From Chloroflexota bacterium (lineage in GTDB: Bacteria > Chloroflexota > Limnocylindria > Limnocylindrales > CSP1-4): 52,197 bases of DNA. The stretch covers positions 18,140 through 70,336 of the forward strand of contig JAUJNA010000002.1 of the NCBI GenBank assembly GCA_030446555.1, given 5' to 3'. The notes under the pieces were generated by a model that worked only from the letters and a program-made list of their open reading frames with translations, ran no database searches and had not been told where the DNA came from. Made by a program: the position numbers and the translations under genes. Positions 1-52,197 of the stretch are shown one piece after another. Numbering within the stretch: position 1 is the first letter of the stretch; every line of letters starts with the position of its first letter.

Positions 1-574
1 TCCCGGCCTCGATCGGTCGGCCGCCCGAGAGCTCGCGCAGGCTGGTCATGGAGCCAGAGAGATGCGGCGGGAAGTCGGCCGCGGCCCAGTCGGTGTTGAC
101 GCCGATGCCGATCACGGCGTGCCGCAGCCTGGGATCGCTGGCACGGCCACTCGGGTCCGGGGGACCGAGCAGGTCCGCGTCCGCCGTCGTCTCGCCCAGC
201 ACGCCTGCCACCTTGAGCAAGCGACCGTCCATGCCGTCCGCGACCAGGTCGTTGGGCCACTTGAGCCACAGCGTGCCGTCTCGCAGGCCCGCCACATCCT
301 CGCCCGCGTCGAGCATCGCGAGCGCCGCGGTGGCCGCCAGGCGCCAGGCGTGCCGAAGAGGCAGATGACTGGGCGTGAAGCCGGCCGAGACGAGGAGCGC
401 GGCTCCCGCCGGGGCCGACCAGTCGCGGCCCTGCCGCCCGCGGCCCTGCGTCTGCTCGTCGGCGACCGCGACGCAGACGCCTGGGATGCCCTCCTCCAGC
501 CACTCACGGACGATGCGCTGGGTCGAATCGACGGACGCGAACCGCCCCAGACGGCTGATGAACGCTTCCCGCAT
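1..574 (-). CDS. birA: biotin--[acetyl-CoA-carboxylase] ligase (C-terminus beyond window edge)
   Basis: Reverse-strand reading gives MREAFISRLGRFASVDSTQRIVREWLEEGIPGVCVAVADEQTQGRGRQGRDWSAPAGAALLVS...LWLKWPNDLVADGMDGRLLKVAGVLGE...; hallmark GRGRxGRxW and KWPNDL motifs. Not in the ORF track because it runs off the window edge. Start approximate. Confidence 0.9.
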   Translation of the reverse strand, partial: MREAFISRLGRFASVDSTQRIVREWLEEGIPGVCVAVADEQTQGRGRQGRDWSAPAGAALLVSAGFTPSHLPLRHAWRLAATAALAMLDAGEDVAGLRDGTLWLKWPNDLVADGMDGRLLKVAGVLGETTADADLLGPPDPSGRASDPRLRHAVIGIGVNTDWAAADFPPHLSGSMTSLRELSGGRPIEAG

Positions 575-827
575 GCCCACATGGTGCGCCAGGGCTCGCC
601 ACGTGGTCCCACGGGCATGGCCGCGCGGCCGACGATCGGTTCGCACGGCTCAGCCACCCACGGGCTGGTACGTGCCGGTCCGGGGCATCGTTCGTACGCC
701 CTGATCGCCTGATGGGTATCGCGAGCGTGACGCCGCGTGGACGATCGCTGGATGCGCCCTTAGCAGCTCTCCCATGGCTGACGCGTACAGCCCTCGCGCC
801 CTCCCCGCGACTGCTCGGCGAGGTCGA

Positions 828-1733
828 TCAGCTCCCGGGCAGCGGCTTCAGGAGCTCTGGCAACGTGACGAAGCCGTAGCCGCGGGCCCGATACGCCGCC
901 ACGATGAGCGGCAGTGCGTCGGCGCTCGCCGGGTTGTTGCAGTGCATCAGGACGATGGCCCCGCGATGCCCTTGGGAAGCGTTCCGTGCGAGCCGCGCAG
1001 GATCCAGGGCACCCGTGGAACCGTCACCGGCACTCGGGCCCCAGAGAGCCATGGTGTGGAGTCCGAGCACACCGGCGATGCGCAGGACCCGTGCGTCCCA
1101 TGATCCGTACGGTGGCCGGAAGACCGGAAGGAGCGGCGCCTTCACGATCCGCTCGATGCGGCGCTTGGATCCGGCGAGCTGTCGCTTGACGCTGACGTCC
1201 TCGATGGCGACGAGGTCGCGGTGCGTCAGCGTGTGGACGCCGATGGGATGACCCGCTGCGGCGATCTCGCGCCACAGGGCTCGGTCGTTGTTGACGCCCA
1301 CCAGCGTCGGGAAGAAGGTCGCCGGGATGCGCGCCGCCTGGAGGTACTCGAACATCCGCCGGCAGGTCTCAGGGTGCAGCCCGTCGTCGATGGTCAGGGC
1401 CACCACCGGCGGAGCCGCGCCGGGATACTTGTAGACGACGCGCGCAGGGGCACCCGGGACCTCCGCCGGCCAAGGCTCCCACGACGGGATGACGAAGCCC
1501 CCCGGCGCACTGGCGGTGGGTGACGCCGACGCTGACAGGCCGGGCGAGCTGCTGGCTTTGGGCGACGCGGATGACGGCACCGACGGCCCCGGCGACGTCG
1601 AGGGTCGTGGCGACGGCGCGCGCGAGGTCGACGTCGATGCCGGGCTGGGCTCCGAGGTGGACTGACACGCGACCCCAAGGAGCGCGAGGCTGAGGATGAC
1701 CGCCCCCGGTGACGATCCGTTGGATCGGGTCAC
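828..1733 (-). CDS. polysaccharide deacetylase family lipoprotein
   Basis: LTIDDGLHPETCRRMFEYL...PATFF...GVHTLTHRDL...FRPPYGSWD motifs of NodB-type deacetylase; lipobox LALLGVAC; likely GTG start (VTRSNGSSPGAV) just downstream of the thrC-like stop. Confidence 0.85.
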   Translation of the reverse strand: MTRSNGSSPGAVILSLALLGVACQSTSEPSPASTSTSRAPSPRPSTSPGPSVPSSASPKASSSPGLSASASPTASAPGGFVIPSWEPWPAEVPGAPARVVYKYPGAAPPVVALTIDDGLHPETCRRMFEYLQAARIPATFFPTLVGVNNDRALWREIAAAGHPIGVHTLTHRDLVAIEDVSVKRQLAGSKRRIERIVKAPLLPVFRPPYGSWDARVLRIAGVLGLHTMALWGPSAGDGSTGALDPARLARNASQGHRGAIVLMHCNNPASADALPLIVAAYRARGYGFVTLPELLKPLPGS

Positions 1734-1743
1734 GCGGGCCGCC

Positions 1744-2811
1744 TCACCAGCCCACGGCGCGGCGGATGCCGGTCGCCGTGGCAGCAGCCTCCAGGCGGGG
1801 ATGGGCGGACTCCCCGCCGGCCGCTTCGGGATCCGCGAGCCCATGGCCCGTCAGGACACAGACGATCGTGCCGCCGGGATCGATCGCTCCCTGCGAAGCG
1901 AGCTTGCGGACACCGGCCACCGAGGCAGCGCTCCGAGGGTCGCACGAGAGGCCTTCGTGGCGGCGGATGTCCCGGTAGGCGCTCGCGATCTGCTCCTCGG
2001 TCACAGCGTCGATGCGCCCGCCGGAGTCGTCCCTCGCACGGATCGCTCGCTCGCTGATCGGGCGGTGGCCGGTCCGGTCGGCAGTGGCCGTCTGGAAACC
2101 CAGCATCACCGGCACCGTCTCCACGAGCCTGGCAGCCCGGTACTCACCGAACCCCTGCCAGTAGGCCGTCAGGTCCGCCCCGTCGTCGACCGGAACGGCG
2201 AGGTGATCCGGCGCGCCGCCCAGATCCTCGCAGACCTCGAAAGCGGCCGTCTTCTGCCCCTCGATGCTCAGCGGGCCGACCGGATCGACCCGCCTCACCG
2301 GCCGCGCGAGGTCCGGAGCCGCCACCAGGTCCGCGACCGCAGCGTGGGCGTCGGCCCACCCGCCATCCACAGCGACGACATGCGCCCCGGCCGCCTCGGC
2401 CCGTAGGATGCTCGTGGCTGCCGCGATGTCCGCCCGCGGAGCCACGACGATCACCTCCATCCCGGTATGGGCGCCGTACGCGGCGGCCGATGCGGCCGTG
2501 CTGCCCGTCGAGACGCAGATGAGCGCCCGGCTTCCCTCCTCCAGCGCTCTGGCCACGACCAGGACCATGCCGCGATCCTTGGACGAGCCGGTGGGATTCT
2601 GTGTCTCCATCTTGAGGTGCAGGAGCGGACAGCCGATGGCACGGCCCAGCCTCCGTGCGTGGATCAGCGGCGTGAAGCCCTCCCCCAGCGAGATGAGCGG
2701 CGTGGCGTCATCGGTGGGCAAGAAGGACTCGAACCGCTCGAGGAGGCGCGGACGCGCCCCGGCCGTGGCCTGCTGCTGGCGCAGCTGCCGCAGCACCTCA
2801 CTCATGCGCAT
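1744..2811 (-). CDS. thrC: threonine synthase-like PLP-dependent enzyme
   Basis: LISLGEGFTPLIHARRLG...LLHLKMETQNPTGSSKDRGM...CVSTGSTAASAAAYGAHTGMEVIVVAP; PLP lysine in SSKDRG. Confidence 0.82.
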   Translation of the reverse strand: MRMSEVLRQLRQQQATAGARPRLLERFESFLPTDDATPLISLGEGFTPLIHARRLGRAIGCPLLHLKMETQNPTGSSKDRGMVLVVARALEEGSRALICVSTGSTAASAAAYGAHTGMEVIVVAPRADIAAATSILRAEAAGAHVVAVDGGWADAHAAVADLVAAPDLARPVRRVDPVGPLSIEGQKTAAFEVCEDLGGAPDHLAVPVDDGADLTAYWQGFGEYRAARLVETVPVMLGFQTATADRTGHRPISERAIRARDDSGGRIDAVTEEQIASAYRDIRRHEGLSCDPRSAASVAGVRKLASQGAIDPGGTIVCVLTGHGLADPEAAGGESAHPRLEAAATATGIRRAVGW

Positions 2812-2967
2812 CGTTGCGAGCCTAGCAGTCAGGCCTCGCGGCCACGGTCACGTTCCCGTCCGGTTAGATCGGCTACGTTCGAGGAGTACGCCCGCGCTCG
2901 CCTCGGGGACGGGGGCTACGTGCGGTACGCCCGACCGCGGCGCGCTGTCAAGCCGCCCGGATCGACG

Positions 2968-4073
2968 TCAGGGCGCCCGCTTCCAGAGCTCGATCCCCCT
3001 CATGCCGTCGTTCGCGCGGAAGAAGAGCGTCCCGCGCACGTTGGTGAACTCGCCCAAGAGGGACTCGCCGCCTGGGTTCGGGTTGATGTCGGCGACCAGC
3101 TTCGTGCCCGCGGCCGTTCCGTCGCTCTTCCAGAGCTCCCGGCCGCGCGTCCCGTCCTCCGCCTGGTAGAACAGGGTGCCCGCCACGTTGGTGAGCTGCG
3201 CCGGGTACGAGCCGCCGCCGGGGATGTCCTTGACGAGCCGTGTGCCGGACGCGGTGCCGTCGCTCTTCCAGAGCTCGTAGCCGCTGACGGTCCCGTCCGT
3301 GGCGGCGAAGAAGAGCGTGCCCGCGACGTTCGTGAGGTCGAACGGCTCCGAGTCGCCAACGGGGTTGATGTCCTTGACGCGGGTCGTTCCCGCGCTCGTG
3401 CCGTCGCTCTTCCACAGCTCGTAGCCACTCGTCGGCTCGCGCCCGGAGAAGTACAAGGTCCCGCCCATCTTGGTGAGACCGGCATACAGAGAGGAGGACT
3501 CGGGGCCCGGGTGGATGTCCTTGACACGCTTCGTGCCGGCGGCCGTGCCGTCGCTCTTCCAGAGCTCATCGCCGCTGGTCGCATCGTGTAGCCGGAAGTA
3601 CAGCGTGCCCGCGACGTTCGTGAGATCGGACGGCCCGGGGCCGGTCGCCTTGACCAGCACCGTGCCGGCGGCCGTGCCGTCGCTCTTCAGAGGCCGAAGC
3701 CGCCGGCTGGGTTCCTTCCTCCGAAGTAGAGCGTGCCCGCGACGTTCGTGAGATACGACGGCCACGAGGGAGAGGCACCAGGGTGGATGTCCTTCACCAG
3801 CACCGTGCCGCCCGCCGTGCCGTCGCTCTTCCAAAGCTCCTCGCCGCTGATACCGTCATCCGCTGTGAAGTACAGGGTGGAGCCGATCCTGGTGAGCTCC
3901 TCAGGCTCGGAGCTTCCCGATGGGTTGATGTCCCTGACCAGCTCCGGCGGAGCGGCTGCGACTGCGACTGCGTTGCCGAGGACGAGGGCGACGACCAATG
4001 TCCCGGCATTCACGAGGACTCGGCGACGCGGCCCGAGGGTATCGTGCCCGTCTTGCGGATCGATGCGGCTCAT
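2968..4073 (-). CDS. secreted ELWxxDGT-repeat protein, interrupted by a 1-nt frameshift near 3688
   Basis: Signal peptide (LVVALVLGNAVAVAAA) and repeated ELWKSDGTxxGT...LTNVAGTLYF units; reading frame moves from ORF 3687..4073 to ORF 2968..3834 inside a repeat unit. Confidence 0.8.
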
Positions 4074-5527
4074 CGCGCCCGCTTCCAGAGCTCGATGCCC
4101 CTCATCCCGTCGTTCGCGCTGAAGAAGAGCGTGCCGCCCACGTTGGTGAGGTAGTCCGGGGAGGAGCTGCCATTCGGGTTCGGGTTGGTGTCGGCGACGA
4201 GCTTCGTCCCGGCCGCGGTCCCGTCGCTCCTCCAGAGCTCCCGGCCGCTCGCCCCGCCATCCGCGCTGAAGTACAGCAGGCCCGCGACGTTCGTGAGCTC
4301 CTCCGGTTCCGAGGCGCCGGTGCCCGGAACGATGTCCTTGACCCGCTTCGTGCCGGCCGCCGTGCCGTCGCTCTTCCAGAGCTCCCAGCTGCTGGTCCCG
4401 TCATCGGCGACGAAGAACAGGGTCCCGCCGACGTCGGTCAGGTAGTACGGATACGAGTTGGCGCCACCGGCATTGATGTCCTTGACGCGTTTCGTGCCCG
4501 TCGCCGTCCCGTCGCTCTTCCACAGCTCCTCGCCCCTGGTCGGCTCGTACGCCGCGAAGTAGACGGTTCCGGAGACGTTGGTCAGCTCCTGCGGCCCGCC
4601 GTAGGTGTCCTTGACGCGCTTCGTGCCGGCCGCCGTGCCGTCGCTCTTCCACAGGTCGTAGCCGCTGGTGCCGTCGTTCGCGCTGAAGTACAGGGTCCGG
4701 CCGACGTGCATGAGGTCGTGCGGGATCGAGCCGGTGCTGCCGGGAAGGATGTCCTTGATGCGCTTCGTGCCGGTCGCGGTCCCGTCGCTCTTCCATAGCT
4801 CTTCGCCACTCGCGCCGTCGTCCGCCTCGAAGAAGAGGGTTCCCGCGACGTTGGTGAACTCCTCCGGGGCGGAGCTTCCGGGACCAGGCGCGATGTCCAT
4901 TACGAGTTTCGTGCCTGCCGCCGTGCCGTCGCTCTTCCACAGCTCCCTGCCACTCGCACCGTCGTCCGCCTGGAAGAACAGGGTCCCGCCGACGTTCGTG
5001 AGCTCGGACGGGTAGGACCAGTCGGTGCCCGGATCGATGTCCTCGACCAGCACGGTGCCTGCCGCTGTGCCGTCGCTCTTCCAGAGCTCCGCGCCGCTCA
5101 TGAAGTGGTAAGCGCGGAAGAACAGGGTGCCTCCGACGTTCGTTAGCTCCTGCGGGTAGGACCCGTCGCCGCCCGGGTAGATATCGCTGACGATCACCGT
5201 GCCGGCTGCCGTGCCATCGCTCTTCCAGAGCTCGGGACCGTTGGTCCCGTCATCCGCTGTGAAGTACAGGGTGGAGCCGATCCTGGTGAGCTCGTATGGG
5301 GCGGAGCTGCCCGTCGGGTTGATGTCCTCCACCAGCTGTGGGGGAGCTGCGGTGACCGCCGCCACGTTGCCGATGACCAGGGCGACGACCAGCGTCCCGA
5401 TCGCGGCCAGGAGCCTGTGCTCCTGCCCCCGGAGGGACCGCCGTCCTGCGTGACGGCGCGATCCCAAGACGCGCGCCGGATCGGCGCTCGGGTCGGTGCC
5501 GGGAACGTGTGCGCCTGGGTGATCCAT
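4070..5527 (-). CDS. secreted ELWxxDGT-repeat protein (8 full repeats plus terminal ELWKRAR)
   Basis: Tandem ~47-49 aa repeats ELWKSDGTAAGTxLVxDIxPG...ELTNVGGTLFF; signal peptide LLAAIGTLVVALVIGNVAAVTAA; AGGAGG-like RBS before ATG at 5527; ATGA overlap with next gene. Confidence 0.88.
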   Translation of the reverse strand: MDHPGAHVPGTDPSADPARVLGSRRHAGRRSLRGQEHRLLAAIGTLVVALVIGNVAAVTAAPPQLVEDINPTGSSAPYELTRIGSTLYFTADDGTNGPELWKSDGTAAGTVIVSDIYPGGDGSYPQELTNVGGTLFFRAYHFMSGAELWKSDGTAAGTVLVEDIDPGTDWSYPSELTNVGGTLFFQADDGASGRELWKSDGTAAGTKLVMDIAPGPGSSAPEEFTNVAGTLFFEADDGASGEELWKSDGTATGTKRIKDILPGSTGSIPHDLMHVGRTLYFSANDGTSGYDLWKSDGTAAGTKRVKDTYGGPQELTNVSGTVYFAAYEPTRGEELWKSDGTATGTKRVKDINAGGANSYPYYLTDVGGTLFFVADDGTSSWELWKSDGTAAGTKRVKDIVPGTGASEPEELTNVAGLLYFSADGGASGRELWRSDGTAAGTKLVADTNPNPNGSSSPDYLTNVGGTLFFSANDGMRGIELWKRAR

Positions 5528-5732
5528 CTCCCCTCCTGTGCGACCGGGGCTCACGGTCGTGATGAACGGATGGTCGGTCGGTCCGCGCGAGCCGCGGGGA
5601 CCGTTCCGTGCGGGCCTGGAGGCCGTGCTGTAGCCGCTGCAGCCTTGAACGAAGGTCCCTCCACCTTCATCTCGATCTCCTTCCTACTGGCCTTCTTTTG
5701 AAACCTGCCTTGTTCCCGGATACCGAAGCTCT

Positions 5733-6803
5733 CTAGCGGCGACCGTAGGTCAACGCATGGGTCGGGGTCAGATCCAGGCTGCCCACGTCGCGGAAGCCGT
5801 GCCGCTCGAGCAGGTCGATGTAGAACTGTGTCGGCAGCAGCTGGTCGTCGATCTGTGCCTCGAAGAACTGGATGCCGGACATGAACCGGCCGGGCGGCGT
5901 CCGCAGCCCCTCCGGAGTAGACGGGAACGGGAAGTCGGAGACGACGAAATGGCCGTCCGGTCGCAGGTGATCGCGGACGTTCTCGACCACCCGCTCGACA
6001 TCGCGCGCCTCGTGGAGGCTGATGTTGATCGAGACGAGGTCGAACCGCGTGTCGAGGGCGAGGTCCTCCAGCGTGCTCTGGACGAGCTGGACGCGCTGCT
6101 CGAGGCCCGCGGCGGCGAGCTTGGCCGAGGCCAGCTCGAGCGAGTACGCGTCGCCGTCGACCCCGACGATCCGGCAGCGTGGATACGTCTCGGCGAGGCG
6201 GACGAGCCCGATGCCAGCGCCGCAGGCCAGCTCGAGCACGTCCGCGCCGGCGTCCAGCCGCTCGGCGAGACCGGGCACCAGGTTGAAGCCGCCGGGGATG
6301 AGCCGGACGTTGAAGCCGCGCCCGGTCCCGCTGACGGCGCTGATGAAGTCAGGGCCGGTCTTGTCCCACCAGCTCCGCTCGCCCGACGGGAGCGTCTCCG
6401 TGAACCGGTCGAACAGCTCGGGCTGCTCGAAGATCACGAAGGCCGCGCCGAGCTGTGCCGGTGAGGTCGGATCGAGGAGCAAGCTCTCCATGTGCGGGGC
6501 GAGGACGTACCGATCGCCGTCGGCGATGTCGGCACGCTCCAGCGTCTCGGCGGCGAAGGCGGAGCGGCACCACACCGCCGTATAGAACGGGTCGATCTTC
6601 AGCTCCGCGGCGAGCTCCGGGGGTGCGATGCCGTCGGTGTGACGGGCGATCGCCTCGTAGATGCCGTGCTCGAGGCCGATCTTCACCGTCCGATACCCGA
6701 CGTAACCGGCGATCTGGGCGACGAGCTTGCCGGCCTGCTCCTTGACCGTGGGTTCGGTGGGTGCCGTGGTGGTGGCAGTCGCCACGGGGGCTGCGGTCGT
6801 CAT
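5733..6803 (-). CDS. class I SAM-dependent methyltransferase
   Basis: VLELACGAGIGLVRLAETYPRCRIVGVDGD motif I/II; FDLVSINISLHEARD; DGHFVVSDFPF; MTTAAP start preceded by AAGGAAG. Confidence 0.85.
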   Translation of the reverse strand: MTTAAPVATATTTAPTEPTVKEQAGKLVAQIAGYVGYRTVKIGLEHGIYEAIARHTDGIAPPELAAELKIDPFYTAVWCRSAFAAETLERADIADGDRYVLAPHMESLLLDPTSPAQLGAAFVIFEQPELFDRFTETLPSGERSWWDKTGPDFISAVSGTGRGFNVRLIPGGFNLVPGLAERLDAGADVLELACGAGIGLVRLAETYPRCRIVGVDGDAYSLELASAKLAAAGLEQRVQLVQSTLEDLALDTRFDLVSINISLHEARDVERVVENVRDHLRPDGHFVVSDFPFPSTPEGLRTPPGRFMSGIQFFEAQIDDQLLPTQFYIDLLERHGFRDVGSLDLTPTHALTYGRR

Positions 6804-7076
6804 GGTCTTCCTTTCACTGCTACGTCTGGCCGCGGCGCGCACAGTCGCAGCGGAGCCTGTGACGGGAACGCCGCCGTCGTCGCGGCCTCGCCCCGAGTGC
6901 TATCAGGACCACGCGAGCGCCCGGTGCCCGGGCAGGATGGCCGTCCCGCGCTGCAGGTTCGGCCCCTGCCGAGTACGACTCGGCGAGGAACATGTGGAGT
7001 GTCGTGTCACCGAAGGCCGCATCGCGATGGGCGCGACGGTACGGGTCTCGCCGACCGGGCGAAATCACGGAAACCC

Positions 7077-9871
7077 TCAAACGATAAGGCGGTCGCCCTC
7101 CTCGGCAAGACGGCGCGCAAGCTGCGTCCGCGACTGCACCCCGAGCTTGGCGAACGCGTGCGCCAGGTGGACTTCGACCGTGTGCACGCTCACCGAGACG
7201 GCGTGCGCGATCTCCTTGTTCGAGCGACCGTCGGCGGCCAACTCGACCACCCGGCGCTCGCTCGGCGTCAGCTCGCCGCGCGGCACCGGGGGGGGCGCGC
7301 CGGCCCCGGGGAGCTGCGGACCCGCGCGCGCCGCCCTCCCGGGGAGCCCAGGTCTTCGAACGCCGCAGCGGCGCGCTCGAGCGTCCGACGCGCCGCACCC
7401 CACCTCCGTGCGCGACGCTCGGCGCGACCAAGGATCAGGAGGCACTTGGCGGAGTCGAAGCGCAGGTCGAGGCGCTCATACGCCGCGGCCGCCGCGAGCA
7501 ACCGCCGCGCCGCCTCCTCGACCACCTCCGTCGAGCCGCCGGCTGCACCAGCCGTTGCCACGATCGCCTCGCAGCGACCGACGCTCGCTCGTGCCCAGGG
7601 GTGCGCCTGCTCCTCTGCCAGTCGAGCGAGCCGCGCCGTGACCTCCGACGCGCGGCCGGGGTCGCCCGTCTCGACGAGCGCCTCGACGAGCTCGGGCGCG
7701 ACCGGGAAGACCCCCGGATCCTCGACGCCCTCGCGCTGCATATGGTCCCAGACGGCGCCCAGCGCCCCCACGGCGCGACCCGGGTCCCCCGACAGCAGCG
7801 ACGCCATGCCGGCCGCGCGCATCGCCTCCGACCGGTGCCACGCGAATCCGCGAGCGTCCGAGCCCTCGATGGCGGTCGACGCCCATCGCTCGGCGTCGCT
7901 GGCATCGCCGCGACCCACGGCAAGGAAGGCCAGGCAGCGCTCCCGCGCCGGCTCGATCATCAGCCGCCCGCCAGGCGAGTCGTCCCACTCGCCGAGCAGC
8001 TGCTCAGCCGCCGCCCACTCGCCGGCGCGGAGCATCACCTCGGAGAGGCTCAGCCTGAGCCGGTAGGACGCCGTGAGCTCACCGCGCTCCTCGGCCTCGT
8101 GGATCATTCGCGTGAACGTGTCGCGCGCCTGGCGGACCTCGCCACGATGGGCATGGCGCTCGGCGAGCATCCATTCGAACGCGCGCGCGGTGTCGACCGA
8201 CCCCCCGGCGAGCGCCCGCGACCGGTCCAGCAGGTCGTCGATCGGCCTGCCACGGAGGATGCGCGTCCAGCCGACGGCGATGAGCACCTCGCGCTCCGCG
8301 TCGACGCCGGCGGACCGCGCACCGGGCAGCGCCTCTACCGCCCACGATCCCGCCTCCGCGATGCGCTCGACACACGCGACGGCGGTGTAGCGTACGCGCC
8401 GCGCTGCGACGAGGGCGTGGAGCGCCGGGTCAGGCGCGCTCTCGATGAGCGAGCGCTGCAGCAGCTCACCCGCCTCCGCCACCTGCGAGACGGCCAGGCG
8501 TCCGTCCGCGAGCAGCACCAACGCGCGAGCGCGCGACGGTCCGGCCGGCAGGCGATCCGCCTCGGGCTCGAGCAGATCCCTGGCGCGCTGCGGCTCCCCG
8601 GCGACCATGAGGTACTGCGCCAACGTGAGTATCCGCTCGGTCCTTCGGTCGTCTTCCGGGGGCGTCAGGCGGAGTGCATGGTCGGCCAGGGCGACCGCAT
8701 CGTCGGCCGCCCCGCGCAGATGCGCACGGCGTGCGGCATCGTCGAGCGTCGCGGCGAGTCCAGCGTCCGGCCCGTTCGCGGCGACGGCGAGGTGCCGAGC
8801 GGCGAGGTCCTCGTCGCCGACCACCCGTGCCAGCCCGCCATGGACGGCACGCCGCTCCGCGCTCGCGGAGCGCGCCAGCGCCGCGGTGGCCAGCAGTGGG
8901 TGCGCGGCACGGGCGCGCTCGCCGTCCGAGACGAGGACGCCCGCCTCCACGGCCGCCTCGAAGGCCTCCGCGCCGGCCAGCGCGGACAGCTGCGCGACAG
9001 GCAGGTCCCCGCCGACCGCGACCGCGAGAAGCGCATGCCGGACAGGGCGAGGCAACCCGGACACGCGGATGCCGAGCAGGTCCTCGACGGTGTCCGGGAT
9101 CGGGATGTCGTCGCCGATCCACGGCGCGCCCCGTTCGGACAGCGTCCGTCCGAGTGCGAGCAGGAACAGCGGGTTGCCGCGGGTCGCCTCGTGCACACGT
9201 CGCATGGCTCGTCTCGGCAGGCTGAGCGCGAGACGCTCGGCGAGCAGGTGCCTCGCGGCGCCCAGGCTGAGCAGTCCCGGCTCGATGGCCCGGACGTCCA
9301 TTCCGGAGAGTGAGCGGCGGAGCCGCGATGGCACGCCGGCCCGTTCCGCGAGCAGCCACGTCACAGGCTCGTCCGCCAGCCGGCGCGCCGCGACCGCCAA
9401 GGCGTCCTCGCTCGCCGTGTCCAGCCACTGGACGTCGTCGACGGCGATCGCGAGCGGCCCGCGCGCGGCCAAGGCGTGGAGCGCGCCGCGCGTCGCGGCG
9501 GCGATCGACCTCGGCTCCTGTGGCGCTCCGCTCGCCGGCACCCGAAGCAGCGCGACCTCGAGCGCGTGGCGCTGGGGCTCCGGAAGGGCCTCGAGCACCT
9601 CGTCGACCACAGGCTCGATGAGGTCGGCCAGCGCAGCGAGCGGGAGGCGCGTCTCGGCCTCGCCCGGTCGGGCGGTCAGCACCCGATCGCCGCGATCCCG
9701 TGCGGCGGCGACCGCAGTCTCCCAAAGCGTCGTCTTGCCGATACCCGGGGCGCCGACGATCACCAATGCGCGGACGCCGCCCGCCAGCGAGTCGGCGATC
9801 GCCGCGAGTTCCGGGTCGCGCCCGACGACGGCGGCCGGCCGTCCCGTCGTCCCGGTGGCTGGGTCCAGCAC
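7077..9871 (-). CDS. LuxR-family transcriptional regulator with N-terminal AAA ATPase (LAL type), frame interrupted near 7337
   Basis: Walker A VIVGAPGIGKTTLW, Walker B AIAVDDVQWLD; HTH ELTPSERRVVELAADGRSNKEIAHAVSVSVHTVEVHLAHAFAKLGVQSRTQLARRL lies in a different frame (ORF 7077..7445) from the ATPase/TPR part (ORF 7268..9871). Confidence 0.85.
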
Positions 9872-10247
9872 AGCGGATCCCCTTCAGCGTCGACTCTCGA
9901 CACGCTATGCATAGCACACGCGACCTAGGCGCCCTCTCACCGAGCGCGGAGGTGCTGCGCGCGACCGCGCGCCCGGGGTGCCGCGACGGCCTCGTCGGCG
10001 CCCCGCGGCCAAGGACGATGGACCGGATCGGCCTGGTGGCCACCCGACCGTGACGGACGGGTACGCAGTCCTACTGGAACGGTCGAGCGGGGGACGGGAT
10101 CTCACCGGGCGGCTGCTCCCGTAGCTGACGCCGCGATGAGCGGACGCAAGCTCCCCCGACACGACCCCGGGACCCCATCGCCGCTGGCCGACCCGCCCTG
10201 GGGAGGCCGCGCAGGCGCCCACCGGTCGGCCGAATAGACTCTAGAAG

Positions 10248-11266
10248 ATGACGACGTCCGACGCCACGGCTCCGCCGGCTGCCGCGAGCGGCGCCCGCGT
10301 CTTCAGCGGCGTGCGACCGACCGGCCTTCCCCACATCGGCAACTACCTGGGCGCCTTCCGCAACTACCTGGCGATGCAGGACGAGCACGAGGCGATCTAC
10401 TGCATCGTCGACTACCACGCACTCTCCACCACGCACGACGCGGCGCTCATCAGTCGCAACACCCACGAGATGGCCCTGGGACTCCTCTCGCTGGGCCTGG
10501 ATCCCGAGCGTGCCGTCCTCTTCCGCCAGTCGGACCGCCCCGAGCATGCCGAGCTGGCCTACCTCCTCTCGACCGTGGTCCCGGTCTCGTGGGTGGAGCG
10601 GACGCCGTCGTTCAAGGAGAAGAAGCGAAGCCAACCGGACGACGTCAACCACGCGTTGCTCACCTATCCGGTCCTCCAGACGGCGGACATCGCCATCTAC
10701 CACGCTCGGTACGTCCCGGTGGGCACCGACCAGGCGGCTCATCTCGAGCTGGCGCGGGAGATCGTCCGCGCCTGGAACGCCCGCTACGGAGACTTCTTCG
10801 TGGAGCCCGCCGCGGTGTTCACCGACTCGCCGCTCATCAAGGGCACGGACGGTGCCCAGAAGATGGGCAAGTCGCTGGGTAACACCATCGACATCTTCGC
10901 CGACGAGCAGACCCTCCGGAAGCAGGTCATGGGCATGGTCACTGACACGCAGCGCATCCTGCGCACCGATCCGGGCCGCCCGGAGGTCTGTAACGTCTGT
11001 CAGTTGCACCGACTGTTCGGCGACGACTACGAGACCATCTGGGAGGGCGAGCGGACCGCCCGCACCGGGTGTGTCGATACCAAGCGCCTGCTCGCCGACC
11101 GGATCCTCGCCCACTTCGCCGAGGCACGCGAGCGGCGGCTCGAGAGCTGGAGTCGCGACCCGGTCACGTGGAGGAGGTGCTGCGCGCCGGCGCGGAGCGA
11201 CTGGCTCCGCTGGCCCGCGAGACACTCCGCGAGACGCACGAACGGATGGGTCTGGGCGGAAGATGA
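10248..11266 (+). CDS. trpS: tryptophan--tRNA ligase, frame interrupted near 11141
   Basis: FSGVRPTGLPHIGNYLGAFRNYL, DYHALST, GTDQAAHLELAREI, KMGKSLGNTI (KMSKS equivalent); C-terminus ELESRPGHVEEVLRAGAERLAPLARETLRETHERMGL is in another frame (ORF 11069..11266). Confidence 0.9.
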
Positions 11267-11329
11267 CTCGCGGGGCCTGCGCCGGTGACCCCGGGCCGGA
11301 CCGAGCCGGCCCACGCTAGACTCCTGACG

Positions 11330-12673
11330 ATGGCGGGTCGCACTCTCCTGCCCGAATCCGAGCATCGCTGGCTGCACGCCCTGCTGGTGCTGGGCACCTT
11401 GCTCGTCGGCTTCTACCTGCTCGGCCAGGTGGCCGGTGTGGTCCTCTTCTTCAGCGACGTCCTCTTCATCCTCGCGATGTCGTGGCTGCTGGCATTCGTG
11501 CTGTCACCGGTCGTCTCGCTCCTGCTGCGCGCCTTTCCGGCATTGCCGCGAGGCCTCGCTACGATCCTGGTCTACGCCGTGCTGTTCCTGGCCCTGACGG
11601 CGATCGTCGTGGTGGTGGCGGGCAGCCTCGCCACGTCGATCGCCGGCTTCGTGACCGAGCTGCCCAGCCTCAGCGCGCGGCTTCCCGAGATGCTCGCGCC
11701 GTGGGAGGACCGCCTGGCGGCCTTCGGATTGCGTGTCGAGTTGGTGGCCCTCGCCCGATCGACCCTCGCCGGCCTTGGAAGCCTCGGGACCGACCTCGTA
11801 CGGCCGTTGACCGACCTGGCGCTGGCGAGCCTGGGCGCCATCGGCAACCTCATGCTCATCGTCTTCCTGTCGCTCTTCATCCTCATCGACAAGGATCGCA
11901 TGGTGGCCTTCGTGAACCGACTGGTGCCACCGCGCTGGGCGGACGAGGCGCGACTGTTCGAGACGAGCGTGGCCAGCTCGTTCGGCGGCTTCATGCGTGG
12001 GCAGGCCATCCAGGGCGTCATCTATGCCGCCTTCGCCGTCTTCGCGCACCTGGCCTTCGGCCTGGACTACACGGCTGCATCCGCGGGCCTGGTGGGCCTG
12101 CTCCAGACCCTGCCGTTCTTCGGGCCTTTCGCATCTTGGGCACCGCCCGTCGTGGTCGCGGCATTGACGCGGCCCGATGCGCTCATCCCTGCCTTCATCG
12201 TCATGGCCATCGGCTGGTTCGTGGTCATGAACATCGTGCAGCCCCGCGTGATGGCCAGCTCGGTAGGCATCCACCCCGTCGTCGTGCTGGCATCGGTGCT
12301 CATCGGGCTCAAGCTGTACGGCGTGATGGGCGCCATCTTCGCGGTCCCGGTGGCGGCGGTGATCTCCGCCTTCTTCTTCCACTACCTGAACCGCAACAGC
12401 GGGGCACCGCGGGACGTGACCTCGCGGGCGGTGCGGCGCGTGGAGCAGCGCGAAGGTCGGCGCATCCGCGTGCCAGGCGCACCCTCGATCCCAGGCATCG
12501 CACCGGTGGCGGGTGCTGATCGGTCCGCGTCGCGCCCCGGCGTGGAGCGGCGATCACTGCTGCCGCAACGGCCCATGGCGCGGCCGCGCTCGGACGACAG
12601 CCGCGAGACCGGGCCGGTACCGGCGGAGGGACAGACCGCCATCACCGACGCTGCGCCCGATCCGGCACCGTGA
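11330..12673 (+). CDS. AI-2E family transporter / PerM-like permease
   Basis: Multiple TM segments; SWLLAFVLSPVVSLL, GLLQTLPFFGPFASWAPPVVVA, QPRVMASSVGIHPVVVLASVLIGLKLYGVMGAIFAVPVAAVI typical of the family. Confidence 0.88.
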   Translation: MAGRTLLPESEHRWLHALLVLGTLLVGFYLLGQVAGVVLFFSDVLFILAMSWLLAFVLSPVVSLLLRAFPALPRGLATILVYAVLFLALTAIVVVVAGSLATSIAGFVTELPSLSARLPEMLAPWEDRLAAFGLRVELVALARSTLAGLGSLGTDLVRPLTDLALASLGAIGNLMLIVFLSLFILIDKDRMVAFVNRLVPPRWADEARLFETSVASSFGGFMRGQAIQGVIYAAFAVFAHLAFGLDYTAASAGLVGLLQTLPFFGPFASWAPPVVVAALTRPDALIPAFIVMAIGWFVVMNIVQPRVMASSVGIHPVVVLASVLIGLKLYGVMGAIFAVPVAAVISAFFFHYLNRNSGAPRDVTSRAVRRVEQREGRRIRVPGAPSIPGIAPVAGADRSASRPGVERRSLLPQRPMARPRSDDSRETGPVPAEGQTAITDAAPDPAP

Positions 12674-13734
12674 CCGATCAGCGGCACGATCACGAGGCAC
12701 GCTCGCCGAGGGCAGCTACGCCCGGGGACGACGGGCAGCGCGCCGGGCGGCGTCTCGAACGGCGTGCCATGGACCGTGAGTACGGCGAGCCCCTCGCGAT
12801 CGGCGATCGCCCGGTCCAGGCGCCTCGGGCGCGACCTCCGACCGCTCGCCCGCTCTCGGAGTGGACATCCCGCCCACGCATCCTGGTGACGAACGATGAC
12901 GGGATCGAATCACGGGGACTGCTCTCGCTGGCCCAGGCGCTGCAGCCGCTGGGCGAGGTCTACGTCGTGGCGCCCGAGACGAACCAATCGGCCGTAGGCC
13001 GCCAGAAGACGTTCATGCGTCCGCTGCGGGTGCGCGAACGTACCCTGGCCGATGGCTCGACCGGGTGGTCGGTCGACGGGTCACCCACCGACGCGGTGAG
13101 CCTGGCGTTCCTGGGCTACTTCGAAGTCGGCTTCGACCTGGTCGCCTCGGGCATCAACTACGGGGCAAACCTGGGCGACGATGTGACCTATTCGGGAACC
13201 GTCAGCGCGGCCATGGAGGCGGTGATCAACGACTGCCCGGCCTTCGCGATCTCGCAGGAGTACTACGAGCACCCCGACTTCACCCTCGCGGGCCGGGTGG
13301 CGCACCTGGCGGCGGTCAACATCCTCGAGCACGGCCTGGCTCCCGGAGAGCTCATCAACATCAACGTCCCGGCCATCGCCGCCGATGAGTGCGAGGGGAT
13401 CGAGGTCACCCGGATGGGCAAGCGGATCTACCAGGACGAGCTCATCGAGCGGCTGGATCCGCGCGGCATCCCGTACTACTGGATCGGCGGCCCCCCACCG
13501 TCCGGGGTCGCCGAGGAAGGCACCGACTTCGCGGCCGTGGTGAACGGGCGGATCGCGATCACGCCCATCCAGCTCGATCTCACCGCTCGCCGGCTGCTGA
13601 CCCGTCTCCGGAGCTGGCCCTGGGCGCTGCCGGCACGGCCGACGCCGCCGGCGGCGGTCGTCGAGACACCCACCGAGGCAGCCGTGGACGAGGCCGTCAC
13701 GGCGCAGGCCGAGCCGACCGCCGAGCGACGCTGA
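12670..13734 (+). CDS. surE: 5'/3'-nucleotidase SurE
   Basis: ILVTNDDGIESRGLLSLAQAL, VVAPETNQSAVG, DLVASGINYGANLGDDVTYSGTVSAAMEA; GTGA overlap with upstream gene. Confidence 0.93.
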   Translation: MTDQRHDHEARSPRAATPGDDGQRAGRRLERRAMDREYGEPLAIGDRPVQAPRARPPTARPLSEWTSRPRILVTNDDGIESRGLLSLAQALQPLGEVYVVAPETNQSAVGRQKTFMRPLRVRERTLADGSTGWSVDGSPTDAVSLAFLGYFEVGFDLVASGINYGANLGDDVTYSGTVSAAMEAVINDCPAFAISQEYYEHPDFTLAGRVAHLAAVNILEHGLAPGELININVPAIAADECEGIEVTRMGKRIYQDELIERLDPRGIPYYWIGGPPPSGVAEEGTDFAAVVNGRIAITPIQLDLTARRLLTRLRSWPWALPARPTPPAAVVETPTEAAVDEAVTAQAEPTAERR

Positions 13735-13748
13735 CCGTCGGCGGCGGC

Positions 13749-14621
13749 CTATGGCTGGCTGGTGACGGCCAGGTCGCCGTTCGAGGTGTCCGCTCGGATC
13801 CGGACGGGCGGATCGTCGCCCACGCTCCCGATGAGCGAGTCGTCACCCACCGTGAGGTCGGGAAAGACGGTCGAGACGCTGCCGTTGGAGGTGCGACCCT
13901 CCACCGTGAACTCGGCGTCACCCGGCAGAGCCAGCTTGATGGATGCGTTGGAGGTGCGGAACGTATGGCTGCCCTCGGCCGGGGTACCGCTGAAGGTGAT
14001 GGCGCCGTTGGAGGTCTCCGCGGTCACCAGCGCCTCCTGGGCGTCGATGATGTCGAGCGCTCCGTTCGAGGTCCGCAGCTGCAGCCGACCGCTCGCTCCG
14101 TTGACGGTGAGCGGCCCGTTGGATGTCTCGGCATCCACGCCCCTGCCACCGCGGATCATGACCCCGCCGTTGGACGTCCTCGCGATGATCGCTCCCGTCA
14201 CGTTCGCCGATTCGATGCGATCGTTGGAGGTGCGCAGCTCGAGCGATGAATCGATGGGCACGGCGAGCTCCAGGTCGGCGCCGCTGTTGCCCACGCTGGT
14301 GGGCTGGTCCAGGCGGCGGACGGCGATGATCACTCGCCCGGGCTCCTGGCTGATGTCCAGCTGGACCTGTCGCAGGTCGCGCTCGGCGTCAGCCTGGTTG
14401 GTGCCCGACCCCCGAAGGACGGCGCGGACGTCGATCTGCGTGTCGCCACCGGTCACCACGCCGATACGCCCGTTGAACGTCTCTACGACGACGCGTGGGC
14501 CTCGCTCCACCGTCCGCTGCTCCTGGACGATCCTGCTGGCCACGACCGTGCCGGTGATGGTGCATCCGAGCGCGGACACGGCGATGGTGGCGCCCAGGGC
14601 GAGCAACGTCGCGATACGCAT
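13749..14621 (-). CDS. DUF4097-like lipoprotein with repeated TSNG motifs
   Basis: Lipobox VSALGC; recurrent (R/E)TSNG every ~18-27 aa (ELRTSND, IARTSNG, DAETSNG, QLRTSNG, TAETSNG, TFRTSNA, EGRTSNG, RADTSNG); ATG overlaps upstream stop (TGATG at 14619-14623). Confidence 0.75.
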   Translation of the reverse strand: MRIATLLALGATIAVSALGCTITGTVVASRIVQEQRTVERGPRVVVETFNGRIGVVTGGDTQIDVRAVLRGSGTNQADAERDLRQVQLDISQEPGRVIIAVRRLDQPTSVGNSGADLELAVPIDSSLELRTSNDRIESANVTGAIIARTSNGGVMIRGGRGVDAETSNGPLTVNGASGRLQLRTSNGALDIIDAQEALVTAETSNGAITFSGTPAEGSHTFRTSNASIKLALPGDAEFTVEGRTSNGSVSTVFPDLTVGDDSLIGSVGDDPPVRIRADTSNGDLAVTSQP

Positions 14622-16243
14622 CACGGTCTCCGCCGCCGGTCGGCGATGATCTCGCGCGCCGCGTTGCGGCCGGGCCATCCGGTGACGCCGCCGCCCGGAT
14701 GGGCGCCCGAGCCGCACAGGTAGAGCCCTTCGACGGGCAGCCGGTAGCGCGCGAAGCCGAGCATCGGGCGCCTCGCGAACCACTGGTCCAGTGCCGGCTC
14801 ACCGTGGAGCGGGTGCCCCTCGGTCAGGCCGTAGCCGCGCTCCAGGTCGAGCGGCGTCACCACCCTGCGCCCCACGATGAGGCGGCCGATCCCTGGCGCG
14901 ACCGCCTCCAGCTCGGCCACGACCGCATCGCCCAGCGCCTCGCGCTCCGTGTCCCAGCTCTTCCCGTCCCGCCGGTGGTAGGGCGTGCCCTGCACGAGGA
15001 TGCTCATCACGTGGCGTGCCTGGGCGCCCGGCTGCACGAGCGACGCGTCGATGAGCGAGGGGATGGTCGCCTCCAGGAGCGGGTGCTCGGCCAGGCGGCC
15101 CGCCTTGACCGAATCGGCGGCGCGATCGAGGGCCCCCACCGACGGTAGCACCAGGATCCGCCCGCGAGTGCGCGACCCGTCCGCTGCACCGTCCATCCCG
15201 GTGAAGGCCGGCAGGTCGGCCAGCGCGAGGTCCACCTTGGAGACCGAGCCCTTCTGTCGAAGGTTGCCCACCTGCCAGCCCAGCAGGGGACCCAGCATCG
15301 CGGGATCGACGAGCTCCAGCAGGGTGCGCTTGGGGTCCAGGCCCGAAACGATGGTGCCGGCGTGGATCTCGCGGCCATCGCTCAGCACCACTCCCGACGC
15401 GCGGTCGTCACGGATCGCGATCGAACGCGCCTCGGCGCTCGTCCAGATCGTGCAGCCGAACCCGCGTGCCGCCGAGGCCAGTCCTTCGGCCAGCGCTCCC
15501 GGGCCACCCCGCACGAAGACGGCATCACCGGCGGCACCGCTCCCCGTCCTCGCCGAGTCGGCGAGGAACGACTGGCTCGTGCCGGCATCGCGAGGACCGA
15601 GCGAGGAATAGCGGACGCCGCGCCACGCCAGGGCCGCCCGAAGCTCCGGGGATGTGAACCAGTCCTCGAGATGGTCGGCGATGGGCATGGGCAGGACGCG
15701 CAACAGCGCGCGACCGTGGACCGCTCCCAGCCCGCGATACCGCACGCCCAGGCGGAGCCCCGTCAACGCATCGGCGATGCCGGGCCGGCTCGGGTCCGGT
15801 GGGGTCATCGCCATGAGACGCCCGAGGAGGCCGGACAGGGCGCGGGTCTGCGTGTCGAACTCGCGGTAGCGGGCGGCGTCGGCCGCGGAAAGGTCCGCCA
15901 GTCCCTGGGCCGTCCGGTCGGGGTCGCCCCACAGCGTGAGAGGCCGGGCATCGGGTGACAGCGCGAGCATCCGGGCGTCGGGCTGGACCAGGCGCACTCG
16001 GTGGCCTCGCAGGTCCAGGTCGCGCGCGATCGTCGGAGCCAGGCGGCCCACCGCGTGCGCCAGATCCGGGACACGGACGCCGGCCATGAGTTCGTGCGTC
16101 CCCACGGCGCCCCCCACGTGCTCCCGTCGCTCGACGAGGAGCGTGCGCAGCCCATCCCGCGCCAAGTACGCGGCGCAGACGAGCCCGTTGTGCCCACCCC
16201 CGACCACGATCGCGTCGTAGCGAGCGCTCGGGGCTGCCGTCAC
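14621..16243 (-). CDS. FAD-dependent phytoene desaturase / PYROXD2-like oxidoreductase
   Basis: YDAIVVGGGHNGLVCAAYLARDGLRTLLVERREHVGGAVGTHEL dinucleotide-binding motif; C-term LYLCGSGAHPGGGVTGWPGRNAAREI; GTG start overlaps upstream stop. Confidence 0.88.
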   Translation of the reverse strand: MTAAPSARYDAIVVGGGHNGLVCAAYLARDGLRTLLVERREHVGGAVGTHELMAGVRVPDLAHAVGRLAPTIARDLDLRGHRVRLVQPDARMLALSPDARPLTLWGDPDRTAQGLADLSAADAARYREFDTQTRALSGLLGRLMAMTPPDPSRPGIADALTGLRLGVRYRGLGAVHGRALLRVLPMPIADHLEDWFTSPELRAALAWRGVRYSSLGPRDAGTSQSFLADSARTGSGAAGDAVFVRGGPGALAEGLASAARGFGCTIWTSAEARSIAIRDDRASGVVLSDGREIHAGTIVSGLDPKRTLLELVDPAMLGPLLGWQVGNLRQKGSVSKVDLALADLPAFTGMDGAADGSRTRGRILVLPSVGALDRAADSVKAGRLAEHPLLEATIPSLIDASLVQPGAQARHVMSILVQGTPYHRRDGKSWDTEREALGDAVVAELEAVAPGIGRLIVGRRVVTPLDLERGYGLTEGHPLHGEPALDQWFARRPMLGFARYRLPVEGLYLCGSGAHPGGGVTGWPGRNAAREIIADRRRRP

Positions 16244-17826
16244 GCGGCTGTCCGCTGCGAGCGCAGCACCTGGAGCGCCGCGATCCGGCCGGGAGCGCCC
16301 ATGATGCCGCCGCCCGGGTGCACGGCCGAGCCGCACAGCCACAGATCGCGCACCGGCGTGCGGAACCGCGCGTGCCCGGGCACGGGACGGTTGAAGAAGA
16401 GCTGCTCGAGGCTGAGCTCGCCCTGGAAGATGTTGCCCTCCGTGAGGGAGAAGGTGCGCTCCAGATCGAGCGGTGTCAGGACCTGGCGCCCCACGATGAG
16501 ACCGCGGATGTTCGGCGCCCGCTCGGCGAGCGTATCGACCACCGTATCGCCGAAGGCCTCTCGCCGCCCGTCCCAATCACCGTCGGAGAGCCGGTACGGC
16601 GCGTACTGCACGAAACAGCTCATGACGTGCTTGCCGGGTGGCGCCATCGACGGGTCGACGAGCGTCGGGATGATGACGTCGACGTAGGGGCGGCGGCTGA
16701 AGCTGCCCTCGCGCGCGTCGATGTAGGCCTGCTCCATGTGGTCGAGTCCCGGGGAGAAGCTGATCGCGCCGCGTAGGTGTTCTCCCGGGCCCGGCAGGCA
16801 GGTGAAGTCGGGCAGTCCGTCGAGCGCCAGGTTGACCTTGCCGGAGGATCCCCGGAAGCGGAACCGGCGGACCTCCTCCTCGAAACCGGGCTCCAGCGTG
16901 CCAGGCTCCAGTAGCCGCAGGAACGTCTGGTGAGCGTCAGCGCTCGAGAGGACCAGGCGGGCGTCGATCTCCTCGCCCGACTCCAGCACCACGCCCGTGG
17001 CGCGCCCGTCGCGGGTGCGGATGCGCACGACCGGCGCGTCGGTGCGGATGACCGCGCCCACGGCGCGCGCGGCCGACGCGATGGCCTCGCTGACGCCGCC
17101 GGTGCCGCCCCGAGGGATGCCCCAGGCACGGAAGGCACCATCGATCTCGCCCATGTAGTGGTGCAGCAGGACGTACGCGGTGCCTGGTGAGCGCACGCCG
17201 AGGAAGGTTCCGATGATCCCCGAGGCGGCCATCGTCGCCTTGAGCGGATCGGTCTCGAACCACTGGTCCAGGAAGTCCGCCGCGCTCATCGTCATCAGCT
17301 GGACGAAGGCCGTCTGCTGGCGTCGGGGCAGGGTGGCGAACGTGCGCGCCAGACCGGCCAGGGGGAGCAGGTCGCGCGGGTCGGGTCGCACGGTGTCGAC
17401 GGGCACCATCGAGAGGATGGGCTTGATGAAGCGTGCCATCTCGACCATCAGGAGGCCGTACTCCTCGTAGGCCTCCGCGTCGATCGTCGACCAGCGTCGC
17501 AGCTCGCGCACCGTCTGCGCGTGGTCGTTGGTGCGCCACAGGAAGTCGCCGTCGAGCGGCGTGAACGTGCCATCGAGCGGCAGGACCTCCAGGCCGTGGC
17601 GCGGCAGCTCCAGCTCCCGGATGATCTCGGGGCGCAGCAGGCTGACCACGTAACTGGCGACGCTGAAGCGGAAGCCCGGGACGATCTCCTCGGTCACCGC
17701 CGCGCCGCCCAGCACGTGGCGGCGCTCGAGCACGAGGGTCCGCATGCCGCCGCGGGCGAGGTACGCCGCGCTCACGAGGCCGTTGTGTCCGCCGCCGATG
17801 ACGATCGCGTCCCAGGTCTGCGCCAC
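16240..17826 (-). CDS. FAD-dependent phytoene desaturase / PYROXD2-like oxidoreductase (paralogue)
   Basis: WDAIVIGGGHNGLVSAAYLARGGMRTLVLERRHVLGGAAVTEEIVPGF; C-term LWLCGSAVHPGGGIMGAPGRIAALQVL. Confidence 0.88.
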   Translation of the reverse strand: MAQTWDAIVIGGGHNGLVSAAYLARGGMRTLVLERRHVLGGAAVTEEIVPGFRFSVASYVVSLLRPEIIRELELPRHGLEVLPLDGTFTPLDGDFLWRTNDHAQTVRELRRWSTIDAEAYEEYGLLMVEMARFIKPILSMVPVDTVRPDPRDLLPLAGLARTFATLPRRQQTAFVQLMTMSAADFLDQWFETDPLKATMAASGIIGTFLGVRSPGTAYVLLHHYMGEIDGAFRAWGIPRGGTGGVSEAIASAARAVGAVIRTDAPVVRIRTRDGRATGVVLESGEEIDARLVLSSADAHQTFLRLLEPGTLEPGFEEEVRRFRFRGSSGKVNLALDGLPDFTCLPGPGEHLRGAISFSPGLDHMEQAYIDAREGSFSRRPYVDVIIPTLVDPSMAPPGKHVMSCFVQYAPYRLSDGDWDGRREAFGDTVVDTLAERAPNIRGLIVGRQVLTPLDLERTFSLTEGNIFQGELSLEQLFFNRPVPGHARFRTPVRDLWLCGSAVHPGGGIMGAPGRIAALQVLRSQRTAA

Positions 17827-18088
17827 TGGCCCTCCGTGCGCTCGGTCCCGCCGCCATGACGAGCCCTGGGCCACCAGCACGGCGCTCGGCCGGATCCGTC
17901 ACTGCGCGAGACGGCCGCGAGTCTACGCGAGGGGACCGATCCGTGGCGGAGAGATCAAGAAGACCGCTCGAAAGGACGACCCCGTGGAAGGCCAGAAGGG
18001 CCCGAAGGCGCAGGCGATGGAGGCGCTGTCCCCATGAGGCGCGTGGGAGCAGGTTGACGAGTCGAGTAGGAAATCCTACGATCGACGT

Positions 18089-18307
18089 ATGAAAGCAACC
18101 GTTTCGGAGAAGGGGCAGGTGACGATCCCCAAGGCGCTCCGGACGAAGCTGGGCATCCGCCCGGGAGCCGTCCTGGACTTCGAGGCGGACCGTGGACGGC
18201 TCATCGCCCGGAAGGCCGACGCGAGCAACCCGGTCGATGACGTCTGGGGCACGCTGGACCTGGGCGAGCCCGTGGACGACTTCATCGAGCGCATCCGCGG
18301 CCGCTGA
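18089..18307 (+). CDS. vapB: AbrB/MazE-family (VapB) antitoxin
   Basis: MKATVSEKGQVTIPKALRTKLGIRPGAVLDFEADRGRLIARK: SpoVT/AbrB swapped-hairpin DNA-binding domain; directly abuts a PIN gene. Confidence 0.88.
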   Translation: MKATVSEKGQVTIPKALRTKLGIRPGAVLDFEADRGRLIARKADASNPVDDVWGTLDLGEPVDDFIERIRGR

Positions 18308-18724
18308 GTGATCACCGCGGTCGACACGAACGTCCTGCTCGACGTGTTCACAGCGGACCAGCTCTTCGGGAGAGCCTCACACGGAGCGCTCACCCGCTGT
18401 CTCCGCGAGGGCAGCCTCATCGTCTCTGACGCGGTATGGGCCGAGCTCGGCGCCGGTTTCCCGAGCGCCAAGATCCTTCAGCACAACCTGGACCATCTCA
18501 GCGTGACGTTCGTGCCGCTGGACCAGACGTCGGCGCTGGCGGCGGGACACGCATGGCGCCGCTACCGGGATGCCGGAGGGACCCGGCGGCGGATCCTTGC
18601 CGACTTCCTCATCGGAGCGCACGCGCTGCTCCACGCGGATCGGCTGCTGACACGGGACCGCGGCTTCTTCGGGAGTCACTTCACGAGGCTCAGCGTGCTC
18701 GATCCGTCGGCTGACACCGCATGA
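18308..18724 (+). CDS. vapC: PIN-domain VapC-type ribonuclease toxin
   Basis: ITAVDTNVLLDVF, SDAVWAELGAGF, RRILADFLIGAHALLHADRLLTRDRGFF: PIN acidic residues; GTG start immediately after vapB stop. Confidence 0.9.
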   Translation: MITAVDTNVLLDVFTADQLFGRASHGALTRCLREGSLIVSDAVWAELGAGFPSAKILQHNLDHLSVTFVPLDQTSALAAGHAWRRYRDAGGTRRRILADFLIGAHALLHADRLLTRDRGFFGSHFTRLSVLDPSADTA

Positions 18725-18915
18725 CCGGCGATCGCGAGCCTCGATCCGCTGCCACGGTGAAGGCGGCCCAGGCGAAGGGCCGGCCGATGCTGTCGTGGGT
18801 CGGAAAGCGCCCGCTGCGCGAGGTGCGGACATATCCCACGGCCCTGGCACACCGGCTGGCGAGCGGTGAGTATGTCCGCGAGGTGCTCTCGCTCGGGGAT
18901 ACCTCGCAGCCATGA
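18721..18915 (+). pseudogene. 64-aa ORF resembling the N-terminus of a site-specific DNA methyltransferase (probable remnant)
   Basis: MTGDREPRSAATVKAAQAKGRPMLSWVGKRPLREVRTYPTALAHRL...SGEYVREVLSLG; WVGKRPL...PTAL resembles DNA methyltransferase N-termini as I recall them; ATGA overlaps at both ends. Catalytic motifs absent. Confidence 0.4.
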
Positions 18916-20105
18916 CCCTCGGCAGCCCCTTCGACGCCCGGACCAGGCCGCTCAATGCCAAGCGCCAGTGGCGCGAATGGGCCGGATCCTTCGCCGCGAG
19001 CGCCTACGCCGCGAGCCACGACATCGAGTACAACGCCATCCGGAACGCGGCGGCGCTCATCGATGTCAGCCCGCTCTTCAAGTACCTCGTCTCGGGGCCG
19101 GACGCCGTCGCGCTGGTCGACCGCGTCATCACCCGCGACGCCGCCAGGATCCGCGTCGGCCAGGTCATCTACACGCCGTGGTGCGACGAGTACGGCAAGG
19201 TCGTCGACGACGGCACGGTGGCGCGACTCGACGAGACGTCGTTCCGCTGGACGGCCGCTGACCCGCAGCTGCGTTGGCTCCGCCTGAACGCTCGCGGGCT
19301 CGATGTCGCGATCGAGGAGATCACGGATAGCACCGCTGCGCTCGCCCTCCAGGGGCCGCTCTCCCGGGCCGTGCTGGAGGCCGCCACGGGCGAGACGTGG
19401 AGCGACCTCCGCTACTACCGCCGCCGCGCCGCGCGGATCGCGGGCATGGACCTCGACGTCAGCCGGACCGGCTACACCGGCGATCTGGGCTACGAGCTGT
19501 GGGTCGATGCCGGGGACGCCACGCGGCTCTGGGACGCGTTGATGGAGGCCGGCGCGGCATTCGCCGTCCGAGCCGCGGGCATGCTGGCGCTCGACGTGGC
19601 GCGCCTGGAGGCGGGCCTCATCCTGCTCGAGGTCGACTACACCAGCGCCCGTCATGCGCTGATCCCCGAGCAGTCATATTCCCCGTACGAGATCGGGCTC
19701 GGCCGGCTCGTGGACCTGGACAAGCCGGCCCGTTTCGTGGGCCGCGCCGCCCTCCGGCGGGAGATCGACGCCGGCGGTGCGCGCCGGAGGCTCGTCGGCC
19801 TGGAGCTCGACTGGGAGGACCTGGACGCCCTGTACGCCGCGCAGGGGCTGAGCCCCGTGCTCTCAGCCGCTGCCTGGCGCGAGCACGTCCCGCTCTACGC
19901 CTCCGGCCGGCAGATCGGCCGTGCCACGAGCGGGACGTGGAGCCCGATCCTGAAGAAGAGCATCGCGCTCGGGTCCGTCGAGGCCGCGTACGAGCCGGTC
20001 GGGTCCCGTCTACGGCTCGAGTGGACCGTGGAGGGCCGACGCGGCCGGGTGGGGGCCAGAGTCGTGCCCCTGCCCTTCTTCGACCCGCCGCGCAAGCGAG
20101 CGTGA
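18912..20105 (+). CDS. aminomethyltransferase (GcvT) family protein
   Basis: AALIDVSPLFKYLVSGPDAVALVDRVITRDAARIRVGQVIYTPWCDEYGKVVDDGTVARL; SRTGYTGDLGYELWVDAGDATRLWDALMEAGA; GcvT folate-binding fold signatures. Confidence 0.85.
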   Translation: MTLGSPFDARTRPLNAKRQWREWAGSFAASAYAASHDIEYNAIRNAAALIDVSPLFKYLVSGPDAVALVDRVITRDAARIRVGQVIYTPWCDEYGKVVDDGTVARLDETSFRWTAADPQLRWLRLNARGLDVAIEEITDSTAALALQGPLSRAVLEAATGETWSDLRYYRRRAARIAGMDLDVSRTGYTGDLGYELWVDAGDATRLWDALMEAGAAFAVRAAGMLALDVARLEAGLILLEVDYTSARHALIPEQSYSPYEIGLGRLVDLDKPARFVGRAALRREIDAGGARRRLVGLELDWEDLDALYAAQGLSPVLSAAAWREHVPLYASGRQIGRATSGTWSPILKKSIALGSVEAAYEPVGSRLRLEWTVEGRRGRVGARVVPLPFFDPPRKRA

Positions 20106-20139
20106 TCCGACCGCGATCCTCGCCACGAGGGAGCCAGGG

Positions 20140-20610
20140 ATGGTGACCATGGCCACAGCCGATACCGGGAAGCTACCGGGTCCGGTCCGTTACCCGATCC
20201 GGATCGACCGGCGTCACCGCTGGCTGCTGCTCCCGTGGGGCGTCCGCGATGCCACGGCGGAGGTCCGGCTCGAGGGAGGCCAGATGATCGCGCGCTTCGG
20301 GCGCGCGACGATGCAAACGCCGATCTCGAACATCCTGAGCTGGGAGATCAGCGGCCCGTACCGGTGGTTCACGGCACTGGGCGTCAGGCGGAGCGTGCGG
20401 CATGGCGACTTCACCTTCGGCGGCAGCGCGCATGGCGGCGTGCGGATGGACTTCCGGGAACGTGTCCGCTGGAGCGTCTTCCGCGTGCCGGCGCTCTACG
20501 TGACGGTCGACGACCTAGAGGCATTCGCGGCCGAGCTCTCGAGCCGCGGGATCCCGGGCCGCTCGGCGAACGGGATCGCGAGCGGCAGCGACGCGTCGTC
20601 CAGCCCGTAG
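20140..20610 (+). CDS. conserved hypothetical protein
   Basis: 156 aa ORF with coherent composition (YPIRIDRRHRWLLLPWGVRDATAEVRLEGGQMIARFGR...WEISGPYRWFTALGVRRSVRHGDFTFGGSAHGGV); tail-to-tail overlap with the ABC ATPase. Confidence 0.6.
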   Translation: MVTMATADTGKLPGPVRYPIRIDRRHRWLLLPWGVRDATAEVRLEGGQMIARFGRATMQTPISNILSWEISGPYRWFTALGVRRSVRHGDFTFGGSAHGGVRMDFRERVRWSVFRVPALYVTVDDLEAFAAELSSRGIPGRSANGIASGSDASSSP

Positions 20611-21323
20611 ACCGCCCGTATCCGGTCGGCCGTCAGCACCTCGCGGGGTGCGCCGTCGGCCACGATCCGGCCCTGGTCGAGCAGCACCACGCGCCCGAAG
20701 AAGTGGGCGGCCAGCGTCAGGTCATGGAGCACCGCGACGACCGTCAGCCCATCGCGCCCTGAGAGGTCCACCAGCAAGCGCATCACCTCCACCTGGTGGC
20801 GGAGGTCCAGGTGGACGGTGGGCTCGTCGAGGATGAGCAGGCCGCCGCCCTGCGCCACGGCCATCGCGAGGACGACCAGCTGGCGCTCGCCGAGGGATAG
20901 CTCGCGGGCGTCGCGGTCCGCGAGGTGTGCGATGCCAACCCGCTCCATGGCCGCCTCCACCGCGGCGAGATCCGCCGGACGCGGCCCCAGCAGCGGGTGC
21001 TCGTGGGGCAGTCGACCGAGCGCCACCACCTCCCGCACCCGGGTGGCGAAGGGCAGCTGCACCTGGCCGGGCACCACCGCCACACGTCGGGCGAGCGCCT
21101 CCCGCGAGACCTCTTCCAGCGGCACTCCGTCGAGCAGCACGGTGCCCTGGCGGCCGCTCGCCAGCCCGGTCACGCAACGCAGCAGGCTGGACTTGCCGGC
21201 ACCGTTCGGTCCCACCAGGCAGACGCGCTCGCCGGCGCCGATCTGGAGCTCGATGCCGTGGAGCACCTGCCGGCGCCCATAGGCGAGCCCCACGCCTCGC
21301 AGCGTGAGCGCCGCGCCGCTCAC
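20496..21323 (-). CDS. btuD: ABC transporter ATP-binding protein (FecE/BtuD type, B12 import)
   Basis: Walker A GPNGAGKSSLL, signature LSLGERQLVVLAMA, Walker B GLLILDEPT; GTGA overlap with the permease stop at 21320-21323; riboswitch context. Confidence 0.88.
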   Translation of the reverse strand: MSGAALTLRGVGLAYGRRQVLHGIELQIGAGERVCLVGPNGAGKSSLLRCVTGLASGRQGTVLLDGVPLEEVSREALARRVAVVPGQVQLPFATRVREVVALGRLPHEHPLLGPRPADLAAVEAAMERVGIAHLADRDARELSLGERQLVVLAMAVAQGGGLLILDEPTVHLDLRHQVEVMRLLVDLSGRDGLTVVAVLHDLTLAAHFFGRVVLLDQGRIVADGAPREVLTADRIRAVYGLDDASLPLAIPFAERPGIPRLESSAANASRSSTVT

Positions 21324-22405
21324 AGGTCGTAGCCCTGTCGGAAGCGGCGCAGCAGCGACAGGAAGAAGGGCGCGCCGACCACGGCCGTGACGATGCCCAC
21401 CGGCAGCTCGCCCGGGATGCGCGCCACCAGGTCGGCAAGCACCAGGAAGCTCGCTCCGAAGACGGCCGAGAGCGGCAGGACGTGGCGCGCGTTGGGGCCG
21501 ACCGCGAGGCGGACGACATGGGGCACCACCAGGCCAACGAAGCCGATCAGCCCCGCCAGCGCGACCGATGCGGCCGTGACCAGCGATGCCAGGGCCAGCA
21601 GGATGCCTCGCTCCCGCCGCACGTCGAGGCCCAGGTGGAGCGCCGTCTCCTCGCCGAGCAGCAGGGCGTTCAGGGAGCGGGCGCGCATCAGGATGAGCGC
21701 GGATGACGCCGCCACCAGCGGCAGCCCCACGGCCAGCTGCTGCCATGAGGCGGTGGCGAAGCTGCCCAGTAGGTAGAAGAAGATCTGGCGCAGGTTGGCC
21801 CCGGCCAGGTACATCGCCAGGGAGAGACCCGCCGCGAGCAGCGAGCCGACCGCGTACCCGGTCAGCAATATCGACGTCAGCGAGCCCGCCGCCGAGCCCC
21901 CGGCCAGCCGATACACCAGCCAGACCGCGAGCAGCGCCCCCGCGAAGGCGAGAAGGTGGATGAGCCCCAGGCCGAGCACCGCGACCTGGACGGGCACGAG
22001 CAGCGCGACGGCGGCTCCAAGAGCGGCGCCGCTGGCGGTGCCCAGGACGTAGGGGTCGGCCAGCGGGTTGCGGAGCAGCCCCTGGAGCACCGTCCCGGCG
22101 ACGGCCAGGCCGCAACCGACGGCCATCGCGGTCAGCACGCGCGGCAGGCGAAGCTCCATCACGATGACCTCGGCTGCCGCGCTCCGCTCGGCGGCCTGCG
22201 GAAGACCGAGCAGCCGGTGACCCAGGATGGCGAGGGTGTCGTCGATCGAGACGGCCACGTTCCCGAACGCGATCCCGACGATGAGCGAGAAGAGCAGCGC
22301 GCCGAGGCCCAGGACCAGCAGCCGCAGAGGGCGCCGCCGAAGCGCTTCCCATCGCGCGGCCTGAAGAGCCCGGCGGGCCGGCTCGGAGACGACCCCGGCA
22401 CTCAC
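21320..22405 (-). CDS. btuC: FecCD-family iron/cobalamin ABC permease
   Basis: RLPRVLTAMAVGCGLAVAGTVLQGLLRNPLADPYVLGTASGAALGA and GLIGFVGLVVPHVVRLAVGPNARHVLPLSAVFGASFLVLADLVAR: canonical BtuC/FecCD motifs. Confidence 0.92.
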   Translation of the reverse strand: MSAGVVSEPARRALQAARWEALRRRPLRLLVLGLGALLFSLIVGIAFGNVAVSIDDTLAILGHRLLGLPQAAERSAAAEVIVMELRLPRVLTAMAVGCGLAVAGTVLQGLLRNPLADPYVLGTASGAALGAAVALLVPVQVAVLGLGLIHLLAFAGALLAVWLVYRLAGGSAAGSLTSILLTGYAVGSLLAAGLSLAMYLAGANLRQIFFYLLGSFATASWQQLAVGLPLVAASSALILMRARSLNALLLGEETALHLGLDVRRERGILLALASLVTAASVALAGLIGFVGLVVPHVVRLAVGPNARHVLPLSAVFGASFLVLADLVARIPGELPVGIVTAVVGAPFFLSLLRRFRQGYDL

Positions 22406-22418
22406 GCGCCAGGTGCCC

Positions 22419-23564
22419 TCACTGGCAGTACGGGACGGGCGGCGGTGGCGGCGTCAGCTCGAGCTCGGGGTGGATGGCCACGGCGAGCGCCGCGAGTCCC
22501 TCTGGGAGCCGCGGGCCTGGCCGGGTGACGATGAGGTCGTCGATGGGCCGGACCGCATCTTCCCTGACCGCCGTCATCCGGCGCCAGGCGGGCCGTGCCC
22601 TGACCTGGGCAGGGCAAACGCCGTACGCGGCGTCGCCCACGATGATCACCTGGGGATCCGCCTTCACCAGCCGTTCGACCGAGATCGAGAAGGCGGCCGG
22701 GTCACCGGTCGTGATGGCCTCGCCCCCCGCGAGCGCGATCATGTCCGCGATGAACGAGTCCGGGGCAGGCCCGTAGATCTCTGGCTCCGACCCGATCTGG
22801 TAGAAGACCCGCGGTCGCTCCTGGAGTCCACCCGCGGCCGCCGTGACGGCGTCGATCCTGATCTGCATCTGCTCCGTCAGGTCGGCCGCTTCCTCGGCCG
22901 CTCCGACGGCCGTGCCGATGAGCTCGATGTCCGCGAGCACCGCGGGCACGTCCTCTGCGTAGACGACCATCACCGTGAAGCCCAGGTCGCGCATCCGCTC
23001 GATGTCGTCGGGCGGTGTGAACGCGTTGCCGGCGGCGATGACGAGATCAGGCTCCAGGTCGACCACCTGCTCGATCAGGACGCCGGTGAAGGTGGCGACG
23101 TCCGGCAGGGCGGCCGCCTCGGGCGGGAAGTCGTCGAAGTCGGTGCCGCCGACCACCTTGTCACCGACGCCCAAGGTGAAGAGGATCTCGGTGTTGGCCG
23201 GCGACAGGCTGATGACCCGCTGCGGCTCCTCCGGCAGGGTCACCTCCGTGCCTTCGTCATCGGTGAGCGTCAGCGGGTATTCGGCGGCCTCCGACGCAGA
23301 GGCCGTGGTCGAGGGCTGCGGCGTGATGGTGCCGTCCGGAGAGGCACTCGCGGCTGGGGTCCCGCTGGGGGACGCGGCGTGGGTCGGGGAGGGCCCGGAG
23401 CTCCTCGCCGGTGACCCCATGGCCGATGGCCCCGTCCCCGATGGGCCGCCGGAGGCGCAGGCCTGGGCAACGAGCGCCAGACCAGCCAGGAGCAGCGTGA
23501 ACGGGGCACGGATGGACCCCCTCCGGCGGGAGTCGGAAGGGGCCTGGGTGGTCGGACGGTGCAT
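22419..23564 (-). CDS. btuF: cobalamin ABC transporter substrate-binding lipoprotein
   Basis: Lipobox LALVAQAC; PQRVISLSPANTEILFTLGVGDKVVGGTDFDDFPPEA (periplasmic binding domain); ATG at 23564 just downstream of a cobalamin riboswitch. Confidence 0.88.
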   Translation of the reverse strand: MHRPTTQAPSDSRRRGSIRAPFTLLLAGLALVAQACASGGPSGTGPSAMGSPARSSGPSPTHAASPSGTPAASASPDGTITPQPSTTASASEAAEYPLTLTDDEGTEVTLPEEPQRVISLSPANTEILFTLGVGDKVVGGTDFDDFPPEAAALPDVATFTGVLIEQVVDLEPDLVIAAGNAFTPPDDIERMRDLGFTVMVVYAEDVPAVLADIELIGTAVGAAEEAADLTEQMQIRIDAVTAAAGGLQERPRVFYQIGSEPEIYGPAPDSFIADMIALAGGEAITTGDPAAFSISVERLVKADPQVIIVGDAAYGVCPAQVRARPAWRRMTAVREDAVRPIDDLIVTRPGPRLPEGLAALAVAIHPELELTPPPPPVPYCQ

Positions 23565-23604
23565 GGGTGCCTTCCCTCTCTCTCGAAGGTGCGAGCACGA
23601 CCAT

Positions 23605-23725
23605 GGGCCCGGCGACCGGACTTCCAGCCAGCGTGGCTGGTCACCGTAGCGGGACTGTGCCGGACTCTCACCGGCTTCGCGGATCCCATGGTCCTGTCTT
23701 CTGTTCGGACGCCGAGTGTACATGG
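23605..23725 (-). promoter_or_regulatory. cobalamin (B12) riboswitch upstream of btuF
   Basis: Reverse strand reads ...GGGATCCGCGAAGCCGGTGAGAGTCCGGCACAGTCCCGCTACGGTGACCAGCCACGCTGGCTGGAAGTCCGGTCGCC...; matches CCGGTGAgAgTCCGG / CCCGCnACgGTGA / AGTCCGgtcGCC core and B12-box region. Boundaries approximate. Confidence 0.9.
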
Positions 23726-23872
23726 AGCCCGGTCCGCCGGCTGTGCCCCGGGCGCCACCGAAGGACTCGTGGATCCAGCCGAGATAAGTCGCAGTGAAGT
23801 GGCCGATGCCATCCTCTGCGCAGCTTCCGCCTCCCTTCCGCCGGGATCTTCCCGCCGGAGGAGGACTCGGAC

Positions 23873-25630
23873 ATGGTCAGGAGTGTCCATGGCTGGCGAT
23901 GCGCTGCCCGGTGGGCGACGGTGATAGCCGTCCTCGGGGCCACGCTCTCGTCGCAGACGGCCGCGGCCAGCCCTCAGCGACCGGTGCTCGCGGCGTGCGA
24001 CGCCCGTGCCGCTCACGGCCCATCGGCGATCCCGCGCCTCAGGATGGTGCTCGATGCTCGGGGCTGGCTGAGCGGGCATCGCCTCGAGATCGCGGGCCGA
24101 TCGGCCCTGGCGCTCGGGCGGGGCGCCTTCATCGACGGTCCCTTCGAGGAGCGATACGTGGTCGGGGACATGGCCGCCGGCCGATCACGGCTGCGCGTGC
24201 TGGATGCCGCCCGCGCCTGCGTGGAGGCGGACATCGCCATCGACGGCCTCGTGTTCACGGCCACCATCGACCCTGCCGGACGGTACCTGTACCACGACCT
24301 CGTCGCTCCCGCGACGCGGGCCGACATGGGCATCTGGCGGAGGCCGCTCGACGGGAGCGGGCCCGGACAGCGGATGCTCCCGCCTCTCCCGGCTGGCCCT
24401 CCCCTCAGCCGGGTCTGGTCGAAGGGCTTCGCGTGGGGTCCCGGTGGGGAGCTCGCCGCGCAAGCGTGCGGTGAACGGACCTGCTTGACGCGGATCCTGG
24501 ACGCGGCGGGGGGCGTCAGGACACTCGCATCGGCGGATCAGGGAGTGCTCATCGCCCTGACGCAGCGAGGGCTCGTGGTGAATGATGGTGCTTGCCACAT
24601 CGAGCCATGCCCCTCGGTCACCTTCTCTCGGACGGGCGCCCGCCTGGCGCCAACCGGCACGTCCCTCGATGACCAGCCCGTGCCGGAGTGGCAGAGCGAC
24701 ACCTGGACGGCGGGCGTGCTGCCCTATAGCTGGAGCGGCGATGGCCCGCCCGACTGGATGCGCGCCGCCATCCATGCCGGGGCCGGTGATGTCGCGGAGT
24801 CCAAGCGCTCCAACGCGCCTCGCTTCGACCATGCCTCGGACAGTGACGACACGATCGGTCTTCGGAGCCAGATGACGGGCAACTGCGAGCGGGCCATCGC
24901 GTGTGCCACCGCCGACATCGGGGAATGGTGGCTGATCCGCTTCCGCCCGCATCGCACCGTCCTGCCATGGGGCACCATCTACTGGTGCGAGGCGTACCAC
25001 GAGCCGCAGGGCGACTGCGTCGACACGGAGCGCACGACCATCCACGAGATGGGCCACGTCGAGGGCCTCTGGCACGCCGATGGGCTCGGCCTCGGCTGGT
25101 TGGACACGGTGATGCTCCCCGGCATCCCGTTCCGCGGCGACACCGGCTGGGACATGCACCGCTTCGGACGGTGCGACCAGATCACCCTCCAGCAGCGTTA
25201 TGACGTCCCCACGAGCTACTCCACGGTGGCGCCGTGCGGACGGCGTGATACCGGGCTCGGGTTGGATGCGAGCGATCGTTCCATCGGATACCAGGATCCG
25301 GTGACGTTCACGGCCACGCTCCGCATCCGTGACCGATCCGAGTACGGGCGGCTCGGTGGGAACCGGCTGAGTGGCCGCGATGTCACCATCCAGCGGCGAT
25401 CGCCTGGCGGTTCGTGGACGGCGTTCACACCGTTCGAGGGCTCCGAGGCCGGCACGTACGTGCTGACGTTCAGGCCCAGCACGACGTTCGAGTATCGGGC
25501 GGTGTTCGAGAAGCCCACGGACGATGGCGTAGCGGGTGCCGTCTCGGACACCATCACGGTCTCCGTGGGCCCCTGCATGGGGCCGCATTGCCCGACCGGG
25601 ATCAGGGCCCCAGCCGAGAGGAGTCAGTGA
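23873..25630 (+). CDS. secreted metzincin-like metalloprotease with C-terminal Ig-like domain
   Basis: Signal peptide; TTIHEMGHVEGLWHADG contains HExxHxxGxxH; downstream DTVMLPG could serve as Met-turn; C-terminus VTFTATLRIRD...EYRAVFEKP..TITVSVGPC resembles Ig-like/adhesion fold. Confidence 0.7.
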   Translation: MVRSVHGWRCAARWATVIAVLGATLSSQTAAASPQRPVLAACDARAAHGPSAIPRLRMVLDARGWLSGHRLEIAGRSALALGRGAFIDGPFEERYVVGDMAAGRSRLRVLDAARACVEADIAIDGLVFTATIDPAGRYLYHDLVAPATRADMGIWRRPLDGSGPGQRMLPPLPAGPPLSRVWSKGFAWGPGGELAAQACGERTCLTRILDAAGGVRTLASADQGVLIALTQRGLVVNDGACHIEPCPSVTFSRTGARLAPTGTSLDDQPVPEWQSDTWTAGVLPYSWSGDGPPDWMRAAIHAGAGDVAESKRSNAPRFDHASDSDDTIGLRSQMTGNCERAIACATADIGEWWLIRFRPHRTVLPWGTIYWCEAYHEPQGDCVDTERTTIHEMGHVEGLWHADGLGLGWLDTVMLPGIPFRGDTGWDMHRFGRCDQITLQQRYDVPTSYSTVAPCGRRDTGLGLDASDRSIGYQDPVTFTATLRIRDRSEYGRLGGNRLSGRDVTIQRRSPGGSWTAFTPFEGSEAGTYVLTFRPSTTFEYRAVFEKPTDDGVAGAVSDTITVSVGPCMGPHCPTGIRAPAERSQ

Positions 25631-26292
25631 TGCGTCGTCACCCGGGATGGCTCATCGCCCTCGCGATGCTGGCTGCTGGCTGCACGTCCCGGACGGCCGC
25701 GCCCAGCAGTGGATCCCTGGCACCGCCGCCCGGCCGGAGCCCGGCGTCGATCCCGGTCGCCACACCGGCTGCGTCGCCGGCCTCTCTCCCGACCCCGGTG
25801 CCGACCATCGCGGCCAGCCCGACCACGACACCGCGGACCAGCCCTCCACCAAGGCCTTCACCGTCAGCCTCCGACCGCGGCGGCCACGGCGGTGCCGTCG
25901 ACAGCCGGCCTCCGGACGGGTACTTCTCGGCCGCGGGAGCCGACGGCGTCGTGGCCTACCTGGGTTCCTACTGCTACGGCTACGTTTGCGCCGACAGCCC
26001 CCTGCCTACGACCCGCGTCACACCCCGCCTGAAGCTACCCGCCGGGACCGACCATCTCGTGTTCCGGCTGAAGGGCAGCCACGCGTTCTCGAGCTGGAGC
26101 GTGGCGGTCTGGGCCGCTCGCGACGAACGCGGCCGCCGACGGGAACGCCTCGCTTCGGGGGGCGGCGACGGCGATGCCATCCAGGAGGCCAGCTTCCAGC
26201 CACCGGGGTCAGGAGACTGGATACTCGACGTCTTCGTGCGCTACGCCGAAGGCGGCGACGCGAGCTACTCGGTCCGCCTCATCGTGCCCTGA
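25630..26292 (+). CDS. putative lipoprotein with Pro/Ser/Thr-rich linker
   Basis: MRRHPGWLIALAMLAAGCTS lipobox; PSPASIPVATPAASPASLPTPVPT linker; TGATG overlap (25628-25632) with upstream protease gene. Confidence 0.7.
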   Translation: MRRHPGWLIALAMLAAGCTSRTAAPSSGSLAPPPGRSPASIPVATPAASPASLPTPVPTIAASPTTTPRTSPPPRPSPSASDRGGHGGAVDSRPPDGYFSAAGADGVVAYLGSYCYGYVCADSPLPTTRVTPRLKLPAGTDHLVFRLKGSHAFSSWSVAVWAARDERGRRRERLASGGGDGDAIQEASFQPPGSGDWILDVFVRYAEGGDASYSVRLIVP

Positions 26293-26304
26293 GTCTCTGG
26301 CGAA

Positions 26305-26355
26305 CGAGCCGGCTCCACCCGTTCCGGCGGCGCTGGACAGGCTGGAGCCGGCTCG
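26305..26355. terminator. inverted repeat between convergent genes (candidate bidirectional terminator)
   Basis: cgagccggctcca (26305-26317) and tggagccggctcg (26343-26355): perfect 13-nt inverted repeat, 25-nt loop, between convergent stops at 26292 and 26362; no U-tract. Confidence 0.6.
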
Positions 26356-26361
26356 CCAGCG

Positions 26362-26655
26362 TCAGGCGTTGACCGTGTCGCTGACCCGACCGTCCGCGGC
26401 GGCCGGGAAGAGCGAGGTCTGGGCCGCTTCGGGGAGCATCTGCCCCAGGATCTTCTGGATGGCCAGGATATGGGCGCAGGTGCTCCAGCTCTGGAAGTAG
26501 TGACAGTTGCACTGCCACTCATCGGCGTCGAGCGACACGCGGTGCGTGTCGTTGTCCCCGCGGAAGGTGACGGCGAGCCGATCGAAGGTGATGCGATCGG
26601 TCTCCCGGGCGTAGCGGTTCGCCTTCTCGATCTTGCCGATGACGCTGGAATGCAT
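26362..26655 (-). CDS. SWIM zinc-finger protein
   Basis: WQCNCHYFQSWSTCAHILAIQ matches the CxCxnCxH SWIM signature. Confidence 0.82.
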   Translation of the reverse strand: MHSSVIGKIEKANRYARETDRITFDRLAVTFRGDNDTHRVSLDADEWQCNCHYFQSWSTCAHILAIQKILGQMLPEAAQTSLFPAAADGRVSDTVNA

Positions 26656-26812
26656 CGATGCGGACCCTCCCTGCGCGGGCCCGACGGCGGCCGTCGACGG
26701 GCCTCTTGGCCGACACCGGGCAACGACCTCCCGAGCCGTGGCGACCGACGCCGATCGATGTCCGTAGCCTACATCAGGCGGGCCCCCTCGAACCGGCCCA
26801 TCGAGGCTCGGG

Positions 26813-27907
26813 CTACTCGTCGTCCTCGTCGTCCGAGGCGGACATGCGAGCCTTGACGTATCCGATGGCCTCCACCGGCGATGGGTCGTCGCCGTACAGG
26901 AACGCCAGGTAGGTGCTCACGTAGTCGCCCATCACGATGGCCGAGACGGCCTGTGCAAGGGCGCTGGACCCCCCGATGGCCACCACCTGGTGAGCGATCT
27001 GCGCCATGCCCAGCAGCTGTGCGGAGAGCGACGCCCGAAGGGCGTTGCGCGCGTGCTGGTCGGGACTCGCCAGGAAGACCACGTAGAGGTGGTCGCGGAT
27101 CGTCTCCGGTCGGCCGTAGCCCACGACGGCGTTGTGGGTCGCCTCGGGGAGTTCCTCGGAGAAGGCCGCCGTCTTGCCGTTCTCGTTGAGCTGCGCCTTC
27201 CAGCGGCGTGCGACCACGGCCAGGGCGCCACTGGCCTCGACGACGGGCAGTCGGTCGACCAGGCTCCACGCCAGCTGCTTGGCCGGGTTGCGCTCGGTGG
27301 GGACATCCGGTCCGAAGTGCTCGACGGCCGAGGATGCGGCCGTCACAGCGTCACCCACCTCGTCGTCGCCCAGCTGGAGCAGCCCGGCCCGCTCGAGCGA
27401 TCCGGCCAGCAGCGTCATCGAGTAGCCCACCGCGGCCCGCGGCTGACCGCCGCCGGGGAACGTCAGGAGTGGCAGGCTGGCGCGCGACGCCACCTCGCGC
27501 ATCGGGCCGCCCGTGGTGATGATGGCCACCGGGCAGCGCCGCTCCAGGGCGGTGCCCAGGGCGCTGATCGTCTCCTCGGTGGCGCCGCTGTAGGAGCTGG
27601 CGATGACGAGCGTCTCGCGGCCCACCCATGCGGGCAGGTCGTAGTCCCGCACGACCACCAGCGGGACGCGCAGCCGATCGGCGAAGATGCCGCGCACCAG
27701 GTCACCGCCGATGGCGGAGCCGCCCATGCCGAGCAGCGCCACGGCCCGCGCTGTCGTGTGGGCCTCGGCGAGCATCAGGCTCCGTGTCCGAGTCCAGCCG
27801 TCGGCGATCTGCGCCGGCAGCGTCGCCACCGCGTCGAGCATCGCCGACGCGTCATAGCGGCGCATCGGACCGGGGTCGTCGAGGATCCCGCCGACGCCCA
27901 CGGCCAC
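26813..27907 (-). CDS. bifunctional phosphoglucose/phosphomannose isomerase-like SIS protein
   Basis: VALLGMGGSAIGGDLVRG, LVIASSYSGATEETISAL, AVVARRWKAQLNENGKTAAFSEELPEATHNAVVGYG: PGI/PMI motifs. Confidence 0.88.
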   Translation of the reverse strand: MAVGVGGILDDPGPMRRYDASAMLDAVATLPAQIADGWTRTRSLMLAEAHTTARAVALLGMGGSAIGGDLVRGIFADRLRVPLVVVRDYDLPAWVGRETLVIASSYSGATEETISALGTALERRCPVAIITTGGPMREVASRASLPLLTFPGGGQPRAAVGYSMTLLAGSLERAGLLQLGDDEVGDAVTAASSAVEHFGPDVPTERNPAKQLAWSLVDRLPVVEASGALAVVARRWKAQLNENGKTAAFSEELPEATHNAVVGYGRPETIRDHLYVVFLASPDQHARNALRASLSAQLLGMAQIAHQVVAIGGSSALAQAVSAIVMGDYVSTYLAFLYGDDPSPVEAIGYVKARMSASDDEDDE

Positions 27908-27908
27908 C

Positions 27909-29393
27909 TCAGGCCTCGCCGTAGACGAGTCGCTGGCCCTCGGCCAGCATCGCATCGCGCCGCCCGGCGCTGGTGGCCTCGGCATAGACGCGCACAAGCG
28001 GCTCCGTGCCGCTGAAGCGGACGAGCAGCCAGGACCCGTCGTCCGTCCACCACTTGAAGCCGTCATTCGTGTCGAGCGCGACCGAGCGCACGACCGCCTG
28101 TCCCGCCAGCGCCGTCGGCGCCTGTTCCCGCAGCGAGACGAGCAGCCGTTCCTTCAGCGAGGGATAGGCGGAGCGGTCCACGTGCACGTCGGTCCGCAGG
28201 TAGAACGAGGCGCCAGCCAGGGAGTGGAGGTGCTCGACGATGGCCGACACCGGCCAGCGCCCGGCCTCCCGCTCCCGCACGAAGAGGTCCAGCAGCAGCA
28301 GGTCGGCGTAGATGCCATCCCGCTCGGGCAGGTGCATGCCAAAGCCGTAACCGCCCGACTCCTCGCCGCCCATCATCGCGCCGGTCTCGATCATCTTGGG
28401 CCCCACGTACTTGAAGCCGACCGGCGTCTCGTGGACCGCGACCCCGTAGCGCTCGCCGAGCCGACCCACCATCTGTGTCTCGTTGATGGTCGAGACGACC
28501 GGCTGGCGCATGCCGCGATGCTCCAGCAGGTAGTACATGAGGAGGCCCATCACCTGGAGCTGGTGGATGAAGGTGCCCTGCTCGTCGGCTGCTCCCGCAC
28601 GATCGGCGTCGCCGTCGAGCAGGAGCCCCAGGTCGTATCCGCCGCCTGCCAGCTGACGGAGCGCGGGGTCGATATTGGGCCGGATGGGCTCGGGGTTGAG
28701 ACCCCCGAACCATGGGTTCCGCTCCTTGTGGATCTCCTCGATGGTGATGCGACCCTGCCGCAGCAGCCGCGGGATCCAGCCCACGCCGGAGCCGAAGAGG
28801 GGGTCGACCAGGACCCGCAGGTCCGCGGCACGCAGTCGATCGAGATCGAGCGTCCGGCGGACGTACTCCTCGTAGCCGACGTAGGGATCGAAGCGCTCGA
28901 CCAGGCCGGCTGCCTCGGCGTCGGCGAGCGGGCGCGTGAGCGGGACGCCACCGGCACGTTCACGGATGGTGGCTTCGAGCGTGGCGAGGATGTCGGGACC
29001 GGCGGCGGCGCCGGTCGGCGACTTGACCTTGAAGCCGTTGTCGGTCCACGGGTTATGCGAGGCGGTGATCATCACGCCACAGGCGGCTCCCCGCTGGACC
29101 ACCTCGTAGGACGTCATCTGGGTGGGGATGGGGCCGCTCGAGAGGACGATGGGGATGTCGTGGGCCAGGAGCACCTCCCCGGCCGCGTCCGCGAAGTACT
29201 CGCTGGCGAAGCGGCGGTCATAGCCCACCACGACGCCCTGCGCCTGCGTCCCCTCGTCGAGCACGTACCGTGCCACGCCCTCGGCGCATCGCCGCACGTT
29301 CTCGTAGGTGAACTCGTCGGCGATCCGCGCGCGCCAGCCGTCCGTCCCGAAGACGATGGGCGGGATCACGGCCTGGGTGGCGGTCTGGGTCAC
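27909..29393 (-). CDS. phosphoglucomutase/phosphomannomutase family protein
   Basis: FGTDGWRARI, GVMITASHNPWTDNGFKVKSPTG, LLLDGDADRAGAADEQG, VGFKYVGPKMIE.GAMMGGEESGGYGF, VRFSGTEPLVRVY. Confidence 0.93.
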   Translation of the reverse strand: MTQTATQAVIPPIVFGTDGWRARIADEFTYENVRRCAEGVARYVLDEGTQAQGVVVGYDRRFASEYFADAAGEVLLAHDIPIVLSSGPIPTQMTSYEVVQRGAACGVMITASHNPWTDNGFKVKSPTGAAAGPDILATLEATIRERAGGVPLTRPLADAEAAGLVERFDPYVGYEEYVRRTLDLDRLRAADLRVLVDPLFGSGVGWIPRLLRQGRITIEEIHKERNPWFGGLNPEPIRPNIDPALRQLAGGGYDLGLLLDGDADRAGAADEQGTFIHQLQVMGLLMYYLLEHRGMRQPVVSTINETQMVGRLGERYGVAVHETPVGFKYVGPKMIETGAMMGGEESGGYGFGMHLPERDGIYADLLLLDLFVREREAGRWPVSAIVEHLHSLAGASFYLRTDVHVDRSAYPSLKERLLVSLREQAPTALAGQAVVRSVALDTNDGFKWWTDDGSWLLVRFSGTEPLVRVYAEATSAGRRDAMLAEGQRLVYGEA

Positions 29394-29479
29394 GGCGGCA
29401 CGGGCTCCTGGGGGAGGGACGGAGGGAGATGGTACCCCGAGGCGGCGCCCCGTCCGGGCCCCGCGCCTATCCTTCCGCC

Positions 29480-30268
29480 GTGGATGCGACATCCCCGGTC
29501 CGCGAGCGCCCCATCTTCATCATCGGCTGCCCGCGCTCCGGGACCACCCTGCTGCGCCTCGTGCTCGACTCGCACCCCAGGATCAGCTGCGGCGAGGAGA
29601 CGCACTTCCTGCGCGAGCTGCGGTCCATCGTGGAGGGCCACTGGCCGCTGCTCGAGACGTACGGCTTGCCTCGCGAGGACTGGCTGCGGCGGATCCGTGG
29701 GCTCTACGAGGGCTTCCAGGCCGACTATCTGGCCCGACGCGGCAAGCAGCGCTGGGCGGAGAAGGACCCCACCTACACGCTCCTGCTGCCCTTCATCGAC
29801 GAGCTCTTCCCGCACGCCCAGTACGTGCATCTGGTCCGTGACCCGTACGACGTGGTGGCCTCGTTCCGCGAGCGGTGGGGCTATCGCGCGGCCTTGCGGG
29901 TGGCGCGGACGGAGTGGGTGCGCTACGTGGGCGCGGGGCGCCGGTTCGGGCAAGCGCTTCCCGCCGGCCGCTATCACGAGCTCCACTACGAGCAGCTCGT
30001 AGAGGCTCCGGAACGGACCCTCCGCACCCTGCTCCGCTTCCTGGACGAGCCCTGGGACGACGCCGTGCTGCGCTTCGACGAGGCGGAGCACGATGCCACC
30101 GAGCGCTACGCCCGCTTCACGGCTGGCCGGCGGGAGACGGCCGGCGAGTCGACCGCGATCTACCGGTCGCGGGTCGGGGCTGGCCGGCGCGACTCGGACC
30201 CCCTCCTGCGCGCCCTGCTGCGCGTCCGTGCCAGGCCACTGCTGCGCGAGCTGGGCTACCCGACGTGA
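29480..30268 (+). CDS. sulfotransferase family protein (ST1)
   Basis: 5'-PSB PIFIIGCPRSGTTLLRLVLDSHP; 3'-PB YVHLVRDPYDVVASFRERW; FHYEQL-like ELHYEQLVEAPERTLRTLLRFL. Confidence 0.88.
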   Translation: MDATSPVRERPIFIIGCPRSGTTLLRLVLDSHPRISCGEETHFLRELRSIVEGHWPLLETYGLPREDWLRRIRGLYEGFQADYLARRGKQRWAEKDPTYTLLLPFIDELFPHAQYVHLVRDPYDVVASFRERWGYRAALRVARTEWVRYVGAGRRFGQALPAGRYHELHYEQLVEAPERTLRTLLRFLDEPWDDAVLRFDEAEHDATERYARFTAGRRETAGESTAIYRSRVGAGRRDSDPLLRALLRVRARPLLRELGYPT

Positions 30269-31326
30269 CGGTGGGCTACCTCCACGTCGGCAAGGAGGGT
30301 GGCGGCGTCCGGCGCTACGGGCGCATCATCGCGGAGGCAGCCCGAGCCCGGGATGAGCTGGATGCGCGGGAAGCGGACGCGGGCGAGCGCGACGCATCCC
30401 GTCACCGGCTGAAGGAGGCAGGACGCCAGCTCTCGGGGTGCGCGGTCGTGCACCTGCAATGGAAGCCGGCCGACTGGGGCGGCGGCCTCCGGGCCTTCGG
30501 CCGGCTGCGCGCGTTCGCGCGAGGCTGCTCGCGGCCCATGGTCGTGACGCTCCACGACGTCTGGGCTCGCGGCGGGATGCGCGAACGGTGGCTGGACAGC
30601 GACGTGCTGGCGCTTCGCTGGCTGGGCCGGTCCGCGGCGCGGCTCGTGGTGCACTCGGACGAGGAGCGCCGGCGCCTCGAGGGATTCGTGCCGGCGGAGA
30701 AGGTGGCACTGGTGCCGCACTTCGTGGAGGAGCGCGTCATGGCCGACGCCCATGCCTCACGGACGGCCCTGGGCCTGGCCGGGAAGCGCGTGATGACGCT
30801 CCTGGGTTTCATGGTCAGACGCAAGGGCTACCGGCTGACGATCGAGGCGCTGCCGCTCCTCCCTGACGATGTCGTCGCGCTCTTCGCCGGTGGCCCCATC
30901 CCGGGGCGCGAGGCCCGCGCCGATGAGCTTCGCGCCCATGCCGAGTCGCTCGGCGTGGGAGATCGCGTGGTGATCACGGGATACGTCGCCGATGAACGGC
31001 TCGACCAGACCCTCGCGGCGACGCACGTGGCCATCTGTCCCTTCCGTGACCTGTCGGCGTCGGGGTCGCTCTCGACCTGGATCTCCACGGGCCACCCCAT
31101 CGTGACCTCCGACCTGCCGCAGTTCCGCGAGTACGACGCGCTGGTGCCGGGCGCGTTGCGCATCTTCCGTCCGCTCACGGCCCGGGCCATGGCCGACGCG
31201 GTGCGCTCCGTGCTCGATGCGGGCCCGCCGCCGGTGGACCCCAAGGTCATCGCGCTCCGCGAGCGGCTCCTGACGCCACGCGCCGTGGAGGCCTACGCCG
31301 AGGTCTACCGAGCGGTGGCGCGTTGA
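30265..31326 (+). CDS. glycosyltransferase (GT4-like)
   Basis: VTVGYLHVGKEGGGVRRYG; VVTLHDVW; VALVPHF; LLGFMVRRKGYRLTIEALPLLPDDVVALFAGG; VVITGYVADERLDQTLAATHVAICPFRDLSASGSLSTWISTGHPIV; GTGA overlap with ST1. Confidence 0.85.
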   Translation: MTVGYLHVGKEGGGVRRYGRIIAEAARARDELDAREADAGERDASRHRLKEAGRQLSGCAVVHLQWKPADWGGGLRAFGRLRAFARGCSRPMVVTLHDVWARGGMRERWLDSDVLALRWLGRSAARLVVHSDEERRRLEGFVPAEKVALVPHFVEERVMADAHASRTALGLAGKRVMTLLGFMVRRKGYRLTIEALPLLPDDVVALFAGGPIPGREARADELRAHAESLGVGDRVVITGYVADERLDQTLAATHVAICPFRDLSASGSLSTWISTGHPIVTSDLPQFREYDALVPGALRIFRPLTARAMADAVRSVLDAGPPPVDPKVIALRERLLTPRAVEAYAEVYRAVAR

Positions 31327-31341
31327 TAGCCCAGGAGGGCT

Positions 31342-32412
31342 TCAGAGCAGGTCATCGCGTCCCTCGGACCTGAGCCGGTCGACCACGAGCTTGACGTCCT
31401 GTGCTCGGTCGCCGGACAGGACGAGCAGCGCATCGGGCGTGTCGACGACGACGACGTCCTGGAGACCCACGGTCACCACGAGGCGATCGCCAGCAGCATG
31501 GACGAGCGATCGGGCGGAACCGATGTCGATGGTCGCCGAGCCCGACCGTGACAGGGTCACGGGACCGCCACCCGTGCCTTCGCGCTGCGCGTCCATGAGC
31601 GCCGCCCAGGAGCCCACGTCGCTCCATCCGACGTCGATGGGAACGACCGCCACGCCACCTTCGGTGGACGCGGGCTCCAGCAGCGCGTAGTCGACCGAGA
31701 TCGAGCGGAGCGCGGGATACGCCTGGTCCAGACCGCCCGAGTCGAGCGCCTCACGCACGCCCCCGATGATTTCGGCGGCATGCCGCTCCAGGCCGTCGAT
31801 GGCCGCATCGCGCCGCCAGACGAAGATGCCGGCGTTCCAGAACGCGCGACCACCGGCCAGCAAGCCGGCTGCGCGTTCGCGAGAGGGCTTCTCCACGAAC
31901 CGCTCGACGGGCAAAGCGGCCGACGGACCTCCCGTGTCTGCGACGCCTGCCGCCAGGACATACCCGTAGCCGGTCTCGGGACCGGTCGGTCGGATGCCCA
32001 GGGTCACCAGCGCGCCAGCCGCGGCCCGCTCTGCGGCCGCTGCCAGCGCGTCGCGGAAGCCGGACGCGTCGGTGATCGCGTGGTCGGCCGGGAGGATGGC
32101 CATGATCTCGTCGTCCGGCCGGTCGATGGCCAGCGCGGCCAGCGCCACCGCCGCCGCCGTGTTCCGGCTCACCGGCTCCTCCACCAGGTTCCCCTCGGGG
32201 ACCTCCGGCAGCTGCTCGCGAAGGAGGTCGCGATAGCGGCCGTCCGCGACGACGAAGACGTCGCGGGGCGCGATGAGCGGCTGGAGCCGCGCCACGGTCG
32301 CCTGGAGCAGCGTCGTATCACCGGCCAGTGCCAGGAACGGCTTGGGACGTGCGGCCCGGCTGAGCGGCCATAGGCGTGTGCCGCCGCCGCCGGCAAGGAT
32401 CACCGCGTACAT
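31342..32412 (-). CDS. manC: mannose-1-phosphate guanylyltransferase
   Basis: MYAVILAGGGGTRLWPLSRAARPKPFLAL; NTAAAVALAAL; ILPADHAI; FVEKPSRERA; WNAGIFVWR; WSDVGSWAAL. Confidence 0.93.
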   Translation of the reverse strand: MYAVILAGGGGTRLWPLSRAARPKPFLALAGDTTLLQATVARLQPLIAPRDVFVVADGRYRDLLREQLPEVPEGNLVEEPVSRNTAAAVALAALAIDRPDDEIMAILPADHAITDASGFRDALAAAAERAAAGALVTLGIRPTGPETGYGYVLAAGVADTGGPSAALPVERFVEKPSRERAAGLLAGGRAFWNAGIFVWRRDAAIDGLERHAAEIIGGVREALDSGGLDQAYPALRSISVDYALLEPASTEGGVAVVPIDVGWSDVGSWAALMDAQREGTGGGPVTLSRSGSATIDIGSARSLVHAAGDRLVVTVGLQDVVVVDTPDALLVLSGDRAQDVKLVVDRLRSEGRDDLL

Positions 32413-32462
32413 GGCGGGATCGTACAGGGCGCCCGTCCGATACCATCACGCCGCCCGTGAGC

Positions 32463-33440
32463 ATGACCGACGAAGGACGCAAGCCGGCCTGGCCCTCCGG
32501 CGTCGGCGGCCTCGACCCTCGCCCGACACCCATCCGTCTGACGAACCTGTGGCGCTGGGCGCAGCTCACGTGGCGTGCCGAGAAGCGCTACTACCGACGG
32601 CTGGGGCGGCCGGTGCGCCTGCGGTCGGGACGGCTGGCGCGCTCGATCCTGCCGAGCCTGGAGCGGCCCGTCTTCCTCATCGGTGCTGCTCGGTCGGGCA
32701 CCACGTTCCTCGGTGACTGCATCGGGCGCGTGCCCGAGATCAGCTATCACCACGAGCCACCGGCTACCAAGGCGGCCGGAAGGTACGTGCACCACGGCCT
32801 GTGGGGGTCCCGGCGCAGCCGGTGGTTCTACCGCATGGTCTACGCGTGGCTGCTGCGCGTGGAGCTGGACGGCGGGTTGCGCTTCTGCGACAAGACGCCC
32901 ACCAACTCGTTGCTCATCCCGTTCCTGGACCGGGCTTTCCGGGACAGCCAGTTCATCCACATCGTGCGCGACGGACGCGACGCATCGGTCTCACTGGGGA
33001 GCAAACCGTGGCTGCTCGCCGCCTCGAAGGGCTCCACCGTGCGAGAGCCGGGCGGGTACCTGCACGGCCCTTACGCGCCCTGGTGGGTGGAGAAGGAGCG
33101 CCGGGAGGACTTCGAGGGCACGAGCGACATCCACCGCATGATCTGGGCCTGGCGGCGTTACGTGGAGGCCGCCCTCCGCGACGGTCCCCCGCTGGGCGGT
33201 GGACGCTACCTGGAGATCCGCTACGAGGATCTGGTGGCCGAGCCGCGGGCGAACGGCGAACGGATGCTCGACTTCCTGGGCATCGAGCGGCCGCAGTCGA
33301 GACAGACCCTCCTCCATGCGCTCGATCGTGCGGACCAGGGTTCGGTCGGCGCCTGGCGGCGCGAGCTCAGCGTGCGCGACCTGGAAGTCATCGAGGCCGA
33401 GGCGGGTGACCTCCTGCGGCGCCTGGGATACGCCGGCTGA
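32463..33440 (+). CDS. sulfotransferase family protein (ST2)
   Basis: PVFLIGAARSGTTFLGDCIGRVPEI; FCDKTPTNSLLIPFLDRAFRDSQFIHIVRDGRDASVSL; YLEIRYEDLVAEPRANGERMLDFLG. Start could be GTG at 32457. Confidence 0.88.
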   Translation: MTDEGRKPAWPSGVGGLDPRPTPIRLTNLWRWAQLTWRAEKRYYRRLGRPVRLRSGRLARSILPSLERPVFLIGAARSGTTFLGDCIGRVPEISYHHEPPATKAAGRYVHHGLWGSRRSRWFYRMVYAWLLRVELDGGLRFCDKTPTNSLLIPFLDRAFRDSQFIHIVRDGRDASVSLGSKPWLLAASKGSTVREPGGYLHGPYAPWWVEKERREDFEGTSDIHRMIWAWRRYVEAALRDGPPLGGGRYLEIRYEDLVAEPRANGERMLDFLGIERPQSRQTLLHALDRADQGSVGAWRRELSVRDLEVIEAEAGDLLRRLGYAG

Positions 33441-33447
33441 CGATGGG

Positions 33448-34680
33448 CTAGGCAGGGACCGCGGCAGCCTCGCTCGACGGTCGTCCCAGGCCGGCAGCCG
33501 CGGCCAGCGCCTCCGCCATGTCGGTCCGCTCCCACGGCAGGTCGAGCTCCGGGCGGCCGAAGTGGCCGTACGAGGCCGTCTGCTGGTAGATCGGCCGCCG
33601 CAGGTCGAGTGCCGCGATCATGGCCGAGGGCCGCAGGTCGAAATGTTCGTGGATGAGCTGGAGGATGCGTCGGTCGTCGACCCTTCCCGTGTTGAAGGTC
33701 TCGATGGAGACCTGCAGCGGGTGCGCCACGCCGATGGCGTAGGCCAGCTCGATCTCGAAGCGATCGGCCAGGCCAGCCGCCACCACGTTCTTCGCCACCC
33801 AGCGTGCAGCGTAGGCTGCGGAACGGTCCACCTTGGAGGGATCCTTGCCGCTGAACGCGCCCCCGCCGTGCCGTGCCATGCCCCCGTACGTGTCGACGAT
33901 GATCTTGCGACCGGTGAGTCCCGCATCACCCATCGGCCCACCGATGACGAAGCGGCCGGTCGGATTCACATGGACCGTGGGATCCACCGCCCGGAGATGG
34001 GCCGGGATGACGGGCTTGATGACCGACTCGTAGATGTCGTCCCGGAGGCGCTCGGTAGCGACCTCTTCGTCGTGCTGGGCGGAGACGACCACGGTGCGCA
34101 CGGCCTTGGGCACGCCATGGGCGTACTCCACCGTGACCTGCGTCTTCCCGTCGGGGCGCAGGTAGGGCAGCGTCTCGTCCTTGCGCACCTCAGCCAGCCG
34201 CTGGGCCATGCGATGCGCGAGCGCGATGGGCAGGGGCATCAGCTCGGGCGTCTCGCGGCAGGCGAAGCCGAACATCATGCCCTGGTCGCCTGCGCCCTGG
34301 TCGTGCTGATCGGTGTGCCCCCGGGTCTCGAGCGCGTCGTCCACCCCGCGCTTGATGTCCGGCGACTGCTCATGGATCGACACGATGGTGCCGCAGGTGC
34401 GGTAGTCGAACCCGTACCGGGCGTCGGTGTAGCCGATACGCCGGACGGTGTCGCGCACCACGGCCTGGAAGTCCACGTAGGTCGAGGTCGTGATCTCGCC
34501 GAGGACCATCACCGTGCCCGTCGTGGTGGCCGTCTCACACGCCACCCGTGCTGGCGCGTCCTCCCGGAGGATCGCATCCAGGATGGCGTCCGAGACCTGG
34601 TCGCACAGCTTGTCCGGGTGACCCTCGGTCACCGACTCGGAGGTGAAGAGGTACTGCTCGGCGTCTACGATGCTGGTCAT
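33448..34680 (-). CDS. metK: S-adenosylmethionine synthetase
   Basis: [97 protein letters not shown]. Confidence 0.97.
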
Positions 34681-35573
34681 CGATCCCCTCGTGAGCGGGA
34701 CTCCGCCAGTGGCGCCTTCGGGCCGCTGGCTGGTTCCGTGAAGTTCGGCCACAGCGACAGGTCCAGGCCTGGCGCGAACGCTCGCAGGATACGGACGTCG
34801 GGCGCATACAGCTCGACCAGTCTCCGCCGCTCGTCATCGGTCAGCGGCTCCTTCGTGACCGTGACCGCCGACCGCTGCGCAAGAAGCTCGTCCGAAGGCT
34901 GCCACGGCGAGAGTCCCAGGAACTCCAACGTCCTCGCGAACTCGCCCCTGGGATCGCGGGCGCATCGTTCGTACTGCAGGACAAGGATGCGATCGCGTCC
35001 CACCGAGTCCGCCAGCTGGGTCAGCTGGCTGCCATAGAACCCGCGCCGCAGCGCCACCGCCCGTGCCTTCCGCTCCTCCAGGTCCCGGTCGCCGATCGAG
35101 CCGGTGTGGTGCTTCCGCCACTGAGGGACCCCGGAGCGATAACGCTCCACCGGATCTCGCACGGTGGCCAGCAGCTTCGCCTCCGGCGCAGCCACCCGGA
35201 TGGCACGTCCCACCCACGAGCAGGCCATGTAGCTAGGCGTCCACTCACCGATCTGCTTTCCGGGAGGCCTCGGGAACCAGCGCGCGTATGCCTCGGCATC
35301 ATCCCGGGTGGGCTTGCGGAAGGCGATGAGGGTGCGCAGCTCCTTTTCCTGCTGTGCCTGGACCTCGGGATGCGCGTCCAGCAGCGAGAACCACCACGTG
35401 GTGCCGCACTTCTGACTGCCCACGCCGATGAAGTCAGGCGGTCCGGTCCGCCAGCCGGGAGGGCAGGGCGGCGGCTCGGAAGGTCTTGACGGACGCCATG
35501 ATGGGCGCTCCCGCTGGGAGCGACGGGGCCCGAGCATCGCTCGACGGGTGCTACGAAGGAATCTCAGAGCCAT
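34677..35573 (-). CDS. sulfotransferase family protein (ST3)
   Basis: [69 protein letters not shown] overlap with metK. Confidence 0.87.
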
Positions 35574-35727
35574 CGCACCGGATGATAGGGCCCGCCCCCC
35601 AGGACGCGCTCCGCGGGATCCGGTGTCGCAAGCCCATCGTCGCTCCGGAGACCACACGGCCGTCGACGACACGCTGCCCGCATCCCCGACCGGCCCTGAC
35701 GCTAGACTCGCTCCGGGTCCGTGAGCC

Positions 35728-36474
35728 GTGCAACGTACCCATGGAGGGCTTGAGCTGGCAACGCTGTGCCGCCCCCGCAAGCTGCTGTTCATCCACGGGC
35801 GCCGAACCGGCTCGACCGCCGTGCGGGACGTGCTGCACGAGCGGTTCGGCGGCGAGGAGGTGCCCCCGGAGCGCATCATGGACGAGCGAGGCCACGCAGC
35901 CGCGGCGCGCCACTCCAACCTGCCCACGCTCATGCGCGAGGGCCTCATCACGCCTGAGCAGAGGCGCGAGCTCGTCGTCTTCACCGCCGTGCGAAACCCG
36001 TTCGACGACCTCGTCTCGACCTACATCAAGAACCGGCAGGTCTACGAGGGCTCGCTGTCCCGTCCATCCCAGATCATGGGCGAGATGCGGGTCGAACAGC
36101 TGCGCTACTGCGCCACGCACAGCTTCGACGAGTGGATCGCCTGGCGCTACACGCCACCCGGTCTGCTGGGGCGGTTCAAGCGACCGCCGCCCGCCCGCTT
36201 CGCGCACACCGAAGGGGCTGACGTGGTCATGCGCTTCGAGTGCCTCCAGGAGGACTTCGATGCGCTCCTGCGACGCATCGGGTATGAGGGCGCGATCGAG
36301 CTGCCCCGTGTCAACATCACCACCGAGCGGACCCATTACCGCGAGTACTACACGCCCCGGGCGCGGCGCATCGTCGAGCGCGCCTGGGCCGGCGAGCTCG
36401 AGCGATACGGGTACGCGTTCGATGACGGTGTGGTGGCCGATGAAGGGGTGACCCAGGAAGCGGTGATGCCGTGA
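35728..36474 (+). CDS. sulfotransferase-like protein (ST4)
   Basis: KLLFIHGRRTGSTAVRDVLHERFG P-loop-like 5'-PSB; VVFTAVRNPFDDLVSTYIKNR 3'-PB; MRFECLQEDFDALLRRIG. Confidence 0.75.
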   Translation: MQRTHGGLELATLCRPRKLLFIHGRRTGSTAVRDVLHERFGGEEVPPERIMDERGHAAAARHSNLPTLMREGLITPEQRRELVVFTAVRNPFDDLVSTYIKNRQVYEGSLSRPSQIMGEMRVEQLRYCATHSFDEWIAWRYTPPGLLGRFKRPPPARFAHTEGADVVMRFECLQEDFDALLRRIGYEGAIELPRVNITTERTHYREYYTPRARRIVERAWAGELERYGYAFDDGVVADEGVTQEAVMP

Positions 36475-37718
36475 CCGCCGACGTGGCCGAGAGCGTCCGG
36501 GGCCGTGACCTGCTCGCCTACCGCGATGAGTTCCCGCTGCTCTCGAACGCCACCTACCTGAACACGTGCTCGCTCGGAGCGCTACCGCGGCGCGGACGAG
36601 CCAAGCTGCACGAGTTCCTGGACCAGTGGGAGAGGCTGGGCGCGAGTGCCTGGTATGGCCACTGGATGGCTGAGCTGGGGGCGCTCCGAGAGGACTTCGG
36701 CTGGGTCATCGGCCGTCCCGGCTCGGAGATCGCGCTGGCGCCCAACGTATCGGTCGCTCTCGCCTCCTTCGCCTCCGCGCTCGACCCGCTCCACCGGGGC
36801 GACGAAGCGACGACTCGCGCGCTTGGTGAGGCCCTCGACTGGCGGCCGTCGCGTGGCGCTCCGTCGCGCACGCGCGTGGTCACCACGGCGCTCGACTTCC
36901 CGACGCTCGGTCACCAGTGGCTGGCGCGGTCGCCGCTCGGCGTGGAGCTCGTGGTCATCCCATCGCCCGACGGGCTGACGGTCCCCCTCGATTCGTTCGC
37001 CTCGGCCATCGACGAGCGGACAGCGCTGGTCGCCACGGGGCACGTCTACTTCACGACCGGAGCCGTGCAGGACCTGCCGGGCCTGGCGCGCCTCTGCCAC
37101 GAACGGGGAGCGCTGCTGCTCGCCGACGCGTACCAGGCGACCGGGCTCATCCCTACCAACGCCGCGGCGCTGGGCGTGGACGCGTATGTGTCAGGCTCCC
37201 TCAAGTGGCTCTTCGGCGGCCCGGGGACCGCCTTCCTGTGGCTGCGGCCAGCGGTCCGCCAAGCGCTCGTGCCCACGACCACCGGCTGGTTCTCGGGCTC
37301 TCGCCAGTTCGAGTTCGATGTCGCGTCCCTCGAGTTCGCGGACGATGGCCGCAAGTTCGAGATGGGCACACCGGCGGTGCCGTCCGCCTTCCTGGCACGT
37401 GGCGGCATGTCGCTGGTGCGCGAGATCGGGGTGGAGGCGATGCACGCCCGGACCGTGGAGCTGGGCGCATCGGCCATCCGCCTCGCGGACGCGGCAGGAC
37501 TGGAGGTGCGCGCGGTGCGCGATGACGCGCAGCGCGCGGGGATGCTGGGCATCCGCTCCGCCACCCCGCGCGCCGTCGTTGCCGAACTCGCGGCCCAGGG
37601 GATCATCGTCGATGCGCGGCCCGACATCGTCCGACTCTCCCCGGCGTTCTACAACACCGAGAGCGAGGTGGCCGACGCCGTGGAGGCGATCGCTCGAGTC
37701 GCCCGAGCCGGTCCATGA
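36471..37718 (+). CDS. class V aminotransferase (kynureninase/cysteine desulfurase-like)
   Basis: YLNTCSLGALPRRGRAKLHEFL; VATGHVYFTTGAVQDLPGLARLCHERGALLLADAYQATGLIPTNAAALGVDAYVSGSLKWLFGGPGTAFLWL (PLP Lys in SGSLKWL); GTGA overlap with ST4. Confidence 0.85.
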   Translation: MTADVAESVRGRDLLAYRDEFPLLSNATYLNTCSLGALPRRGRAKLHEFLDQWERLGASAWYGHWMAELGALREDFGWVIGRPGSEIALAPNVSVALASFASALDPLHRGDEATTRALGEALDWRPSRGAPSRTRVVTTALDFPTLGHQWLARSPLGVELVVIPSPDGLTVPLDSFASAIDERTALVATGHVYFTTGAVQDLPGLARLCHERGALLLADAYQATGLIPTNAAALGVDAYVSGSLKWLFGGPGTAFLWLRPAVRQALVPTTTGWFSGSRQFEFDVASLEFADDGRKFEMGTPAVPSAFLARGGMSLVREIGVEAMHARTVELGASAIRLADAAGLEVRAVRDDAQRAGMLGIRSATPRAVVAELAAQGIIVDARPDIVRLSPAFYNTESEVADAVEAIARVARAGP

Positions 37719-38998
37719 GCATGGGCGGACCGCCCATCTTCGTGGTGGGACATGGTCGATCGGGAACGACGCTCCTCGCCTCCATCCTGAACGCGCATCC
37801 CGACCTGGCCTGTGGGCCCGAGACCGCCTTCTTCGACCTCTTGGGCCGGCAGCGCCGGCGATGGCTGCTGGCGGGACCGACCTGGCCGGATCGGGCGGTC
37901 GACTTCCTCGTCTCGATGGAACGCCAGCACGGCGGCTCGGTCCTCACCTCGTACGGGCTGGATGCCGCTGTCGTGCGCCGGGAGCTCGCAGACCGTCCGC
38001 CGTCGATCGCGGCGCTGCTGGAAGCGATCACCGTGCCCTACGCTCGAGCACGTGGGAAGGGACGCTGGGTGGAGAAGACGCCACGCCACCTGCTGCGGGC
38101 GCGCCAGATCCGACGGCTCTGGCCCGATGCGGTGATCGTCCGCATCGTGCGCGATCCGCGAGGCGTCACGGCGTCGCTCATGGCGGTGCCCTTCGGACCC
38201 TCCTCGGTCGTGGCAGCCGCCTACCAGTGGCGCATCACCGACCAGGGCACCTGGCGCTTCTTCCAGGAAGACGCGCGCTCCATCACCCTCCACTACGAGG
38301 ACCTGGTGCGCGAGCCGGAACGAGAGCTGCGTCGCCTGTGCGCCTCCATCGGCGAGCCATTCGACACCCGCATGCTGGACCCGGCCGCAGCAGGAGCCCG
38401 GGAGATCGCGCGGGACGCCCCATGGCAGGCACGCGTGACGGCGCCCATCGACGCCACACGGATCGAGGCATGGCGCAACGAGCTGTCCGCGACGGACGCG
38501 ACGCGCGTGGCGGTCATCTGCGCCGAGGGCATGCGCCGCTACGGTTACGAGGGTGCCCGCGAGGCGTGTGCCGTGGCCGTGGTGCACCCGCTGGACGCGC
38601 CGGCCCTCCAGGACGCCGGCGCCTTCCTGGAAGAGCTCGCCGATGCGGGAGTGTCGGTCGAGGCCGTCGATCTCCGATGGCGTCGCGCGGCGCGCTCCAC
38701 GATCCTGTGGGGCGCTCCCGGCCAGCTCCGCTGGTCGCGGGGAGGCAGGTCCGCCTCGACGAGTACCTTGCTGCGTGCGGCACGGGCCATGCTGACCGCA
38801 CGGCTCAGGCGCGCGCCGGTCCTCTGGGTCCCGCGGCGCACGGCGCGACGGCGCGCCCGTTCGGCCTTCGATCGAGCCGGTGACCTGGTGGCTCGGCTGC
38901 TGGCAAGGCGCGTCTCACCAGAGGAGGCACTGGTGACCGTCTTGCCCCCACAGGTCAGCGACTCGCGTCAGGTCCCCGCCTGCCAGGACGTCACGTAG
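37715..38998 (+). CDS. sulfotransferase family protein (ST5) with extended C-terminus
   Basis: PIFVVGHGRSGTTLLASILNAHPDL; RWVEKTPRHLLRARQIRRLWPDAVIVRIVRDPRGVTASLMA; ITLHYEDLVREPERELRRLCASIGE; ATGA overlap with class V aminotransferase. Confidence 0.85.
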   Translation: MSMGGPPIFVVGHGRSGTTLLASILNAHPDLACGPETAFFDLLGRQRRRWLLAGPTWPDRAVDFLVSMERQHGGSVLTSYGLDAAVVRRELADRPPSIAALLEAITVPYARARGKGRWVEKTPRHLLRARQIRRLWPDAVIVRIVRDPRGVTASLMAVPFGPSSVVAAAYQWRITDQGTWRFFQEDARSITLHYEDLVREPERELRRLCASIGEPFDTRMLDPAAAGAREIARDAPWQARVTAPIDATRIEAWRNELSATDATRVAVICAEGMRRYGYEGAREACAVAVVHPLDAPALQDAGAFLEELADAGVSVEAVDLRWRRAARSTILWGAPGQLRWSRGGRSASTSTLLRAARAMLTARLRRAPVLWVPRRTARRRARSAFDRAGDLVARLLARRVSPEEALVTVLPPQVSDSRQVPACQDVT

Positions 38999-40302
38999 CG
39001 AGCCTGCTCTTCGGTCATCGCGTCGATGCGGATGCCCAGCGCCTCCAGCTTGAGCCGCGCGACCTCCCGATCGATGACCTCCGGCACGGCATGGACCCGG
39101 GGCTCGAGCTCCGCGTGGTGCTGTGCCACGTACTCCGCCGACAGCGCCTGGTTGGCGAAGCTCATGTCCATGACCGCCGCCGGGTGGCCCTCTGCCGTGG
39201 CCAGATTGACCAGGCGTCCCTGGGCCACGACGTGCAGTCGCCGGCCCTGGACCACGTACTCCTCGACGTCGCGCCGCACTTCCCGGCACTCGCCACGCGA
39301 CAGCTCGCGGAGCGCCCCGAGGTCCAGCTCGTCGTCGAAGTGGCCGCTGTTGGCCATGATGGCCCCATCGCGCATCTTCTCGAAGTGCTCGCGGCGGAAG
39401 ACGTTGAGGTTGCCGGTGGCCGTGATGAACAGGTCACCCCATTCGGCCGCCTGCAGGCCGGTCATGACCAGGAAACCGTCCATCAACGCCTCGATCGCGG
39501 CGATGGGCTCCACTTCCGTGATCGCGACGTGAGCTCCCATGCCGCGCATGCGCGAGGCGATGCCTCGCCCCACCCAGCCGTACCCGGCGATCACCACGCG
39601 GCGTCCGGCGAGGAGGATATTCGTCGCCCGCAGGATCCCATCGACGGTGGACTGGCCGGTCCCGTACCGGTTATCGAAGAGGTGCTTGGTCTTGGCTTCG
39701 TTGACCGCCACGACGGGAAAGCCCAAGGCGGAGTCGAAGGCCATCGCCTTGAGTCGGATGACACCGGTCGTCGTCTCTTCCGTGCCGGCGAGGACTTCGT
39801 CGACCTGCCCCGGCCGCTCCCGGTGGAGGAGCGAGACGAGGTCGCACCCGTCGTCCATGGTCAGTCGGGGATGGGTGTCAGCCACCGCGTTGAGATGGTC
39901 GTAATAGGTGTCGCGGTCCTCCCCTCGCCGCGCGTAGGTGCTGATGCCGTACTCCGCCACGAGGGCCGCCGCCACGTCATCCTTCGTGGAGAGCGGGTTG
40001 GAGGCGCACAGCGCGATCGAGGCTCCGCCTTCTTTCAGGGTCCGCATGAGATTGGCCGTCTCGGTGGTGACGTGGAGGCACGCGCCGATGCGAAGGCCCT
40101 CGAGCGGGCGCTCGCGCTGGAAGCGCTCGCGGATCAGCCGAAGCACCGGCATCTCCCGCTCCGCCCATTCGATGCGACGGACCCCTTCCGATACGAGCGC
40201 CAGGTCGGTGACATCGTGCGGCGGGAGCGATGCGGTCTGGCCGGACGCGGCGTCACCGGAGATGGGCGGCATGGGGTCGGCGGCGATCGATGGACCGGTC
40301 AC
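38968..40302 (-). CDS. ahcY: adenosylhomocysteinase
   Basis: GLRIGACLHVTTETANLMRTLKEGGASIALCASNPLSTKDDVAAAL; NEAKTKHLFDNRYGTGQSTVDGILRATNILLAGRRVVIAGYGWVGRGIASRMRGMGAHVAITEVEPIAA; ATGNLNVF. Confidence 0.96.
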   Translation of the reverse strand: MTGPSIAADPMPPISGDAASGQTASLPPHDVTDLALVSEGVRRIEWAEREMPVLRLIRERFQRERPLEGLRIGACLHVTTETANLMRTLKEGGASIALCASNPLSTKDDVAAALVAEYGISTYARRGEDRDTYYDHLNAVADTHPRLTMDDGCDLVSLLHRERPGQVDEVLAGTEETTTGVIRLKAMAFDSALGFPVVAVNEAKTKHLFDNRYGTGQSTVDGILRATNILLAGRRVVIAGYGWVGRGIASRMRGMGAHVAITEVEPIAAIEALMDGFLVMTGLQAAEWGDLFITATGNLNVFRREHFEKMRDGAIMANSGHFDDELDLGALRELSRGECREVRRDVEEYVVQGRRLHVVAQGRLVNLATAEGHPAAVMDMSFANQALSAEYVAQHHAELEPRVHAVPEVIDREVARLKLEALGIRIDAMTEEQARYVTSWQAGT

Positions 40303-41168
40303 TCAGGTCTCCTCTGTGCCGGCAACAAGCGCCGGAACGGCGTGACGATGCTATCCCACAGGGCTCTCCGGCGGTGCACGACGCGCTCCTCGAAGCGGGT
40401 GTACTCGCGGTACCCGATGGCGGCATAGGCGGCCAGGGCGGGCGGATTGTCCGACCGTACGTTGAGCACGACTTGGTCGCAGGTGCGCAGGAGCTCGGCC
40501 GTGACGGCGGCGGTGGTGAGCTTCGCGTAGCCCTGACCGCGATGCTCCCGATGGGTCAGCACGTTCCCGACCACCGCCAGGCGCGCCTCCCGGCTGACGA
40601 CGTGCGTGCCGGCGGCGGCCACCAGGCGGCCGTTGACGCGAACGCCGTAGTAGACGCCGTGCACGAGCACCTCGGCCGGTAGCCAGGCGGCCAGCCCCAG
40701 GTCGTAGAGTCGGTTCAGGTCGCCGATCTCCGGCGGCAGGAGCCGGGAGACCGGCCCGGGCAGGGGCACGAACGTCGATGCGTCGACCACCATGCGCACC
40801 ATCTCCGGTCCCGGCTCCACCCGGTAGTGAGCGGCCAAGGCATGGAGGGTGTCCCGTCGCGCCGACACGTAGCCCACTCGCGTGCGGATGACCCCTTCGA
40901 GGATGGCTTCGATGCCGTCGATGGCGCCCATCGCGAAGACCGGTTGGGGTGACTGCCCGGAGTACTCCATCACGAGCGCGACGAGCGACCCCTGCTGCAT
41001 CGCGATGCCCCAGCGCGTCCGCTGGAACTCCCGCTCGTCGAGGTCGCAGATGGCGTACGCGGCGAAGAGCCGATCCCGCTCGAGGAACTCGCGCAGCATC
41101 TCGCGATCGCGTGTCGCTCGCACCTCCAGGGTGCGATCCCGAGCCGCCGTGCGTGCGATGGCGGCCAT
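40299..41168 (-). CDS. GNAT family N-acetyltransferase
   Basis: AAGTHVVSREARLAVVGNVLTHREHRGQGYAKLTTAAVTAELL...NVRSDNPPALAAYAAIGYREYTRFEERVV: RGxGxA acetyl-CoA motif and NPPALAAYxAIGY. Confidence 0.85.
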   Translation of the reverse strand: MAAIARTAARDRTLEVRATRDREMLREFLERDRLFAAYAICDLDEREFQRTRWGIAMQQGSLVALVMEYSGQSPQPVFAMGAIDGIEAILEGVIRTRVGYVSARRDTLHALAAHYRVEPGPEMVRMVVDASTFVPLPGPVSRLLPPEIGDLNRLYDLGLAAWLPAEVLVHGVYYGVRVNGRLVAAAGTHVVSREARLAVVGNVLTHREHRGQGYAKLTTAAVTAELLRTCDQVVLNVRSDNPPALAAYAAIGYREYTRFEERVVHRRRALWDSIVTPFRRLLPAQRRPE

Positions 41169-41187
41169 CAGCTGCGCACCCTGAGGC

Positions 41188-42603
41188 TCACGAGCCGCCC
41201 GTCCCATGGACCACCGCGGCGGCCGGCGCCCGCCGGGCCTGCCGAGCGGCAAGGGCGGCGCGCAGGGCCGGCGAGAAGGGCGCTGCGAGCACTCCCTCCT
41301 CGGTCACGATGACGGTCAGCCACTGCGCCTCCGCGATATCGGTGATTGGCGCCCGGATGTCCGAGGGGCCTGGCTGGCGCGGCGCGCCGCCCGCACCGTC
41401 GCGCTCGGGAGGCGGACGAAGCTCCTCCGGGAGCCCGGCTGCGTCAGCGGTGTCGGGGTCGAAGGTCGTGAGCGGCGCGCAGAGGAGCACCGGGACCGGT
41501 GGCTCGACCAGGGTGCTCGCGAGTGCCGCGATGCCGCCGCCGCCGGCGATGACCGCCGCGTCGCCGCTGGCCGTGAGCCACTCGGCGCCGAGCAGGACCG
41601 CGTCCGGGGCATGCCGCTGGAGCAGCCACGACACCGCCGTATCAGGCACGACGGTGTGGCCGATACCGGCTTGGCGCAGCTCCCACGCGGTGATGCGGGC
41701 ACCTTCCAGGTCGGGAGCGGTCTCGGTGACCCATACGTGCACCGGCCGATCCTGGGCGGCCAGCAGCTGGACGATGGCGAGCCCGGTGCCCACGAGACCG
41801 CCGCCCATGGCTCCCGTCTCGCCGTGGACCAGCAGCTCCAGCGGCCGGTCATCCGGCCGTGGCAGTGCCGCGGCGCCGTGCCGCGCGAGGGCCGCGTGGT
41901 CCATGGTCGCCTCGTCGGCCATCGCGTCGGCCTCCGCGCGGAGGGCATCGGACAGGACCTCCGGATCCACATCAGCTGCCAGCGTGGCCCGGCGGGCGAT
42001 CATCCGGTCCAGCGCATGGCGCACCGGGCGGGCCGTCGGCCGCGTCCGGCGCAGCTGCTCCTCGATCGAGCCGAGTTCCATCTCCAGCGCACCAGGATGC
42101 CGCTGTCGGTGCCGGCGCGCGGTCAGGGCGATCGCGTAGGCGGCGAGTTGTCCCAGGAGCGGCGCCCCGCGCGCCGCGCCGGAGGCCATCGCCCGCGCCA
42201 GGTCACGACCGTCCCGGCAGGTGAGCTCTACGATCGCCCCCGGCAGCTCGCGCTGATCGACGAGGATCAGGCCATCGTCCACGAGGCGGTACGGGCTTCG
42301 GTATACGGCCGACTCGCCGGGGATGCGGCTGGTGGCGCGCCACGGCCCCGACGACCCGCGTGAGCCTCCTCCGGACCGTCCCGATCCTCCCGGGCGCCCA
42401 TCGCCCTGGCTCTCCGCTCCGGGGTCGGGGTCGAGGAGGGAGCCGGCCGCGGTCGCGGTCCCCCGGCGCAGCACCTCGGCCGCTCCCACCACCTGCCCCG
42501 CGGCCTCGACCGCGCTCCTGCCGAACGTCCGGAAGAAGCGCCGGCGACCCAGGTCCACCTCGTCGGCCGGCGACCGCCCGGGGGGCGGACGCTCCCGACT
42601 CAT
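41188..42603 (-). CDS. MtnA / eIF-2B-like family protein with degenerate active site
   Basis: ARGAPLLGQLAAYAIAL, LLVHGETGAMGGGLVGTGLAIVQLL, ETAPDLEGARITAWELRQAGIGHTVVPDTA, AVLLGAEWLTASGDAAVIAGGGGIAALA, LLCAPLTTFDPDTAD align with MtnA motifs; catalytic Cys and Asp replaced. Confidence 0.75.
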   Translation of the reverse strand: MSRERPPPGRSPADEVDLGRRRFFRTFGRSAVEAAGQVVGAAEVLRRGTATAAGSLLDPDPGAESQGDGRPGGSGRSGGGSRGSSGPWRATSRIPGESAVYRSPYRLVDDGLILVDQRELPGAIVELTCRDGRDLARAMASGAARGAPLLGQLAAYAIALTARRHRQRHPGALEMELGSIEEQLRRTRPTARPVRHALDRMIARRATLAADVDPEVLSDALRAEADAMADEATMDHAALARHGAAALPRPDDRPLELLVHGETGAMGGGLVGTGLAIVQLLAAQDRPVHVWVTETAPDLEGARITAWELRQAGIGHTVVPDTAVSWLLQRHAPDAVLLGAEWLTASGDAAVIAGGGGIAALASTLVEPPVPVLLCAPLTTFDPDTADAAGLPEELRPPPERDGAGGAPRQPGPSDIRAPITDIAEAQWLTVIVTEEGVLAAPFSPALRAALAARQARRAPAAAVVHGTGGS

Positions 42604-42624
42604 CCGGCCCTTCCGGGACGTGGC

Positions 42625-43200
42625 TCAGTACTGGATGACGCTGTGGATGTCGTGGTCACCGAGCCGATCGCGCCCCTTCAGGAAGAGCAGCTCCACCAGG
42701 AATGCGAGCCCCACCACCTCTGCCTTCAGCTGGGTGACCAGCTCGATCGTGCCGAGGACGGTGCCGCCGGTGGCGAGCAGGTCATCCACGATCAGTACCT
42801 TCTGGCCGGGTCGGAGGGCGTCCTTGTGCACCTCGAGGGTGTTGGTGCCGTACTCCAGGGCGTACTCCACGCTGACCGTCTCGGCCGGCAACTTGCCCAG
42901 CTTGCGGACCGGCACGAAGCCGGCGCCCAGCTGGTGCGCCATGGGCGCCGAGAAGATGAAGCCGCGTGACTCCATGCCCACGACCGCGTCGACCTTCTCG
43001 TCCTTGTATGGCTCGGTCAGTAGGTCGATGGACTCCCGGAACGCATCGGCATCCTTCAGCAGCGTCGTGATGTCGTAGAAGAGGATGCCCGGCTTGGGGA
43101 AGTCGGGGATCTCTCGGATCCGTTCGCGAAGGGTCTCTGCGGACACGTCGGCTTGGGCTCCCAGGAAGGTGTGGGTGGCTCGACTCGGTCGATCCCGCAT
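42625..43200 (-). CDS. apt: adenine phosphoribosyltransferase
   Basis: IREIPDFPKPGILFYDITTLLKD; VGMESRGFIFSAPMAHQLGAGFVPVRKLGKLPAE; VLIVDDLLATGGTV PRPP-binding motif. Confidence 0.95.
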   Translation of the reverse strand: MRDRPSRATHTFLGAQADVSAETLRERIREIPDFPKPGILFYDITTLLKDADAFRESIDLLTEPYKDEKVDAVVGMESRGFIFSAPMAHQLGAGFVPVRKLGKLPAETVSVEYALEYGTNTLEVHKDALRPGQKVLIVDDLLATGGTVLGTIELVTQLKAEVVGLAFLVELLFLKGRDRLGDHDIHSVIQY

Positions 43201-43223
43201 GCTCGATGCGGACGGCCGCCAGT

Positions 43224-44249
43224 CTAGCGCACGCTCCCGGCCGCCCCGACCACCCCGCGGTCACGCATCGGCCGGCCGGAAGCACCATGTCGCATGGCCA
43301 CCATCTCGGCCAGGATCGCCAGCGCCGTCTCCGCCGGCTCGCGGCCGCCCAGATCCAGACCGATCGGCCCGCGCAGCCGCTGCAGCTCTGCCTCAGGTAC
43401 GCCGGCCGCGAGGAGCCGCTCGCGGCGACCGGCCTGCGCACGGGCGCTCCCGATGGCTCCCACGTACCGGCACCCTCGCGCGAGGGCGACGGTGATGGCC
43501 GGCTCGTCGAACTTGGGATCGTGCGTCAGGACCGCCACTGCATCGGCGGGGCCCAAACCCATCATCTCCGCCGCCTCGTCGGGCCAGCCGAGGATGATCC
43601 GGTCCGCATCGGGGAACCGCTCGCGCGTGGCGAAGCGTGCCCGCCCGTCCGCCACGATCGTCTCGTAGCCCACGGCCCGCGCCATGCTGACGAGCGGCCG
43701 CGCCACCTCTACGCCGCCGATGATCAGCAGGCGTGACCGCCGCGGGAAGACCTCGATGAAGAACGCCCGGCCCTCGACCTCCACGGTCCGCGACCGTCCG
43801 GTGGCCATCACAGCCGCCACGACCTCACTGGGGGGGCCGCCTGGCGTCGTCTCATCCGCCCCGGCGCCGGAGGCATCCGCCGGCAGCGGCGTCACGACGA
43901 CGCGTCCGCGCTCCTGTGCGGCCTGGACGATCTCCGCGCGGACGGCCGGCTCGACCAGGACGTCGATCGTTCCACCGCAGGCCAGTCCCACGTCCCAGGC
44001 CCGCTCGTCGCTGATGCCGTAGCGCATCACGCAGGAGCGGCCAGAGCGCCGTGCGCGGCCGACCTCCTCCACGACTGCGCCTTCCACGCACCCAGCGCTG
44101 ACCGAGCCCGCGATGCGCCCATCCGACGCCGCCAGGAGTACGGCCCCCTCGGGTCGTGGCGCCGAGCCGATCGTGCGCACCACGACCGCTCGCCCGGCAT
44201 CGACGCCCTCCGCCCGCCACCGCTCCAGGTCCGGCAGCAGCTCGATCAC
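43224..44249 (-). CDS. XdhC/CoxI family protein
   Basis: SAPRPEGAVLLAASDGRIAGSVSAGCVEGAVVEE; LLIIGGVEVARPLVSMARAVGYETIVADGRARFATRERFPDADRIILGWPDEA; YVGAIGSARAQAGRRERL; GTGA overlap with mfd. Confidence 0.87.
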   Translation of the reverse strand: MIELLPDLERWRAEGVDAGRAVVVRTIGSAPRPEGAVLLAASDGRIAGSVSAGCVEGAVVEEVGRARRSGRSCVMRYGISDERAWDVGLACGGTIDVLVEPAVRAEIVQAAQERGRVVVTPLPADASGAGADETTPGGPPSEVVAAVMATGRSRTVEVEGRAFFIEVFPRRSRLLIIGGVEVARPLVSMARAVGYETIVADGRARFATRERFPDADRIILGWPDEAAEMMGLGPADAVAVLTHDPKFDEPAITVALARGCRYVGAIGSARAQAGRRERLLAAGVPEAELQRLRGPIGLDLGGREPAETALAILAEMVAMRHGASGRPMRDRGVVGAAGSVR

Positions 44250-47200
44250 GGGCGTGAGCGGGTCATCGCGGAGGTCCCCCTCGCCAGCCGCTCCACCACG
44301 GCTCGCGTCGTGACCCACTCCGCGGCGGGGTCACGAGGCAACCGGACGCGGATCTGGTTCGAGGCGAAGGTCACGCCGCCGGCCGGCACGCCCGGGAGCG
44401 CGCCCGCTGGACCAGCGGGCGCCAGCGCACGCATCGTCTCCGCGCGTGACCAGTCGGCCGGGAACCGCAGCACCAACTGGCCGTCCTCGCGGGAGACCGA
44501 CGCGATGCCGGCCGCCTCTGCCGCCGATCGCAGTCGCGCGACGTCGAGCAGCCGCTCCACGGGCGGCGGCACGGGACCGCCGTAGCGGTCCAGGAGCTCC
44601 GCGCGCACGGCTTCCAGCTCGGACTCGGTGGCCACACGGCCGAGGCGTCGGTACAGCTCCAGCTTCTGCGGCTCCTCGGGGACATAGTCGTCCGGCAGGT
44701 AGGCGTCGACCGGAAGGTCGATGATCGTGGACGTCCGTGTCGTCCGGGTGGGGCGCTCCTCGAGCTCCGCCTTCTCCTCCTCCACGGCCTCGGCGAGCAT
44801 CCGGGTGTAGAGGTCGAATCCCACGGCCGACATGTACCCGTGCTGCTCCGCGCCCAGGATGTTGCCGGCACCGCGGATCTCCAGGTCCGACAGCGCGATC
44901 TGGAACCCGGCCCCCAGCTCCGAGGCGTTGAAGATCGCCTGGAGCCGCTTCCGCGCCACGTCGGAGAGGCGCTCCCGGCGTCGATAGAGCAGGTAGGCGT
45001 ACGCCCGGCGGCTGGACCGCCCGACGCGCCCGCGCAGCTGGTAGAGCTGGGCGAGGCCGAGGGCGTCGGCCCGATCGATGATGATGGTGTTGGCATTCGG
45101 GATGTCCAGCCCCGACTCGATGATGGTGGTGCATACCAGGACGTCGTGCTCACCCCTGGCGAAGGCCATCATCACGGTCTCCAGCCCGCCCTCGGCCATC
45201 TGCCCGTGCGCCACCGCGATGCGGGCCCTGGGCAGCAGCCGCCGCAACTGCTCGGCCTGCGCCTCGATGGTTTCCACGCGGTTGTGGACGTAGAAGACCT
45301 GGCCGCCGCGGTCGAGTTCCCGGTCGATCGCGTCGCGCACCAGCCCGGCGCTCGCTTCCGCCACCCGCGTCTGGATGGGCAGGCGGTCCTCCGGCGGCGT
45401 CTCGATGACGCTCATGTCACGGACGCCCACCAGCGCCAGGTTGAGCGTGCGCGGGATGGGCGTGGCCGACAGGGTCAGGACGTGGACCTCGGTCTTCAGG
45501 CGCTTCAGGCGCTCCTTGTGGGCGACGCCGAAGCGCTGCTCCTCGTCGACGATGACGAGCCCCAGGTCGCGGAACGCGATGTCCCTGCTCAGCAGCCGGT
45601 GCGTGCCGATGACGAGATCCACCGAGCCGGCCGCGAGGCCGGCGATGGTCTCCCGCTGCTCGGCGAGGGGCACGAACCGGCTGAGCATCCGGACGCTGAT
45701 GGGGTAGGCCGCGAACCGCTGTCCGAAGGTGGCCAGGTGCTGGGCTGCCAGGACCGTCGTCGGCACGAGGACCGCCACCTGCGTCCCCTCCTGGATGGCC
45801 TTGAAGCAGGCGCGGATGGCGACCTCGGTCTTGCCGTAGCCCACGTCCCCCACGACCAGCCGGTCCATGGGTCGTTCATGCTCCAGGTCCGCCTTGACCT
45901 CGGTGGCGGCTCGCAGCTGGTCGGGCGTCTCCTCGTAGGGGAACGCCGCCTCCATCTCCGCCTGCCACGGCGTGTCCGCCCCGAGCGCCTTGGCGCGGAC
46001 GCGCGCGCGAGCGGAGTACAGCTCCAAGAGCTCCTTGGCGAGATCACCGACCGCTCGACGCACACGGGTCTTGGCACGCTGCCACTCGCCACCGCCCAGC
46101 TTGGAGAGCTGCGGGTGCTCGCCACCGGCATAGCGCGTGACGCGGTCGATCTGCTCGACCGGCACCCAGATCCTGTCAGCGCCGGCGAACTGCAGCGACA
46201 GGAAGTCGCGCTCCTCCCCGCCGTCGCCACTCCCCCTGCGAACGAGACCGGCGTACCTGGCCACGCCGTGGTCGATGTGGACCACGATGTCACCCGGCTC
46301 GAGCCGCTCGAGAAGGTCGCGCGGAACGACGCGCCGAAGAGCACGCGGTCGACGCACGCGGACGGTCCCGAACAGCTCCCGATCCGTGACCAGGACGAGG
46401 CCCTCGGGGCCGCCGGCGAAGCCGGCGTTGAGGCTGCGCTCCACGAGCGCGAGGCCTCCCATAGGTGGCGCCTCCTGGAGGCGCATCACCGGAGCGGCGA
46501 CGATATCGGCGTCGGCGAGGAGCTCGGACAATCGCGCCGACTGGTCGGAGGTGAGGACCACGCGGGCACCCTCGTCGCGCCAACGTCGCACGGTGCGGCC
46601 GACGTCGACGACGGCGGCCGGCGGCAGGACCGGCTCGTGCCAGCCGAAGGGATTGCCACCCGGTGGTGCGCCGGTGGCCTCGCTCTGCCAGGTGAGCTCG
46701 AGCGTGAGCGCCTCGAGCCGGCGGCGCTTCCAGTCGCGCGGCGTTGGATACGCGTCGGGCCAGCCGCGGGACAGCTCGCCGGCTCGCTCCAGCTCGGCCC
46801 GTCGCTCATCGGCCTGGGCCCACAGCGAGTCGGCGACGTCGTCCACGTCGCCCGGCTCATCGACCAGCCAGATCGCGTCGCCCAGATGGTCGAGTGCCGT
46901 CGCGGGCGCCAGCAGCCCGCCCCAGATCTCGGCCGCGTCGGCCAGCTGCCCGTTCTCCAGGTGTGCCAGGTCCGATCGCAGCTGCTCGGTGAGCCTGCCC
47001 GCCAGGCGTCCGAGTCGACCGTGGAGGTCTCCCGAGACCGTTCCGGGATCACCCGATAGCAGGAACTCGCTCGCGGGCAGCAGCGCCGTGGAGTCGACCG
47101 GACCTGTGCCACGCTGGTCGGCCGGGTCGAAGGCGCGCAGCGAGTCGATCTCGTCACCGAACCACTCGATGCGGACCGGGAGCGGCTGCCCGGCCGGGAA

Positions 47201-47914
47201 GCAATCGATGATGCCGCCGCGCCGAGCGAACTCGCCGCGACCACCGACCTCGCCGACCGCTCCGTAGCCCAGGTCGACGAGCGCGCGGAGCACACGGTCC
47301 TGCGCGATGCGAGTGCCGCGCCGCAGGACCAGCGGAGCGGCAGGAAGCGCGCTGGGGGTCAGGGTGCGCTGGAAGAGCGCCTGCACGCTGGTGACCAGGA
47401 TCCGCGGACCACGCGGTCCCTCGCCCGCGGACCGCCACGCCGCCAGCGCCGCCACGCGCGCCGCGCTCTCATCGCGCACCAGCTCCGAGCGCTCGAAGGC
47501 GAGTGCCGTGCGCGGCTCCAGCGTCACGACCGCCGACGGATCCCCGAACCAGGCCCCCAGCTCCTCCGCGACCCGGTCGGCGATCTCGGCGTCTCGCGCG
47601 ATCCACACGAGCCGCTCACCGGAGGCACGGGCCACGGCGGCGGCGAGGAACGTCTTTGCGCCGTGGGGCACGGCGGCATAGGTCACGTGGCGCAGCGCCG
47701 TCGCCCGACCGTCGCGCGCCTTGATGAACCGGGCACGGAGCGCCTGCACCTCGCCGGAGCGAGCCAGTAGCTCGGGCAGGGCGGAGAGGTCGGGAAGGCG
47801 CGGTCGAGCGGCGGTGACCCCCGGACCGGCGGTCGGGGCACGCGTGGCCGACCGTTCCGCGATGTGGCGATCGCGGCCCCGGCGGCCGCGGAGCCTCTCG
47901 GCGGTGTGGGTCAT
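44246..47914 (-). CDS. mfd: transcription-repair coupling factor
   Basis: [133 protein letters not shown]. Confidence 0.97.
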   Translation of the reverse strand: [1222 protein letters not shown]

Positions 47915-48642
47915 CGTGGCGCGCCTCCACTCCGCGGCAGCAGCTTGCGCCAGCCGGTCCGCGTCCGGACGATGCCCTCCGAGTCGGGCTGTGCAGCGGG
48001 TCGATCGATCGTCTCGCCGACGGACGGTCCGTCGTTTGCCAGCAGCCTTTCGCCATCGTCCGGCGGGACCCACGCGTTCCACCGATTCGCGGCCCGCGCA
48101 GCACCCTCACGCGCCCAGTCCTCGACCGCATCGGCCGCCGCGTGCAGGACCACGGCCAGGCGCGCTCCCTCGTCCGGCGTGAACCGGCTGAGCACATGGT
48201 CGACCGCCTGCCGCGATGGCTCACCGATGCCCACGCGCAACCGTGCGAACCTCTGGGTGCCCATCTCGCCGATGATCGAGCGCAGGCCGTTGTGGCCGCC
48301 GGCGCTGCCTTCCTCGCGGAGCCGCAACCGTCCCAGCGGCAGGGCGAAGTCGTCGACCACCACGAGCAGGTCCTCGAGCGGCGCGCGCTCCCGTGCGAGG
48401 ATCTTCCGGACGGCCAGGCCGGACAGGTTCATGTAGGTCGTGGGCTTGACGAGGACCAGGTCCAGGTCACCGTGCCGGCCCCGGACGACCGCGGCCGCGT
48501 CGCGCGCCTTCGCGCGGCCACTCCAACCTGCCCGATCCGCGATCCGATCGAGCACCATCCAGCCCACGTTGTGGCGCGTCTCTTCGTACTGCCGACCGGG
48601 GTTGCCGAGTCCCACGATGATCTTCACGAGCGCTCCGGGCAT
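47911..48642 (-). CDS. pth: peptidyl-tRNA hydrolase
   Basis: IIVGLGNPGRQYEETRHNVGWMVLD; LVKPTTYMNLSG; VVDDFALPLGRLRLREEGSAGGHNGLRSII; stop overlaps mfd start (TGATG). Confidence 0.95.
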   Translation of the reverse strand: MPGALVKIIVGLGNPGRQYEETRHNVGWMVLDRIADRAGWSGRAKARDAAAVVRGRHGDLDLVLVKPTTYMNLSGLAVRKILARERAPLEDLLVVVDDFALPLGRLRLREEGSAGGHNGLRSIIGEMGTQRFARLRVGIGEPSRQAVDHVLSRFTPDEGARLAVVLHAAADAVEDWAREGAARAANRWNAWVPPDDGERLLANDGPSVGETIDRPAAQPDSEGIVRTRTGWRKLLPRSGGAPR

Positions 48643-48930
48643 GCCGACGGGGCCGCGGCCTCATGACGTGAGGCGCGGCCCGTGCGGGACGATGGTAACG
48701 GCCGTCAGCGACCCCTGCGCCGCTCGCCCTGGCGGCCCGCTCCGCTGACAGGGCTGACGAGTGGGAGCCGGCGATCTATCTCGAAAGGGGCCTCGAGCCG
48801 AGGTCAGAGGCCCGCGTCGAGCGCGTCCAGCGCGATGGGACGCAGCACCTCGAGCTTCTCTTCGTCAGTCATCTCCCCGCCAAAGAGGACGAGCTGGACG
48901 GCAGCCTGCCCGGCCGCGGCCGGTGGGCGG

Positions 48931-49350
48931 TCAGGCGGCGACGCCAGCTCCTGCCCGGGACCGTGCGACGATCCCACCGACGAGCCCAGCCAGCGGCTGG
49001 AGTCCGAACCCGGTCGCGACCAGCCAGAACCACCAGGCGTTCGTGATGTGGATCTCGTCGGCCAGCACCGGCCCGACCATGGTGAAGACGAGTCCCTCGC
49101 CCAGCCAGGAGGCCGTCACCACGATCGCTAGTCCGGCGGTGGAGGCGGGAAGCCACCCACGGCGCACCGCAAGAGCCCCCACGGTCGCCGCAGCGAGCGC
49201 GCTGAGGGTGTACTGCAGAGCGGCGTGACCCGCTGTGATCCTGGGGACGCCGCTCTGGACGTCGTCGACCGCCCCAGCGCCGAACCACGCGAGCGCCACG
49301 GTGGCCCCGAAGAGCAACGTCAGCAGGACCACCGCCCGGAGAAAGCTCAT
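48931..49350 (-). CDS. small integral membrane protein, unknown function
   Basis: Four hydrophobic segments: VVLLTLLFGATVALAWFGAGA; LQYTLSALAAATVGALAV; TAGLAIVVTASWLGEGLVFTMVGPVLA; WWFWLVATGFGLQPLAGLVGGIVA. Confidence 0.55.
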   Translation of the reverse strand: MSFLRAVVLLTLLFGATVALAWFGAGAVDDVQSGVPRITAGHAALQYTLSALAAATVGALAVRRGWLPASTAGLAIVVTASWLGEGLVFTMVGPVLADEIHITNAWWFWLVATGFGLQPLAGLVGGIVARSRAGAGVAA

Positions 49351-49461
49351 GAACGACCGACGACTCGCGCGGACCTCATGTGACGCGCCGCGTGATGGAC
49401 CCGCTGCTTGAGGGCGGCTGCTGGTCGCTCATCGCGGGCCGCCCGTCCCGCGACCGGGCCC

Positions 49462-50028
49462 TTATCCACCAGAGAGGATCTCCCGCTCCAGCGCCCGCAT
49501 CGCCGCCTCTTCCTCCGAATCTGCGTGATCCCAGCCGCACAGGTGCAGGGTACCGTGGGTCGCGAGCAGCAGCAGCTCATCCGCCGGCGACCAGCGCAGA
49601 TCGCCGGTCTGACCCCCGCGTCCTTCGGTCGCCTGGGTGATGGCACGCTCCACCGAGATGACGATCTCGCCGAGGTGGAGGCGCTGCCCGGGGGGCCGAG
49701 CGAAGTCGTGGGGGTGGGCCTCGCGGACCGCCGGTGCCTGTCCCGGATGCGGCGGGAACGCCCCGGGGTGTAGCAGCGGGAAGGCCAGCACATCGGTCGG
49801 CCCGGTCGCGCCCATGGCCCCCCGGTTCAACTCCGCCAGCTCGCGGTCGTCGGAGAGGATCACACCCATCGCTGCCGGGGCAGGCGCACCCGCGGCCGAC
49901 AGCGTCCGAGCCACGGTCCGCGCGAGACGCCGCCTCGGGACGATCTCGTGCACAGCCGCTCGTTCGCCGACCTCCACGCGCCACGGCGGGAGGTAGTGGC
50001 GATGCGCTGAGAGGCTTCTCAGGCCCAT
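49462..50028 (-). CDS. ybeY: endoribonuclease YbeY / rRNA maturation factor
   Basis: MGVILSDDRELAELNRGAMGATGPTDVLAFPL; LGEIVISVERA; ELLLLATHGTLHLCGWDHADSEEEAAM (HGxLHLxGxDH zinc motif). Confidence 0.93.
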   Translation of the reverse strand: MGLRSLSAHRHYLPPWRVEVGERAAVHEIVPRRRLARTVARTLSAAGAPAPAAMGVILSDDRELAELNRGAMGATGPTDVLAFPLLHPGAFPPHPGQAPAVREAHPHDFARPPGQRLHLGEIVISVERAITQATEGRGGQTGDLRWSPADELLLLATHGTLHLCGWDHADSEEEAAMRALEREILSGG

Positions 50029-50121
50029 CTCAGCGGGATCCCAGTCGGCATTCGCACCGTATGGCTCGGCCAAGCGGGCGGGCCCTCCGTCCGCAGAGAC
50101 CATGGGAGAGGTGCAGGATCG

Positions 50122-50523
50122 ATGAAGAGGACGAAGAGCGGCCGCGTCATGACGCTCCTTGGAGTGGCGTTCGCCATGAGCGCGCTCGTGGCGGTCTCCT
50201 CGCCTGTCGCGGCCGACGGTGCCGCCGAGGTCCAGCGCGAGGGCGACTGTTCCGGCAACGCGGACTGGCGACTCGAGGTCGAGCGCGAGGACGGTGGTCT
50301 GCAGGTGGACCTGCGCATCCGCCAGGATGACCAGCCCGGCCAGGTCTGGGACATCCGCATCAAGCAGAACGGTGAGCGGTTCTTCCGGGCGGACCGGACG
50401 ACGAACGAGGACGGAGAGATCCGCATCCGGCGCCAGCGCCCGAACACGGCCGGCGACGATCGCTTCTTCTTCAAGGCGATCGGGCCGAATGGCCAGACCT
50501 GCGCGGGCGGACTCACCATCTGA
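50122..50523 (+). CDS. small secreted protein, unknown function
   Basis: Signal peptide MKRTKSGRVMTLLGVAFAMSALVAVSSPVAADG; two-Cys mature domain DCSGNADWRLEVEREDGGLQVDLRIRQ...WDIRIKQNGERFFRADRTT...CAGGL. Confidence 0.7.
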   Translation: MKRTKSGRVMTLLGVAFAMSALVAVSSPVAADGAAEVQREGDCSGNADWRLEVEREDGGLQVDLRIRQDDQPGQVWDIRIKQNGERFFRADRTTNEDGEIRIRRQRPNTAGDDRFFFKAIGPNGQTCAGGLTI

Positions 50524-50571
50524 TCGATCCCACCAGGGCACGGCGCATCAGCTCGGCCAGCACGATGAAGG

Positions 50572-50605
50572 GGAACGGCGGGGACCTGGATGTCCCCGCC
50601 GTTCC
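50572..50605 (+). terminator. perfect 14-bp hairpin downstream of the secreted-protein gene
   Basis: ggaacggcggggac (50572-50585) - ctggat loop - gtccccgccgttcc (50592-50605). Confidence 0.8.
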
Positions 50606-50751
50606 TGTTGTGTCGGTCCCCGATCCAGCGGCGCGAGCCGCGTACCGAGCCGGTCAGCTTCTCACCCCGGGCTCCCACGACCATGCACTGGACGGTCCGG
50701 TCGCCCTCGAGCCAGGACTGACCGCTCGGATGGATGGTGTGGTCATGGCGT

Positions 50752-52197
50752 TCAGCGGCCGGTTCGCCCGGACGCGGCACGCCTCGATTCGAGCTCGACG
50801 ACCTTGTTCTGGGGATACTCGATGCGGCGGTGGTACATCCCCAGCAGCTGCGCGATGAAGGCCTCGCGGATGCGCTCGAGATCGCGCAGCGTGAGATCGC
50901 ATTCGTCGAACTGACCGTCTTCCAGCCGCTCACGGATGATGCGCTGGACCATCGCGCGGATGGCCGGCTCTTCCTGGCTGGTGAGCGACCGCACGGACGC
51001 CTCGACGCCATCCGCGAGCATCAGGATGGCCGCCTCCCGTGATTGGGGCTTCGGGCCGGAATGGCGGAAGCGGCGCGCCTCGACCTTCGCCTGCGCCTCC
51101 CGCGCCTGGGGCGTCCCGGGTACCGCCCCAGCTTGCTCGACGGCCCGCTCCCTGGCCCTGGCGAAGAAGTAGCTCATCAGCGCGGTGCCATGGTGCTGGG
51201 GGATGAAACCGATGATCGCCTTGGGCAGCCGGTAGCGGTACCCCAGGTCGATGCCGTTGGCCACGTGCGCCTTCACCACCTCGGCGGACTGCTCGGGCGT
51301 CATCTCGTCGTGGGGGTTCTCCTGTCCGGCCTGGTTCTCGATGAAGCCGGTCGGGTTGGCCAGCTTCCCGATGTCGTGGTAGTAGGCCGCGGCGCGCGTG
51401 ACCAGCGGGTCGGCACCGATCGCTTCAGCGGCGCGCTCGCCGAGGTTCCCCACCATCAACGAGTGGTGGTAGGTGCCGGGCGTCTCCAGGAGCAGCCGTC
51501 GGAGCAGCGGATGGGACGGGTTGGCCAGCTCCAGCAGCTGGAAGGAGGTGGTGATGCCGAAGAGGTTGCCCAGCGCGACGAACGAGCCCAGGGCGGCCAC
51601 GGCCGCTCCGCCGGCGGCGGCGATGGCAGCTCCCCAGAGCTGGATGACACCCGTGAGGTCGCGTTCGCCGATGAGCGTGAAGGCGCTGACCACCGCGATG
51701 TTGACGATGCCCATCGCCAGCGCGGCCTGCACGAAGTTGGCAAGACGCTCACCGCGGCGCACCACGATGATGCCGGCCATGCCGCTCAGGAAGACGTACG
51801 CCGCGAGTTCCACGGTGCCGCTGATGGCGCCTGCCACCATGCCCAGGATGGCCATCGCCACGAGCGCCGTGCCGCTGTCGAGGAGCACCGCGAGGAGCAG
51901 GCCCACCGCCGCGACCGGTGCGAAGTAGGGCAGCACCGAGCGGTCGCCGGTGACCTGGAGGGCCAGTGTCGCGGCGACCACGACGAAGCCCAGCAGCAGC
52001 GAGTTGGTGCGGTGCCAGAGCTCGGGGCGGAAGCGCCATACCCAGCCCAGGAGCAGCGCGACGAGCAGGGCGGAGACGAGCGCCCAGCCGCCCACCTTGA
52101 TCAGATCGGGCTGCGGATCGAGCAATCCCAGCCGGTCGAGCTGCTCGTAGAGCGTCTCGTCGATGGCCTGACCTTCGCGCACCACGATCTGGCCGCG
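50752..52197 (-). CDS. 7TM-HD family phosphohydrolase (PgpH-like), N-terminus beyond window edge
   Basis: IVVREGQAIDETLYEQLDRLGLL; TM segments; HPLLRRLLLETPGTYHHSLMVGNLGERAAEAIGADPLVTRAAAYYHDIGKLANPTGFIENQ; QHHGTALMSYFF; ILMLADGVEASVRSL. Confidence 0.92.
   Translation of the reverse strand, partial: RGQIVVREGQAIDETLYEQLDRLGLLDPQPDLIKVGGWALVSALLVALLLGWVWRFRPELWHRTNSLLLGFVVVAATLALQVTGDRSVLPYFAPVAAVGLLLAVLLDSGTALVAMAILGMVAGAISGTVELAAYVFLSGMAGIIVVRRGERLANFVQAALAMGIVNIAVVSAFTLIGERDLTGVIQLWGAAIAAAGGAAVAALGSFVALGNLFGITTSFQLLELANPSHPLLRRLLLETPGTYHHSLMVGNLGERAAEAIGADPLVTRAAAYYHDIGKLANPTGFIENQAGQENPHDEMTPEQSAEVVKAHVANGIDLGYRYRLPKAIIGFIPQHHGTALMSYFFARARERAVEQAGAVPGTPQAREAQAKVEARRFRHSGPKPQSREAAILMLADGVEASVRSLTSQEEPAIRAMVQRIIRERLEDGQFDECDLTLRDLERIREAFIAQLLGMYHRRIEYPQNKVVELESRRAASGRTGR

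Follow-up and report, generated by a model that had tools for sequence, protein, structure and literature searches.

Does the interleaving of sulfotransferase genes with genes for GDP-mannose synthesis, on a contig from an uncultured Chloroflexota bacterium, reflect a system dedicated to the sulfation of a mannose glycan, as a reading of the letters alone had suggested (hereafter, the sequence-only reading)? Animals, algae, cyanobacteria and some marine bacteria are the best-known sources of sulfated polymers. We analysed a window of 52,197 nt, the whole stretch of DNA under study (GCA_030446555.1, contig JAUJNA010000002.1, positions 18,140 to 70,336; contig C21 of the genome designated G000, which amounts to 2.09 Mb and is 78% complete), and all coordinates below are relative to it. 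We prefer, with somewhat better than even confidence, the explanation that PAPS-dependent sulfotransferases form an island at genus level, interspersed with older household genes in a block (PGI/PMI, PMM, ManC, MetK and AhcY), and decorate a surface glycan.

A sulfotransferase island and its genes

As the sequence-only reading had it, genes for PGI/PMI, PMM/PGM, ManC, a glycosyltransferase (GT) and five sulfotransferases (ST1 to ST5) occur within approximately 12 kb (Table 1); metK, an aminotransferase class V gene (PLP) and the abutting ahcY were missing from that account. The best NCBIfam models for the mutase are of the GlmM type and score below their cut-off, and ManC reaches 291 bits against a cut-off of 373. 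ST1, GT and ST2 lie on the strand opposite to that of the mannose genes. Overlaps of a few bases join three groups of genes: the stop codon of ST1 overlaps the start of GT (GTGA), that of ST3, for which we propose ATG 35573 as the start codon, overlaps the start of metK (ATGA), and the PLP gene overlaps both ST4 and ST5. Profile scans with Pfam and NCBIfam recognised no polymerase and no exporter among the island genes.

Table 1. Genes of the sulfotransferase island and its household block (window coordinates).
Feature	Position	Strand	Profile matches or basis
Bifunctional phosphoglucose/phosphomannose isomerase (PGI/PMI), backbone	26813-27907	-	PF10432, 143.8 bits; NF006426, 317 > 295
Phosphomannomutase/phosphoglucomutase-type enzyme (PMM/PGM), backbone	27909-29393	-	PF02878-PF02880, PF00408
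ST1, Sulfotransfer_3, TPST/NoeE-like	29429-30268	+	PF13469, 134 bits
GT, family-4-type (GT4) glycosyltransferase	30265-31326	+	PF13692, PF00534, PF13439
ManC-type mannose-1-phosphate guanylyltransferase, backbone	31342-32412	-	PF00483, 150 bits; PF22640, 53 bits
ST2, Sulfotransfer_3	32463-33440	+	PF13469, 79 bits
metK, S-adenosylmethionine synthetase, backbone	33448-34680	-	PF02773, PF02772, PF00438
ST3, heparan-sulfate-3-O-sulfotransferase-like	34677-35573	-	PF13469, 59-60.7 bits; PF00685, 44.9 bits
ST4, Sulfotransfer_2	35728-36474	+	PF03567, 36.5 bits
Aminotransferase class V (PLP) protein	36471-37718	+	PF00266, 109 bits
ST5, Sulfotransfer_3 with C-terminal extension	37715-38998	+	PF13469, 114 bits
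ahcY-type gene, adenosylhomocysteinase, backbone, right border	38968-40272	-	Sequence-based call from the ORF list

All five sulfotransferases exceeded a Pfam gathering score (27 for PF13469, 22 for PF03567), the weakest being ST4 with 36.5 bits against 22, which assigns them to sulfotransferase families and not to unrelated P-loop families. Six homologues of ST4 also matched PF03567 (20.6-43.9 bits), three of them just below the cut-off. The motifs previously pointed out in each protein, 5'-PSB (CPRSGTT, AARSGTT, SQKCGTT, GRRTGST and GHGRSGTT) and 3'-PB, were all ten found in order and at the expected positions, at residues 34 and 136 in the case of ST1. Profiles, motifs and the PAPS genes described below place ST1 to ST5 in the PAPS-dependent sulfotransferase superfamily, and they are predicted to transfer sulfate. 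Their mutual divergence was likewise borne out, with pairwise identities ranging from 36% over the domain down to no detectable match. ST3 resembles heparan sulfate 3-O-sulfotransferases, matching PDB 3rnl and HS 3-O-ST entries. ST4, present in 7 of 107 genomes of the family, gave nothing useful in a PDB search, and its structure predicted without an alignment had a pLDDT of 33.

When 16 genes were placed at random in the genome, none of 20,000 simulations brought five of them within 9.6 kb. The codon composition of the island is native: GC and GC3 match those of the neighbouring genes, the lowest GC3 being that of ST3 (0.80), and a recent foreign origin is not supported by composition.

The household block with and without sulfotransferases

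Comparison with relatives showed a household block with the order SWIM-PGI/PMI-PMM-ManC-MetK-AhcY-GNAT-Apt. Ten relatives (G005, G006, G008, G009, G011, G014, G016, G017, G019 and G023) carry it free of sulfotransferases, although some of these blocks miss a gene or stop at a contig end; ManC-MetK occurs in the ten, mostly with PMM and AhcY. PGI/PMI is found in the block of relatives both with and without sulfotransferases, and the position of ahcY is conserved. Because the block is recognisable without sulfotransferases in these ten genomes, the island is an addition to older household genes, and the block predates it. In G016, a homologue of the PLP gene product (64% identity) adjoins metK in the sulfotransferase-free block.

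The conserved synteny that the sequence-only reading had asked for does exist. ST1 lies between PMM and ManC, and ST2 just past ManC, in our genome and in G001, G003, G004, G021 and ACE_CHL4, the contig of G001 stopping before MetK and the locus of G004 being in pieces; ST1, GT and ManC in loci L048 and L049 were located by tblastn. GT follows ST1 in every ST1-ManC-ST2 genome except ACE_CHL4, and its place next to ST1 is conserved in loci L045, L046, L047 and L049. The ST2 orthologues at this site show 57-83% identity, and among 400 Chloroflexota genomes only three matches to ST2 were found, all in genomes of the same family as ours. Named relatives bearing ST1 are Chloroflexi MAGs, including palsa_1032, MGR_bin7, MGR_bin214, DEBay and ACE_CHL4, and these names suggest that the lineage belongs to the class Limnocylindria. 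Across two genera, ST1, GT and ST2 have gone into fixed sites on the strand opposite to that of the mannose genes. Towards the right border, copies or pieces of ST4, PLP and ST5 adjoin AhcY or GNAT in G001, G002 and G004, with ST5 orthologues beside PLP and/or AhcY/GNAT in the last two and beside MetK in ACE_CHL4. G004 additionally contains three ST4-family sulfotransferases within 3 kb (L184, 6151-9069).

Beyond Chloroflexota, Cf. Phormidesmis sp. LEGE 11477 encodes homologues of ST1 (44%) and ST2 (about 49-50%), approximately 2.4 kb apart and within about 4 kb (L052, 6583-10771), with an FG-GAP/UnbV_ASPIC protein gene between them and a GT4 gene beside them; the 20-kb locus contained no match to ManC, PMM or PGI. 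This single genome, the one case that we have of the pairing in Cyanobacteria, supports the idea that ST1 and ST2 act together, independently of adjacent mannose genes. A Nocardioides MAG contains three sulfotransferase-like genes in a row (L050, 4902-7632), one of them 50% identical to ST1, and this run lies near glycan-type genes. Homologues of ST1 with 33-34% identity were also seen in Thermoplasmatota archaea (L053-L056), in one of which (L053) a second sulfotransferase-like ORF adjoins the homologue. The open-access literature contained no mention of Limnocylindria together with a sulfotransferase, and in the portions of it that mention Chloroflexota and sulfotransferases none evidently concerned such a system.

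These comparisons bear directly on the functional tie to mannose activation, in which ST1 to ST5 would act on a mannose-containing glycan fed by GDP-mannose from the interleaved genes. The adjacency is conserved in two genera, GDP-mannose should be available, a GDP-mannose 4,6-dehydratase gene lies near other sulfotransferase genes of the genome (on C2), and a sulfated exopolysaccharide containing mannose and rhamnose is known, the synechan made by the xss cluster on plasmid pSYSM of Synechocystis PCC 6803 (PMC8205485). However, ManC is present in 37 of the 41 relatives, among them those without sulfotransferases, the ten sulfotransferase-free blocks retain ManC-MetK, ST1, GT and ST2 run opposite to the mannose genes, and the Phormidesmis pair has none of these genes nearby. 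As a specific association, the link was rejected on the near-universality of ManC and on the ten sulfotransferase-free blocks, and we consider the dedicated system unlikely. Adjacency aside, nothing points to mannose as the acceptor; sugar-activation genes that adjoin the island are not evidence for its acceptor, a trap that this comparison corrects.

PAPS supply and the wider sulfotransferase set

The genome contains the genes for PAPS supply and PAP removal whose presence had been proposed as a check. CysD (437 > 397) and CysN (588 > 336, both NCBIfam) are adjacent on contig C12, CysC (157 > 139, TIGR00455) lies on C16 in a gene interrupted by a run of N, and a HAL2-type 3'(2'),5'-bisphosphate nucleotidase (329 > 267) lies on C6; the last was called with NCBIfam, as PF00459 alone did not discriminate genomes. 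Only one protein of the genome matches the PAPS_reduct family (PF01507), and that protein is CysD. Single PF01507 matches were likewise obtained in G002, G003, G004, G021 and G016, and scans with this profile found no separate CysH in these six incomplete genomes; G014 was the only genome in which we identified a protein of the CysH type. Since CysD is the only PAPS_reduct match, PAPS appears to serve sulfation and not sulfate reduction, with the caveat that the genomes are incomplete.

PF13469 has 15 entries in the genome, some of them genes split into two pieces, and with ST4 there are about 15-16 sulfotransferase genes, on loci at C2, C7, C11, C16, C18 and C21. Among 107 genomes of the family, PF13469 occurs in 17, a strong APS kinase match in 24 and both in 15 (15/2/9/81; p = 1.9e-10, Fisher's test, uncorrected for shared ancestry). 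CysC is close to sulfotransferase genes not only in our genome (C16) but also in five relatives (G003:C112, G021:C52, G016:C83, G012:C199 and G014:C27). The C16 locus also has genes for an ABC-2 transporter, glycosyltransferases, a WecB-type epimerase, a nucleotide sugar dehydrogenase and a paralogue of ST5 (39%), making it a candidate polysaccharide assembly and export locus (L077, 5139-16920) and the likelier locus for a sulfated polymer. On C2, a UDP-sulfoquinovose-synthase-like gene (377 bits, under the cut-off of 575) and the dehydratase gene mentioned above have two sulfotransferase genes in their vicinity (L082, 2460-10583), and a third sulfotransferase gene lies near position 20000.

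Candidate acceptors and known systems

A second alternative casts ST1, and perhaps also ST2 and ST5, as tyrosine sulfotransferases of a bacterial kind that act on secreted peptides or proteins. The best solved relatives of ST1 are TPST1 and TPST2 (E = 8e-23 for TPST1), which act on protein tyrosine. In Foldseek, the 13 best PDB matches to the predicted fold of ST1 (pLDDT 86) were all tyrosylprotein sulfotransferases (TM about 0.6-0.7), and residues R36, E57 and K112, invariant in 17 homologues, align onto TPST residues, so that sequence and model suggest a TPST-type fold and set of catalytic-type residues. The TPST2 counterparts are, we assume, R78, E99 and K158, with the catalytic roles presumably as in that enzyme. 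Identity in the structure alignments is nevertheless only 23-29%, and ST1 sits in a glycosyltransferase context, its gene overlapping that of GT. Moreover, we noticed no small secreted peptide gene between the island genes, the Nocardioides and Phormidesmis homologues occur in polysaccharide-like contexts, and few carbohydrate enzymes of the ST1 family from bacteria have PDB entries, which biases the nearest-structure evidence. There is bacterial precedent in RaxST of Xanthomonas, which carries out this modification in vitro (PMC4216712). The closeness of ST1 to TPST in sequence and predicted fold keeps a peptide acceptor as a live rival, albeit a distinctly improbable one.

Sulfation of small molecules or lipids, such as sulfolipids, in place of a polymer would agree with the additional matches of ST1 to polyketide-linked sulfotransferase domains (4gbm and 4gox) and with the UDP-sulfoquinovose-synthase-like gene on C2. 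The island, however, has no polyketide or lipid-assembly gene, and both the ST1-GT overlap and the polysaccharide-type genes at the CysC locus argue against this possibility, which we regard as very improbable.

We return to the surface glycan, which is also our best guess for the island locus. In its favour are the overlap of ST1 with GT, the glycan-type surroundings of the Nocardioides homologue, the position of CysC beside export and sugar genes, and the named bacterial homologues (the NoeE model and a synechan-cluster sulfotransferase), whose family name or gene context marks them as glycan enzymes; the tyrosine-modifying relatives of ST1 are the counterpoint. CysDN and CysC would produce PAPS, the sulfotransferases would pass its sulfate to hydroxyl groups, and the HAL2-type phosphatase would remove PAP. 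ST1 with its overlapping GT, together with ST2, would most likely act in the cytoplasm and sulfate an intermediate of a surface glycan, and the ST4-PLP-ST5 string and ST3 would contribute further sulfation. Assembly and export would most likely take place elsewhere, for example through the CysC locus, where an ABC-2 transporter and glycosyltransferases are encoded together with sugar genes of the UDP-ManNAc type. We infer in this way the glycan acceptor, the joint action of the sulfotransferases and the export route. A more specific proposal, which we rate slightly below an even chance, is that PAPS is used only for sulfation and that the 15-16 or so dispersed sulfotransferases make a multiply sulfated surface polymer via a module, ST1-GT-ST2, of which at least one cyanobacterium shares the sulfotransferase pair. 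If correct, a Chloroflexota lineage that combines many sulfotransferases and full PAPS machinery, and in which no PAPS reductase was found, would extend the known range of sulfated polymers and offer new enzymes for making sulfated glycans.

Of the NCBIfam models, ST1, ST2 and ST5 matched only that of the NoeE Nod-factor sulfotransferase (NF052394), but their scores of 60, 26 and 60 bits are far under the cut-off of 500, indicating that they are not NoeE members. The synechan cluster resembles the island in combining two diverged sulfotransferases with glycosyltransferases; ST1, ST2 and ST5 are homologous (22-28% identity) to the one at pSYSM 43343-44293, which is probably XssE, judging by gene order, and ST3 is distantly homologous to the one at 40411-41316. 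With such identities, and with 60 bits against 500 for NoeE, the acceptor is not readable from the sulfotransferase sequence. Synechan is made by a single cluster with Wzx/Wzy, whereas the island lacks a recognised exporter or polymerase and the sulfotransferases of the genome are spread over several loci; the island does not unite sulfotransferase, glycosyltransferases and export or polymerase genes at one locus, as bacterial sulfated-polysaccharide clusters do. In PMC11641403, a polysaccharide cluster with PAPS genes and sulfotransferases is taken as the hallmark of sulfated polysaccharide, and the sulfated capsule cluster of Vibrio sp. KMM 8419 contains cysDNC, several sulfotransferases and ABC export (PMC11641403). 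The C16 locus is similar in having CysC, a sulfotransferase and ABC export, but cysDNC lies inside the Vibrio capsule cluster, whereas here CysDN (C12) and CysC (C16) are apart and the island has neither. Set against these systems, the island is real and conserved and probably serves surface-glycan sulfation, which would add a new lineage to a known chemistry.
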